From a virus: a stretch of DNA of 45,359 nt. Positions 1 to 45,359 of this stretch are shown in pieces. The notes under the pieces were generated by a model, which saw only the letters and a program-made list of their open reading frames with translations, searched no databases and had not been told where the DNA came from. How positions within the stretch are numbered: position 1 is the stretch's first letter; each line of letters begins with the position of its first letter. The DNA is taken from the IMG/VR virus record IMGVR_UViG_3300030101_004223, positions 1-45,359 of that record. The stretch is one strand, 5' to 3'. The translations under genes were made by a program, and so were the position numbers.

Positions 1-1
1 T

Positions 2-322
2 CGCCAGCACGTAGAGACAACCCCTACGGTCTCTAAAAACTTTGTGGTTGGTACTATCCTCTGTGCTAAACATCAGATGGAACAATTTCAGCTATACGAT
101 AGGCTGGACGTCATTGGTACATTCATTGTTATTGGACATCACAATGTGTTCAAGTTCATCGGCAAGAAGTACCTAAGTGTCTGTGCTCCAAGCGATTTCA
201 CTGCTCACTCTGACGAGCAAGTAGTTGATGACCCGAGAGTTATTTCGTATCTTAGAATCCGCGCCCAGAAGTATTTGGGCGGTCTGATACAAGAAATCGA
301 AGAAGGAGTATTTGATGATTGA
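2..322 (+). CDS. Hypothetical protein, 3' end only (cut by window edge)
   Basis: The reading frame is open from the first bases of the window to a TGA at 320-322, so this is the C-terminal part (106 visible residues) of a gene that probably starts outside. A GTG at 44 could serve as a start, but the frame stays open before it and no clear ribosome site precedes it. The C-terminus is acidic (EIEEGVFDD) and I recognise no domain. The last codons overlap the start of the Sak4-like gene by 8 bases and contain that gene's ribosome-binding site, so the two are probably translated from one early mRNA. Function unknown. Confidence 0.6.
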   Translation, partial: RQHVETTPTVSKNFVVGTILCAKHQMEQFQLYDRLDVIGTFIVIGHHNVFKFIGKKYLSVCAPSDFTAHSDEQVVDDPRVISYLRIRAQKYLGGLIQEIEEGVFDD

Positions 323-1001
323 ACCACAGAAAATTGTAGCGGCACAATCGCCGCAACGCTTGTTCATTTACGGCAAGCCAAAGGTGGGCAAGACTAGTGC
401 AGTAGCACAGTTGCCCAAGCACTTGATTATCGACACCGAAGTCAAGGGTAATAACGGAGACCAACTTGTAGGTGGCACCTCGTACTGCGAGGGAGCTACA
501 AGCGTAGTGGTTGACGGGCTACCAAAACTGAAAGAGTGCTTGACCTATCTGCAAGAGAACCCTACTACTCATGACTTTATTGTGCTCGATACTATCGACC
601 ATATCGAAGCGTGGGTGACTGAGGCTGTCTGTAGGTCACATAGCGTCAAGCATATCGGTGATATTCCACACGGCAAGGGCTGGTCTCTTATGCGTGGACA
701 AGTCATCGCCATCATTGAGCAGTTCGCTCGTGCATCTAAGCATATCATCATCGTTGGGCACCAGAAAGATGGGCATGACGAAGAGGGTGTCGAGGTGCAG
801 AAGATTAACCTTACCGGTAAGCTCAAGACTCACCTCTGTTCTATCATGGATGGTGTGGGTCGTATTGTCCGTGAGGATGATAAGCTGATGGTTGACTTCC
901 GGACTGGTGTAAACACTGACGCAGGGTGTCGTATCCCTACCCTTGCTGGTCAGCTTATAGAATTGAAGTGGGATACTGTATACCCTGATACTATCCAATA
1001 A
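315..1001 (+). CDS. Sak4-like RecA-fold ATPase (AAA_24 type), recombination
   Basis: A 228-residue P-loop NTPase. Walker A is GKPKVGKTS (about residues 20-28) and Walker B is FIVLDTID (about 88-95), followed by a second hydrophobic strand with an HQKDG turn, the usual order in the phage AAA_24/Sak4 family. Sak4 proteins are shortened RecA/Rad51-like ATPases that promote single-strand annealing or exchange during phage recombination, usually with an SSB. The ATG at 315 was preferred to a TTG at 312 because AAGGAG at 303-308 lies six bases upstream. The stop overlaps the next start by one base (TAATG), and the next gene looks like an SSB. A general replication-associated ATPase is the alternative; the P-loop assignment itself is firm. 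Confidence 0.82.
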   Translation: MIEPQKIVAAQSPQRLFIYGKPKVGKTSAVAQLPKHLIIDTEVKGNNGDQLVGGTSYCEGATSVVVDGLPKLKECLTYLQENPTTHDFIVLDTIDHIEAWVTEAVCRSHSVKHIGDIPHGKGWSLMRGQVIAIIEQFARASKHIIIVGHQKDGHDEEGVEVQKINLTGKLKTHLCSIMDGVGRIVREDDKLMVDFRTGVNTDAGCRIPTLAGQLIELKWDTVYPDTIQ

Positions 1002-1627
1002 TGTACGGATTTGATGAACAGACGGGAGCTTCAGCAGGAGGCTCTCGTATCCCTGCAGGTATCACAGAGAATGTGTTCCTGAAGGATGTGATGTATGAAC
1101 CCCTCAAGGCTGATGGCACCGGTGACGATGTTATCAAGTTCTTGTTCAGCGACAGCGCAGGTTCTTCTTTTACTCACATCGAGTTCCCGATTGACGCTGA
1201 TCGGTTGACTGAACTTGCAAAAGGCTGGGGCAAAAGCCAGGCCGATGCAGAGTCCTACACCAAGCAGCAGTTCGATGCGCAGGGTGAGCGTATCAAGCAC
1301 ATCCTCTCATGCTTTATCCCAAAGGACAAGTGTGTGTTCCGTGCAGCCAACTTCAAGGAGTTTGCTGAGGGGGTTATTAAGATGGTGGGTGACACCTATG
1401 TTGACGTACCGTTGCGTGTCAAGATTGTCTACAAGAAGAACAGTCAGTACACCACGTTCCCGAACCGTGCTTTCAAGCCGTTCGTGCAGCCCATGCGTGA
1501 ACCCAACCGCCTTGTCATTGACCCCAAGTGGGACATCGTGGAGGCAGCACAGCCAGATACTTCTGGCGATGCATGGGAGTCGAACGAAAAGGCAACAGCC
1601 AGTACAGCTGACGAAGCGCCCTGGTAA
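1001..1627 (+). CDS. Probable single-stranded DNA-binding protein
   Basis: A 208-residue protein with a beta-rich body and a disordered, Ser/Thr/Asp/Glu-rich tail ending ASTADEAPW. A flexible acidic tail with a terminal hydrophobic residue is characteristic of bacterial and phage SSBs, where it recruits partners. It lies between a Sak4-like ATPase and a primase, overlapping each by one base, which is the common phage arrangement for an SSB. I do not see a canonical SSB signature in the body, so the call rests on context, size and tail. It would coat ssDNA at the fork and assist Sak4. Alternative: another replication accessory protein. Confidence 0.5.
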   Translation: MYGFDEQTGASAGGSRIPAGITENVFLKDVMYEPLKADGTGDDVIKFLFSDSAGSSFTHIEFPIDADRLTELAKGWGKSQADAESYTKQQFDAQGERIKHILSCFIPKDKCVFRAANFKEFAEGVIKMVGDTYVDVPLRVKIVYKKNSQYTTFPNRAFKPFVQPMREPNRLVIDPKWDIVEAAQPDTSGDAWESNEKATASTADEAPW

Positions 1628-2676
1628 TGTATCAGCTCAAGCCTGACCTAACTGCAGAATACATCCTTAGTCAATACAGTCAGGAGCAAATCATGGAGCA
1701 CTACCTCGGTGTGCCCATCAAGCTTCGACGTAGGTTTCTGTCCCCGCTACGGCAAGACAACAACCCGACCTGTGGATTCTTCTACACGAAAGAAGGCTCG
1801 TTGATATTCAAGGACTTTGCTGGGTTCTTCAGCGGTGGATGCTTTAAGGTTGTCATGCACATGTACAACTGTAGCTTTCACGAAGCATTGGAGATCATAG
1901 CAAATGACTTCGGTATAATTGATGGGGTGCGGGTAGAACGAGTAGACTATCCGCACCTCGTCACTTTCCAGCGTAGAGAGACCATCATAGAAATCAAGCG
2001 TAGGCCCTTCAACAATGAAGACCGCGAGTACTGGACACAGTTCGGTATCAGCAAGGCGACACTATTGCATTTCCGTGTGCCTCCTCTCGAAGCTGCATGG
2101 CTCAATGGCAAGCTCATCTATTCCTATCGGAAAGGTGACCCGGCCTATGCCTATGACTTTGGTGACGATCAGTATAAGCTGTACTTCCCAAAGAGAAAGA
2201 CGAACCGATTCATGTGCAACTGTAGCGTAGTACAAGGCTACCAAGTATCTCGTGACATTAGTAGAGGAGTAATTATTACTAAGAGTATGAAAGATGTCAT
2301 GGTGCTGCATGAGTTTGGCTTTACCGCCTTTGCACCACAATCAGAGACCGTATACCCTGACCCTGAGTGGATTGCAGGTTTGCTTGCTGAAGCTCCGGTA
2401 GTCAAAAGTCTTTACGACTTTGACCGAGCTGGAGTTACGATGGCAAACTATATGCGCAAGAAGTATGGTATTGAACCCATGTTTCTTACTAATGGCAGGT
2501 TCGGTACACCTGATTACAAGGCTAAGGACATCAGCGACTTAGTACAGCTACACGGTCGAGACGAAGTAGACAAGTACATATCTTTATGGTATGGCACATA
2601 TCGTGACGGTGACGATTCCGGAGTTCATTACACACGTGAAAATGAGCAACCGGAGGCGACCAACTTACTATACTGA
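1627..2676 (+). CDS. DnaG-type DNA primase (zinc-finger-like region plus Toprim)
   Basis: A 349-residue protein that should synthesise RNA primers for phage replication. The N-terminal 100 residues follow the CHC2 primase pattern: PLRQDNNPTCGFFY (40-53), a KDFAG strand (62-66) and a GGCFKVVMHMYNCSFHEAL stretch (70-88). The Toprim domain lies at about 215-300, with VIITKSMKDVMVL where the nucleotidyl-transfer strand should be and LYDFDRAG (262-269) as the metal-binding acidic motif. The usual Toprim glutamate in the first motif appears replaced (TKS instead of TEG), which I recall from other phage primases but did not check. No helicase domain is attached. Start overlaps the SSB-like gene by one base; the RusA-like gene starts inside its 3' end. 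Confidence 0.8.
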   Translation: MYQLKPDLTAEYILSQYSQEQIMEHYLGVPIKLRRRFLSPLRQDNNPTCGFFYTKEGSLIFKDFAGFFSGGCFKVVMHMYNCSFHEALEIIANDFGIIDGVRVERVDYPHLVTFQRRETIIEIKRRPFNNEDREYWTQFGISKATLLHFRVPPLEAAWLNGKLIYSYRKGDPAYAYDFGDDQYKLYFPKRKTNRFMCNCSVVQGYQVSRDISRGVIITKSMKDVMVLHEFGFTAFAPQSETVYPDPEWIAGLLAEAPVVKSLYDFDRAGVTMANYMRKKYGIEPMFLTNGRFGTPDYKAKDISDLVQLHGRDEVDKYISLWYGTYRDGDDSGVHYTRENEQPEATNLLY

Positions 2677-3181
2677 GAAGGATCGTATCCCAAAGAAGTA
2701 CCAAGATTCTACATTTCATTTTGACAGAAAGGGTAGGCTATGTACTAACGATGGGCAACCAATCATTCGTAACGCAAGGAGTGTAAACACCCCGCGTATG
2801 AAGAAGATTAACGGGCAGGACTTCTACGCTGGTAACACAAAACCAGTAATGCGAGTCAAAGTCGTTAATGCAATCAAGGATGCTTTCCGACCTTACCTTA
2901 GGAAGGTCCGGAAGATTCCTAAAGACAAGTTTCCAATTCAAATTAGTTGTGCCATGTTTGATGTACCCGGTAAAGCTGACTGGGATTTAGATAACAAATG
3001 GATTTACCTGAAGGTGTTCCAAGACTTGATTGTTCAGGAGAATATTATTCCCGATGACAACATCAAGTATGTTAGCAAGGCCGCAAGTATGGAGTTCTTC
3101 CCAGTAGAGCAGGAGGAAGACCGAAAGCTAATCTTTACCATCACATCAGACACACGGAAGCACACGTACTTCTATGTATGA
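2642..3181 (+). CDS. RusA-like Holliday-junction endonuclease
   Basis: A 179-residue protein with the RusA acidic signature: DWDLDNKW (113-120), an Asp in FQDLI (128) and PDD (137-139), matching the DxDN...K...D...DD order of RusA resolvases, which cut four-way junctions as dimers. The N-terminus is basic (MSNRRR), as expected for a DNA binder. The frame opens further upstream with an ATG at 2591, but the ATG at 2642 was chosen because the shorter overlap with the primase (35 bases) is more typical and family alignment would begin near there; neither start has a strong ribosome site. It probably resolves branched DNA made by the Sak4/RecE-like machinery before packaging. Confidence 0.75.
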   Translation: MSNRRRPTYYTEKDRIPKKYQDSTFHFDRKGRLCTNDGQPIIRNARSVNTPRMKKINGQDFYAGNTKPVMRVKVVNAIKDAFRPYLRKVRKIPKDKFPIQISCAMFDVPGKADWDLDNKWIYLKVFQDLIVQENIIPDDNIKYVSKAASMEFFPVEQEEDRKLIFTITSDTRKHTYFYV

Positions 3182-3636
3182 TTCATATCAGCGCGAAGGT
3201 TGTGGACGGACAGCTCGTCCCACACGAAGACCTTCAGTTTCGTAACGAGCTTCGTAAGCTCGAAGGACATGACGTTGAAGTCACTGTCCAATCAATACGT
3301 ATACGCAGCAACCCCCAGAATAGATATTACTGGGGTACTTTGCTGTACATGATTCGAGAAGAACTCGAACAGGCCGGCTACCAAGCAAGCGACTTAGCTG
3401 CTGGTGCTACCGGTAATCTGACACGCGATCTAGTCCATGAGGTGATGAAAGAACTCTTCGCTAAGCAAGAGATATATCATCCCGAAACAGGACAAGTGAT
3501 TGCAGTAACTAAGCGGTCTACCCGTGATATGTCGACTAAGCAGTTCAAAGACTACATCGACAACATCCGGCAGTGGGCTGTAGAGAATCTGAGTCTGGAC
3601 GTGCCAGACCCAACTCACCTTTATTCCATACAGTAA
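3178..3636 (+). CDS. NinB/Orf-like recombination-associated protein (tentative)
   Basis: A 152-residue protein with a pattern I associate with phage NinB/Orf-like proteins: RSNPQNRYYWG near residues 42-52, a VHEVMKELF helix, then a STRDMSTKQFKDYIDNI segment and a C-terminal DVPDPTHL. In lambda, NinB (Orf) binds ssDNA/SSB and substitutes for RecFOR functions. It starts with an ATGA overlap on the RusA-like gene and ends with a one-base overlap on the next gene, inside the recombination cluster, which supports the role. The family match is from memory of conserved patterns and is moderate; 'conserved phage replication-module protein' is the safer statement. Confidence 0.45.
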   Translation: MIHISAKVVDGQLVPHEDLQFRNELRKLEGHDVEVTVQSIRIRSNPQNRYYWGTLLYMIREELEQAGYQASDLAAGATGNLTRDLVHEVMKELFAKQEIYHPETGQVIAVTKRSTRDMSTKQFKDYIDNIRQWAVENLSLDVPDPTHLYSIQ

Positions 3637-3845
3637 TGGGCAAATTGAAAGAGTATTACCACGAAGAAATTAATCGTGGTATCAACGGCGAAGACAAAGA
3701 TTACGCCGTATCAGGAATGGTTGCAATCACTGATGCAACAAACAACTGGCTGTCTGGCAAGATTAAAACCGCGCAGTGGGTTAAAGCTATTATGCGAGAG
3801 GTAGTAGACTTCGAGAATATGCACGACCCATGTCAGCCGAAGTAA
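3636..3845 (+). CDS. Small hypothetical protein, 69 aa
   Basis: A short ORF starting with MGKLKEYYHE and ending DPCQPK. The longer open frame starts at 3573, but the ATG at 3636 overlaps the previous stop by one base (TAATG), the spacing used repeatedly in this operon, so it is preferred. Its 3' end overlaps the amidoligase start by 16 bases, suggesting coupled translation with that gene. The sequence looks largely helical with a central Thr-Asn-Asn-Trp turn; there is no signal peptide or membrane segment. I recognise no family. Its position directly ahead of the amidoligase makes it a conceivable accessory or substrate, but that is speculation. Confidence 0.6.
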   Translation: MGKLKEYYHEEINRGINGEDKDYAVSGMVAITDATNNWLSGKIKTAQWVKAIMREVVDFENMHDPCQPK

Positions 3846-4783
3846 GCCGACAGGAGCTACACGAAGCCTTAAGGCAAGACGCTCCATACGATAACGGTAG
3901 TCTCTATGGCTACCATAGCATGAGTCCAATATGGCAATGCTCTACCAATACGACTTATCGATTCGGTATCGAGGCAGAGAAAGAAGATGCTGACGGAGAG
4001 AACATGTGCCGCTGGTATCAGGGTGACCGAGAAGAACTGTTGCCACATAGCTGGCGTGCAGAACGTGATGGTTCCCTTGGCTATCATGGCTTCGAGCTTA
4101 TTAGTCCTATCTATAACCTTAAGGCTGATAGATGGAAGACTGAGCTATCTCATCCAGTACTGAACTATCTTATCCATTGCACAACGACCTATCGCTGCGG
4201 TGGACACATCACTGTTTCTGTACGCGGTAAAGACGATCAGTGGTATGTGAATAAGGCAGCACAGATTATACCGCTGTTGTATGCGCTATATCCTAAACGT
4301 GCCAAGCGTCGTGGGTATGCCCGGTTCTACAAGAAAGGTGATTATCGAGATAGGTACAATGCTATCAACCTTGGTAGCACGGACCGTATGGAGATACGCA
4401 TCTTCGCCGGTATTAAGCACTTGAAGCAACTAGAGTGGCGTATCAAGCTGCTACAAATTCTGTTTACCACAGAGAAATATGATGACCTTAAGTGGGATAC
4501 CATTTACAAGGATCTCCTCGATGTACATCAAGGTCTCGGCAAACACATCTTCGAACTGTACGGTAAAAAGTATGGCGAGAAGGTGATGCTATCTGCTGCA
4601 TATGCTAAGGCATTCGACAACGAAAGTATCGAATGGCGTACCTATTCTAAGGTGCGGACGTTTATTCCAACAGGTGTAAGGAACCAGCTGATTGTTCAGC
4701 CCGACCCGACTCCTAAGTCTAACGCTCAACAACTCACTCTCGATGTGTGTGATTATAGTCAAGAAACAACCAGGGAAGCTTGA
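3830..4783 (+). CDS. Amidoligase (COOH-NH2 ligase, Amidoligase_2 family)
   Basis: A 317-residue protein with the motif series of the glutamine-synthetase-fold amidoligases: YRFGIEAEKE (43-52), ERDGSLGYHGFELISP (78-93), RCGGHITVSV (122-131), YNAINL (176-181) and RMEIRIFAG (186-194). These carry the acidic and basic residues that bind metal and ATP in the family. Such enzymes activate a carboxylate with ATP and join it to an amine, forming an amide or peptide-like bond. The substrate cannot be read from sequence. The next gene overlaps it by 41 bases and encodes a glutaminase-type amidotransferase fused to a gamma-glutamylcyclotransferase, a partnership predicted for phage amidoligase systems by comparative genomics. 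Likely cytosolic: no signal peptide seen. Confidence 0.78.
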   Translation: MSAEVSRQELHEALRQDAPYDNGSLYGYHSMSPIWQCSTNTTYRFGIEAEKEDADGENMCRWYQGDREELLPHSWRAERDGSLGYHGFELISPIYNLKADRWKTELSHPVLNYLIHCTTTYRCGGHITVSVRGKDDQWYVNKAAQIIPLLYALYPKRAKRRGYARFYKKGDYRDRYNAINLGSTDRMEIRIFAGIKHLKQLEWRIKLLQILFTTEKYDDLKWDTIYKDLLDVHQGLGKHIFELYGKKYGEKVMLSAAYAKAFDNESIEWRTYSKVRTFIPTGVRNQLIVQPDPTPKSNAQQLTLDVCDYSQETTREA

Positions 4784-5795
4784 TCAGTCGATTGCGACTC
4801 AAGCCCTGTGTTACAACCCACATGGTTTCGGTATACAAACCTTGGATGATGGGCAGGTATACCATAGCATGGACATTAAAGAAGCACAGGACTGGCTACA
4901 GTCTGAGCGACCTTATGTCTTTCACTCTCGTCTGACTACAGTCGGTGAGACGAATCTAGACAACTGCCACCCTGTGCAAGTCAATGAGCACAACTGGCTC
5001 TTCCATAACGGTACTGTAGCAGTACCACATACATGGGATAAGGAGAAGTCTGATACACGCTTTGTAGCAGAGACCCTTCGTAAAACGCCATGGCAATCGT
5101 GGAAGGACATCCTTTCTCTTACACCCAGCCGATTTGTATACACCCGCAAATCCAAGTCTGGTAAGATGTACGTCAACCGCATCGGTGACTGGCATGAGAA
5201 AGATGGAGTCTTTTACAGCAAGCCCAACGTACTCGACAAGAAGCACCTCGTTGCTGTCTACGGTACGCTACGCAAGGGATTTAACAACCACCGTTTGATG
5301 TCTACTGCTAATCTTCTAGATAGTGGTAATACTCTTGACCAGTACGCTATGATTGCTGAGGGTATTCCGTATGTCAACTCTCAAGCACGTGAAGATGGTC
5401 ACAACATTACTGTAGAGGTATATGCTGTGGACGACTCTGAGCTGCTCGATATGGACAGGTTGGAGAACCACCCGAACTGGTACACTCGTAAGCAGGTGCC
5501 TATCCATCTAGATAACGGGCTGGTTGTCGATGCTTGGTTGTACTTCAACGATACTGTGGACGTTGAAGGACATACATTTCTTTCTGACTTTGAACACTAC
5601 TGCAAGCCAAGGATGGAGCCGATACACCGGCATTCCATCTTTGACGAGTTAGAACAAGAAAGTCAGCACAACTATGGCTATGACTTTCTGTGGGACGAGA
5701 ACGAGAAGAAGTGGTTTAACCTAACAACTGAGCAGTATCTTACAGACAGTGAATACAAGCGTATCACTAACGAACAACTATCGCTGTTTCAATGA
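4743..5795 (+). CDS. Fused class II glutamine amidotransferase / gamma-glutamylcyclotransferase
   Basis: A 350-residue two-domain protein. The N-terminal domain (1-165) begins Met-Cys, so the catalytic Cys2 becomes N-terminal after Met removal, as in Ntn-type GATase II enzymes; supporting motifs are NPHGFG (25-30), FHSRLTTVGETNLDNCHPV (60-78), LFHNGTV (86-92) and SDTRF (103-107). It should release ammonia from glutamine. The second domain (about 168-290) is GGCT/AIG2-like, with VAVYGTLRKGFNNHRL (170-185), Glu225 in TVEVYAV and a DRLENHPNWYTRK stretch (238-250). The C-terminal 60 residues are unassigned. The frame opens at 4692, but the ATG at 4743 is required to place Cys at position 2. It overlaps the amidoligase and then the nuclease gene (ATGA). 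Confidence 0.82.
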   Translation: MCVIIVKKQPGKLDQSIATQALCYNPHGFGIQTLDDGQVYHSMDIKEAQDWLQSERPYVFHSRLTTVGETNLDNCHPVQVNEHNWLFHNGTVAVPHTWDKEKSDTRFVAETLRKTPWQSWKDILSLTPSRFVYTRKSKSGKMYVNRIGDWHEKDGVFYSKPNVLDKKHLVAVYGTLRKGFNNHRLMSTANLLDSGNTLDQYAMIAEGIPYVNSQAREDGHNITVEVYAVDDSELLDMDRLENHPNWYTRKQVPIHLDNGLVVDAWLYFNDTVDVEGHTFLSDFEHYCKPRMEPIHRHSIFDELEQESQHNYGYDFLWDENEKKWFNLTTEQYLTDSEYKRITNEQLSLFQ

Positions 5796-6808
5796 GTTAC
5801 TTCGACATCAAAGCTGTAAGCAACAGCTCCTTGAACTACATTGATCCGGAGACCGGGGGTAATCCCCGGCTCTTCCGGAAGTTCTTGGATGGACAGCTGG
5901 ATGAGAAGCCTTCCAAATCTTTTGAGATTGGAACGCTCATCCACGAAGAGCTGCTCGAACCCGGCAAGCTCGATATCGTACCGGACAATACACCAGGCCC
6001 TAAAACACAGGATATCATTGATGCCTTGTGGAACCGCCTGTATCAAGATGTAGAGAAAGACAATGCAGAACTACTTGCATTGAATACTCTTGACCCAGAC
6101 ACTTGGGAAGCAGTTATTCCCGATGACTACTACCCAAAGTATGGACTGCAGACCAAAATCAATCGCATCGTAAAAGATGGGACTGACTATTGGAAGGCAT
6201 TGTTTACTCACCGTGGCAAGAAGATTGTCGACCCCGCTACCTGGCACATTGTACAGGGGTGTATCGAGTCAATTAAGATGCACGGTGCAGCAGAACAATT
6301 GATCTGTCACAAAGGCTTCGGTACATTCGATGAGGCTATGGAAGAGTTGGAAATCACCTTTGACATAAAGTGGCCCGGTATTGATGACACTTTCGTGACT
6401 ATTCCTATCAAAGCCAAAATTGATAGAGTGCTGTTTGACCACGAGAACAAGCACATTACTCTTGTTGACCTAAAGACTACCGCCAAAGCCTTAGGTAAAT
6501 TTGAGGAAACTGTTGCTATGTACCACTACCACAGGCAGTTAGCTTGGTATCGTATGTGCCTGGAAACAGGATATCCGGAGTACAAAGTAACAGAGTGCTA
6601 TATCGTAGCTGTACAGACTAACAAAGAGTACCCAGCTGAGGTATTCAAAATCGACGAAAGCTACTTGACTATTGGTGTCGAGGAATACGAACAGCATCTT
6701 GATCGTATTGGCTTTCACCTTTCCTGCAACAACTGGGGTAACTCTATGGAGACCCAGCAAGGCATGATTCAAAACTTAGTATACCCAAATGATTCACGAG
6801 TCCTATGA
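5792..6808 (+). CDS. RecE/exonuclease VIII-like PDDEXK nuclease
   Basis: A 338-residue protein resembling the phage PDDEXK exonucleases of the DUF3799/RecE type. Visible active-site elements are GTLIHEELLE (47-56), a helix with the conserved His; IKAKIDRV (206-213, Asp211); LVDLKTT (224-230, giving the Asp-x-Lys signature); and HRQLAWYR (247-254), the conserved Gln/Tyr helix. Such enzymes chew one strand of linear duplex DNA to expose ssDNA for an annealing protein, so it should work with the Sak4-like ATPase and the SSB encoded earlier in the operon. The start overlaps the previous stop (ATGA) and the end overlaps the uracil-DNA glycosylase gene by 20 bases. Confidence 0.8.
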   Translation: MSYFDIKAVSNSSLNYIDPETGGNPRLFRKFLDGQLDEKPSKSFEIGTLIHEELLEPGKLDIVPDNTPGPKTQDIIDALWNRLYQDVEKDNAELLALNTLDPDTWEAVIPDDYYPKYGLQTKINRIVKDGTDYWKALFTHRGKKIVDPATWHIVQGCIESIKMHGAAEQLICHKGFGTFDEAMEELEITFDIKWPGIDDTFVTIPIKAKIDRVLFDHENKHITLVDLKTTAKALGKFEETVAMYHYHRQLAWYRMCLETGYPEYKVTECYIVAVQTNKEYPAEVFKIDESYLTIGVEEYEQHLDRIGFHLSCNNWGNSMETQQGMIQNLVYPNDSRVL

Positions 6809-7478
6809 TTTCGTCGTTGGAGAACAGTGGGCACCTCACCTAAACCGTGAGTTTAAGTCGAAGTATATGCAAGACCTAAAAGAAAAGCTTGAAGTCTGCT
6901 ATACTTTCGGTACTGTATATCCAGCCAAGAAGCACATCTTCCGTGCATTTCGCGAGTCCCAGTTCGATGACACTAAAGTGCTTATCCTGGGCCAAGACCC
7001 TTACCATAATGGTAACGCTACCGGTCTTGCTTTTGATGTAGGTAGTAGTCCTATAGTTAATCCCAGCTTACGTAACATTCTTAAAGAAGTAAACGACAGC
7101 GTAGGAAATACCCAAATTGAAAAAGGTGATCTTAGCCCTTGGGCAAGTCAAGGAGTGCTTCTTCTAAATACCATACTCACCGTAGACAAAGGAGAGCCTA
7201 GGTCACATGCGGATTTTGGATGGGAACCGTTTATTGCTACAGCTCTTAATGCCTTAAACTTTAGAGGTGCAGGCAAACCGCTTGTAGTAATGCTATGGGG
7301 CAAGGATGCTCAGCGCTACGCCCACTTTTTCAATATGCCCGATCAGCTTGTGCTAACTGCACCCCACCCTGCTGCAGAAGCTTATAGCGGCGGCAAGGCT
7401 GGGTACTTTGGCTGCAAGCACTTTCTTAAAGCAAATGAGTTCTTGGCTCGTCATGGACAAGACCCAATTCGCTGGTAA
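6789..7478 (+). CDS. ung: Uracil-DNA glycosylase, family 1
   Basis: A 229-residue enzyme of normal family length that excises uracil from DNA. It shows the water-activating loop GQDPYH (68-73, catalytic Asp70), the LLLNTILTV strand (124-132, Asn127 recognising uracil), VVMLWGKDAQ (166-175) and the leucine-loop region near APHPAAEAYSGG (191-202) with catalytic His193. The canonical HPSPLSA loop is changed to HPAAEA, losing the Ser and the second Pro. The phage probably keeps its genome free of uracil arising by deamination or dUTP misincorporation. It is the last large gene of the early operon, translationally coupled to the nuclease gene. UDG genes are, from memory, frequent in crAss-like phages. 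Confidence 0.93.
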   Translation: MIHESYDFVVGEQWAPHLNREFKSKYMQDLKEKLEVCYTFGTVYPAKKHIFRAFRESQFDDTKVLILGQDPYHNGNATGLAFDVGSSPIVNPSLRNILKEVNDSVGNTQIEKGDLSPWASQGVLLLNTILTVDKGEPRSHADFGWEPFIATALNALNFRGAGKPLVVMLWGKDAQRYAHFFNMPDQLVLTAPHPAAEAYSGGKAGYFGCKHFLKANEFLARHGQDPIRW

Positions 7479-7485
7479 AGAATAG

Positions 7486-7493
7486 TATATTTG
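7486..7493 (+). promoter_or_regulatory. Possible Bacteroidota -7 box (TATATTTG)
   Basis: The octamer matches TAnnTTTG, the -7 consensus of housekeeping sigma factors in Bacteroidota, and lies just after the ung stop. Transcription from it would read through the hairpin at 7535-7562 into the 43-codon gene at 7573. No TTTG/TTG -33 element lies at the expected distance of about 19-21 bases, so this may be chance in an AT-rich spacer. Confidence 0.2.
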
Positions 7494-7534
7494 ATAAAAT
7501 TGAACTATTAATCTAGTTCCCTTACTCCAATTGT

Positions 7535-7572
7535 TAAGGCCCTCGAAACGTCGAGGGCCTTATCTTTGTTTT
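7535..7572 (+). terminator. Intrinsic terminator of the early operon
   Basis: A perfect 12-bp inverted repeat (arms 7535-7546 TAAGGCCCTCGA and 7551-7562 TCGAGGGCCTTA) with a four-base loop is followed by the T-rich run TCTTTGTTTT. It lies 56 bases after the ung stop and should end + strand early transcription. Read on the - strand, the hairpin lacks a strong T tract but could still slow or end the late transcript that converges here. Confidence 0.8.
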
Positions 7573-7704
7573 ATGAAGAAGATAATTACCAACTACGTAC
7601 AGAAGAAAAACGTTAACCGGCCTGGAGTACATGCTAAGACCAAGACGTCTAAGAATAAAAGCTCAAAGAACTACCAAAAGACTTATAGAGGCCAAGGCCG
7701 GTAG
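7573..7704 (+). CDS. Small basic protein, 43 aa (conserved phage type)
   Basis: This 43-codon ORF runs ATG to TAG, begins MKKIITNYVQKKNVNRPG, continues with VHAKTKTSKNKSSKNYQ and ends RGQGR. It is strongly basic, lacks Cys and contains a pattern (RPGVHAKTKTS...SKNY...YRGQG) that I recall from small uncharacterised proteins of Bacteroidota phages; this was not checked. It begins 10 bases after the terminator hairpin with no Shine-Dalgarno sequence. Its TAG at 7702-7704 directly abuts the stop of the convergent surface-protein gene at 7705, so no spare sequence separates the two modules. A nucleic-acid- or ribosome-binding role is plausible from composition only. Confidence 0.6.
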   Translation: MKKIITNYVQKKNVNRPGVHAKTKTSKNKSSKNYQKTYRGQGR

Positions 7705-9042
7705 TTATCTGAATAAGGCAACAGAACCTTGCAAGTCTAAGGTTAAGCCATCATAGCCCTTTGCTTTCAGTATCCAAACGTATGTACCGTCCGCAGCGTA
7801 ATGACTGCCTGTTCGGGACTCGCCATACCAGTATTCGTCGTGGTCAAAAGTTTCCCAGACGATATCTCCCCATCTATTGTATATACTTAGATGCCAATCA
7901 GACCAACACGTAAAGGAGTCTGAGATTGCATAAAATGCATCATTTATTCCATCATTATTTGGGCTAAAAGCATTTGGCACAAATACGGATCTGCAATCTT
8001 CTTCCCAAAAGCCATCTTCACACGGCAATCCAGTATCGCAGTCTACAAGTTGAGTTATGTACTCATAGACTGTATCTGTTTCTGTGATGTACTCATATAT
8101 CAATACTTCTTGATAGATGGTATCTAGCTGCGTAACAACCAGCGTATCAACAACAGGTATCTCTAGAGTGTCTGTAACGTAGACATACTCCAGCTCTACT
8201 TCAGTCAAGATGAGTGTATCAATCGTATTGATATACACAGTATCAAACACATCGACATACACAGTATCATAGAAGTACCACTCCCATGGTATGTAAACGG
8301 TGTCGGCAGGTAACTCGATATAGGTTGTATCATACACAAACGTCACTACCTCTAACAGCTCTGTAATTGTATCTGGAGGTAGCTCTACAAATACAGTATC
8401 TGTTTCATAGACATATACTGTGTCTGTCACTACCGGATCTGGACACCATGCAATTCTATTATTGCTCAAGTCAATATCCGGATACATCTGCGTTCCATTG
8501 TAGTTATTGCCAGCAGACCATCCCGTATCAGGGAAGTCTTCGTAGGTAGCTGTTTGGCTTCCGTTGATTTGCCAGATAACCACCTCCCAGCAGTACCCTT
8601 CTATAGGATTATTCAAGACACACTCCCACGAATACGGAGGGTTGATACCTATTGTAGTTGCGCTGCCTGACTCCCACCCGCCAGGTGGACCGGTTGCTAC
8701 AAAACCCCACGACCAACCTGGATGGTTGTTGGCAAGGGTGCAATCTGTATTCTCACCTAGGTCTTCACCAGTAACCTCATCGATATAGTGTAAGGCAAAT
8801 ACCAAATGAGTAACTGACTCATTGTTTTGGATATCGTCATTAACCGAACTTTCACAGTTATTCCCATCCTGTAGTGTGTACTCGTTACAGCCGCAGTTTT
8901 CAGCGTTTAGAAACTGTACTACAAACTGATGTATGCCATTTGGCTCAGCAGAAGGTGTATACCCCGCTAAAACCAAGTCACAGGTTTGACTCCAAGTTTG
9001 AGAACAGAGTAAAAGACAAAGAAGAGCATAGATATAACGCAT
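7705..9042 (-). CDS. Secreted surface protein with CHU_C (T9SS type B) sorting domain
   Basis: A 445-residue protein. Residues 1-19 form a typical signal peptide (Leu-rich core, SQTWSQ end). Residues 20-205 are a Cys- and Trp-rich extracellular region without a recognised fold. Residues about 205-335 repeat a DT-[VIL]-[YFV]-[VI] unit, like stalks of Bacteroidota surface proteins. Residues about 352-445 are the gliding-motility-associated C-terminal domain: SVFVPNAFSPNNDGINDAF, then LSIYNRWGDIVWE, ending GSVALFR. In Bacteroidota this domain directs export by the type IX secretion system. It is the last gene of the late operon, two bases after the giant polymerase gene. It could be a host-surface protein made late in infection or a virion adhesin. 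Confidence 0.85.
   Translation of the reverse strand: MRYIYALLCLLLCSQTWSQTCDLVLAGYTPSAEPNGIHQFVVQFLNAENCGCNEYTLQDGNNCESSVNDDIQNNESVTHLVFALHYIDEVTGEDLGENTDCTLANNHPGWSWGFVATGPPGGWESGSATTIGINPPYSWECVLNNPIEGYCWEVVIWQINGSQTATYEDFPDTGWSAGNNYNGTQMYPDIDLSNNRIAWCPDPVVTDTVYVYETDTVFVELPPDTITELLEVVTFVYDTTYIELPADTVYIPWEWYFYDTVYVDVFDTVYINTIDTLILTEVELEYVYVTDTLEIPVVDTLVVTQLDTIYQEVLIYEYITETDTVYEYITQLVDCDTGLPCEDGFWEEDCRSVFVPNAFSPNNDGINDAFYAISDSFTCWSDWHLSIYNRWGDIVWETFDHDEYWYGESRTGSHYAADGTYVWILKAKGYDGLTLDLQGSVALFR
8041..8432 (-). repeat. DTVYV-type repeat stalk in the CHU_C protein
   Basis: About 130 residues consist of irregularly spaced units with the core Asp-Thr followed by Val/Ile/Leu, an aromatic or Leu, then Val/Ile (DTVYVY, DTVFVE, DTTYIE, DTVYIP, DTVYVD, DTVYIN, DTLILT, DTLEIP, DTLVVT, DTIYQE, DTVYEY). 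The alternating polar/hydrophobic pattern suggests a long beta-rich stalk lifting the N-terminal domain away from the cell or virion surface. Confidence 0.75.
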
Positions 9043-9044
9043 AG

Positions 9045-12000
9045 TTACATTTCTTGACGGAGGTTACGAATTACACGCATTGGGGCCTCTGTATGCGGCA
9101 CCAACTTACTTCCATGTAGCCAAAGCTTTGACTCACCTGCATATACTCCAGTCGGGACAGTGCCCTCACCCATCATGGTGTCTACTACTGCATCTCCAAA
9201 CTTCTCTACATCTTCTGCTATTTTCAAGATGGGCAGAACGTCTTGCATAATTCTTCGCTGTGACCCGACGTTACCAAAGAACTTCAAGTCATTCTCTATA
9301 CGCGATGAAAGGTTTAGTCCATAGTTCAACAAGTGTCTGACATCTTCATCATCTTCATCGTCCTTCATTGAACGCAAAGCCATAACCAGCAGATACATCC
9401 ACATCATCTGACGCATAGATGCTCCAAACTTCCGGATGTTTTCTTCATCGACTTCTGAGTACTTACTCAAGTCAATCTTGTTACCTACAATTGGCAACGC
9501 AGAAATAGTAGACTCTGTAACCTTCCGGATTTTAGATTTGAAAGACCCTTCAAGAATTACTGTTCTAATACTTCCTTTCACCTGACGATTAAGCAGTGGG
9601 TCAAATTTCTCTGCTTCATAACGCGTAGCAAATCCTTCAGGCAGCCAGCTCCGGAATTGCATAAGCATAGGACCTATCAGTGTTTGCTTGATAGGCATAA
9701 TGCTCTGAGGATCATAGTTACCGTGAATACGCTTGTTTATTTGATCTAGACGGTTTGCTAGTTCTACAAACTTGGCTTCACCAGGCCGGTAACCTTCAGC
9801 TTGGATGATACCATTTTCATCAGCCAACTCGAACAACGACTTGCCATCAACCTTTTGGTTCAACAAGTACGAAACCATAACGTGACCATAGGTAAAGTAC
9901 TCCGAGCTACGTTGGATTTCATACATCCGGATAGCTTTACTCAAGCCTTTACGCTTATTACCAATCACATCAGCCTGTGCAGGATCAAATTCTATCTCAG
10001 TGAAATCCTTGAGCATATTCAAAGTAGTCATCAAACCCTGCAGCTTACTTCCAGTTGCAGTCTTTGTAGCTCCGGTGTTAAGAGTCATTAGATTCAAGGT
10101 GCTATGCATCATGATACCAAAGGCTTGACGAGCTTCTTTTTCGTTAAAGTCCTTTTGGCCTGCCGCATGTTTCATAACCTGCATTGTACCAAACACAGCA
10201 TTTACTTGAGCAGCCGGCAGGTTCCAAGCCATTCCCTTCATCTGCATGTACTGAACGAAGCGACGTATGATTTTGGCAAAGTCATACTGGCTACCTACGT
10301 TTTTCAACTCTTCTTCTAGCTCTGCCTTCTGTACATCATACAAAGTTTTTGGAATGGCACCTACCTTACGATCCTCTTCAAGCTGTTTGAGAGAGTTTTC
10401 AATACGCAACTTGGCTTCTTTCTCTTCTGCTGTACGGGCCTTCTTAGCACCAAAGAGCATCTTACCCTCTAGGTTACTGCGGCGGCCGTAGAAGCTATCC
10501 ATAATTGCTTTAACGCTACGATTTACATTACTCCTAGCAGACTGAGTATTACTACTCATCACCGCACCTGCAGCGCTAAGAATCTTTTGTCCCATGCTGT
10601 TTGAGTGCTGGATACCTACCTCACCTAATACAGCTTCAATCATACGCACCTCATCTTCAATCAAGTTTTTATGCTTGTAAGAAGTTGCCATCATAGAGAA
10701 AGCAGCAAAGTTTTTCTCTAAATCATACTCCATACTTGCCTTATTCTTTAGCTCATTCAAGAAATAGGTTGGCAGGTTTCTTCGTACTTCACCTGTAACC
10801 GGGTCAATACTCTTAGCCAGACTGTCATCTATTTTAGTAGTAATCGATGACCACAAAGCATCATTCAAGTCCTGGCGTCGATTGTCACTCTTCCAGAACT
10901 GTTCTATCAACGACTGCTTAACTGCAGGGATGAAGAGACCTTGTTCCATCAAAGCAATCTGTCGAGCACTCATCTCATGCCGTGGTAAGGACGCTGTAAG
11001 GTCACGCATTTGCTCACGATACATTTCATAGAATGCTAGTGCAGCTGGCTCACGCTGTAGCTCTATGTATCGAGAGTCATGCCATTGCGTTTCCTTGCCC
11101 TTAATAAACCGAACGGGCATACGGTACAAGAACTCAGTATTTGGATTGCCAAATCCATTCTTGTTTATCCACTGGGCTTTCAAAGCAGCATGCTTAGACT
11201 TTGGCTCTGCAGCTTCAATCATATCGAAAGCGGCTTCACGACTATCGATATAACGCTGTACCAAACGATCTTGACGCAAGAACAACTCTTTCGTAGCAGC
11301 CTTACCCAGCTGCTTCTCCAACTCAAGTTCAATCTTGGGGTCGGGCTTACGAACTACAGTATCTGCAGTCAAATCATATGCACGCATATTAACTGTAGCA
11401 GAGTTCTCTTTCAGCCAATCCTGGAATGGCCTAAAGTTCTTTGTACGGAAAGCTTCGGCACGACGCTTCTTGAGTTCCATATCCCATTGTGCAGAGATAG
11501 GACCAATCAATTCATTAGTCTGGTTTTCTTCCGTACCCTTGACTAACCCGGACCAGCTATACTTTTTATAGTATTCTGTATCCTTAAATGCCTCACTCTT
11601 TTCATTGAACTCTGCATTACGGGCAACCCACTCAGCACGTTGAGCCTGAGCAGACTTGCGTACAACATCATCGAGATAACTCAACTCTACACGCCCTACA
11701 CGACTGGCATCCATAAACAAAGAGTTCAACGCACCAATGTCCTTCATGTCCCGGAACGTATTTTTTGTAACAAGCTCCTCTAATGGAGTACCACGATATC
11801 GCTCCCTTGCATAGTTCTGCAGAATCTCCGCACTAACATCCAACCAGTCGTCCTGCAACTGACTTGCAACACCCTGCAAACGTCCAACCTCACTACGAGT
11901 CATACCCTCCGTATCCAACAGCTTCCGACCCTTACTGTAGAAGTCGATAACAGCCTGTGCATTCTGCAGACGAGCATGTGCATAAGCATGACGTGTATCG

Positions 12001-15000
12001 CGTGTGGTTGCCTTACGGACATTCCTGACCACTTCGTTCACGTCCTCAAGTTCACGTTGCGCCATCTCCACCATAACAGTGGCGCGTACACTATCATCAT
12101 CTTTACCTTCCAGTGCCATCAGTTCCATACGCTCCATCCTCAGACGACGATCTACATCTGCCACTACCTTCGGACTGTTTTCGAACCTGGCTTTCAGCTC
12201 TTCAAATTCTGCAATACGCCGCTTCTTGTACTGCTTCAGTACTTCCAAATCAGTAGCCTTAAGCTCCTCTGCTTCAATACCTTCGGGCATAGTAAAGCTG
12301 AACAAAGTCATCTGTGAGCCAGCACCGTTCTCTTTAATGTTACTTAGGTTCTCTGCTGTCGTCTCCATCATAGAATACGATGCTGCATTTACTGCAGCCA
12401 GCGCAGAATCTTTCGAAAACTCAATCGGGTCTCCCAGTATCTGAGTATTCAGTGTAGTAATGATATCTGCAAGAACTTCATAAATCCTTTCTAACAGAGT
12501 CTTATTTGGACTCAACCGGATTTCATTCAATACAGCAGCAAACTCCGCATTTGTCATAGCCTCAGCTATAAACTCCTCTACGTTTACAAGACCATAGATA
12601 CCTTTATCGTTTCTCAGTTCCGTTTGGAAATAGCTATATGCTAGCATTAGCCTAGGATCTGTATCATCGGTCATTTCCATCTCACCTAACCGGACTTTCC
12701 TAAGTGTTTCAAAGCCTAGTTTCAGCTTCTTTACTTCAGCTGGCGTATAGCCAAAGCGCTTTGTCAATGCCTCATCCGTAGTAATCTGCGTGTACAACTC
12801 TTTCAGCTTTGCACGATTTGCAGCATTCTCTTTCAAGTTTGCTCCAATGCGGCTCATATGGTGCACCATTTCGTGCGCCAGTCTATCTGGAGTAGCCTGT
12901 GTTGCATTAAGAGTAATAATCCCTTTACTATACTTATGGTCTCCGGTCTCGTTAAAGATTACACTTACTTGATTGGCTTCATCTAACCGGTTGTTCATAG
13001 CAACCAGTTGTTGTAGCAGAAGATTGTTTTCGCCACCCAACCGACTAACTGCCTCTTCCAGTGTTACTATACCCGTAGGTACAGCCTCGACCTTTACTTC
13101 TTCCTCTTCAGGTACAGCTTCCTCTTCAGATACGATTGGTTCCGGCTGCACTCGCCGCTCTTCGTTTTCACCTGACGGTACCTCCTCTTGCTCTACCGGC
13201 TCTACTTTTTGATCCTTATAGAATTTAGAAAACTCATGCGCATTCGTCAACTCACTAGTAGCGTAGTAGTTATGCAAGTATGAGCTTTTAGGCACGGCTA
13301 CACCTTTTGCTATAACGATGCCATCATCTAGCATTTTGGTAATCTGATAGAGCCTGCCCTTTGTATCCCGGACGTATCCTATTGCATTCTTAGTAGGTCC
13401 ACCCTTGAATTGCACTTCATCGACTATATGCCGATAGTTTGGCGGATACTCAACATCTACTACAGGTGCAATTTTTGGATTGTGCTGCATAATCTGTTTA
13501 TGCATAGCAGTATTGACCTGGAAAGGAAGCTGGAAAATCTTTTGATTAGGATCGTATATGTCTTGAATGCCCATCGACTGCAGCATTTCTGCAGGGATGT
13601 ACTTGCCAAAACTTTTCGAACCCAAAGTGCCACGCATAACCAAATCATACTCAACCAAGTCATAAGCCAGTTTCTTGACTTCCGGGTTTTTGCTTCGAGC
13701 CATAGACAGGAATGCAGAATGCAACTGCTCTGGTGATACGTTAATGCTACGATCTCCTTGAAACTCAACAGTATGTAGCTTGTCCTTATTAGGAACAAGG
13801 TCAAAAGCTTCTAAGTGCTTAAGAAACAGGTTGTTCCTAATTTCAGGGTTGTTTTGTAAGGCATCTGTAACCTTCCGGGCTATCGAAGTCCCCTGGTTTT
13901 GAGTAAGCTCTCTACGTAAAACACGAGCGTCTTTACCGGTACGCTGCTCTACCCATCTAGCGGCTAGATAAGAACGCACACCCTTGTAATAGTCGGTCTG
14001 GAACTCCTTACTAATGCGGCCTGACGCTTCAATAATAGATCTACCAAAAGGTGTACCCTCCAGATGCTCTCCTTCAAGCTGCAGAATATCCGCGCTAGTA
14101 TCCTGAGCGTCCTGAAACGCCAACCCAGACACACTGTTGTTTATAAAGGCATCCAAGTCCATTGGCCCTCCAGTAGAATGCATATATGGGGAGAACGATA
14201 TGGAGTACCGTGGCCCCTCGTACGCAGGGTTTTGACGGTCTATATGGTACTGACGGAATTGACGTGCTTTCTCCATTTTGTAGAAGAACTCTCCTCTATT
14301 TTTTGGAGACGCCGTATCCATCTTCATAGTCGTCATCAAGGTTTGATAGCCCCGCTCAACTTCAGTTAGCGTTTGTAAAGCCCTATATACGTTGACACTA
14401 TGCAAAGCTTCTGTTTGTGCATCTACCTCATCAAGCAATTTGATTCCTGACCTATGAGCCAATACATTTTTAGCCATAGTGCGCTTTTGGGGCTTTTCTC
14501 CGTACTGCGCTAGATACTCCTCTTCAGCTATCTTGATCTTCTTATCTAAGTAGTCAGTTATATTGAAGTACTCATTATTACTTACTGCAGCAAACCGGCG
14601 CTGTTCCTCAATAGTCTCCACTACCTCTGGCTGGCGAACCATTATAGCAATGGTTTCCATGTTGTAGCCCATATTCGTCATATGAACCCAGAAGGGGTAG
14701 GTGTATTTGTCAATACCCAAACGTTCCAACAATTGATCGTTGGCGTTGTCTACCGCATGGTTCAAGAGCCTACTAAACTGGTCTTGGACTGTGCCTGCCT
14801 CAGTACCTTCAGGGTACTCTAAGATAAAATTGGTATCTAAAATCTCACGGTCACCAAGTCGAGCTAGCTTAATATCATCTGGAGCTGACTGTTCTGCAGT
14901 ATCTGCAATACGTACAATCTGCGAGACCGTTTTAACCTTGTTCTTGATTACGGTCGTCTTTTGATAATGCGCTAATGCTCCAGCCATTTCAAGCTGGCTA

Positions 15001-18000
15001 TGCAGAGTATTGGCATTTGCAAAAACTCCAATTGCACTTTTGGCACTACTTGCTCCTATAGCTGTACGAACGTTGTGGCGTACACTCAAAGGGTCCATAC
15101 GAGGGTTGACAGTCGCTAAGTGCCGTGCCAAAGCCTTACTGTAACCATTACTAATGGGCGTATGGATTTCCTTCTGTACCTCTTCATTAGCATTACGCAT
15201 ACTAGCATGGTACACATCAATCTGACGGTTCCGAGCAGCTGCAAGACGCCTGGAGGATGCCGGCCTCAAAACATCTTTCGCAGTGTACAGACCTTCTAAG
15301 AACGCAGAGTCAATAACCTGCTTCGAGTTATGCGTAAAGTTGTCGTACTGCAGAAGCTTTTGTGCTGCCTGAGACTCAGGGTTCTGCACAAAAGACTCCA
15401 ACACCAGCTCTCGCATAAGTTCAAGATTATCAAAGTCCTCAGTAACCTGAGGCCCACGAATCTTTTTCCCAAACCCGCCAATAGCTTTGTACTTATCGTA
15501 GGTAGTTTGATCAAACGTGCCCGACTTATTGCTTTGGTATGCATGCTCTACGCTACCATACTCCCTTCCCTCATAAGTAAACCGACGCTCAGCTAAGTTG
15601 GACAAGATGCGCGTATTCGTCTCGCTCTCGTTTTGCCCATAATAGATATTGATGGTTCCCTTATTCTCGATTTCTGCTTCACGAATAATAGTAATCTTAC
15701 CTGTATCCGGATCAAGACGATGGCTGTACATCATGCCAAACATCTTATCGATATCAAAGTCTTGTCCGATACGACCTACTAGTTCATCTGGTACGATAAG
15801 CGTATCACCCATAGAGTCAGGCAAAAACCCAACGATTTCAAAGCTGCCACTTGATGCCTTCTTCTGATTCGGAATACGATATGCGAAAACTTGCAACAGC
15901 TCTTCTGGAACCTTGTCCATATCCAACCGCTTAGTTTCCGGGTCAATAAACTTAGAGAGATTACCCTTAAACTTCCAAGGCATAAGGATTTGATCTGGCT
16001 TACCCTCGATACCGACGCGAAGTTTTTTGCCGTCGAACTTATTGCCTACCCAGACAATACCACTTTTATCCATATCAGTGATATCATCAAAAGCCATCCC
16101 CATAGCAGGTGCAATAGGGCCTGAGAAACCAGCAATGCGACTCTCTATGACTTCTTTACGGTAGATTGATTGCAGCAGACTATTGACACGCTCTTCACTA
16201 ATGCTCGCCCACAGAGGTGTTCTAAAGCGATTCTTCTTTAGGTCTAGGCGCAAGTGTGCTATTTCCGCTATCTCATAGCCCCGCTCCATTGCCTCTTGCA
16301 ACAGACGTTCAGCAAGCTTAGGCTTTACACCTTCTGCATACTGAAGGCGAGGACGATCGACTGATTTATCTAATTTAAAGCCATACCTCTTAGCAAACAT
16401 TTCACGTCGCAGCATACGCTCCTCTTTACGAGCAGCTATATAATGTTCGTGAACTTGCTTACCATTCATGGACACTCCGTTTACCTCGAAGCCGGTGTAC
16501 TCTTCTCTGGCAATATTTGCCATGACGAGCTTTGCCACCTGAGAGCCATGAATTTTCTCCTTGCTTTTACCTACAGGTACCTCCTGCTGGATTCGCATAC
16601 CGCGTCTATCTAAAACAGATTGTCCTGCCCTGATATCTTCCGGTATCTCAATCTTTCCATCTTCTGTATAGATGTTGATACCAGGTATTTTATGAGAACC
16701 GACCTTATATGCAGTTTTATGGATTGCACGGTCAATGTTATTCTCCTCCATAAGTTTACGCAGCTTATCCAACTGTGTACCCTTTGTGAATCTTGGCAAT
16801 AGCGGGAACTGAGCACTCTTTACATAGTGCATTATCCCAGCACCATCACGCATGACATTTACAGGTTTCATTGGCTGGAACCAAGACAATTCATCTACAT
16901 CCAGCTTTGCACCTGATTTTACTTTAGGCATAATACCGTTGTACTCGTCAAGAGACATCTTCCCTTGGGCCAACAAAATACCTAGATGCTCCTCTGCAGT
17001 TACGTATTCAGCAGCATCAGCTGCATCAATATTCTTATACTGACTCTTGATCTCAGATTCTGGTACACCAATCTTACGTAAGTAGTCAAGATGCTCTGAG
17101 TTATGCTTTTTATCTTTCAAGACCAATACGCTGATAGAGCTATTGCTTCTACCATTCGGCATTTCTTCATCGCTCATAATCGGTATCGCAGTACCAGGAG
17201 CAATAAGTCCTGCCAAACGCTTACCTAAGTTGTCGATTGTTCTACCTGAATCAACTACACCGTCTGTATACTTTAGGAAGGCTTCCGGACTACCCGTAAA
17301 CGCTAGCAGAGACTGTGCGTTTATAGCCCGAGACTCTGCTACATACTTTGCAGCATACAACAAGAAAGCAGTTTTACGATCTTGATTTTTGTTTTGCTCA
17401 CCGATATGAGTAATTACAAAATTTGATTCCGCTTTATCGAAGTACTTCAGCTTTCCAATAGCACCATTCCTCTTCTTATCATACGCCTCATTAGCAAGCT
17501 GATTCAAGACATACTGGAAGTCATCTTGCAGTTGAGCTGCCATTCTATTTGGAGCAGCAGAGTGAAGTGCAGCACGTTTGCCTTTAGTAATTTGACCCTC
17601 TGGCAAAAGACTATTGAGCATAGGAAACAGGATAAACTTGGCAGACATATCGCCTTGCACCCGTTGTTCCTGAATCATATCTAACTCCTTATTGACTGCA
17701 AACAAAAGCTGCTCTTTGTAGTACCGGTCTACATCTAAAAGGTCTGTTACCTGAATATCTGAAGTTGGGATATTGGTGAATTTATCTGCCTTTTTTAGAA
17801 TAGCTAGGTTCATAGCAGGCACCCGCAACAAAGGCATAGTGCTTTTGTCTGCTAGGGTAGGAAGCATGTGTCGGCTCAGAGGGCGCCCCTTGTTGTCGAG
17901 ATCATTGTCATTACCCATAAATGACATACGCGCTATAATCTGATCTGGCTCCTCCATATCATGGAAGGTGCGAGAGTCAGCAGCAGACTTCAGGTTCTTG

Positions 18001-21000
18001 ATGCCATTTACATAGTCTACTCTGACTTTATGTTTAGCCTGTTGCAAATCTGGTCTACGGATAGCCTTAACTAATGGGTTTCCTTCATCGAAACTACTTA
18101 AGTCATTCTCACGTAGATTCCGCAGTTGCACAGTCAAGTGCTTGGGAGCATGGTAGTGATACCGAAGTTTGCCATCAGCATCTCTACTAACCATCTGAAT
18201 AAGATTCTGCTGATGCTTGGCTGCACTACCAAAGAAGTTCTGGATTGCTTGCTGAGTTTCTTTTGTACTGTACCATTCAGTAGCTTCTATATCACTGGAC
18301 TGTTCCAAATAGTCTTTAAGAGCCAGTCGTAGCTTACCATAGGAAGATGCAATTCCTATCTTATTGCTCATATCAAGCCCAATACCAAAGAAGTCCTCAT
18401 TAAAGTCTGTCAAGACCTCGCTAGGAATCTGTAACCCAAAGTGCTTATAAAGCAAACGGGTTGTATCAAGAGCCTTATTAGTAGACTCATCAGCGATCCG
18501 GTCCATCTCATCAACAATAGCTTGTACCGTAGACCGATTTACTACTGTCTCTCCCCCCTTCAGCTTAAAGAACTCGCGATTAAGCATATTCTGTAGAGCA
18601 ATACGCACAACGAACTTGTCCATATTGGACTCATTACTATCAAACTGATAGATAATGCCTGGTTTGTCTTCTATATCTAAATCGATATTACCCTCTTTGA
18701 AAGGCCTTAGCTTAATGCTAATGTGACTACCGTCTTCTTTATGTGCCCAAACCACAAATTGTTGACGCATCATACGCCTGTAGTCTAAGTCTTTACCTTT
18801 TGCGTTTTTGGTATCTAGTTGGTCCAAGATGTCACCCAATACCGGTACTTGGTCTGCTCGGTCCTGCATGACTTTACTGACAGCTTCCCAAGAAGGTTCG
18901 ACCCCTACAAAGAAGGGTTGAATTTGTGCCTGCAGACTCTTGAAGTCAAGAAACTTCCTACCTAAAATGCCTTGTGTAGCTGGAGTGCTTTCTTTATGAC
19001 GCAATCCCATAAGCATTAACCGCAACTCAAAACGCATGGTTTTAGCCGGGTCCGTACCAAAAGCAAAGTTGTCATCAAAAGTGGCTAGAGCAGAAGGTTC
19101 TCTCTGTACACGATCCTCCTCTGTTTCAGGATTCACTGTTGCACCGCCTTCTTCTCCATCAATTTTATCTCCTACCTCTCGAGCTAAATCTTGGCTGTCT
19201 TCTATTTGCTCAATAGACCTAACTAGGTTTTTAGAATTTACTTTGATTACGCCATCTGCTTGACGCAGAACTTCATGAAACGCTAGCTCAACAAACTTGT
19301 CAAAGTTTTTTGGCTCTAGCATCTTCTTTACATGCGCCGCTTTCTCTTGCGCAATCTCATTTCCTACCTGCTTCTCCTGTTTCTTTTGGTAAATTGTAAG
19401 GTTTCGTTTTAGCTCGCCTTTAATTTGTTTTGCGTCTCGTGGTTTACGTCGTCCCAAGCTACGGCTTTGAGCAAGCAGCTGCTGAGAGATTTTACCTGCT
19501 AAGACATTTACAGAGTCTTGTACACGCTTAAGCGTAAAGCCCTCGACGCTGTACAAGTCTCCTGCTCGCTTAAGCATATCTTCCTCATCCTCATCGAGTA
19601 CTATTGAGAAATCAGAATCATCGGCTTCATAATTACCGATATCCTCTTCACTAACACCAGTGTTTTCCGGATTAGCATCAATGGTATCGTCTTCTTTTTT
19701 AGGAGCAGGGATACCGATCTCGGTTTTTGTTTCTAGGGTAGCATTTGCCAAACGCTTTACGTAAACCTCATTGTTTACTACCATGGGAATACGCCCTTTG
19801 ACATCACTGAAGATGACGTTCTGACCGTACCACTCTTTTTTGCCAACCATCTCCACGTCGATAGACCCGTCTTCATTGACGTTCATAGACAGTGGCAGCT
19901 CTGACTTATCCATCTGAGCAAACTGGATGCCGTAAAGCACCTTAGATAGCTGCTGTGCAAACTCTTGTGCATTGCCTTTTACCCCAGGATCATATTTCAA
20001 ATCCTTAAGCGGGTTACCATTGTCATCAAAGCGAGTAATAAATAGAGTAGGAATGTGTTCTCCTGTCTCCTTTACATACCTAAGCATTGGACGATTGGAT
20101 TCAACCTCCTTACGCTTCAACGCAATGATTTGATTCAGTACACTTTCAACCTTGTCCTTTGGGCTAGCAGCATCCTCGATAGAGTCAAACCCAAAGTCTT
20201 TGCTCAGCTTAGCCCATGCTGCTTCGTATTGAGCCTCTGTTAGACCTAAACTGTCTGCAGTGACAAAATCTCCAGCAACCAAAGCCAACTCATACATGCG
20301 AATAATAGACGTCGCTACTTTGGCTCCTATCTCTTGACCTCTAATGTCAAAGCTTTGCGTGTTATTGTTTGCATCCTTTACGGTTACAAAGGTTCGAGTT
20401 GCATTGCCGTATGTGTTTCGAGCATTACGACTGGTAGCAGTTTCAACTGTATTGTTTAATACGTCTACAACACGTCCAGGGCCGCTTTCACTTGCAGGCA
20501 ATTCCACCACAACCTTTTTGATAGCATCAAGATTGGCTTCATTATTTGTTCCGGTAAGACCCTTACCAAGTGTAATACGTAGATGCTTTCCATCTTTTGT
20601 AATAGCCCTAGTACCGGTCTGCACATCCGCTCTAACAATACTAGTTTCAAGGGGACCAAAAAGAAGCGCACTTACAATTTCAGGAGCTACGGTTTCTACT
20701 AGCGCACTATGGATAGTCTCATCTTTATAGTCATAATAGACATAGCCACCTACCTTACGAACTACAATAGTGCTACCCTCTCCAATATTGTCTACAATAG
20801 CTTGAGCTGCACCTTTTCGCTTTGGATTTGCTTTACCTATATCTGCAATATCAATACCATCTAGTACGATAGACCCCATCTCAAAGACTACTGTACCCTG
20901 TTCAGTGGATTTAGTACGCTGTTGCTTTTTTGCTTCTATCTCCTCAAGAGCTTTACGGCGCATCTCCTCCGCAGTGCCCTCTTCAAATTCCGCACCAGAT

Positions 21001-24000
21001 TCCGGATCAACCGGACCATCCTCATCATCAATTACATTATCATCTATAGGAATGAAAGTATCGTCTCCTGACTCTGGGTCTATGGGGCCATCTTCATCAT
21101 CTTCTACTATATCAGATACTGGACCATCTTCAGGATCTTCCACATCTCTTGGCGTATCCTCCGAGGTCGGCTTTGCTTTGGGCGGCTGCTGACTGGGTTC
21201 ATCATTATTGACATCTTCTTCAGCCTCTTCATGGGCACGCTTGGCTTCATTCTCTTCCTCAACCTTTACAGGGTCTTCCTTAAGTTGAGCTTGAATACCT
21301 CCGGATAGACTTGCAACAAACCTATCATACCCCCCTGGCTCTAACAGGTTGTTGTACATACGGATAAGAGCAAGCCGGTCTAGAGCAACCATACGCAGGT
21401 CGTTCAGTACACTGTCTTTATCCAAGTTGTTTTTAGCAAACGACCCAATCTCTTCGCCACTTTCAATCAAAGCCTCATTCAACCTAAAGAGTGCGTCTAC
21501 TCGAGACTGGGCTTTTTCTAAATCAAACCCGTACTCTCCAGACAAAGCATCTTCTAGCTCTTCTCGTTCACGCATAATGCGCTCACGTTCTTCCTCCAAT
21601 GCCTTAATCTCTTCTTGGCGTTTGGTAGATTTTTCTTGATCTACATTACTGATTTGACCTGCAGCACGTTTTGTTTCAAGCTGCTTATCAATCGCCTGCA
21701 AACGCCGTTGACTTTTAATAGCTTTGTTTAACGTTTTTTCGTCAACGTTAAACGCAGTCATCACTTTGACTGCATCCAATACCTCTGCACCTGTAAGATT
21801 GCGCAAGTCTTTAGACAGCTCTTCTGCCATAGATTTTTCACGCGCATCTTTATCATTGATGTTGTAGAGCATATGTGCCAAAGCAGTATGTACCTCCGGA
21901 TCTTCGCCTTGGTAAATACTCTCACTAGCCTCATACGCTTGCTTAACCATGCCCATACGCTCTTCGAAGCGCTGTACAGCCCTAGTTTTTGCATCAGATA
22001 TTTCTGATTCAGTCATGTTAGACACATGTACCCCATCACTTTCCGCTAACATTTCACGGAACTCCTCGTTGGTTTGCTCTTCAACAATTCCCTTAAACTC
22101 TGCAATTGCATCGTCATAACGACCCGTAGTAAGCTTAGAGCTTGCAAAGCTGAAGATGCTATCCCCCTCAATGTCTTTTAAGACTTTTAGATTGCCCTCT
22201 GTTGCAGCTTCTTTATGCTGCTTTTCCAAACCCTGCATACGTACAGCATGGTCTAACTCTGCTCGCATAACCGCTCCTACATCGCCGTTTTCTTTGTGCA
22301 ATTGAAGGATGCGATCAACTTGCTTATCTCGAGCTAGCTGCTGCCTACGAATCTCACTGGCACCACCGATAAAACGTGGCTTGATTTTCTTGCCGTCCGC
22401 ATCAACGCCTTCACTGTATACGTTACCAATCAAGACGTTAGGCAAACCCATGTAGCCAATGACTACACCAAGAGCTACTTCTTTCAGACCTTCTGCGGTA
22501 CCGTATGCCCCTTGCAAACCTTCTACAAAGCTGTCGGTATACTTGACCACTTTGTCTCTGTTATCCGGATCATACTTTTGCGCAATAAAGTCTTTGGTAG
22601 ACCGGCTGATTGTACCCTGACCGCCTTCCTCTACAAAACCTTCATATAGGGCAGAACGACCTCGAGCTGTAGCACGACCCATTCGACCACCAAGAGGATT
22701 AAGAATGTCTCCGCTGTAGGCTACTCTACGTGCTCGTTGCACATCTAGAATATCTGGCAGGTCGTCCCACTTTTTACCGTATGCCTTAGCTATCCGCTGC
22801 TGTTGTTTTGGATTTACGATAGAAGACTTATTTATAAAGCGCTCTACGTTCATGCCTCGACGCATACCTAGCCCAAATAGTTTTGGGAACATGAGCATAT
22901 TACCTACCCCTACAAGAGCCAGGTTAGCTCCGAATACGGCGTCTCCATATTTGCTGTTTTCTTCCCTAAACTTTGCTTTGTCTTCTTCTGTCATAGGCAC
23001 ACCAAATTGACGCTCAAACTCTCGAGAGCGCTCTTCAGTAGCTTCATTAAGCATATGCCTCGCCTCTAGTCCTGCTTCCATACCAGCACCAGTAAGAAGC
23101 TGTCGAGAGACCCTAGCAAGGCTAGAAAGTTTTGTTGCCCTATCAATAGCCGCTCCCGCTTGACCTAATGAAGCAGCAGCAGTTGCACGTGTAGCATCGT
23201 CACCAAGTTTTGTCGCGCCTTTGAGTGCATCATCTACTGCTGTTTTACCGATGAACCGGCGACCTCCACTCGCTAATTGCTTCATTACACGCGCACCCCT
23301 AGCAACAAGACCAGCCGTTGCAGCTGCTTGCACTGGGGCAGCAGCACCTCCAGTTAATGCTGTAGCCGCACTTAGCCCTACCTCTGTAAGTACCGCACCA
23401 GCCACAAACGATAAAGCCCCTGCAAACTCGTCTACTAAACCCACGCCCTTTTTAAGTAGGCCCTGGTTACCACCCCGTGTTACCTCAAACTGCTCATTAA
23501 ACCCTTCCTGAGCGCGGTCTAATGCGTTTGATAACGTGTTATCATAGATTTTAGTAAGGTCTCCATTAGCAAGAGCAGCTCCTGCTCCATATGCCATACC
23601 TACAGTTCCTTGTGCAACATTGATACCGGTATCCGCAACAAATCCCAAAACAGTATTACTCAACTTACCTGCAATACCTTGTGCTTCTTGTGACCGGTTG
23701 TATGTATCAGAATAGCCAGTGAAGGTACTTCCTTGGTTTAGCTTTTTAGTTGTACGAACACCAAGAAAACGCCGATCACTAAATTGATCAAAGTCATAGT
23801 CCATACGTGCATCCTGTCCGTTGTAGAGGCTGACGTTACCGTCACCATCCCGGAAAAGCATGCCCTTTAAGGTTTCACTTGTTACCTCCTTACCTGATTG
23901 AACTGGAGGATCTGGCTCCTTTTCTTCGACAACTGAGGGTTGTCCAGTGAGAGCTTCACGCAAATCTGCGTCGGATACTCCTGACAAAGAGCCTGGAGTA

Positions 24001-24023
24001 ATAGGTGTAGTTTCTTCAGCCAT
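9045..24023 (-). CDS. Giant multidomain virion protein with crAss-like RNA polymerase core
   Basis: 4992 residues from ATG at 24023. Residues 120-560 hold several hydrophobic, Ala/Gly-rich segments, as in ejected proteins. Residues 640-860 include long coiled coils. Acidic DEDGPxDPESG repeats form a linker (about 960-1010). Residues about 2050-2780 match the order of crAss-like virion RNA polymerases: TLADKSTMPLL (ADK 2058-2060), a KIHGSQVAKL segment (GSQ 2493-2495) and GRIGQDFDIDKMFGM (DFDID 2755-2759, catalytic metal-binding loop). A NADAR domain follows (about 2790-2905) and an HEMVH zincin motif is at 3717-3721. The last 1000 residues are helical and resemble phage cargo proteins. It is probably packaged, ejected with DNA and transcribes early genes, like gp66 of Cellulophaga phage phi14:2 (2180 residues). 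Start overlaps the preceding stop (TAATG). Confidence 0.85.
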   Translation of the reverse strand: MAEETTPITPGSLSGVSDADLREALTGQPSVVEEKEPDPPVQSGKEVTSETLKGMLFRDGDGNVSLYNGQDARMDYDFDQFSDRRFLGVRTTKKLNQGSTFTGYSDTYNRSQEAQGIAGKLSNTVLGFVADTGINVAQGTVGMAYGAGAALANGDLTKIYDNTLSNALDRAQEGFNEQFEVTRGGNQGLLKKGVGLVDEFAGALSFVAGAVLTEVGLSAATALTGGAAAPVQAAATAGLVARGARVMKQLASGGRRFIGKTAVDDALKGATKLGDDATRATAAASLGQAGAAIDRATKLSSLARVSRQLLTGAGMEAGLEARHMLNEATEERSREFERQFGVPMTEEDKAKFREENSKYGDAVFGANLALVGVGNMLMFPKLFGLGMRRGMNVERFINKSSIVNPKQQQRIAKAYGKKWDDLPDILDVQRARRVAYSGDILNPLGGRMGRATARGRSALYEGFVEEGGQGTISRSTKDFIAQKYDPDNRDKVVKYTDSFVEGLQGAYGTAEGLKEVALGVVIGYMGLPNVLIGNVYSEGVDADGKKIKPRFIGGASEIRRQQLARDKQVDRILQLHKENGDVGAVMRAELDHAVRMQGLEKQHKEAATEGNLKVLKDIEGDSIFSFASSKLTTGRYDDAIAEFKGIVEEQTNEEFREMLAESDGVHVSNMTESEISDAKTRAVQRFEERMGMVKQAYEASESIYQGEDPEVHTALAHMLYNINDKDAREKSMAEELSKDLRNLTGAEVLDAVKVMTAFNVDEKTLNKAIKSQRRLQAIDKQLETKRAAGQISNVDQEKSTKRQEEIKALEEERERIMREREELEDALSGEYGFDLEKAQSRVDALFRLNEALIESGEEIGSFAKNNLDKDSVLNDLRMVALDRLALIRMYNNLLEPGGYDRFVASLSGGIQAQLKEDPVKVEEENEAKRAHEEAEEDVNNDEPSQQPPKAKPTSEDTPRDVEDPEDGPVSDIVEDDEDGPIDPESGDDTFIPIDDNVIDDEDGPVDPESGAEFEEGTAEEMRRKALEEIEAKKQQRTKSTEQGTVVFEMGSIVLDGIDIADIGKANPKRKGAAQAIVDNIGEGSTIVVRKVGGYVYYDYKDETIHSALVETVAPEIVSALLFGPLETSIVRADVQTGTRAITKDGKHLRITLGKGLTGTNNEANLDAIKKVVVELPASESGPGRVVDVLNNTVETATSRNARNTYGNATRTFVTVKDANNNTQSFDIRGQEIGAKVATSIIRMYELALVAGDFVTADSLGLTEAQYEAAWAKLSKDFGFDSIEDAASPKDKVESVLNQIIALKRKEVESNRPMLRYVKETGEHIPTLFITRFDDNGNPLKDLKYDPGVKGNAQEFAQQLSKVLYGIQFAQMDKSELPLSMNVNEDGSIDVEMVGKKEWYGQNVIFSDVKGRIPMVVNNEVYVKRLANATLETKTEIGIPAPKKEDDTIDANPENTGVSEEDIGNYEADDSDFSIVLDEDEEDMLKRAGDLYSVEGFTLKRVQDSVNVLAGKISQQLLAQSRSLGRRKPRDAKQIKGELKRNLTIYQKKQEKQVGNEIAQEKAAHVKKMLEPKNFDKFVELAFHEVLRQADGVIKVNSKNLVRSIEQIEDSQDLAREVGDKIDGEEGGATVNPETEEDRVQREPSALATFDDNFAFGTDPAKTMRFELRLMLMGLRHKESTPATQGILGRKFLDFKSLQAQIQPFFVGVEPSWEAVSKVMQDRADQVPVLGDILDQLDTKNAKGKDLDYRRMMRQQFVVWAHKEDGSHISIKLRPFKEGNIDLDIEDKPGIIYQFDSNESNMDKFVVRIALQNMLNREFFKLKGGETVVNRSTVQAIVDEMDRIADESTNKALDTTRLLYKHFGLQIPSEVLTDFNEDFFGIGLDMSNKIGIASSYGKLRLALKDYLEQSSDIEATEWYSTKETQQAIQNFFGSAAKHQQNLIQMVSRDADGKLRYHYHAPKHLTVQLRNLRENDLSSFDEGNPLVKAIRRPDLQQAKHKVRVDYVNGIKNLKSAADSRTFHDMEEPDQIIARMSFMGNDNDLDNKGRPLSRHMLPTLADKSTMPLLRVPAMNLAILKKADKFTNIPTSDIQVTDLLDVDRYYKEQLLFAVNKELDMIQEQRVQGDMSAKFILFPMLNSLLPEGQITKGKRAALHSAAPNRMAAQLQDDFQYVLNQLANEAYDKKRNGAIGKLKYFDKAESNFVITHIGEQNKNQDRKTAFLLYAAKYVAESRAINAQSLLAFTGSPEAFLKYTDGVVDSGRTIDNLGKRLAGLIAPGTAIPIMSDEEMPNGRSNSSISVLVLKDKKHNSEHLDYLRKIGVPESEIKSQYKNIDAADAAEYVTAEEHLGILLAQGKMSLDEYNGIMPKVKSGAKLDVDELSWFQPMKPVNVMRDGAGIMHYVKSAQFPLLPRFTKGTQLDKLRKLMEENNIDRAIHKTAYKVGSHKIPGINIYTEDGKIEIPEDIRAGQSVLDRRGMRIQQEVPVGKSKEKIHGSQVAKLVMANIAREEYTGFEVNGVSMNGKQVHEHYIAARKEERMLRREMFAKRYGFKLDKSVDRPRLQYAEGVKPKLAERLLQEAMERGYEIAEIAHLRLDLKKNRFRTPLWASISEERVNSLLQSIYRKEVIESRIAGFSGPIAPAMGMAFDDITDMDKSGIVWVGNKFDGKKLRVGIEGKPDQILMPWKFKGNLSKFIDPETKRLDMDKVPEELLQVFAYRIPNQKKASSGSFEIVGFLPDSMGDTLIVPDELVGRIGQDFDIDKMFGMMYSHRLDPDTGKITIIREAEIENKGTINIYYGQNESETNTRILSNLAERRFTYEGREYGSVEHAYQSNKSGTFDQTTYDKYKAIGGFGKKIRGPQVTEDFDNLELMRELVLESFVQNPESQAAQKLLQYDNFTHNSKQVIDSAFLEGLYTAKDVLRPASSRRLAAARNRQIDVYHASMRNANEEVQKEIHTPISNGYSKALARHLATVNPRMDPLSVRHNVRTAIGASSAKSAIGVFANANTLHSQLEMAGALAHYQKTTVIKNKVKTVSQIVRIADTAEQSAPDDIKLARLGDREILDTNFILEYPEGTEAGTVQDQFSRLLNHAVDNANDQLLERLGIDKYTYPFWVHMTNMGYNMETIAIMVRQPEVVETIEEQRRFAAVSNNEYFNITDYLDKKIKIAEEEYLAQYGEKPQKRTMAKNVLAHRSGIKLLDEVDAQTEALHSVNVYRALQTLTEVERGYQTLMTTMKMDTASPKNRGEFFYKMEKARQFRQYHIDRQNPAYEGPRYSISFSPYMHSTGGPMDLDAFINNSVSGLAFQDAQDTSADILQLEGEHLEGTPFGRSIIEASGRISKEFQTDYYKGVRSYLAARWVEQRTGKDARVLRRELTQNQGTSIARKVTDALQNNPEIRNNLFLKHLEAFDLVPNKDKLHTVEFQGDRSINVSPEQLHSAFLSMARSKNPEVKKLAYDLVEYDLVMRGTLGSKSFGKYIPAEMLQSMGIQDIYDPNQKIFQLPFQVNTAMHKQIMQHNPKIAPVVDVEYPPNYRHIVDEVQFKGGPTKNAIGYVRDTKGRLYQITKMLDDGIVIAKGVAVPKSSYLHNYYATSELTNAHEFSKFYKDQKVEPVEQEEVPSGENEERRVQPEPIVSEEEAVPEEEEVKVEAVPTGIVTLEEAVSRLGGENNLLLQQLVAMNNRLDEANQVSVIFNETGDHKYSKGIITLNATQATPDRLAHEMVHHMSRIGANLKENAANRAKLKELYTQITTDEALTKRFGYTPAEVKKLKLGFETLRKVRLGEMEMTDDTDPRLMLAYSYFQTELRNDKGIYGLVNVEEFIAEAMTNAEFAAVLNEIRLSPNKTLLERIYEVLADIITTLNTQILGDPIEFSKDSALAAVNAASYSMMETTAENLSNIKENGAGSQMTLFSFTMPEGIEAEELKATDLEVLKQYKKRRIAEFEELKARFENSPKVVADVDRRLRMERMELMALEGKDDDSVRATVMVEMAQRELEDVNEVVRNVRKATTRDTRHAYAHARLQNAQAVIDFYSKGRKLLDTEGMTRSEVGRLQGVASQLQDDWLDVSAEILQNYARERYRGTPLEELVTKNTFRDMKDIGALNSLFMDASRVGRVELSYLDDVVRKSAQAQRAEWVARNAEFNEKSEAFKDTEYYKKYSWSGLVKGTEENQTNELIGPISAQWDMELKKRRAEAFRTKNFRPFQDWLKENSATVNMRAYDLTADTVVRKPDPKIELELEKQLGKAATKELFLRQDRLVQRYIDSREAAFDMIEAAEPKSKHAALKAQWINKNGFGNPNTEFLYRMPVRFIKGKETQWHDSRYIELQREPAALAFYEMYREQMRDLTASLPRHEMSARQIALMEQGLFIPAVKQSLIEQFWKSDNRRQDLNDALWSSITTKIDDSLAKSIDPVTGEVRRNLPTYFLNELKNKASMEYDLEKNFAAFSMMATSYKHKNLIEDEVRMIEAVLGEVGIQHSNSMGQKILSAAGAVMSSNTQSARSNVNRSVKAIMDSFYGRRSNLEGKMLFGAKKARTAEEKEAKLRIENSLKQLEEDRKVGAIPKTLYDVQKAELEEELKNVGSQYDFAKIIRRFVQYMQMKGMAWNLPAAQVNAVFGTMQVMKHAAGQKDFNEKEARQAFGIMMHSTLNLMTLNTGATKTATGSKLQGLMTTLNMLKDFTEIEFDPAQADVIGNKRKGLSKAIRMYEIQRSSEYFTYGHVMVSYLLNQKVDGKSLFELADENGIIQAEGYRPGEAKFVELANRLDQINKRIHGNYDPQSIMPIKQTLIGPMLMQFRSWLPEGFATRYEAEKFDPLLNRQVKGSIRTVILEGSFKSKIRKVTESTISALPIVGNKIDLSKYSEVDEENIRKFGASMRQMMWMYLLVMALRSMKDDEDDEDVRHLLNYGLNLSSRIENDLKFFGNVGSQRRIMQDVLPILKIAEDVEKFGDAVVDTMMGEGTVPTGVYAGESKLWLHGSKLVPHTEAPMRVIRNLRQEM
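12546..12875 (-). other. Zincin metallopeptidase-like domain inside the giant protein
   Basis: Residues 3717-3721 are HEMVH in the context DRLAHEMVHHMSRIG, preceded by a beta strand (KGIITLNAT) as in zincins. About 100 residues later NVEEFIAEAMTN (3814-3825) offers a Glu as third zinc ligand. This is the layout of metallopeptidase domains found in phage polyvalent proteins. It could process the giant protein itself or host targets after ejection. Confidence 0.65.
15310..15653 (-). other. NADAR (YbiA-like) domain inside the giant protein
   Basis: Residues about 2791-2905 read INIYYGQNE, then LSNLAERRFTYEGREYGSVEH, AYQSNKSG, GGFGKKIRGP, NLELMRELVLESF and FTHNSKQV. The LSN...F...Y.SVEHAYQ..K pattern with Glu2826 and His2827 is the NADAR/YbiA signature. 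NADAR enzymes cleave N-glycosidic bonds of ADP-ribose-type substrates; DarT-linked members remove ADP-ribose from guanine in DNA. The domain begins about 31 residues after the polymerase DFDID motif, so it is either inserted in or directly fused to the polymerase. The activity here is inferred. Confidence 0.75.
15747..15761 (-). other. DFDID catalytic motif of the virion RNA polymerase
   Basis: These codons encode DFDID (2755-2759), the DFDxD signature whose Asp residues hold the catalytic Mg2+ in multisubunit RNA polymerases and crAss-like virion polymerases. The preceding sequence (YRIPNQ, a VGFLPDSMGDTLIVPDELV stretch, then GRIGQ) has the layout of the double-psi beta-barrel that presents this loop. 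Immediately after comes KMFGMMY, comparable to the conserved region after the loop. Confidence 0.8.
20994..21140 (-). repeat. Acidic DEDGPxDPESG linker repeats in the giant protein
   Basis: Three imperfect copies (PEDGPVSD, DEDGPIDPESGDD, DEDGPVDPESG) form a highly acidic, probably disordered linker between the coiled-coil region and the polymerase part. The region is Ser-, Pro- and Asp-rich with no hydrophobic core. Confidence 0.7.
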
Positions 24024-25603
24024 TATCGTCCGCCGATTTCGCGTTCCAAAATGAAGCTGCCGACTGCGGTTTCAACAGCTCCTTTATTGTCTTTACTCAC
24101 CGCAAGAGGTTCGCCATTATATACGATAAGTTCACCAGTAGCAATGTCTTTAAACCGGAACAGATCTCCCTCTTTTACAACTTTGAGTCCTGCTCTTGGC
24201 AGGTCTACACTAGTAGCGTCACCATACAAAACATCTCCAAGCTCTGAAGCGTATACGTGACTCAGTAGAGGCAGCACTCCCTGACGTGTATGATACCCTG
24301 TATTTGGACTATTGATTTGCAAGAGGGTTGGTCCCATATTGTCTTGGAGCTTCAACAAGTCCTCTTCATTCATAGGCCGCATAATCACTTCATTTTTTGC
24401 ATTTACACCACTGCCTTGTGTAGTATGAACGCGAATCATCGGTACAGTTCGGACAGTCTTCTTACCTGTTTCTGGGTTTTCAACTGTAGCGTTGTAGCCC
24501 GCAGCTCCCATCACTACCTTATTTACTTTTCTAGTACCATCTAGGTAATTAGGGAGTTGGACGAGATTGCCTTCTTGATCAAGCTTAACCTGATCCTGTT
24601 GACCAGATATCGTCATCATCAAGTACTCGTCTAACATGCTATTATCAGTTCTATCACTCAACTCTTGGAATACCTGGTCTGGAGTAGACTCGTCACCGTC
24701 CGGTATCATAGCAGCCGCATTACCTCCTAGCACAACACCTTTAGGAGCATTAGGGTCTGTAGCTGCTCTTGAGCTACCACGCCCCGTACGAGGGGTATTA
24801 ATCAGTGGGATAGCATCGTTATAAATTCGATCTGAAATTGTTCTTGCTATAGCTGCTTTTTCTTCCGGAGGCAAATCCAAGAACGGTTTTTTATGTAAAG
24901 CACGAGCCATCTGATCCATTTCAATGCGACCTTCTGGTGTATTTCTGTAAGCAAAGAATGCACGATAGTTATCATCCGACGTATCCGGTGTTAATTTATC
25001 CGGGTCTCCGCCAGGGCCATACACATATTCTGAAAGCGCTTGCTTACTATCTAATACATCGGTACCAACATTACGGAATACAGCTTGGTGAGCTTTTTTA
25101 TAGTCAGGCTCTTCGGCTACATAGCTGTTAAACTGAACAGGATTATCATTTTCATCAAGGCTCTGGAACTCTTCCGGTCGAGGCCCAACTCCAATTGTAG
25201 TCTTACCGTTAGCAATCAGCTGAGACCTGCGCTGCTCATACTTTTCTAAGTCCTTGACGTTTTGTTGGATTTGTGCAAAGCGAGGATCTATTGCTAAGGC
25301 TTGAATTTGCTTGCGAATGCTACGAGCATAGCCAGGTACATTGTTTTCCTCGGCTGCCTGTTTGCTCATAGCTCGTAGTTTACCATACTGCTCGTCTAGA
25401 AACGCTCTACCGCGTTCATCTCCTGGAGCAAGATTTGCTTTTTGCTCATTCAACAACGCTAATGATTTAGTCGTAGCTGTCTCCGTTGCAGCAGTAATCC
25501 TATCTAATCTGTCATAGGCACGTGACATTGCTTGGAGAGGAATAGCTCCTTCCAACGCACTGCGATATGGCAGCAGATTAGGTCTTTGAATTCTTTCAGC
25601 CAT
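24023..25603 (-). CDS. Putative ejected/cargo virion protein, 526 aa
   Basis: A 526-residue protein starting MAERIQRPN. A GTG at 25612 could add three residues and overlap the previous stop, but the ATG at 25603 is preferred; the giant protein starts similarly with MAEETT. The first 150 residues are helical and rich in Ala, Gln, Arg and Glu; the rest is mixed with beta-type segments (VRTVPMIRVHTT, DLFRFKDIATGELIVYNGEPLA). There is no signal peptide and I recognise no enzymatic motif. Its position between the muramidase protein and the polymerase gene matches the cargo-protein slots of crAss-like phages, proteins held in the virion and ejected with the polymerase. Its stop overlaps the giant gene's start by one base. 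Confidence 0.65.
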   Translation of the reverse strand: MAERIQRPNLLPYRSALEGAIPLQAMSRAYDRLDRITAATETATTKSLALLNEQKANLAPGDERGRAFLDEQYGKLRAMSKQAAEENNVPGYARSIRKQIQALAIDPRFAQIQQNVKDLEKYEQRRSQLIANGKTTIGVGPRPEEFQSLDENDNPVQFNSYVAEEPDYKKAHQAVFRNVGTDVLDSKQALSEYVYGPGGDPDKLTPDTSDDNYRAFFAYRNTPEGRIEMDQMARALHKKPFLDLPPEEKAAIARTISDRIYNDAIPLINTPRTGRGSSRAATDPNAPKGVVLGGNAAAMIPDGDESTPDQVFQELSDRTDNSMLDEYLMMTISGQQDQVKLDQEGNLVQLPNYLDGTRKVNKVVMGAAGYNATVENPETGKKTVRTVPMIRVHTTQGSGVNAKNEVIMRPMNEEDLLKLQDNMGPTLLQINSPNTGYHTRQGVLPLLSHVYASELGDVLYGDATSVDLPRAGLKVVKEGDLFRFKDIATGELIVYNGEPLAVSKDNKGAVETAVGSFILEREIGGR

Positions 25604-25608
25604 TATTG

Positions 25609-28600
25609 TCACGGGTTTTGTTCTTCTTCAACACTTTGAGGCAATCCGTATTGACCCATACGGCCAACTTGTTCAATTGCTAAAGATTGTTGTGGGAAGT
25701 AAATATTTTTTAGATAGTCTTGCGCAAAGTTTGCTCCTACATCTAACGGGGCTTGACGTATATCTGCTTGAGCCTGCGTCATATCATTACGAAATGTACG
25801 AGCGTCATTAAGATATTGGTTTCTCAATGCGTTATTACTTTGACGCATCTGAGCAGCCAAAGCATCATAGCTTCGACGAGCCTGTTGACGAGCGGCGTTA
25901 TCTGCCGTTTGCAAACGCTGCTCTTGACGGAAGCGCTCACCTAGTAGACTACCACGCATAGCAGCACGAGCAGTTTCAGACATACCATCTGCTCGAGACA
26001 TAGCTTGAGTAGAGTCACGCACATCTTGCAACTGTTGCCCAATTGTGCTTTGGTAATTAAAAGCAGGAATATCTGTAGTAATTGGAGCTACAGGCGCTTG
26101 CATTTGTTGTAATGCCCTGCCTTGTATAGCTGCACTACCCAAAGCTGCAGCAGCCGGAATACCCATCATCAAATTACCCCGCCCCATATTGAAGCTAAAG
26201 GTATCTGGCGTCATAGATGCTGTGCCATCTGTTGTTGTCCCTGTGCCCGTTTGCCCTTGGACAGGCGTTTCTCCGTCTTCGAAACGAGTTTCTAGACCAT
26301 CCCCAGTGCTGACTGTATTTTCAGGAACAGGTGGCTGACCTCCAACAAGTTCCGGCCTATTTGCTACAGAAGGAACTGTAACTGGGTCAGAGGCTGGTGC
26401 CGGCATAGTAGTATTACCAACTTGCACATTTACAGGATTGACATTTACAGGATCAACCTCCGTATTTCTCATCAATGCCGGAATACGATTAGCAGCTTCA
26501 ACTATACCTGCAGCTTGTACCGGCAGTCGTTGTAGCGGACTAAGGGTTAAAGGCTCTGCAGCAGCATTGTAACGCTGATTAAATGTAGCCAGCTCATCAT
26601 CTGCTACGCCTGCACGACCACGTGCATTTAATCTACGGGCGTTTGCCGCTTGCTGTTGCTTAAGTGCGGCATTATCTGCAGCTTTTGCCTTATCAGCTTT
26701 TGCTTGGGCTTTGGCTGCTTTACCTGCAGCTTTATCTGCCTTTGCTTGCTTTGCACGAGCTTGAGCTGTTGACGTAGCATTAGCTACCTCATCTTGTGCT
26801 TCCGCCGCTTTCTTCTGGAGGTTCGATGCTTTCAAATCTGCCTTGCCTGCTTTGACAGCAGTACCCGTAGATCCTACACGAGTTGCTCGAGCAGCTTGGT
26901 AAGCATCTTCTGCTTTATTTGCAACCGCAGTAGCATCGTCTGCTCCTAAATTCAATGCCCGTTTTGCATTTAAGAAAGATGCATAGCTACCTGGAAAATC
27001 GCTAGGCCTACCACGGAAGATATTACGTATAGCAGTTGGAGACTTAAATACAACAGGAGAAAGCTCTATGCCTAGTGTAGCAAAGTGTGCTGCTTTCTGT
27101 GCGGGAGTGTAGTTAGGGTTATTAGCTACCTCAAAAGCATTTTCACGATCAGTAAGGCCCAAATCCCCTGTAGCACCCATTATACCACTAGAGATGCCTC
27201 CAGCAAGTGAAGCAGACCCTAAGAACCCAGGTGCATTATATATTGAACCCCGAGCAAACTGACCTCCTACAGTATTCAGCGCAGTACCAAACTCTCCTGC
27301 AGAGGTCAATGCCCGTGCACCTAAATTAGTAGCAGCTTGCGCCGCTCGAGCAACTGCGGGAATTTGAGACAACCCTGTACTTGCACCTAAAGTACCTAGC
27401 GCTAGGCCCGTATACAAAGTAGGCTGCAAAAATTTACGCGCAAAATCATCAGTAGCCTCATGAATACTACTAGTCATATCCATCCCCCGCCTCAAGAAAT
27501 CTTCCCCACCAGCATTGTAATTGTCATAATTGATTTTATCAATCATGCTCGAAAAGATGGGACGTCCCTGAGCATCACGACGCCGCTCTGTAACTACAGG
27601 AGCTGCTGGTAGACCTATACTACCCGCAGTACTAAAAAAGCCTCCGTCTTCCACTCCAGCATCTGGAAAGAAAGACAATGATTTACCCGGGTTAGCTTTC
27701 TCAGCTTCTTCCAACTTCTCCATAAACCGGTCTGCTGAGATATTAGTCTCAGGAGTCCAACCCATAGAGCGTGCCATAAGCTCATTGTCACTAGGCTGTG
27801 CTGGCGGTTGTGGTGCTGGTTCTTCTGTTACAGTAGCCGCAGGTTCTTCAGGAGTTTGTGCAGGAGCCTCTGGCGGGTTTGGACTAAAGGCCTGATTGTA
27901 AGCAGCACTATCGCTTACAGCAGGTATAGCAGTTTCAGTAAAAGCTTGCATCTTAGGCATGCTTACACTGTACTGATTATAGTTTTTAGCCATAAACTCA
28001 GAATCCTGAGCTTTTTTCTTGCTCAAAGTTCCACCACTCGCAATAGTAGCATAGGCACCATTTAGAGCTTGTTGTAGCTGTTCTGGAGATGGGTTTGATT
28101 CTGAAACATCAAAGTCTAGATACTTAGCAACACCCCCTCCACTTGTAGAAGTAAACCAACCTGCAACTTGTCCAGCAATAGCCTCGTCTAATAACAAGTC
28201 AGGATTTTCTACCAAACTGTCATTTCCAAATATTGCTTGACTAGCACGTTTGTAGTTGCCCTTACCAGTTAGCTGTATAAGACCTCTGCCTCTATACTTG
28301 TAGCCATCACCTGGTGCATTATTACCTGTGGCATTTTCATAAACCAAATTGAAAAATGCCTCATCATCTTTCTTTAGCTTATCAATCTCAGCATCTGTTT
28401 TATCAGCTAAAGCTTCCTTAAATCTTTCATTAACGCCTCGAATATCTCCAGCAGCCGTATTCCTATACGATCGTTCCACAGCCATGGAATCCCCTCCCGA
28501 CTCTTTGCTTGTTACACTAACTGCAGCTAGAGCTATCGCATCACTATAGCCAGCTTCGTTTTTCAGATAGTTAAGCATATCAAGTTGACCCTTAGTCAAC

Positions 28601-28881
28601 CCTGTTTCACTAGACACAGACGCACTAACTTCTGGTGGTAAAGTTGGTGTACCTCCTAATACCATTTGACCCATCTGCGGCTGCTCCATTTGCATACGCA
28701 TAGTTTCATTCTGCCCCTTTAAAGCCTCTAGTGCTGCATAGCCCTTTTTCATATTCATGCGAGCAGCATTAGCCATAGGCCCTACAGGGTAGCGACTTAG
28801 TGTTTCTTCCTGCTTAGCAAGAAACTTTGCAATTTGGCTTGCTACTTCAGCAGGCGTTTGTTTCGACTTTTTCTTGCTCAT
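25609..28881 (-). CDS. Virion protein with GH19-type muramidase domain
   Basis: A 1090-residue protein. Residues about 94-255 form a GH19 chitinase/lysozyme-like domain, with candidate catalytic Glu127 (TSKESGG) and Glu136 (VERSYRN) and the family signature YRGRGLIQLTGKGNY (196-210). GH19 phage enzymes cut the glycan chains of peptidoglycan. Residues 330-380 are Pro/Ala-rich; a central Gly/Ala-rich hydrophobic stretch resembles membrane-active ejected proteins; a long Ala/Lys/Gln coiled coil (nt about 26,620-26,950) follows, and the C-terminal 150 residues are helical. It starts with an ATGA overlap. Location among ejected-protein genes suggests it opens the wall at DNA entry rather than acting as the endolysin. 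Confidence 0.75.
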   Translation of the reverse strand: MSKKKSKQTPAEVASQIAKFLAKQEETLSRYPVGPMANAARMNMKKGYAALEALKGQNETMRMQMEQPQMGQMVLGGTPTLPPEVSASVSSETGLTKGQLDMLNYLKNEAGYSDAIALAAVSVTSKESGGDSMAVERSYRNTAAGDIRGVNERFKEALADKTDAEIDKLKKDDEAFFNLVYENATGNNAPGDGYKYRGRGLIQLTGKGNYKRASQAIFGNDSLVENPDLLLDEAIAGQVAGWFTSTSGGGVAKYLDFDVSESNPSPEQLQQALNGAYATIASGGTLSKKKAQDSEFMAKNYNQYSVSMPKMQAFTETAIPAVSDSAAYNQAFSPNPPEAPAQTPEEPAATVTEEPAPQPPAQPSDNELMARSMGWTPETNISADRFMEKLEEAEKANPGKSLSFFPDAGVEDGGFFSTAGSIGLPAAPVVTERRRDAQGRPIFSSMIDKINYDNYNAGGEDFLRRGMDMTSSIHEATDDFARKFLQPTLYTGLALGTLGASTGLSQIPAVARAAQAATNLGARALTSAGEFGTALNTVGGQFARGSIYNAPGFLGSASLAGGISSGIMGATGDLGLTDRENAFEVANNPNYTPAQKAAHFATLGIELSPVVFKSPTAIRNIFRGRPSDFPGSYASFLNAKRALNLGADDATAVANKAEDAYQAARATRVGSTGTAVKAGKADLKASNLQKKAAEAQDEVANATSTAQARAKQAKADKAAGKAAKAQAKADKAKAADNAALKQQQAANARRLNARGRAGVADDELATFNQRYNAAAEPLTLSPLQRLPVQAAGIVEAANRIPALMRNTEVDPVNVNPVNVQVGNTTMPAPASDPVTVPSVANRPELVGGQPPVPENTVSTGDGLETRFEDGETPVQGQTGTGTTTDGTASMTPDTFSFNMGRGNLMMGIPAAAALGSAAIQGRALQQMQAPVAPITTDIPAFNYQSTIGQQLQDVRDSTQAMSRADGMSETARAAMRGSLLGERFRQEQRLQTADNAARQQARRSYDALAAQMRQSNNALRNQYLNDARTFRNDMTQAQADIRQAPLDVGANFAQDYLKNIYFPQQSLAIEQVGRMGQYGLPQSVEEEQNP

Positions 28882-30617
28882 GAGATCATAGATAAAATAG
28901 AAGATGGGTCAAACCGCATCTCTTTAGCGTCACTAAATACATAGGGACTATCCTGTACTTGACCCATTTGGTCTACAAAGGGTTCGGTTGCGCCACGTGT
29001 AGGTATACCGCCCATTTCATGAGACGGGCCTGCACCTTCATACAAGTTGTTACTCTTACGCTTATACGTGCCTTGTCCAATAGCGATTGGAGGATCATTA
29101 GGCCCTGCTAAGATTACTTCGCTTTTTTCTGTTTCGTAATCAACTGAACCTCCATGTTCATAGTACCCAGCACCAATACCATTTTGATCATAGGTGCTCA
29201 ATACCTGTGTGCTAAAGTTCTTTGCAGAATCTTGATTTGCTGCCGTCCTTTCAGCTTTTGCCTCTTCTAGTGCTTGTAGATATTGATTCTTTTCTCGATG
29301 ATGATTAAGTAAACTCTTACCTAAACCAAAAGCTCCACCAATAATAGCCCCAGGTAATCCAAACTGTGCTCCCATACCTGCTCCTTCTAGTACGCCCCCA
29401 AATCCATCGGCTAAGGAAAAAGCGTCTGTGGGTCTAGAATCCGGATTTTGTGACAAAGATCGAAGTAGACTTCCTGCAGTACCAAGTCCTGCTCCTAAAG
29501 CAGCACGGTTAGCATTTATCTTATTTTGCTCTTGAATCTGATTCATCAACTCAACCCCTGTTAAGTCTTGAAATATTTGACCGCCTTCTGAATATTTAGG
29601 GACGTTACGTCCACCATACCGTTGTAGCATTTGCATAGTTTCATTTGCAGGGTAAGCCCCAAAAAGCAAAGGGTTAGTTTCTAAATTATATGCAGCGGAT
29701 TGATTTGCTATATTAGTATTAGTCATACGACCTCGATATTTTCTTGCTAAGTCTTTAGCACTTAACTCGCGATCATATAGGGTATCACTCATGTTGCCGC
29801 CCATAACAGAGTATACAGGATTACCGTCTGCATCCATCGTGATGTCTGTGATAATATCACTGTGACTATCGTAGCTCTGACCCTCTTTTGCCTGGCGCTT
29901 AAAGAATCCGAATTTTTTATTGCCTGTCTTCTTGCCACGACCACGAAAAAGAATATCACCTATCTGATAGTCACTTCCTCTTCTAGCAGGTGAGGCCTCA
30001 TAGCTGCCTTCTCCTTGTAATGCCCGGTTTATATAATCGGAGTGCCGCGTGCTTCCCTCAAAGCTTGGGTCATATGCCTGCGCAAGGTTAGTTACAGTGC
30101 CTGCACTCCATGCAGTACCAAGCCTGTTTTTTTCTGCATTTTCAGGCAATACCACATCTTCCATAAACCTAGGAATAAACCGGTAATTCTCTGGTTCATC
30201 CGGCATACCCTCAGGCAAATATTTATAGTTGTAGTCTGTTTGCTTATTTTTAAAGCGTCCTCCCAACAACTCGTTATCAATAAAGCCTGCAACACGTGGG
30301 TCGTACTCTTTCATAAACTCCCCACGAGCATTTGTAAAACGGTTCCTTAAATTTTGTGCTTGCATTGCCAGCATTTGTTGCCGGATATACATAGGGTCAT
30401 TTTGCAACTCCATAGGAATTGCAGGATTAGATTCAGGAAGAGGATCACCCGTAGGATTACCTCCAAGATATTTCTTGTTTCGTGCAGGCTCTATAGTAAA
30501 ATTCTTTGGACGCTTCTTTGCTTTAGGTTTAGGACGTTTCTTCCCATCCGGACCAGTACCAAGTACTAGATCAGTTAGATTACGACGTTCACACCTATGT
30601 CCATTGAATTTTTTCAT
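28878..30617 (-). CDS. Virion protein with DUF2272 (CHAP/NlpC-like) domain
   Basis: A 579-residue protein whose ATG at 30617 overlaps the previous stop (TAATG); a GTG six bases earlier is less likely. The N-terminus is very basic (PDGKKRPKPKAKKRPK). Residues about 165-286 match DUF2272: GTAWSAGTVTNL, STRHSDYINRAL (189-200), YQIGDILFRGRG (217-228), SHSDIITDIT (251-260) and VMGGNMSDTL (271-280). This family is related to papain-like cell-wall amidases, but I see no Cys at the WSAG position, so activity is uncertain. Residues 370-450 are Ala/Gly-rich and hydrophobic. The C-terminus carries a GPSHEMGGIP motif and nearby acidic residues that I recall from other Bacteroidota phage virion proteins. 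Likely ejected or tail-associated. Confidence 0.65.
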   Translation of the reverse strand: MKKFNGHRCERRNLTDLVLGTGPDGKKRPKPKAKKRPKNFTIEPARNKKYLGGNPTGDPLPESNPAIPMELQNDPMYIRQQMLAMQAQNLRNRFTNARGEFMKEYDPRVAGFIDNELLGGRFKNKQTDYNYKYLPEGMPDEPENYRFIPRFMEDVVLPENAEKNRLGTAWSAGTVTNLAQAYDPSFEGSTRHSDYINRALQGEGSYEASPARRGSDYQIGDILFRGRGKKTGNKKFGFFKRQAKEGQSYDSHSDIITDITMDADGNPVYSVMGGNMSDTLYDRELSAKDLARKYRGRMTNTNIANQSAAYNLETNPLLFGAYPANETMQMLQRYGGRNVPKYSEGGQIFQDLTGVELMNQIQEQNKINANRAALGAGLGTAGSLLRSLSQNPDSRPTDAFSLADGFGGVLEGAGMGAQFGLPGAIIGGAFGLGKSLLNHHREKNQYLQALEEAKAERTAANQDSAKNFSTQVLSTYDQNGIGAGYYEHGGSVDYETEKSEVILAGPNDPPIAIGQGTYKRKSNNLYEGAGPSHEMGGIPTRGATEPFVDQMGQVQDSPYVFSDAKEMRFDPSSILSMIS

Positions 30618-30916
30618 TAGCACTTCCAGCGACGGCGAGCTTGCCTAATTCTTGAGTTTGGATTGTTACGTGTCTTTGCACTAGAGCGCTTAAGTTGACC
30701 TAATGACCGTGCGCAGTAAGACTTACGACGCTTAGCTGCCTTGCTGCCTTTCTTAACCTTACCCGTTACAGCTGTCTTGAGTTTGCTACCTGGGTTTGCC
30801 TTACGGTATGCACGTACTCCTTTAGCAGTCATGCCTGCTCCCGACTTTGTAGGTCGGTAGTTAGCCCCTTTACCTTTTGTAGTGCGGCGAATCGGTTTGT
30901 CTCTTTTGCGTGGCAT
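30617..30916 (-). CDS. Small basic protein, DUF6321-like
   Basis: A 99-residue, extremely Lys/Arg-rich protein (MPRKRDKPIRR start, ARRRWKC end). The central stretch AGMTAKGVRAYRKANPG, then KLKTAVTGKV, KAAKRRKSYCARS and a short C-terminal tail is the pattern I associate with DUF6321 proteins of marine phages and other viruses. No catalytic motif is visible. The charge suggests DNA or RNA binding, for example neutralising packaged or ejected DNA. The start overlaps the thioredoxin-like gene's stop (TGATG) and the stop overlaps the DUF2272 gene, so it is expressed with the ejected-protein genes. Confidence 0.65.
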   Translation of the reverse strand: MPRKRDKPIRRTTKGKGANYRPTKSGAGMTAKGVRAYRKANPGSKLKTAVTGKVKKGSKAAKRRKSYCARSLGQLKRSSAKTRNNPNSRIRQARRRWKC

Positions 30917-31281
30917 CAGAAGTCGCTCATTATAATTTCATCAATGTCGTTTTGTATGGTTGCTGCATCGACTTCAAGCTGCATCATAATGTTTGCTTGA
31001 TATCGCTTGATTTCTTCACCTTCATTAAAAATAATGATGGTAGGTACTACTACTATTTTGTGTTCTACCTGCTGTTGCGGATCAGACGCAATATCTACAC
31101 GTTTGCCCTTGCAGTCTTTTAAAGACTCAATCCATGGGACACTGTTCTGCTTATTGAAGTTTGCATTAAACTCTACAACGCAAAGGCCTTCGTATAAGTT
31201 TTCGGTATCAACTACCGAAGGCGTAGAAATTACTACAGCTCCGATAACAAATGTAGCTATAAATGCGGTAAAGAACTTCAT
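30916..31281 (-). CDS. Thioredoxin-fold protein lacking CxxC, exported or membrane-anchored
   Basis: A 121-residue protein. Residues 1-20 form a hydrophobic export or anchor segment (FFTAFIATFVIGAVVI). The rest follows the thioredoxin pattern: strand LCVVEFNA, helix, strand KRVDIA, then the cis-proline strand VVVPTIIIF and EGEEIKRYQ. The position of the usual WCxxC is taken by NFNKQNSVPW, so no redox-active cysteine pair exists at that site. It cannot act as a classical disulfide exchanger and may be a binding or scaffold protein in the periplasm. It sits between a membrane-anchored coiled-coil gene and a basic-protein gene. Confidence 0.6.
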   Translation of the reverse strand: MKFFTAFIATFVIGAVVISTPSVVDTENLYEGLCVVEFNANFNKQNSVPWIESLKDCKGKRVDIASDPQQQVEHKIVVVPTIIIFNEGEEIKRYQANIMMQLEVDAATIQNDIDEIIMSDF

Positions 31282-31285
31282 GGTA

Positions 31286-31573
31286 TTACTGTCTTAAGTC
31301 ATCAATCTTCTCCTCAATCCTTTTAATGTCCTCTTTGATTTCAATTACGTCTTCCTGAGTGCTCATGATTGTTTGGCGTACCAGCTGATCTTTCATATCA
31401 AACTCCATACGTGTAATCTCTGGGTCTGGAGGCACTGGCAGCTCTTTTGCCTCAGCAATGTCCGCCTGCAGTACAAACCACATACTGATTACTACACTCA
31501 ATCCCGCACCAATACCGAGCAGCGTCTTGATGCTGACCTGAAAGCTGGTATCCTCATTTAACTCCTTAGCCAT
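31286..31573 (-). CDS. Small membrane protein with C-terminal coiled coil, 95 aa
   Basis: The ATG at 31573 (MAKELNEDTS) is chosen, two bases after the stop of the barrel gene; a longer frame exists upstream but overlaps that gene. One transmembrane helix spans about residues 15-36 (IKTLLGIGAGLSVVISMWFVL), then a Pro-rich hinge (ELPVPPDPE) and a charged helix ending IKEDIKRIEEKIDDLRQ, a likely coiled coil. The architecture (inner-membrane anchor plus periplasmic coiled coil) resembles i-spanins and also uncharacterised membrane proteins I recall from marine phages. A lysis-related or surface-cassette role is possible; no partner o-spanin was identified. Confidence 0.6.
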   Translation of the reverse strand: MAKELNEDTSFQVSIKTLLGIGAGLSVVISMWFVLQADIAEAKELPVPPDPEITRMEFDMKDQLVRQTIMSTQEDVIEIKEDIKRIEEKIDDLRQ

Positions 31574-31575
31574 AA

Positions 31576-32619
31576 TTAATAAATTACATAGTTTACACCT
31601 ACTGAAAACATGTGCCACTGCCGGTTCCAATACCGGTGAAATGTACCCTCACCGAATATCCCAAGACTGCGAGTGATTCTCCAGCCGCTGATAAGACCAA
31701 TAGACATGTCAAGCCATTGGTTGCTACCAACAAGGTTGTTGTATGAGTAAGGGTTAGTTGTAGCCAAATGAATAGGGTAGAAGTTTGTCCAGCTATGAAT
31801 CCACAGATCCTTGCTGTTCTGGTAGTAGTCAAAGCCAATTACCGCACTGTGACACCACTGTGCAGGCAGCTCATTGCGCTTCTGAGCTACGTAGTCTGAC
31901 AATACCTGTGGAATTACTACCTCCCGCCATACATCAATACTATTTGCTACAACTGCACCATCAGGGTCAATAAACTCCTGTGTAGCAAAGTCTACACTGT
32001 AACCCTGGTCAAGTGCCAACGACGTGTAGTGTATAGAGTTGTTTGCTTCTACCCATTCAGCAATAGGATCATAACCATATGCCTCTGAGATACGCTGAGC
32101 AATACCAACGTTGAATGAAATCTTGCCTTTGCTGTTGAGCCGGAGACGCTGACTAGCTTCAGTATAGCCTACATCTGCAAATCCATCTTCGAGGTACTCA
32201 ACCTTTGCAAGCCACCGCTTTGCTACATACCGCAAGAAGTGATGCTGATTGACACGTGAGATACCCTGCTGACGTCTGTAGTCAATCTCCGCTAAAAACT
32301 CAAAGCCTTGGCGCTTACCAATTGTAGCATCATCGCCATATGTTTTTTCAGTACCATCATAAAACACATTAGCTCGATTCTCGTAGCCAAAACGTGCAAT
32401 CTTACGAATGCCCAAAGTCAGGCTGTAGTCAAACGGCGTTTCAATCTGCTCGTACAGTACTGTATTACCGTCAATAGAGTATGCTTCTGTTGTTGCCAAA
32501 GAGTTGTTGCCATTGGCTGCAGCATACAGCGTAGAGAACTTGAACAGGTTGTCAAACACTCCCTGTCCAACACACATAGCTGGCAGGACACAGAACAGTA
32601 ATGCTACCAAAAGTCTCAT
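31576..32619 (-). CDS. Outer-membrane beta-barrel-like protein with signal peptide
   Basis: A 347-residue protein from ATG at 32619 (MRLLVALLFCVLPAMCVGQ), which overlaps the previous stop (ATGA); the open frame extends further but the signal peptide fixes this start. The mature part alternates polar and hydrophobic/aromatic residues in short segments (YSLTLGIRKIARFGYENRANVF, GFEFLAEIDYRR, MSIGLISGWRI) and ends MFSVGVNYVIY, a terminal aromatic beta strand typical of outer-membrane barrels. I recall similar proteins (a GIRKIARFGYE...FYDG motif) in other marine phages; this was not checked. It probably inserts in the host outer membrane late in infection, perhaps with the T9SS protein encoded directly upstream. 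No resemblance to PorP/SprF was obvious. Confidence 0.65.
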   Translation of the reverse strand: MRLLVALLFCVLPAMCVGQGVFDNLFKFSTLYAAANGNNSLATTEAYSIDGNTVLYEQIETPFDYSLTLGIRKIARFGYENRANVFYDGTEKTYGDDATIGKRQGFEFLAEIDYRRQQGISRVNQHHFLRYVAKRWLAKVEYLEDGFADVGYTEASQRLRLNSKGKISFNVGIAQRISEAYGYDPIAEWVEANNSIHYTSLALDQGYSVDFATQEFIDPDGAVVANSIDVWREVVIPQVLSDYVAQKRNELPAQWCHSAVIGFDYYQNSKDLWIHSWTNFYPIHLATTNPYSYNNLVGSNQWLDMSIGLISGWRITRSLGIFGEGTFHRYWNRQWHMFSVGVNYVIY

Positions 32620-34790
32620 TGCTTTACAATTTTGATGTTGTACGTGCGGAGATATGCATACACCTGAAGGTTGTATACTCCTGCAGGCCATAGGTCTGTG
32701 TCAATACGTGTATCCATTCCCTCGTACATCAGCTGCCCCTGCATATTGTAACACATGATTGTTTCCAAGTTTGCACAGCTGATATTCAATACATTACGTA
32801 CAGGGTTCGGATATACTCTAATCGTATGGTCGATCTCTGCAACATCTGTAGGCCATCCTGCCTCACAATAAGTATGCAGCTCTTGACAACTACCATCCCA
32901 TTGAGTATTGCAGCAGTAGGGATCAACTTCAATTACCCAAGCGTAACAAGAATCATTGAGCCAATACGGTTGACCTGGACCTGTAACACATCCAGCATCA
33001 TATAAGCATTCTATATTATTTGCTACATTTGCCTGTACACTAAAGTTATAAGCATTCAAGTCCATACAACCCGTAACTACATCTATGCAACTCCCATTGT
33101 CGGTGTTTGCATCTTCATTGTAGTTGAAAGCCGTAGAATCAGTACAACCATTAATAATGGGAATGCACGAACCATTATCTGTATTTGCACTCGGGTTATA
33201 ATTGAACTGCGTGGGATCAGTGCAACCAAAGATGTAGGGAACACAATCTCCTGGGTCTGTAGCCAAGAGGTTATAGTTAAATGCAGTCGCGTCCATACAG
33301 CCGGTAATCTCCAGCTCATCGCAGACCCCATCTTGGTCAGCATCAAAAATGCACTCGTTCATGCAGTTGTAGAACTCAATAGGCAACGTGCAGTCTCCTT
33401 CAACATTAGCCTCAAAGTTGTAATTACAGCCTTCGGGGTTCATACACCCAAGTACCGGTTCGATACAGAAGTCTTGACAGAAAGGAACCCCATCATAGCG
33501 GTAGGGAAACTTTTTAATAGCATCATTCCAAGGATTAGTGCCTCCCTCCACAACGATACCTTGAGGCCCTTCGATAAAGAAGCCGCATTGAGCACTAGTC
33601 GTTTCAGCATTTCCACCAGTAAAAAACACAACTTGGACTTGCTCTCCGGAATACAGCGGGATGTCGAAACTTACTTCCACGCCATCCTCAGGCCCCATTT
33701 CATAGGGACCGAATATCTCATCCCCTTGGATAACGCCTAACCAGCTTCCAAACCATCCATCGCCAAGACCATCTAAGAGTGTCAGCGTAAAGTCACAGCT
33801 ATCTGCAGTTTCCAGCACATTAGCCAATGAATCATAGTTGAGTGCTGTAGAGTCTGTACAGCCATAAATTATTGGTGTAGCACATGACCCGTCATCCGTA
33901 ACTGCCGTAGGTACATACTCAACATACGCAGGGTCTGTACACCCTTCTTCCAAAGCACATGGTTCTACATACAGTTCAACCTCTAGATCGTACTGAAAGT
34001 CTGGTTCTGGTAAGACCCACAAAGGCTGCTCACATGCACCAATAATAACAGTGCCATCTACCCCACCCCAAAAAGCCCCGTTCAATCCATCACCATAGGT
34101 ATCTTGTATCCTATAGGTAATAGTTGTGTAGTTCGTAGCACACACGTTAGCATGGATAGGAATACCTGGTGTTACGCCTTGATACTCTCCAATTGATACA
34201 GAGTAAAGCGTATCCCCTTCATTATCTAGTAAGTCCCAACTTGTTTCTCCAGGATAATTGTCTGGAACTACAGTTACCGTCACCTGCGTTTCGTCAGAGC
34301 TGCAGTTTGCATCCTCAATAACAAGACACCCTGTATCAAACGTAGCCCATGGATTGTAGTCTAAAGCTTCCGGGTTAGTACAGCCTGGTATGCCACCACA
34401 TGGCAAGCAGGACTCCCAACAAAATGCAGGTAGAGTCGTAGGGCCACTGACATCAATTACACGGTTGACGAAACCATTATTGTCGAACAAAAAACAAGGC
34501 AACTCAGAAACACCTACCGGTAATTCCTGAACCGCCCAATTATCTGCAGAGAACTTCCACAAGTGTGTACCTGCAGGCATATCTACTGTAATCTCCCATA
34601 CTCCATCATCATCATCATCTGACATAGCCCAGCAGTTACCACACCAACCATTAGCCGTAGAGTTGACCTCAGGAGTAACAATACTTTCTGGGTGAGGGCC
34701 ATTTAGATCAAGCTCAAATGTAACCGGGTACAGCTGGGCCAGACTAAGAAATGGCGTATAACAGATCAAGAGTAGAAGCAAATGCCTCAT
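32616..34790 (-). CDS. Secreted multidomain surface protein with T9SS type A sorting domain
   Basis: A 724-residue protein starting at ATG 34790 (MRHLLLLLICYTPFLSLAQ, signal peptide). The N-terminal 100 residues resemble carbohydrate-binding/AMPK-type beta modules of Bacteroidota (a VWEITVDMPAGTHLWKF strand pair). Eight Cys-rich GC[TM]-x-x-x-A-x-N-Y repeats occur between residues about 135 and 600, the last four in tandem, and FDADQDGVCDELE resembles a calcium-binding thrombospondin-type loop. From about residue 655 the C-terminus IRVYPNPVRNVLNISC...YNMQGQLMYEG...WPAGVYNLQVY ending NIKIVKQ is a classic T9SS type A sorting domain. The protein should be exported and released or anchored at the host surface. 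The start overlaps the previous stop by one base. Confidence 0.88.
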   Translation of the reverse strand: MRHLLLLLICYTPFLSLAQLYPVTFELDLNGPHPESIVTPEVNSTANGWCGNCWAMSDDDDDGVWEITVDMPAGTHLWKFSADNWAVQELPVGVSELPCFLFDNNGFVNRVIDVSGPTTLPAFCWESCLPCGGIPGCTNPEALDYNPWATFDTGCLVIEDANCSSDETQVTVTVVPDNYPGETSWDLLDNEGDTLYSVSIGEYQGVTPGIPIHANVCATNYTTITYRIQDTYGDGLNGAFWGGVDGTVIIGACEQPLWVLPEPDFQYDLEVELYVEPCALEEGCTDPAYVEYVPTAVTDDGSCATPIIYGCTDSTALNYDSLANVLETADSCDFTLTLLDGLGDGWFGSWLGVIQGDEIFGPYEMGPEDGVEVSFDIPLYSGEQVQVVFFTGGNAETTSAQCGFFIEGPQGIVVEGGTNPWNDAIKKFPYRYDGVPFCQDFCIEPVLGCMNPEGCNYNFEANVEGDCTLPIEFYNCMNECIFDADQDGVCDELEITGCMDATAFNYNLLATDPGDCVPYIFGCTDPTQFNYNPSANTDNGSCIPIINGCTDSTAFNYNEDANTDNGSCIDVVTGCMDLNAYNFSVQANVANNIECLYDAGCVTGPGQPYWLNDSCYAWVIEVDPYCCNTQWDGSCQELHTYCEAGWPTDVAEIDHTIRVYPNPVRNVLNISCANLETIMCYNMQGQLMYEGMDTRIDTDLWPAGVYNLQVYAYLRTYNIKIVKQ
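33006..33302 (-). repeat. Four tandem GCTDxxAFNYN repeats in the T9SS protein
   Basis: Exactly 99 residues form four consecutive units of 22-26 residues, each starting GC[TM]D and containing FNYN or YNF, then ANxDNGSC or a variant. The paired cysteines probably form a disulfide within each unit. Further, more divergent single units occur between 33,300 and 34,385. Such repeats are typical of secreted proteins of marine Bacteroidota. Confidence 0.85.
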
Positions 34791-34987
34791 CACGTACCTA
34801 CTTTTTTCTGCGCCATTTTATGTGACGCAGTAAATGTTGCACCCTTTTTCATAGCATCGACCATAGCTTTAATATGCTTCTTGGTATGATGTACAGAATG
34901 CTTTTTAAGAGTAGTAGCTTGTCTAGATGTAAGCCCTTTCGTTGAAACACCTTTTACAGTTTTCACTGTTCTACTTTTTGCTGGCAT
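34790..34987 (-). CDS. Small basic His/Lys-rich protein, 65 aa
   Basis: The ATG at 34987 (MPAKSRTVKTVKG) is chosen because it follows a 19-base A/T-rich gap after the DUF5872-like gene; the open frame upstream overlaps that gene. The protein is rich in Lys, Thr and His (KKHSVHHTKKHIKAMVDAMKKG), has no acidic cluster and ends KKVGT. The helix HIKAMVDAMKKGATF may be amphipathic. It is the fourth of four adjacent small basic proteins and ends with a one-base overlap on the T9SS protein gene. A DNA-binding virion protein is the most natural guess. No family recognised. Confidence 0.55.
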   Translation of the reverse strand: MPAKSRTVKTVKGVSTKGLTSRQATTLKKHSVHHTKKHIKAMVDAMKKGATFTASHKMAQKKVGT

Positions 34988-35006
34988 AATTAAAGTTTTT
35001 GATTTG

Positions 35007-35297
35007 TTATCGTCGCTTACGACGTTTCGTAGTGGTGCGCTTCTTACGGCGCTTGACTGGAGACACCCGTGTAGGCTTACCACCGGGGTTACCTTTTCTT
35101 ATCTTCTCACTAACCTTTCGACGCTTCTCGGATTTAGACATCTCACCGGTCGTCTTAGGGGTCTTAGAATTAACACGCTTGCTTGGACGACAGTAAGGGT
35201 AAGGCCTCTTAGACCCACCCTTCGCCGACTTACGTCCGCATGCTTTACCAGTACGGACATCTTTCCATTCTTCTTTAAACCACCTACGCAGGCTCAT
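35007..35297 (-). CDS. Small basic protein, DUF5872-like
   Basis: A 96-residue protein. The first half, WFKEEWKDVRTGKACGRK and then GGSKRPYPYCRPSKRVNS, matches the DUF5872 pattern (Trp-rich start, TGKxCGR, YPxCRP), known from phages and large DNA viruses. The two Cys may bind metal. The second half is a disordered basic tail ending KRRKKRTTTKRRKRR. The composition strongly suggests nucleic-acid binding. The start overlaps the previous stop (ATGA). The function of the family is unknown; position after the muzzle-like gene points to a virion component. Confidence 0.7.
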   Translation of the reverse strand: MSLRRWFKEEWKDVRTGKACGRKSAKGGSKRPYPYCRPSKRVNSKTPKTTGEMSKSEKRRKVSEKIRKGNPGGKPTRVSPVKRRKKRTTTKRRKRR

Positions 35298-35566
35298 CGC
35301 TTACGTGTTGTGCGACGTTTTTTGCGTGTCACTGGTTTACGAGTTACTGGCTTGCGCACAGTACGCCGCTTAGTAGTGGCAGTAGTAGTACCACCATACT
35401 TCTTTTTCTTGCCCTTCTTGTACCCAGAGGCAGTCTTCTTCTTTCCAGAAGAGTCGGGCATTTTACCTTTGCAGACCTGCACAGCGTAGCCATTGGCATA
35501 CGCAGAAGGGTATACCTTGAACTTACGTTTTGCAGCTGCTTTGCCTCGTGCGCAAAGCTTGCCCAT
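35294..35566 (-). CDS. Small basic protein with KxPSAYAN motif and protamine-like tail
   Basis: A 90-residue protein. Residues 1-36 contain KLCARGKAAAKRKFKVYPS, then AYANGYAVQVCKGK, a pattern I recall in small virion-associated proteins of cyanophages and large DNA viruses (Cys...KRKF.VYPSAYAN...CKG). Residues 37-90 are a low-complexity Lys/Arg/Thr tail with a duplicated RKPVT unit, ending RKKRRTTRKR, reminiscent of protamines or histone H1 tails. It overlaps its upstream neighbour by one base and its downstream neighbour by four. Probable DNA condensation or virion DNA-binding role, inferred from composition only. Confidence 0.7.
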   Translation of the reverse strand: MGKLCARGKAAAKRKFKVYPSAYANGYAVQVCKGKMPDSSGKKKTASGYKKGKKKKYGGTTTATTKRRTVRKPVTRKPVTRKKRRTTRKR

Positions 35567-35811
35567 TACTTCTTCTTTTTGCGGGCCATGCGTGTCTTGC
35601 CGCCCTTCTTCATGGCAGTCTTCGCAGTCTTCTTGCCATACCTGTATTTAGGAGTTGCGGGACCGCCCATAGCTTTTTTCATTGCGGCAGGCATAGTCAT
35701 ACCTCCCATGTACATTTCGAGAATCTCCTTAGCTTTTGCTGGAGACATACCTCCTTTGGTCATGTTTGCGTAAGCCTTACGCTTCTGACCCATTGACGCT
35801 TTTCCTGGCAT
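35566..35811 (-). CDS. Small basic Met/Lys-rich protein, 81 aa
   Basis: The protein starts MPGKASMGQKRKAYANMTKGG; a second Met at residue 7 (start at 35793) is possible. It is unusually rich in Met, Ala, Gly and Lys, with a helical stretch SPAKAKEILEMYMGGMTMPAAMKKAMGG split by glycines and a tail ending ARKKKK. It is the first of four consecutive basic genes and follows the only real gap of the late operon (35812-35870, 59 bases), in which I saw no clear promoter or hairpin. No family recognised; probably a minor DNA-binding virion protein. Confidence 0.6.
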   Translation of the reverse strand: MPGKASMGQKRKAYANMTKGGMSPAKAKEILEMYMGGMTMPAAMKKAMGGPATPKYRYGKKTAKTAMKKGGKTRMARKKKK

Positions 35812-35870
35812 CGTAGTAAGTATTGAGAGAGTGCGTACTGGTATGCTATATTCTTAAATGCTGCTCTCGG

Positions 35871-38800
35871 TTAGCGATAAGCCTTTCGCACTTTTGCATC
35901 TACATCATACAAATATAAAAGATTAGTTGTAGTTCTTGGCGCGATGAGACGCAATACCGCATACGTGCTTTTGAAGCGACGTTGCTCGTACCAGTTCTTA
36001 CTGGCATTAATATTACTCGTTACAAACTCGCCGTTCTCATCAATGAACCTTGCTGCCGTATCATCAACTAAATCTCTAAATCCATTGAACTGATAACGAG
36101 TACCATCATGGCGCAGCGTTACAGCTTGAATGTTTGTGATATCTACTTGAGATGCTCTTGTAAAAGTCCGCTCACCACTACATTGATAGTCATTATAGAC
36201 AGCAGCTTTATCAAAGGTTTTATTTAAATCTACATGTAAGTAGTTAGCAGTTGCGGGATCATGTTGAACTGCTTTTGTATGCCAGCTGAATGATTGCCAT
36301 TGCACCGGTTGATTTGCAGGAAAAGCCACATCTATAGTAGCATGCTGGACAGTAGCCCCAACTAAATTATATCCAAAGCTAGTATTTGCTAAACTGTTTA
36401 AATCCACCTTAGTGGTATTAGTAGCTGTACGGAAGCCAAACAGTTTTAAGTGGTTGGATACAAATCCAGACAATCTAAAGTCATGGAAGGATACCCATGC
36501 ATTATTATTGAAACTATAAGATAGATATTCTGTCTTGTCAGTATACTCAGATGTTGCAGCTTCATAGGCTGACAAAGTCGCTGGATATGTACCATTATCA
36601 CCAACCTTAGTGTTGTTTCTTACAACAAGCATCACTCGGTTATGGATTGGGTCATAGTCTGCTTTAACACCAGGGTAAAAGCTATTGACTCCTCCATACG
36701 ATCCAGCATCGAACCAATCTGTACGCAAGTCTAAGTTTTCTTGAAACCAACTACGCATACCACGATTGCTTATCTCTTGAATCTTGCCGTTATACAAAAA
36801 GGCTTTACGCTGCTCAGCATCTACAAAGAAATACCCATGAGGTGTAAGAGTACACGACTCCTTATGTTGTGTGCCTGCAAAACCAAATTCGCTAGGGGCC
36901 AACTCCGTAGGGGTAATTCTAAAAATGTCCCCCGTTCCTAATACCACCTGTCCAGCACTTGTAGCAACTGCTTCTTTACCTACAGTTAGATAAAGAGCTT
37001 GCCTGTGATGGATTAAAAGTTTATCGCCAAAACTTTGCAGGTTTGTAATTTCTCCTCGGTTACGTGCTTGCTCATGGTACTCTAGGGGCGGGAATACTCT
37101 AAAGTCTAGAGTTCGTGTGCTTGTCTCTTGACTTGCGCTACGGGCTACTCTATACCGATGACTGTTAGCAATTGCATCACCCTCATTTACGACAGGCTGA
37201 AACCAGTCATTGAGTCGCATCAGATTAGAATTCACATCAACCTGATTAGTCTCCGCAGCAGAGGTAGACCTTAACAAGTTATCATAGTCTGTGGCAATGT
37301 GCTGTGTCTTGTCCTGGTTATGAATAAGACTATCTACCGGACTGACAGTATTTACTTTGTACAAGACATTGACTGTACCTACGTTTTCGTTACGTGTACC
37401 ATCTTGTGCCGTTGGGGTAAAATCTACTAAAGCTCTTGTATTCAATGGAGCTTCGGAACCACTTTGTGATGGCACACTTGGAGGTAGAGCAGCTACTAAA
37501 GCATTTGCATCTGCCTCACTCACCCCCATATTAAATCCAGTTGCAGAAGTAACTCTATATTGAGTTTTGCTAAAGTGTACATCCCCTTGAACCCTTCCCG
37601 ACACAATAGTTTTGGTTGCTTGGCTAGTACCGCCAATAGTAGGAGCGTTTACTAAATCTGACGAGGCTATTACATCAGAACAACAAACCAAGTCTTGGAT
37701 TCCAAAGTTACTGTAGCAATCAAACCGCATAGCCGTTAAGTTCACAAAGGGTAACCGCTGTACGCCCAAGACTTTTCCAGTTGACCACATATGGGCTAAC
37801 CAGAATCCATTACGATTAAACTGTGTGCCGCCATTTGTAGTATACGAGGAGTCGTCTGTATCGCCACTTGTCTCACTTGAATAAGTATCTGGGTTGTTTA
37901 GTACTGAGTACCAAAGACGATCGCCTGCATTATGATAACCAGTTTCGTTATAAGGCGTTATAGTATTAGAGATAAACTTATACTTCCAAAACACAGCCTC
38001 TGCACTGTGCCTGTTATCTATATTGACTTCATCGTCTACTACTCCAGCAGGTATATACCTAGCATCCCGAGTAGGCAAAACTTCAGATTGGGCAAAAGAA
38101 CGTACTAATCCCAATCCAGAAGAATCAGTCATATCAAAAATGGAACGTCGATGCGTATTTTGCCCAGTATTAGTAGAATCCTCTGCAGCTGTAGCAAAGT
38201 AATTACTTGAGTCAGAGTTAGCAATATTCATAATATTGAAGCCCTGACTCGTGCCGCTAGAACTTGGATGCCCGTCCTGTTCTTGCGGCACTTCTTCTTC
38301 TTGCAACAGCATATACTCAAAGCGTGTATATAGCTTTGCAGGTAAGGCAGGCTTAAAAGAAAGCAGATCTTGGGCGTAGCTAAACCCTTTGTGGTAATGT
38401 ACGTTTAACCGGTCTTGGTATTCAGTAGCAAAGTCCCCCCATGCATCTCCATCATTTGAATGGTATCCCTGAAATGAATTACCACTTTGTGTAAAGGCTA
38501 GTCCACTACTTTGTTTTGGATTACCTGCTGCATCATCAAATTCATCCCTTTGAGAAATACCAATAGTACTGCCTGCAGCGCCTGCAGTAGTATGTATTAC
38601 ACTATTACCATTTCTAGCATTTACAGGACTTACTGCACTGTAGTATTGGTACACTGACCCTCCTTCACCATGTCTACTCCAGTGGTTAGATGAGCCAAAA
38701 TGTAAAGGAGTATGCGATAGAACTAAGTTGTTTTGGTTAGTTCGTTTAGCATGAAATATCTGTACACTCTTAAACCCAGCAGGTATTCTTACAAAGTCGA

Positions 38801-40370
38801 AGCGCACACGAAATCCATGATCTTGGTAACTGTCAAAATCAAAAGTCGATACATTTTCAAACATCCATGACAGACTAGGAATTCGATGGTGTCTGACTTT
38901 AGCTCCTGCTAAAGTTTCGTCAGCTGCACTGGATACAGTTCCATTTGCTGCAATCAGATATTGTTTTCCTACAGGCCAGTCCGCTGGATATGTCTCATTT
39001 GCATTCTCCCAGTATCCCATACTGCCTTGATGCATAGTATCTGTATCACTTACCGCTGTCGCAGTGCCCCTTGTATGAAAGTATTTTATGTTATGAAAGT
39101 CCGCCTCGGTAGACTCAAAAATATTTCGATCGTTCCGTAAATAGCCTAGAAGGTTTTGGTGATTTGCTTCTCCACTATCTGTTTGACTCAGAATAGTTGA
39201 TAGCGTATCTGTAATTGTGACGTTTCTAGCCGTATAGCTTAAACTACTACCTCCTGCATCTGTAGCTGGGGTAACCGTTTGCGATTTAGCAGGCTGCCCT
39301 GGTATATGGTATGCCCGTGTGCGTGTTCCGTCTTCTCGAACCCAACTTACATAAAATGCATATACCTCATCTGCCATAAAGCCCCCACTAGGATCACTAT
39401 TTGTAGTGTCCGAGGCTTCTGATTGTGCACCTAAGGGAACCTCCCACATAGGAAGAATCTGATTTGCAAAGCCTTGTAGTTCAGTTACGTCTTCAGTGTT
39501 TTCAGTGACATTACCTAAGTAAACTCTGTTGTCGTGATACTCTACACTTCCTGCAGTGACATAGGACTGTGGAGACACTATAATGTCTTCCAAAAGAATT
39601 TCTTCTAATGACGACCCCTCTACAAAAACATTCGAGGTTGCTTGTGTTGCAGGTATATCTGCTACTACTCGGGTAGAAATAGCATTATCTACAAGAGAGA
39701 TTAAACCAAGCTGTAGTCTCTTATAGTTTGTATCTACTTGAGTAAGCAGAAGGTTTAATCCATTTCCAGTTTCTGCTAGCCTAAAAGGACCAGTAGGTGG
39801 GCCAAAGGTTGTTTTTGTGCCGTCCTCTAACTCATAGCGAACTGCAACAAAGTGAGTGCCGATACTTAAAGTTCCAGGCGTTAGAGAAGAAAGTTGTACT
39901 GTAGGATAATTTCTATCAGGCACCAAAAATTGCAAGCCAAATGAAGACGGCTGACTTGCTAAATCAATATTTATTGCAAGTGGACGAGTAGCATTAGAAG
40001 TAATAATGATTACTCTTTCGTCTTGAGTATTACGAAAGCTAGCCAAATCATAGACGGTGTCTCTATCAAAAGAAAGATTTCCTGTTTCTAAGATTGTCGA
40101 ATAAGTTTTTGCAACATGATTATACAGAACCACTGCATCACCAGTTGTAGCTGAACTTGCATCGGTTACCAAGTGCACGATATCGCCATCTTCAAATGCA
40201 TGAGATGCAATAATATGTTTTGCGCTTAGAGTGCTATCAGTAGTTTCCCCTGGCTGCTGTAGCAACCCGTCAAACTCGTCATCGTATACCCAATTACGAG
40301 CACGTCTATATGTATTTGGCGGTTGAGAATCTGGTGAAACGTCCAGATTCATTCCTTTGATAGGTTTCAT
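35871..40370 (-). CDS. Muzzle-like/tail stabilisation protein, 1499 aa
   Basis: The N-terminus MKPIKGMNLDVSPDSQPPN is followed by TYRRARNW and a PGE turn, the pattern of the phage tail-needle/stabilisation and crAss-like muzzle proteins, which begin with a 'K.M..D.sp..qP.ntYr.A.N' stretch. The body is beta-rich with many Ser, Thr and Asn and few Lys, consistent with a large propeller or tubular tail-end structure. No enzyme motif or signal peptide is seen. It overlaps the preceding ring-like gene by four bases (ATGA). In crAss-like phages the muzzle closes the short tail and is followed by cargo and polymerase genes, the order seen here, apart from the inserted basic and surface genes. Confidence 0.65.
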   Translation of the reverse strand: MKPIKGMNLDVSPDSQPPNTYRRARNWVYDDEFDGLLQQPGETTDSTLSAKHIIASHAFEDGDIVHLVTDASSATTGDAVVLYNHVAKTYSTILETGNLSFDRDTVYDLASFRNTQDERVIIITSNATRPLAINIDLASQPSSFGLQFLVPDRNYPTVQLSSLTPGTLSIGTHFVAVRYELEDGTKTTFGPPTGPFRLAETGNGLNLLLTQVDTNYKRLQLGLISLVDNAISTRVVADIPATQATSNVFVEGSSLEEILLEDIIVSPQSYVTAGSVEYHDNRVYLGNVTENTEDVTELQGFANQILPMWEVPLGAQSEASDTTNSDPSGGFMADEVYAFYVSWVREDGTRTRAYHIPGQPAKSQTVTPATDAGGSSLSYTARNVTITDTLSTILSQTDSGEANHQNLLGYLRNDRNIFESTEADFHNIKYFHTRGTATAVSDTDTMHQGSMGYWENANETYPADWPVGKQYLIAANGTVSSAADETLAGAKVRHHRIPSLSWMFENVSTFDFDSYQDHGFRVRFDFVRIPAGFKSVQIFHAKRTNQNNLVLSHTPLHFGSSNHWSRHGEGGSVYQYYSAVSPVNARNGNSVIHTTAGAAGSTIGISQRDEFDDAAGNPKQSSGLAFTQSGNSFQGYHSNDGDAWGDFATEYQDRLNVHYHKGFSYAQDLLSFKPALPAKLYTRFEYMLLQEEEVPQEQDGHPSSSGTSQGFNIMNIANSDSSNYFATAAEDSTNTGQNTHRRSIFDMTDSSGLGLVRSFAQSEVLPTRDARYIPAGVVDDEVNIDNRHSAEAVFWKYKFISNTITPYNETGYHNAGDRLWYSVLNNPDTYSSETSGDTDDSSYTTNGGTQFNRNGFWLAHMWSTGKVLGVQRLPFVNLTAMRFDCYSNFGIQDLVCCSDVIASSDLVNAPTIGGTSQATKTIVSGRVQGDVHFSKTQYRVTSATGFNMGVSEADANALVAALPPSVPSQSGSEAPLNTRALVDFTPTAQDGTRNENVGTVNVLYKVNTVSPVDSLIHNQDKTQHIATDYDNLLRSTSAAETNQVDVNSNLMRLNDWFQPVVNEGDAIANSHRYRVARSASQETSTRTLDFRVFPPLEYHEQARNRGEITNLQSFGDKLLIHHRQALYLTVGKEAVATSAGQVVLGTGDIFRITPTELAPSEFGFAGTQHKESCTLTPHGYFFVDAEQRKAFLYNGKIQEISNRGMRSWFQENLDLRTDWFDAGSYGGVNSFYPGVKADYDPIHNRVMLVVRNNTKVGDNGTYPATLSAYEAATSEYTDKTEYLSYSFNNNAWVSFHDFRLSGFVSNHLKLFGFRTATNTTKVDLNSLANTSFGYNLVGATVQHATIDVAFPANQPVQWQSFSWHTKAVQHDPATANYLHVDLNKTFDKAAVYNDYQCSGERTFTRASQVDITNIQAVTLRHDGTRYQFNGFRDLVDDTAARFIDENGEFVTSNINASKNWYEQRRFKSTYAVLRLIAPRTTTNLLYLYDVDAKVRKAYR

Positions 40371-41167
40371 CTCTGAAGACGTTCTTGTGTGTTATTCCCA
40401 ATAAAGAAATCGCAGTGTGCATTGAGATTTGGCACCATACGGACCCACATATTTTTGAAGCTCTCCATTTTGTCGATACTTGGGTAAGCTGCATCGTTCT
40501 GTGCTGCCACGCAATACTTCCCCCACTTCTGATCTGCCACTGCCCAATTGATAAATGGGTGAGTGTACCCGCCCATTATCATCTGCCTTATGATGTACCA
40601 TTCTAGTGCTTGTTTGTAGTAAATATTATCAGGCACCTTTGGGTAACCGTCTTCACAAATTGGATACGCGGTAAAGTGAACTTTTACGGTACCGGTTTCA
40701 AAAGAAGTTTGGATGTAATCCGGGTTGATAACATAGTAGTCACCACCACCGTAGCTAGAAGCTTTAATTGTTTTCAGCTCCTTGTAGGTGTCATTACCAG
40801 TTGGATGCTCGTTGGCTACTGTTTGGAACACTGCAGATGTTGTAACCTCAGAAGGAGTATAGGGTTGAGGATTGGTAGTGCGTTTTGCGTTCGGCAAATC
40901 ATAACCTGTAGAGTCAGTACCGTAAACAAGATGACTGCCGTTGTATTCTACTTGAATGATATCTACGAGTTCACATGGCAGCAAACAACGGTGATCTTTA
41001 ATAGTCAACTCTATGGCTTTCTTTTCAAGCCCGGTAAAGTAGCCGATGAATTCAAGCGCCTCACCAATCCATTCTACTGCATCTACCACCCACGCATCGG
41101 ATGTAGGCTTCAGGTCACGAAAGACTTTCGCAACAACAGCTTTTGATGAAACAGTCTTGTAAATCAT
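40367..41167 (-). CDS. Ring/tail-tube-like structural protein, 266 aa
   Basis: A 266-residue protein starting MIYKTVSSKAVVAKVFRDL. Conserved-looking features are an N-terminal helix with WVVDAVEWIGEALEFIG, then LPCELVDIIQVEYNG, strands around YYVINPDYIQTSF, and a C-terminal helix YYKQALEWYIIRQMIMGG. Similar helical-plus-beta organisation occurs in head-tail ring (adaptor) proteins of podoviruses, and I recall the EWIGEALEFIG region from crAss-like ring proteins. It is short of a portal and has no catalytic motif. It lies between two small structural genes and the muzzle gene, overlapping both neighbours by four bases. Confidence 0.55.
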   Translation of the reverse strand: MIYKTVSSKAVVAKVFRDLKPTSDAWVVDAVEWIGEALEFIGYFTGLEKKAIELTIKDHRCLLPCELVDIIQVEYNGSHLVYGTDSTGYDLPNAKRTTNPQPYTPSEVTTSAVFQTVANEHPTGNDTYKELKTIKASSYGGGDYYVINPDYIQTSFETGTVKVHFTAYPICEDGYPKVPDNIYYKQALEWYIIRQMIMGGYTHPFINWAVADQKWGKYCVAAQNDAAYPSIDKMESFKNMWVRMVPNLNAHCDFFIGNNTQERLQR

Positions 41168-41622
41168 TGTTTAAAGTTCAAGTGTGCAAATTCATCTGTA
41201 CGCAGTTTTTCGACCAGCTTACGACGATTGCCCTTTAGTCCTCCTGTAGGTGCAAACGTGTAAACGCTCTTGTTCTTTACCAGACATCGGTGCTTGTCCC
41301 AATTCCACCGATAGTAAAAATCATCAGTGTAGTAGACTAGCTGCTTTACCCCTTGCTTCTTCAGCCGATTGGTCTCTCCCCAATCGATAGTAGGCTTGTT
41401 AAAGGTACGGGGTATCTTTTTAATTCTTATCGTCCCAAGCCTCTGTCCCATATTAAAGACACTGCCTTCAAGGACATGCTCACATACTCGCTTGTTGAAA
41501 CGACTAATTATGTGTTTGTATCCCGAGTACGTTATTTGGGTATCCGGGTTCTGTTTCTTGAACCACCGGTAAGAATCTTTGGTACTAAACCTACTCGCTG
41601 AGCTGTACTTCGTCTGACTCAT
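41164..41622 (-). CDS. Conserved phage protein of unknown function, 152 aa
   Basis: A 152-residue basic protein: RWFKKQNPDTQITYSGYKHI, then FNKRVCEHVLEGS, FNMGQRLGTIRIKKIPR, KQLVYYTDDFYYRWNW and FAPTGGLKGNRRKLVEKL. The many aromatic and basic residues suggest an RNA- or DNA-contacting or assembly protein. I recall this gene type beside ring/tail genes in Bacteroidota and other marine phages but know no function. The start lies 32 bases inside the preceding gene and the end overlaps the ring-like gene by four bases, so production is coupled to tail assembly. Confidence 0.6.
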   Translation of the reverse strand: MSQTKYSSASRFSTKDSYRWFKKQNPDTQITYSGYKHIISRFNKRVCEHVLEGSVFNMGQRLGTIRIKKIPRTFNKPTIDWGETNRLKKQGVKQLVYYTDDFYYRWNWDKHRCLVKNKSVYTFAPTGGLKGNRRKLVEKLRTDEFAHLNFKQ

Positions 41623-42250
41623 TCTGTCTGTTTTCTACACGCATTTCTGTAGCCAGAATGCTTTGTGTAATTCTTTGAATCATATCCATAGAGATTGGAT
41701 ATTGTCTATCTTCTGGTAATGAAGTCTGCGGATTATTACGATCTATGTCCGCAGTAAACGCAAACAGCTCTTCGGGTTGCTCAAAAATCCCTTTCACCAT
41801 AATAGCAGCAGGGCGAGCATTGATTACATAGATTCGCTCATTCTTGTAGATATACCTAGGATACTGCTTTTGGTATTTACCATAAGAAGCATACTCAGCC
41901 TGTACACCACTAGTTTGCTGATACGGAATCTTGCCGTCAACTGTACCCACATAAGCAAATGTGCTTCCATCATAAAGACGCACGGGCTTTGGAATTCTAT
42001 CAGAACGCCATACTTCACACCCAAAGTCGACTGTACTTAACCCTTCTACCTCAGTTACTGGAGACATAGAAATTTCATCCAGTTTTTGAATAAACTGAGG
42101 AGGTATGCTATGGTTGCGCTTTTGGTCTTGACGAATAAACTGAGCGCGATAGTATCCTACCATAAACTTCAGACGTTCCAGCAGCACAGTATCGTCTGCC
42201 TTCTCCACCTGCAAAGCAATATTGTAGACGATTTCATTTAGCGTTGCCAT
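41591..42250 (-). CDS. Head-tail ring/connector-like structural protein, 219 aa
   Basis: The N-terminus MATLNEIVYNIALQVEKADD, a helix with ERLKFMVGYYRAQFIRQDQ and a central beta region with GIFEQPEELFAFT form the arrangement I associate with Bacteroidota-phage ring/connector proteins, which carry a 'V.GIFE.PE' signature. The C-terminal 40 residues are acidic and probably flexible. No enzymatic motif. It starts 13 bases inside the 3' end of the holin gene. Assignment is by pattern and position. Confidence 0.55.
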   Translation of the reverse strand: MATLNEIVYNIALQVEKADDTVLLERLKFMVGYYRAQFIRQDQKRNHSIPPQFIQKLDEISMSPVTEVEGLSTVDFGCEVWRSDRIPKPVRLYDGSTFAYVGTVDGKIPYQQTSGVQAEYASYGKYQKQYPRYIYKNERIYVINARPAAIMVKGIFEQPEELFAFTADIDRNNPQTSLPEDRQYPISMDMIQRITQSILATEMRVENRQNESDEVQLSE

Positions 42251-42684
42251 GGCATTTGATTTTTGTCTACTGAACGCACAACAAAGTACCCGCCAATAGT
42301 GGTCATTAGGATTGTTTCATACATCTTAATCCAGGCATCCCGCACTTCTACAGGAGCCAAAGTGTCAATCAGAATGAACACTAAAAACATACCTGTCAAT
42401 GACAAGACGATAAGAGGTCTAACATTACGAGACAACCAGCTCTTGGAACCGACATCTGCGGTCCAGCGCTTAGTAATGTTTTCTTCCAACGCAATGCGCT
42501 CTTGTTGCTCAAGGCGTTCGAACTCTAATTTTTGCTCGTGTGTTAGGCTATCATCTGCATCAACGAGGTTCTTTACTACTCCCAAAAGTCCGGCGTCTGG
42601 TAATGCGTCGGCTACTGTATTGAAAATCTTGGGGGCTTTGTCTTTTAGCCACGACCCGAGCTTGGTGTCGCGGAGTTTGTCCAT
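42238..42684 (-). CDS. 3TM-superfamily holin-like protein
   Basis: A 148-residue protein with a charged, helical N-terminal half (QKLEFERLEQQERIALEENI) and a C-terminal membrane part: SWLSRNVRPLIVLSLTGMF leading into a transmembrane helix (about 88-107) and a second helix around MYETILMTTIGGYFVVRSV (about 120-139), ending VDKNQMPWQR. The W.sr.vRPl...GGYfvvRs.dK layout is that of the phage Holin_3TM family, proteins that permeabilise the inner membrane at lysis. The DUF5675 enzyme gene is next to it, forming a lysis cluster. The start overlaps the 51-residue gene's stop (TAATG). Confidence 0.7.
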   Translation of the reverse strand: MDKLRDTKLGSWLKDKAPKIFNTVADALPDAGLLGVVKNLVDADDSLTHEQKLEFERLEQQERIALEENITKRWTADVGSKSWLSRNVRPLIVLSLTGMFLVFILIDTLAPVEVRDAWIKMYETILMTTIGGYFVVRSVDKNQMPWQR

Positions 42685-42839
42685 TAGAACTTAAATGTGA
42701 AGTTGAAGAATGTAAACGAGTACAGCTTCGAACTCAGATCAATAATGAAGTCGAACACAGTAATAGTGCCCAACCGAAACTTGAAGATAAACTTATCTCC
42801 GTGCTTATTTGGGTTACCCCAACCGTTCTGGAATTTCAT
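42684..42839 (-). CDS. Small aromatic-rich protein, 51 aa, in lysis cluster
   Basis: An ORF from ATG at 42837-42839 to TAA at 42684-42686. It begins MKFQNGWGNPNKHGDKFIFK, continues with FRLGTITVFDFIID and ends in a Phe-rich stretch FTFFNFTFKF. The alternation of Phe/Leu/Ile with polar residues suggests beta strands or an amphipathic membrane-associated segment. It overlaps the DUF5675 gene by 26 bases and the holin start by one base, which supports real translation. It may be a lysis accessory protein, for example an outer-membrane-disrupting peptide; no family was recognised. Confidence 0.55.
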   Translation of the reverse strand: MKFQNGWGNPNKHGDKFIFKFRLGTITVFDFIIDLSSKLYSFTFFNFTFKF

Positions 42840-43320
42840 CGAAGTCTTTGATTTCAATGGTTACGGTACCTCCATCTGCAAGATGGTTTGCTACAGGCGG
42901 GTACACATCAAAATACGCCTGGGTGCTATTGTATAATTCAAACTCTCCTCCGGATACTCGCTTCGGCCCATAACCGGTAAGCAAGCAGCCTGCTGTATCT
43001 TCATCCGTATTGCCACAGTGGATCAGGATGTACTTAAAGTTTGGTACGTCTTGCAGCCACAACATTCCTTTGTGGATGTCCTTAAAACGTTTGCTGTACT
43101 TCTGGTGGTAGCCACCAAAGTCTCTGAGCTTTATTTCGTATTCGCCAGCAGGGATGCGTGTTTCTGACATCACCTTCTCTTCACGATGCTCATCTTCTAA
43201 AGTAAAGCAAAGATACTTTCTTTTGTCTTTGCCTGTACTTAGAAACAGAGTTCCTAGCGTGCTATCCTTGCCTGTACTCATCCGGTACAGCTCAAGCTTC
43301 ATATGTTTTAGTCTTTTCAT
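42814..43320 (-). CDS. DUF5675 protein, L,D-transpeptidase-like (lysis cluster)
   Basis: A 168-residue protein with the DUF5675 signature: RIPAGEYEIKLR (55-66), MLWLQDVPNFKYILIHCGN (86-104), then DTAGCLLTG (108-116). His101 and Cys112 sit in an HCGN...GC arrangement resembling the catalytic His/Cys motif of YkuD-type L,D-transpeptidases, so a murein-remodelling or cleaving role is likely, though unproven for the family. The start at 43320 overlaps the previous stop (ATGA); an internal Met at residue 7 (43302) is the start family members would suggest. The holin follows after the 51-residue gene. No signal peptide, so holin-dependent access fits. Confidence 0.75.
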   Translation of the reverse strand: MKRLKHMKLELYRMSTGKDSTLGTLFLSTGKDKRKYLCFTLEDEHREEKVMSETRIPAGEYEIKLRDFGGYHQKYSKRFKDIHKGMLWLQDVPNFKYILIHCGNTDEDTAGCLLTGYGPKRVSGGEFELYNSTQAYFDVYPPVANHLADGGTVTIEIKDFDEIPERLG

Positions 43321-43457
43321 TCTGTATGGTTTTGTTCATCTGTAAACAACAGCTCATTTAATACAGCAACTAGCTCATTAATTTTTGCGATTCGCTGGGC
43401 TACCGTTGCATTGGATGCAAGAGTCTGTATTGGACGAGGGTCTTGAAACTTTTCCAT
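43317..43457 (-). CDS. Small helical protein, 46 aa
   Basis: A short ORF from ATG at 43455-43457 to TGA at 43317-43319, beginning MEKFQDPRPIQTLASNATVA and continuing QRIAKINELVAVLNELL with an acidic/polar end (FTDEQNHTE). The heptad-like spacing of Ile, Leu and Val suggests a short coiled coil. It overlaps the tail-fibre stop by one base (TAATG) and the DUF5675 start by four bases (ATGA), filling the space between them exactly, which is strong evidence that it is real. A trimerisation or chaperone-like role for the adjacent fibre is possible but unsupported. Confidence 0.55.
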   Translation of the reverse strand: MEKFQDPRPIQTLASNATVAQRIAKINELVAVLNELLFTDEQNHTE

Positions 43458-45359
43458 TAGTCACATAAATAGAGTTTGAAACTACCATAGATACGTGTAG
43501 TTGTGCTTAGCGAGCCAGAGCGATTTTCTAAGAATGGTATAATACTACCGCCATTAATTACACTCGTTGTTTTAACCTCACCGTGATAAACGATTGTACT
43601 AAACGTGCCAGTCGTTGTAATATCATCAGTTTTAGCTCTCAAAGTAACAGTGCGCTCACTATTAGTTGAACCGCTAGTATCTAGACTTCCTTGCCATAAG
43701 CTAAGACCCCAAGTGCTACCTGCTGGCGCACTTTGAACTCTAAAGGCGTAAACACACTTGACTTTTTTGGTAGTCATGTGTACCTGAAAGCCCATTATCA
43801 TCATCCTATAGTTATCCATGGTGCTTGTAGCACTATCGACAGCTTGGCTTGCATCATAGTTTTTCAGTGCTGTTTGATCCACTTCTGTACTGTGGCTGAA
43901 GTAATATGGACCATACGTAGAATGTAGTCCTACGCGTTCACCATCGTCAGAACTTGACCATGAAAACAGGCCACCAAACTGTCCCAGATAGTGATTACCA
44001 TCACCACCACTACTACTACCAGCACTTGCAAATGACAAGTTGCCGTTACCATCAGTCTTTAGAAACTGTCCGGCAGAACCATCTGTAGCAGGCAGAGTCA
44101 AGTCAAGGTCCGCAGTCAGAGAAGTGGGAGCCAAAAGCCTAACACCATGGCTATTATCCCCATCAAAAATCTTTACTGCTCCTGGTAAGGTAGCCACTTG
44201 TTTAAAAGAAGCTGTGCCTGTCATAACAGGATTCTGTGTAGAAACCACATCTGTAAAAGACAGCACTCCAGAACCATTAGTTTTCAAAACTTGGCCTGAT
44301 GTACCGTCAGCTGCAGGCAGAGTAAATGCTAAATCAGCATTAAGACTCAAAGGAGCCTGTAGAGATACAAAATGGTCGCCTCCAAGGTCAGCTTCATAAA
44401 GCTTTACAGTACCAACTTGAATAGAGGAATCTTCTCCCTCCATTCTCACATCATCTGACTTTAAGATAATCTTACCTGTGCCGTTAGGGTCAAGGACTAT
44501 ATCACCATTGCTAGTGGATACAATCTTATTGCCATCAACATCTAAATCCCCTCCCAGCTGAGGACTTGTGTCTGCAGCAAGACTTGTAATACCTGTCGCA
44601 CTCAGTGTAGTACCACTGACTGACAGACCTGTACCTAGCCCAAGAGCTGTAAGCTTAGTAGCACTATGGTCGTAGAATACCAATCGGTCTTGACCAATCG
44701 TAGTTGTCAGATTTGTAGATACACCAATCTGCCCACTAGCAGCTCGCAAAATATCTGAGGCACCCGCATGAATACTTACACTACCACTACCACTTTGGTT
44801 TACCCAAGACAATGTACCTGAGCCATCTGTGCTCAACACTTGTCCGTTACTACCAGCACCATCTGGAAAGGTTAGTGTAGTTGCTGCTGTGAGTGAGTTT
44901 GGAGCAGCAAGCGCAAGACGGTGAGAACCGTTATCAGTGCCCTCTGATAGCATAATCCTTCCTCCAACCGAAGAAGCATTTGATGTAAACGAAACGGTGT
45001 CTCCTATGAATTGATGAGTAGTTCTACCAGAAGCATTGCCTGAAATAGTCAAAGCAGTAGTTTCTACCTCAGACCCACTTGCTCCAGCAGCTACACTAAA
45101 GGTTAGTGTACCGGGGCTACTTTCATCCGCTTCAATACCTGTCTTTCCGCCTGCTTGAAGCTTAGCAGTAGTAGTGGTAATCTTAAGCTTACTTGATGTT
45201 TCGTCTTTGGCATTAGTGATGTATACACCTCGGTCACCCGATGATGTTTTAACACTATTCTCTAGGGTTGTAATCCTGGCTCTTTCCGTGGTCAGTTGAC
45301 TCTCCAGTGTTGAACTATTGAAGTAAGACGTGCCATTCAGAATATCTCGCGTTCCCGCC
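43457..45359 (-). CDS. Tail-fibre-like protein, 5' end cut by window edge
   Basis: The - strand frame is open from the window edge to a TAA at 43457-43459, about 634 visible residues; a TTG at 45052 is only an internal codon. The outermost part has a coiled-coil-like LESQLTTERARITTLENSV stretch, then Ser/Thr/Gly-rich beta sequence. Three repeats contain a SLTA...LTLP motif followed by GQVLKTNGSG-type turns. The last 180 residues (from HYLGQFGGLFSW) form a distinct globular domain, probably the receptor-binding tip. The repeat type is common in tail fibres and structural proteins of marine phages. No enzymatic motif or chaperone domain is seen. It is the first late gene visible in the window. 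Confidence 0.72.
   Translation of the reverse strand, partial: AGTRDILNGTSYFNSSTLESQLTTERARITTLENSVKTSSGDRGVYITNAKDETSSKLKITTTTAKLQAGGKTGIEADESSPGTLTFSVAAGASGSEVETTALTISGNASGRTTHQFIGDTVSFTSNASSVGGRIMLSEGTDNGSHRLALAAPNSLTAATTLTFPDGAGSNGQVLSTDGSGTLSWVNQSGSGSVSIHAGASDILRAASGQIGVSTNLTTTIGQDRLVFYDHSATKLTALGLGTGLSVSGTTLSATGITSLAADTSPQLGGDLDVDGNKIVSTSNGDIVLDPNGTGKIILKSDDVRMEGEDSSIQVGTVKLYEADLGGDHFVSLQAPLSLNADLAFTLPAADGTSGQVLKTNGSGVLSFTDVVSTQNPVMTGTASFKQVATLPGAVKIFDGDNSHGVRLLAPTSLTADLDLTLPATDGSAGQFLKTDGNGNLSFASAGSSSGGDGNHYLGQFGGLFSWSSSDDGERVGLHSTYGPYYFSHSTEVDQTALKNYDASQAVDSATSTMDNYRMMIMGFQVHMTTKKVKCVYAFRVQSAPAGSTWGLSLWQGSLDTSGSTNSERTVTLRAKTDDITTTGTFSTIVYHGEVKTTSVINGGSIIPFLENRSGSLSTTTRIYGSFKLYLCD
44024..44930 (-). 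repeat. Three SLTA...DGSxGQxLKTxGxGxLSF repeats in the tail fibre
   Basis: Three copies of a unit of about 40 residues occur (LAAPNSLTAATTLTFPDGAG, LQAPLSLNADLAFTLPAADG, LLAPTSLTADLDLTLPATDG), each followed by GQ[VF]L[SK]T[DN]G[SN]G and a final LSW/LSF. Copies two and three are most alike. They probably form successive beta-prism or spiral shaft segments of the fibre. Confidence 0.8.

Follow-up and report, generated by a model that had tools for sequence, protein, structure and literature searches.

A candidate two-protein amide-bond module, an amidoligase and a glutaminase-cyclotransferase fusion, in phages that probably infect Bacteroidota

Introduction

What would a phage amidate early in infection, and might two proteins be enough to do it? 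Amidoligase cassettes of phages were predicted by Iyer 2009, as cited in PMC5498523 and PMC11945000 (also Hardies 2013), and in the literature covered here their function is still given as a prediction. In the cassette of phiEco32, LUZ24, RIO-1 and CW02, as described there, GATase and GGCT are encoded by separate genes and are accompanied by an ATP-grasp enzyme and a COOH-NH2 ligase (PMC5498523, PMC11945000). Published readings of such cassettes include a change of the cell wall against superinfection (PMC5498523, PMC10580990, PMC11945000) and a role in nitrogen metabolism (PMC10945688). Larger cassettes comprise five or more genes and are hard to dissect.

The DNA studied here, hereafter the window, is the entire record IMGVR_UViG_3300030101_004223 (45,359 bases), possibly a fragment. 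In its region 3636-5795 the initial annotation recognized an amidoligase, followed with a short overlap by a polypeptide uniting a GATase II and a GGCT domain, and considered the 69-residue product of the gene just upstream (P69) as a partner or substrate of these enzymes.

Results

Gene layout of the locus

All three open reading frames were found where the initial annotation had placed them, as was the overlap of 41 bases, and the neighbouring genes agree with the early recombination/replication context assigned to them (Table 1). For the fusion the ATG TGT at 4743 was taken as the start, while the list of open reading frames begins at an upstream TTG, 4692. Comparison between relatives gave pN of 0.03-0.37 versus pS of 0.44-0.84 in P69, amidoligase and fusion; substitutions are thus mostly synonymous in all three, as expected for real genes. 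In the window clade the enzyme pair is flanked by P69 and a RecE/ExoVIII-type exonuclease, and in the distant clade genes for a Sak annealing protein and an exonuclease lie downstream of it. The overlap, in which the amidoligase tail (...LDVCDYSQE...) is out of frame with the start of the fusion (MCVIIVKK...), has constant length in all checked loci of the window clade, down to 46% identity of the amidoligases. Conservation of this tail can be explained by the bases it shares with the Cys2 N-terminus of the fusion.

Table 1. Features of the amidoligase locus, in positions of the window
Feature	Coordinates	Strand	Basis
P69, 69 aa	3636-3845	+	ORF list
Amidoligase, 317 aa, predicted glutamine-synthetase fold	3830-4783	+	PHROG, AF2, PDB/BFVD fold matches, hhalign, motifs
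Predicted GATase II + gamma-glutamylamine cyclotransferase fusion, 350 aa from ATG 4743	4743-5795	+	Pfam, PHROGs, AF2, Foldseek
Predicted GATase II (Ntn glutaminase) domain, residues 1-166	4743-5240	+	invariant columns, 1xff match, hhalign
Predicted GGCT/GGACT domain, residues 168-275	5244-5567	+	Pfam GGACT, Glu82 alignment
C-terminal extension of the fusion, residues 315-347	5685-5783	+	pLDDT 67-84 there
Amidoligase/fusion overlap, 41 bases	4743-4783	+	identical length in 21/21 loci

A divergent amidoligase

In single-sequence searches the amidoligase had no Pfam match and only a weak one to the amidoligase family PHROG 7469 (E 4.4e-5). Compared by hhalign with a profile built from eight amidoligases of annotated phages, it matched with a probability of 96.7% and E 4e-10. 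For the AF2 model built on an alignment of 31 relatives (pLDDT 83, pTM 0.82), the best PDB matches all belong to the glutamine-synthetase superfamily (maximum Z 9.6, over 172 residues); gamma-glutamylmethylamide synthetase, YbdK and PafA/Dop are among them. Glutamine synthetase, GmaS, YbdK and the PafA/Dop superfamily share this fold, but at about 10-14% identity, so that their substrates are not transferable to the phage enzyme. Among viral predicted structures of BFVD 44 matched at E<=1e-3, and those that carry a name are mostly phage amidoligases.

The core of the protein spans approximately residues 39-262; the tail 296-317 is predicted to be disordered, with pLDDT <50 in the part encoded by the overlap. 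Four motifs were recognized, namely G46-x-E48-x-E50-K, E78-x-D80-x-S82, C123-G-G-H126 and E188-x-R190, and their GxExE, DxS, GGH and ExR signatures are kept in 72-76 of 76 aligned sequences, the remainder being gaps in truncated sequences. The usual HIH (HxH) reads HIT here, with Thr128 in place of the second histidine, and details of substrate or metal binding may therefore differ. Having neither a match to the Pfam model nor the histidine pair, the protein is, as judged from its sequence, a divergent relative of PF12224 outside the family proper. The assignment as an amidoligase made by the initial annotation is nevertheless upheld by the profile match, the GS-type fold and the conserved motifs: profile and predicted fold together firmly mark the product of 3830-4783 as a GS-fold amidoligase, presumably of the ATP-dependent type.

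A glutaminase half and a cyclotransferase half in one polypeptide

Pfam searches found GGACT in residues 170-276 of the fusion (1.7e-21) and, weakly, GATase_6 in residues 52-93 (9.1e-4). In Foldseek the AF2 model (pLDDT 86) matched 1xff, the glutaminase domain of GlmS, as well as human GGACT. In the GATase half Cys2, R63, N89-G90 and D104 are invariant in alignments of relatives, and this half also matches a GATase II of haloarchaeal viruses (hhalign E 1.1e-8). For the GGCT half human GGACT and PH0828 are the closest solved folds, and its profile matches GGACT structures 1vkb/3jub/3jud with E about 1e-15 to 1e-17. It carries YGTL (173-176) and an invariant candidate catalytic Glu241, which is aligned with the catalytic Glu82 of human GGACT (3jub/3juc/3jud), the LDxLE of the fusion standing opposite LDDFE; the human enzyme, in contrast, is a single domain without a glutaminase. 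The Pfam matches, the predicted structure and the architecture shared by relatives thus agree on a single polypeptide in which an Ntn glutaminase (Cys2) is followed by a GGACT-type cyclotransferase, both activities being predicted.

Loss of Cys2 or of the GGCT glutamate in relatives had been named as evidence that would speak against the proposed amide-bond system. Both halves are present in all 67 distant loci, and both residues occur in every complete sequence. Conservation of Cys2 is partly ascertained, as this residue belonged to one of the search patterns; it is also present in loci gathered by amidoligase or other fusion patterns and in two phages that tblastn recovered. Glu241 was absent from the viral search patterns that gathered the IMG/VR relatives. 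At the C-terminus 54 of 59 distant-clade fusions carry a CxxC...CxxC zinc ribbon, the cysteines of which are missing from residues 315-347 of the window fusion. A separate Cys-rich gene was found in 13/59 distant loci.

Linkage of the two enzymes

A profile-guided scan of IMG/VR revealed relatives of the fusion on 149 viral contigs, 80 of which were kept. Within the stretch fetched, an amidoligase lies upstream of the fusion on the same strand in 61 of the 67 distant loci, and overall it is linked to the fusion in 64 of them: two records (L082, L092) have it elsewhere, and in C75C1 it is a PF12224 amidoligase (3.5e-30). The only distant loci without a linked amidoligase (L090, L091, L110) are truncated upstream. 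Distances of 1-4 kb between the two genes are frequent in the distant clade. Evolutionary distances of amidoligase and fusion correlate with r = 0.79 (permutation maximum 0.27), no higher than the 0.86 obtained with the neighbouring exonuclease, and this mirror-tree correlation was therefore rejected as proof of interaction: it reflects shared descent and no special bond.

Scans of genomes, which used two peptide patterns each and were not exhaustive in coverage, found the complete fusion only in two contigs of Bacteroidota MAGs (L152, L153); other matches were the GGCT half or a part of the fusion, and an initial scan with poor patterns had given no match. The idea of a chromosomal version in an operon that might inform on function was rejected, both contigs being distant-clade phages by gene content.

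A sister lineage lacking the pair was gathered with the neighbouring RusA as bait. Its seven contigs (L221-L227), with RusA 60% identical, keep primase, RusA, NinB, P69 and exonuclease, as well as UDG where the contig extends so far. Neither amidoligase nor fusion stands between P69 and the exonuclease there, and in the remainder of these short records no amidoligase was found. Since both enzymes are missing while the flanks are intact, the pair comes and goes together. This joint absence, along with co-occurrence elsewhere, supports the earlier proposal that the two enzymes work together.

The same comparison decides against P69 (3636-3845) as a partner or substrate. It is retained in the sister lineage without the enzymes and therefore belongs to the RusA-NinB backbone, and in the distant clade, where both enzymes are present, it was not detected. 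Of the trio expected across phages, the amidoligase-fusion pair thus stands and P69 does not.

Enzymes searched for in the same records

Two further members of the larger cassettes were looked for in 40 fusion-bearing records. COOH-NH2 ligase (PF14395) and RimK-like ATP-grasp were found in none of them, and the same searches recovered each in 4/4 cassette phages. Very divergent ATP-grasp members could be missed and the records may be fragments, so the absence is strong only as a pattern. Proteins of the thymidylate-synthase/hydroxymethylase family also gave 0/40 (9/14 in control genomes), which weakens DNA modification through hydroxymethyl-pyrimidines, the only route covered by this search.

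Host

Both the window and relatives from the two clades encode T9SS sorting domains, two distant-clade phage contigs were binned with Cytophagales and Flavobacteriales MAGs, and the window encodes a crAss-type ring protein. The hosts are probably Bacteroidota.

Discussion

Relation to known systems

Kinship to the phage systems of Iyer and Aravind, suggested by the initial annotation, is supported: amidoligase, GATase II and GGCT are shared with them. As in the phiEco32/LUZ24/RIO-1/CW02 cassette, the genes are early and lie beside replication genes, but here GATase and GGCT form one protein, and ATP-grasp and COOH-NH2 ligase were not found. In mycobacteriophage Marvin (gp105/gp106) and OM43 phage MEP402 an amidoligase-fold protein adjoins a class II GATase, which, unlike the window protein, has no fused GGCT and a different C-terminus; a homologue of Marvin gp105 from phage Tesla was matched by the fold search with the amidoligase. 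Arthrobacter phages of cluster AL (gp97/gp98) have an AIG2-like GGCT adjoining an amidoligase, whereas no GATase is reported beside this pair (PMC5513430). The same fusion with an amidoligase upstream occurs in C75C1 and Podoviridae sp. ctfjg026 (MW202828) at 39-40% identity, but there the fusion is annotated only as 'gamma-glutamyl cyclotransferase', and the ctfjg026 amidoligase as hypothetical. The window pair is thus a two-gene, virus-specific variant of the predicted phage amidoligase cassettes. Neither the GATase-GGCT fusion nor the two-gene form is described in the literature found by a search that left most subscription journals outside.

Proposed mechanism and target

With evenly balanced confidence we read the pair as a two-protein, glutamine-fuelled amide-bond module of probable Bacteroidota phages, a reduced relative of the multi-gene amidoligase cassettes. 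The glutaminase half would split host glutamine and supply ammonia; the amidoligase would activate a carboxylate with ATP and couple it with either this nitrogen or another amine, yielding an amide; the GGCT half would cleave the gamma-glutamyl moiety from gamma-glutamyl-amines as 5-oxoproline, so that the conjugate is trimmed or recycled. A matched dose of the enzymes early in infection would follow from fusion and translational coupling. This scheme assumes that the amidoligase receives ammonia from the GATase half; a GS-fold ligase could use free ammonium instead, and Ntn domains such as EgtC hydrolyse gamma-glutamyl bonds.

As a target we tentatively favour, with slightly less than even confidence, a cytoplasmic precursor of the cell envelope or another small metabolite, an amine or a carboxylate. 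A protein of the host or the phage is possible, if doubtful, some other target is unlikely, and nucleic acid is scarcely probable. The GGCT reaction requires a free alpha-amine on the glutamyl residue, and intact murein stem peptides are therefore not its substrate; free precursors, small metabolites or glutamylated side chains would be. The expected benefit would be an altered infected cell, for instance superinfection exclusion or host takeover, rather than the building of virions.

Alternative readings

One can assume, following the proposal for the phiEco32/LUZ24/RIO-1 cassette, that the substrates of the pair are murein peptide precursors, whose amidation or cross-linking would block superinfection. 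This reading has been published for the related multi-gene cassette (PMC5498523, PMC10580990, PMC11945000), a likely Bacteroidota host has murein, and its precursors are made in the cytoplasm, where enzymes with no noted export signal would act. However, the three-linkage scheme proposed for that cassette needs the ATP-grasp enzyme and the second ligase, both not found here, and the D-Glu of intact stem peptides does not offer the alpha-amine needed by GGCT. Haloarchaea lack murein, and an amidoligase-like gene adjoins GATase II in viruses that infect them, with homology at the level of motifs: in ChaoS9 and PhiCh1 the gene beside GATase II carries HGMEVE, DxS, SHVH and ELR, and gave no Pfam match and no significant result in profile comparison. 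It was therefore rejected as proof against murein and is treated as a lead. Altogether we regard murein modification as rather unlikely.

Alternatively, proteins of host or phage may receive a gamma-glutamyl or amide mark in a PafA/Dop-like system, with the amidoligase writing this mark and the fusion erasing or trimming it. PafA/Dop are among the fold matches of the amidoligase, GGACT cleaves gamma-glutamyl-epsilon-lysine, and the zinc ribbons that recur with the system could recruit a macromolecule. Plain glutamine synthetases, however, score at least as well in the fold search; no conserved small tag protein was found, and with P69 outside the module a pupylation-like arrangement is not seen. 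A protein mark thus appears unlikely to us.

An increased turnover of glutamine, glutamate or glutathione-like compounds, as claimed for phage ZRK32, seems decidedly unlikely. This phage has the same enzyme types and reportedly raised growth on ammonium or nitrate, but the report covers the phage as a whole and not its genes singly (PMC10945688); moreover, a futile combination of ligase and glutaminase would add little to hosts that already own GS and GATases. Very unlikely too is a minimal virus-only writer and trimmer, in which, early in infection, the amidoligase would conjugate glutamyl or amide groups to macromolecules of the host and the fusion would feed nitrogen and remove gamma-glutamyl, a reversible tagging analogous to pupylation. 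Hypermodification of DNA bases by amide-linked groups, a substrate raised in the initial annotation because the genes lie among recombination genes, has no positive evidence and is highly improbable, given the lack of thymidylate-synthase-type enzymes and an early position that is non-specific, being shared by cassettes of other phages.

Meaning of the two-protein form

Reading the pair as a two-protein amide-bond module, we deal with a system of two coupled proteins, which form a well-conserved, abundant and hitherto unannotated viral family. With only two proteins to follow, and a sister lineage that has no such pair at the same site, what phages amidate, and why, becomes testable.

Amidoligase neighbourhoods in related and other viruses

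Between amidoligase and fusion, 13 of 59 distant-clade loci (L078, L086, L099 and L113 among them) encode a Cys-rich protein of roughly 96 residues, which is conserved and has the motif WECxxC...ERC...CRGC...WCDKCY. Possibly, it is the zinc-ribbon N-terminus of amidoligases of the type found in mycobacteriophage Marvin, detached from the enzyme. In the sister phages L221–L227 two small ORFs occupy the amidoligase and fusion site, while the complete set of flanking genes is retained together with a relative of the 69-residue protein P69, ending in a C-terminal CxxC...CxxC zinc ribbon. The amidoligase match in the record containing L082 is interrupted by two in-frame stops, one TGA and one TAA, meaning that either the gene is broken or the sequence contains an error.

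Haloarchaea, the hosts of ChaoS9 and PhiCh1, have no murein. The gene adjoining the class II GATase in these viruses has the amidoligase-like motifs HGMEVE, SHVH and ELR; its homology did not reach significance in profile comparison. In Bifidobacterium phage BA720P3 an unannotated GATase II (MCVIV...) is encoded two genes downstream of a protein with a Cys-rich N-terminus and the motifs FGIEIE, GGHIHV and IELRTF.

Features registered in the window and in the compared records
Feature	Location	Strand	Match
Class II GATase and adjoining gene with amidoligase-like motifs, ChaoS9 gp45/gp44	L041:6836-8489		
Class II GATase and adjoining gene with amidoligase-like motifs, PhiCh1	L042:6843-8489		
GATase II and protein with amidoligase motifs, BA720P3	L046:2868-5027		
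Amidoligase match, record of L082	G016:C1:26257-27207		
T9SS sorting-domain proteins	window 7705-9042 and 32616-34793	(-)	CHU_C 2.3e-17; Por_Secre_tail 4.4e-6
Giant polyvalent virion-type protein, single 4,992-aa ORF	window 9045-24023	(-)	PHROG 16227, 1.8e-40
crAss-type tail ring protein 2	window 41591-42250	(-)	3.7e-29

Sorting domains and virion type

According to domain matches, two phage proteins of the window end C-terminally in sorting domains of the host type IX secretion system (T9SS). Comparable domains were registered in five further records among those tested, with both clades represented. A published report describes T9SS cargo encoded by one glacier phage (PMC7468147). Based on the match to tail ring protein 2, the virion encoded by the window is crAss-like, although the window differs in its early region.
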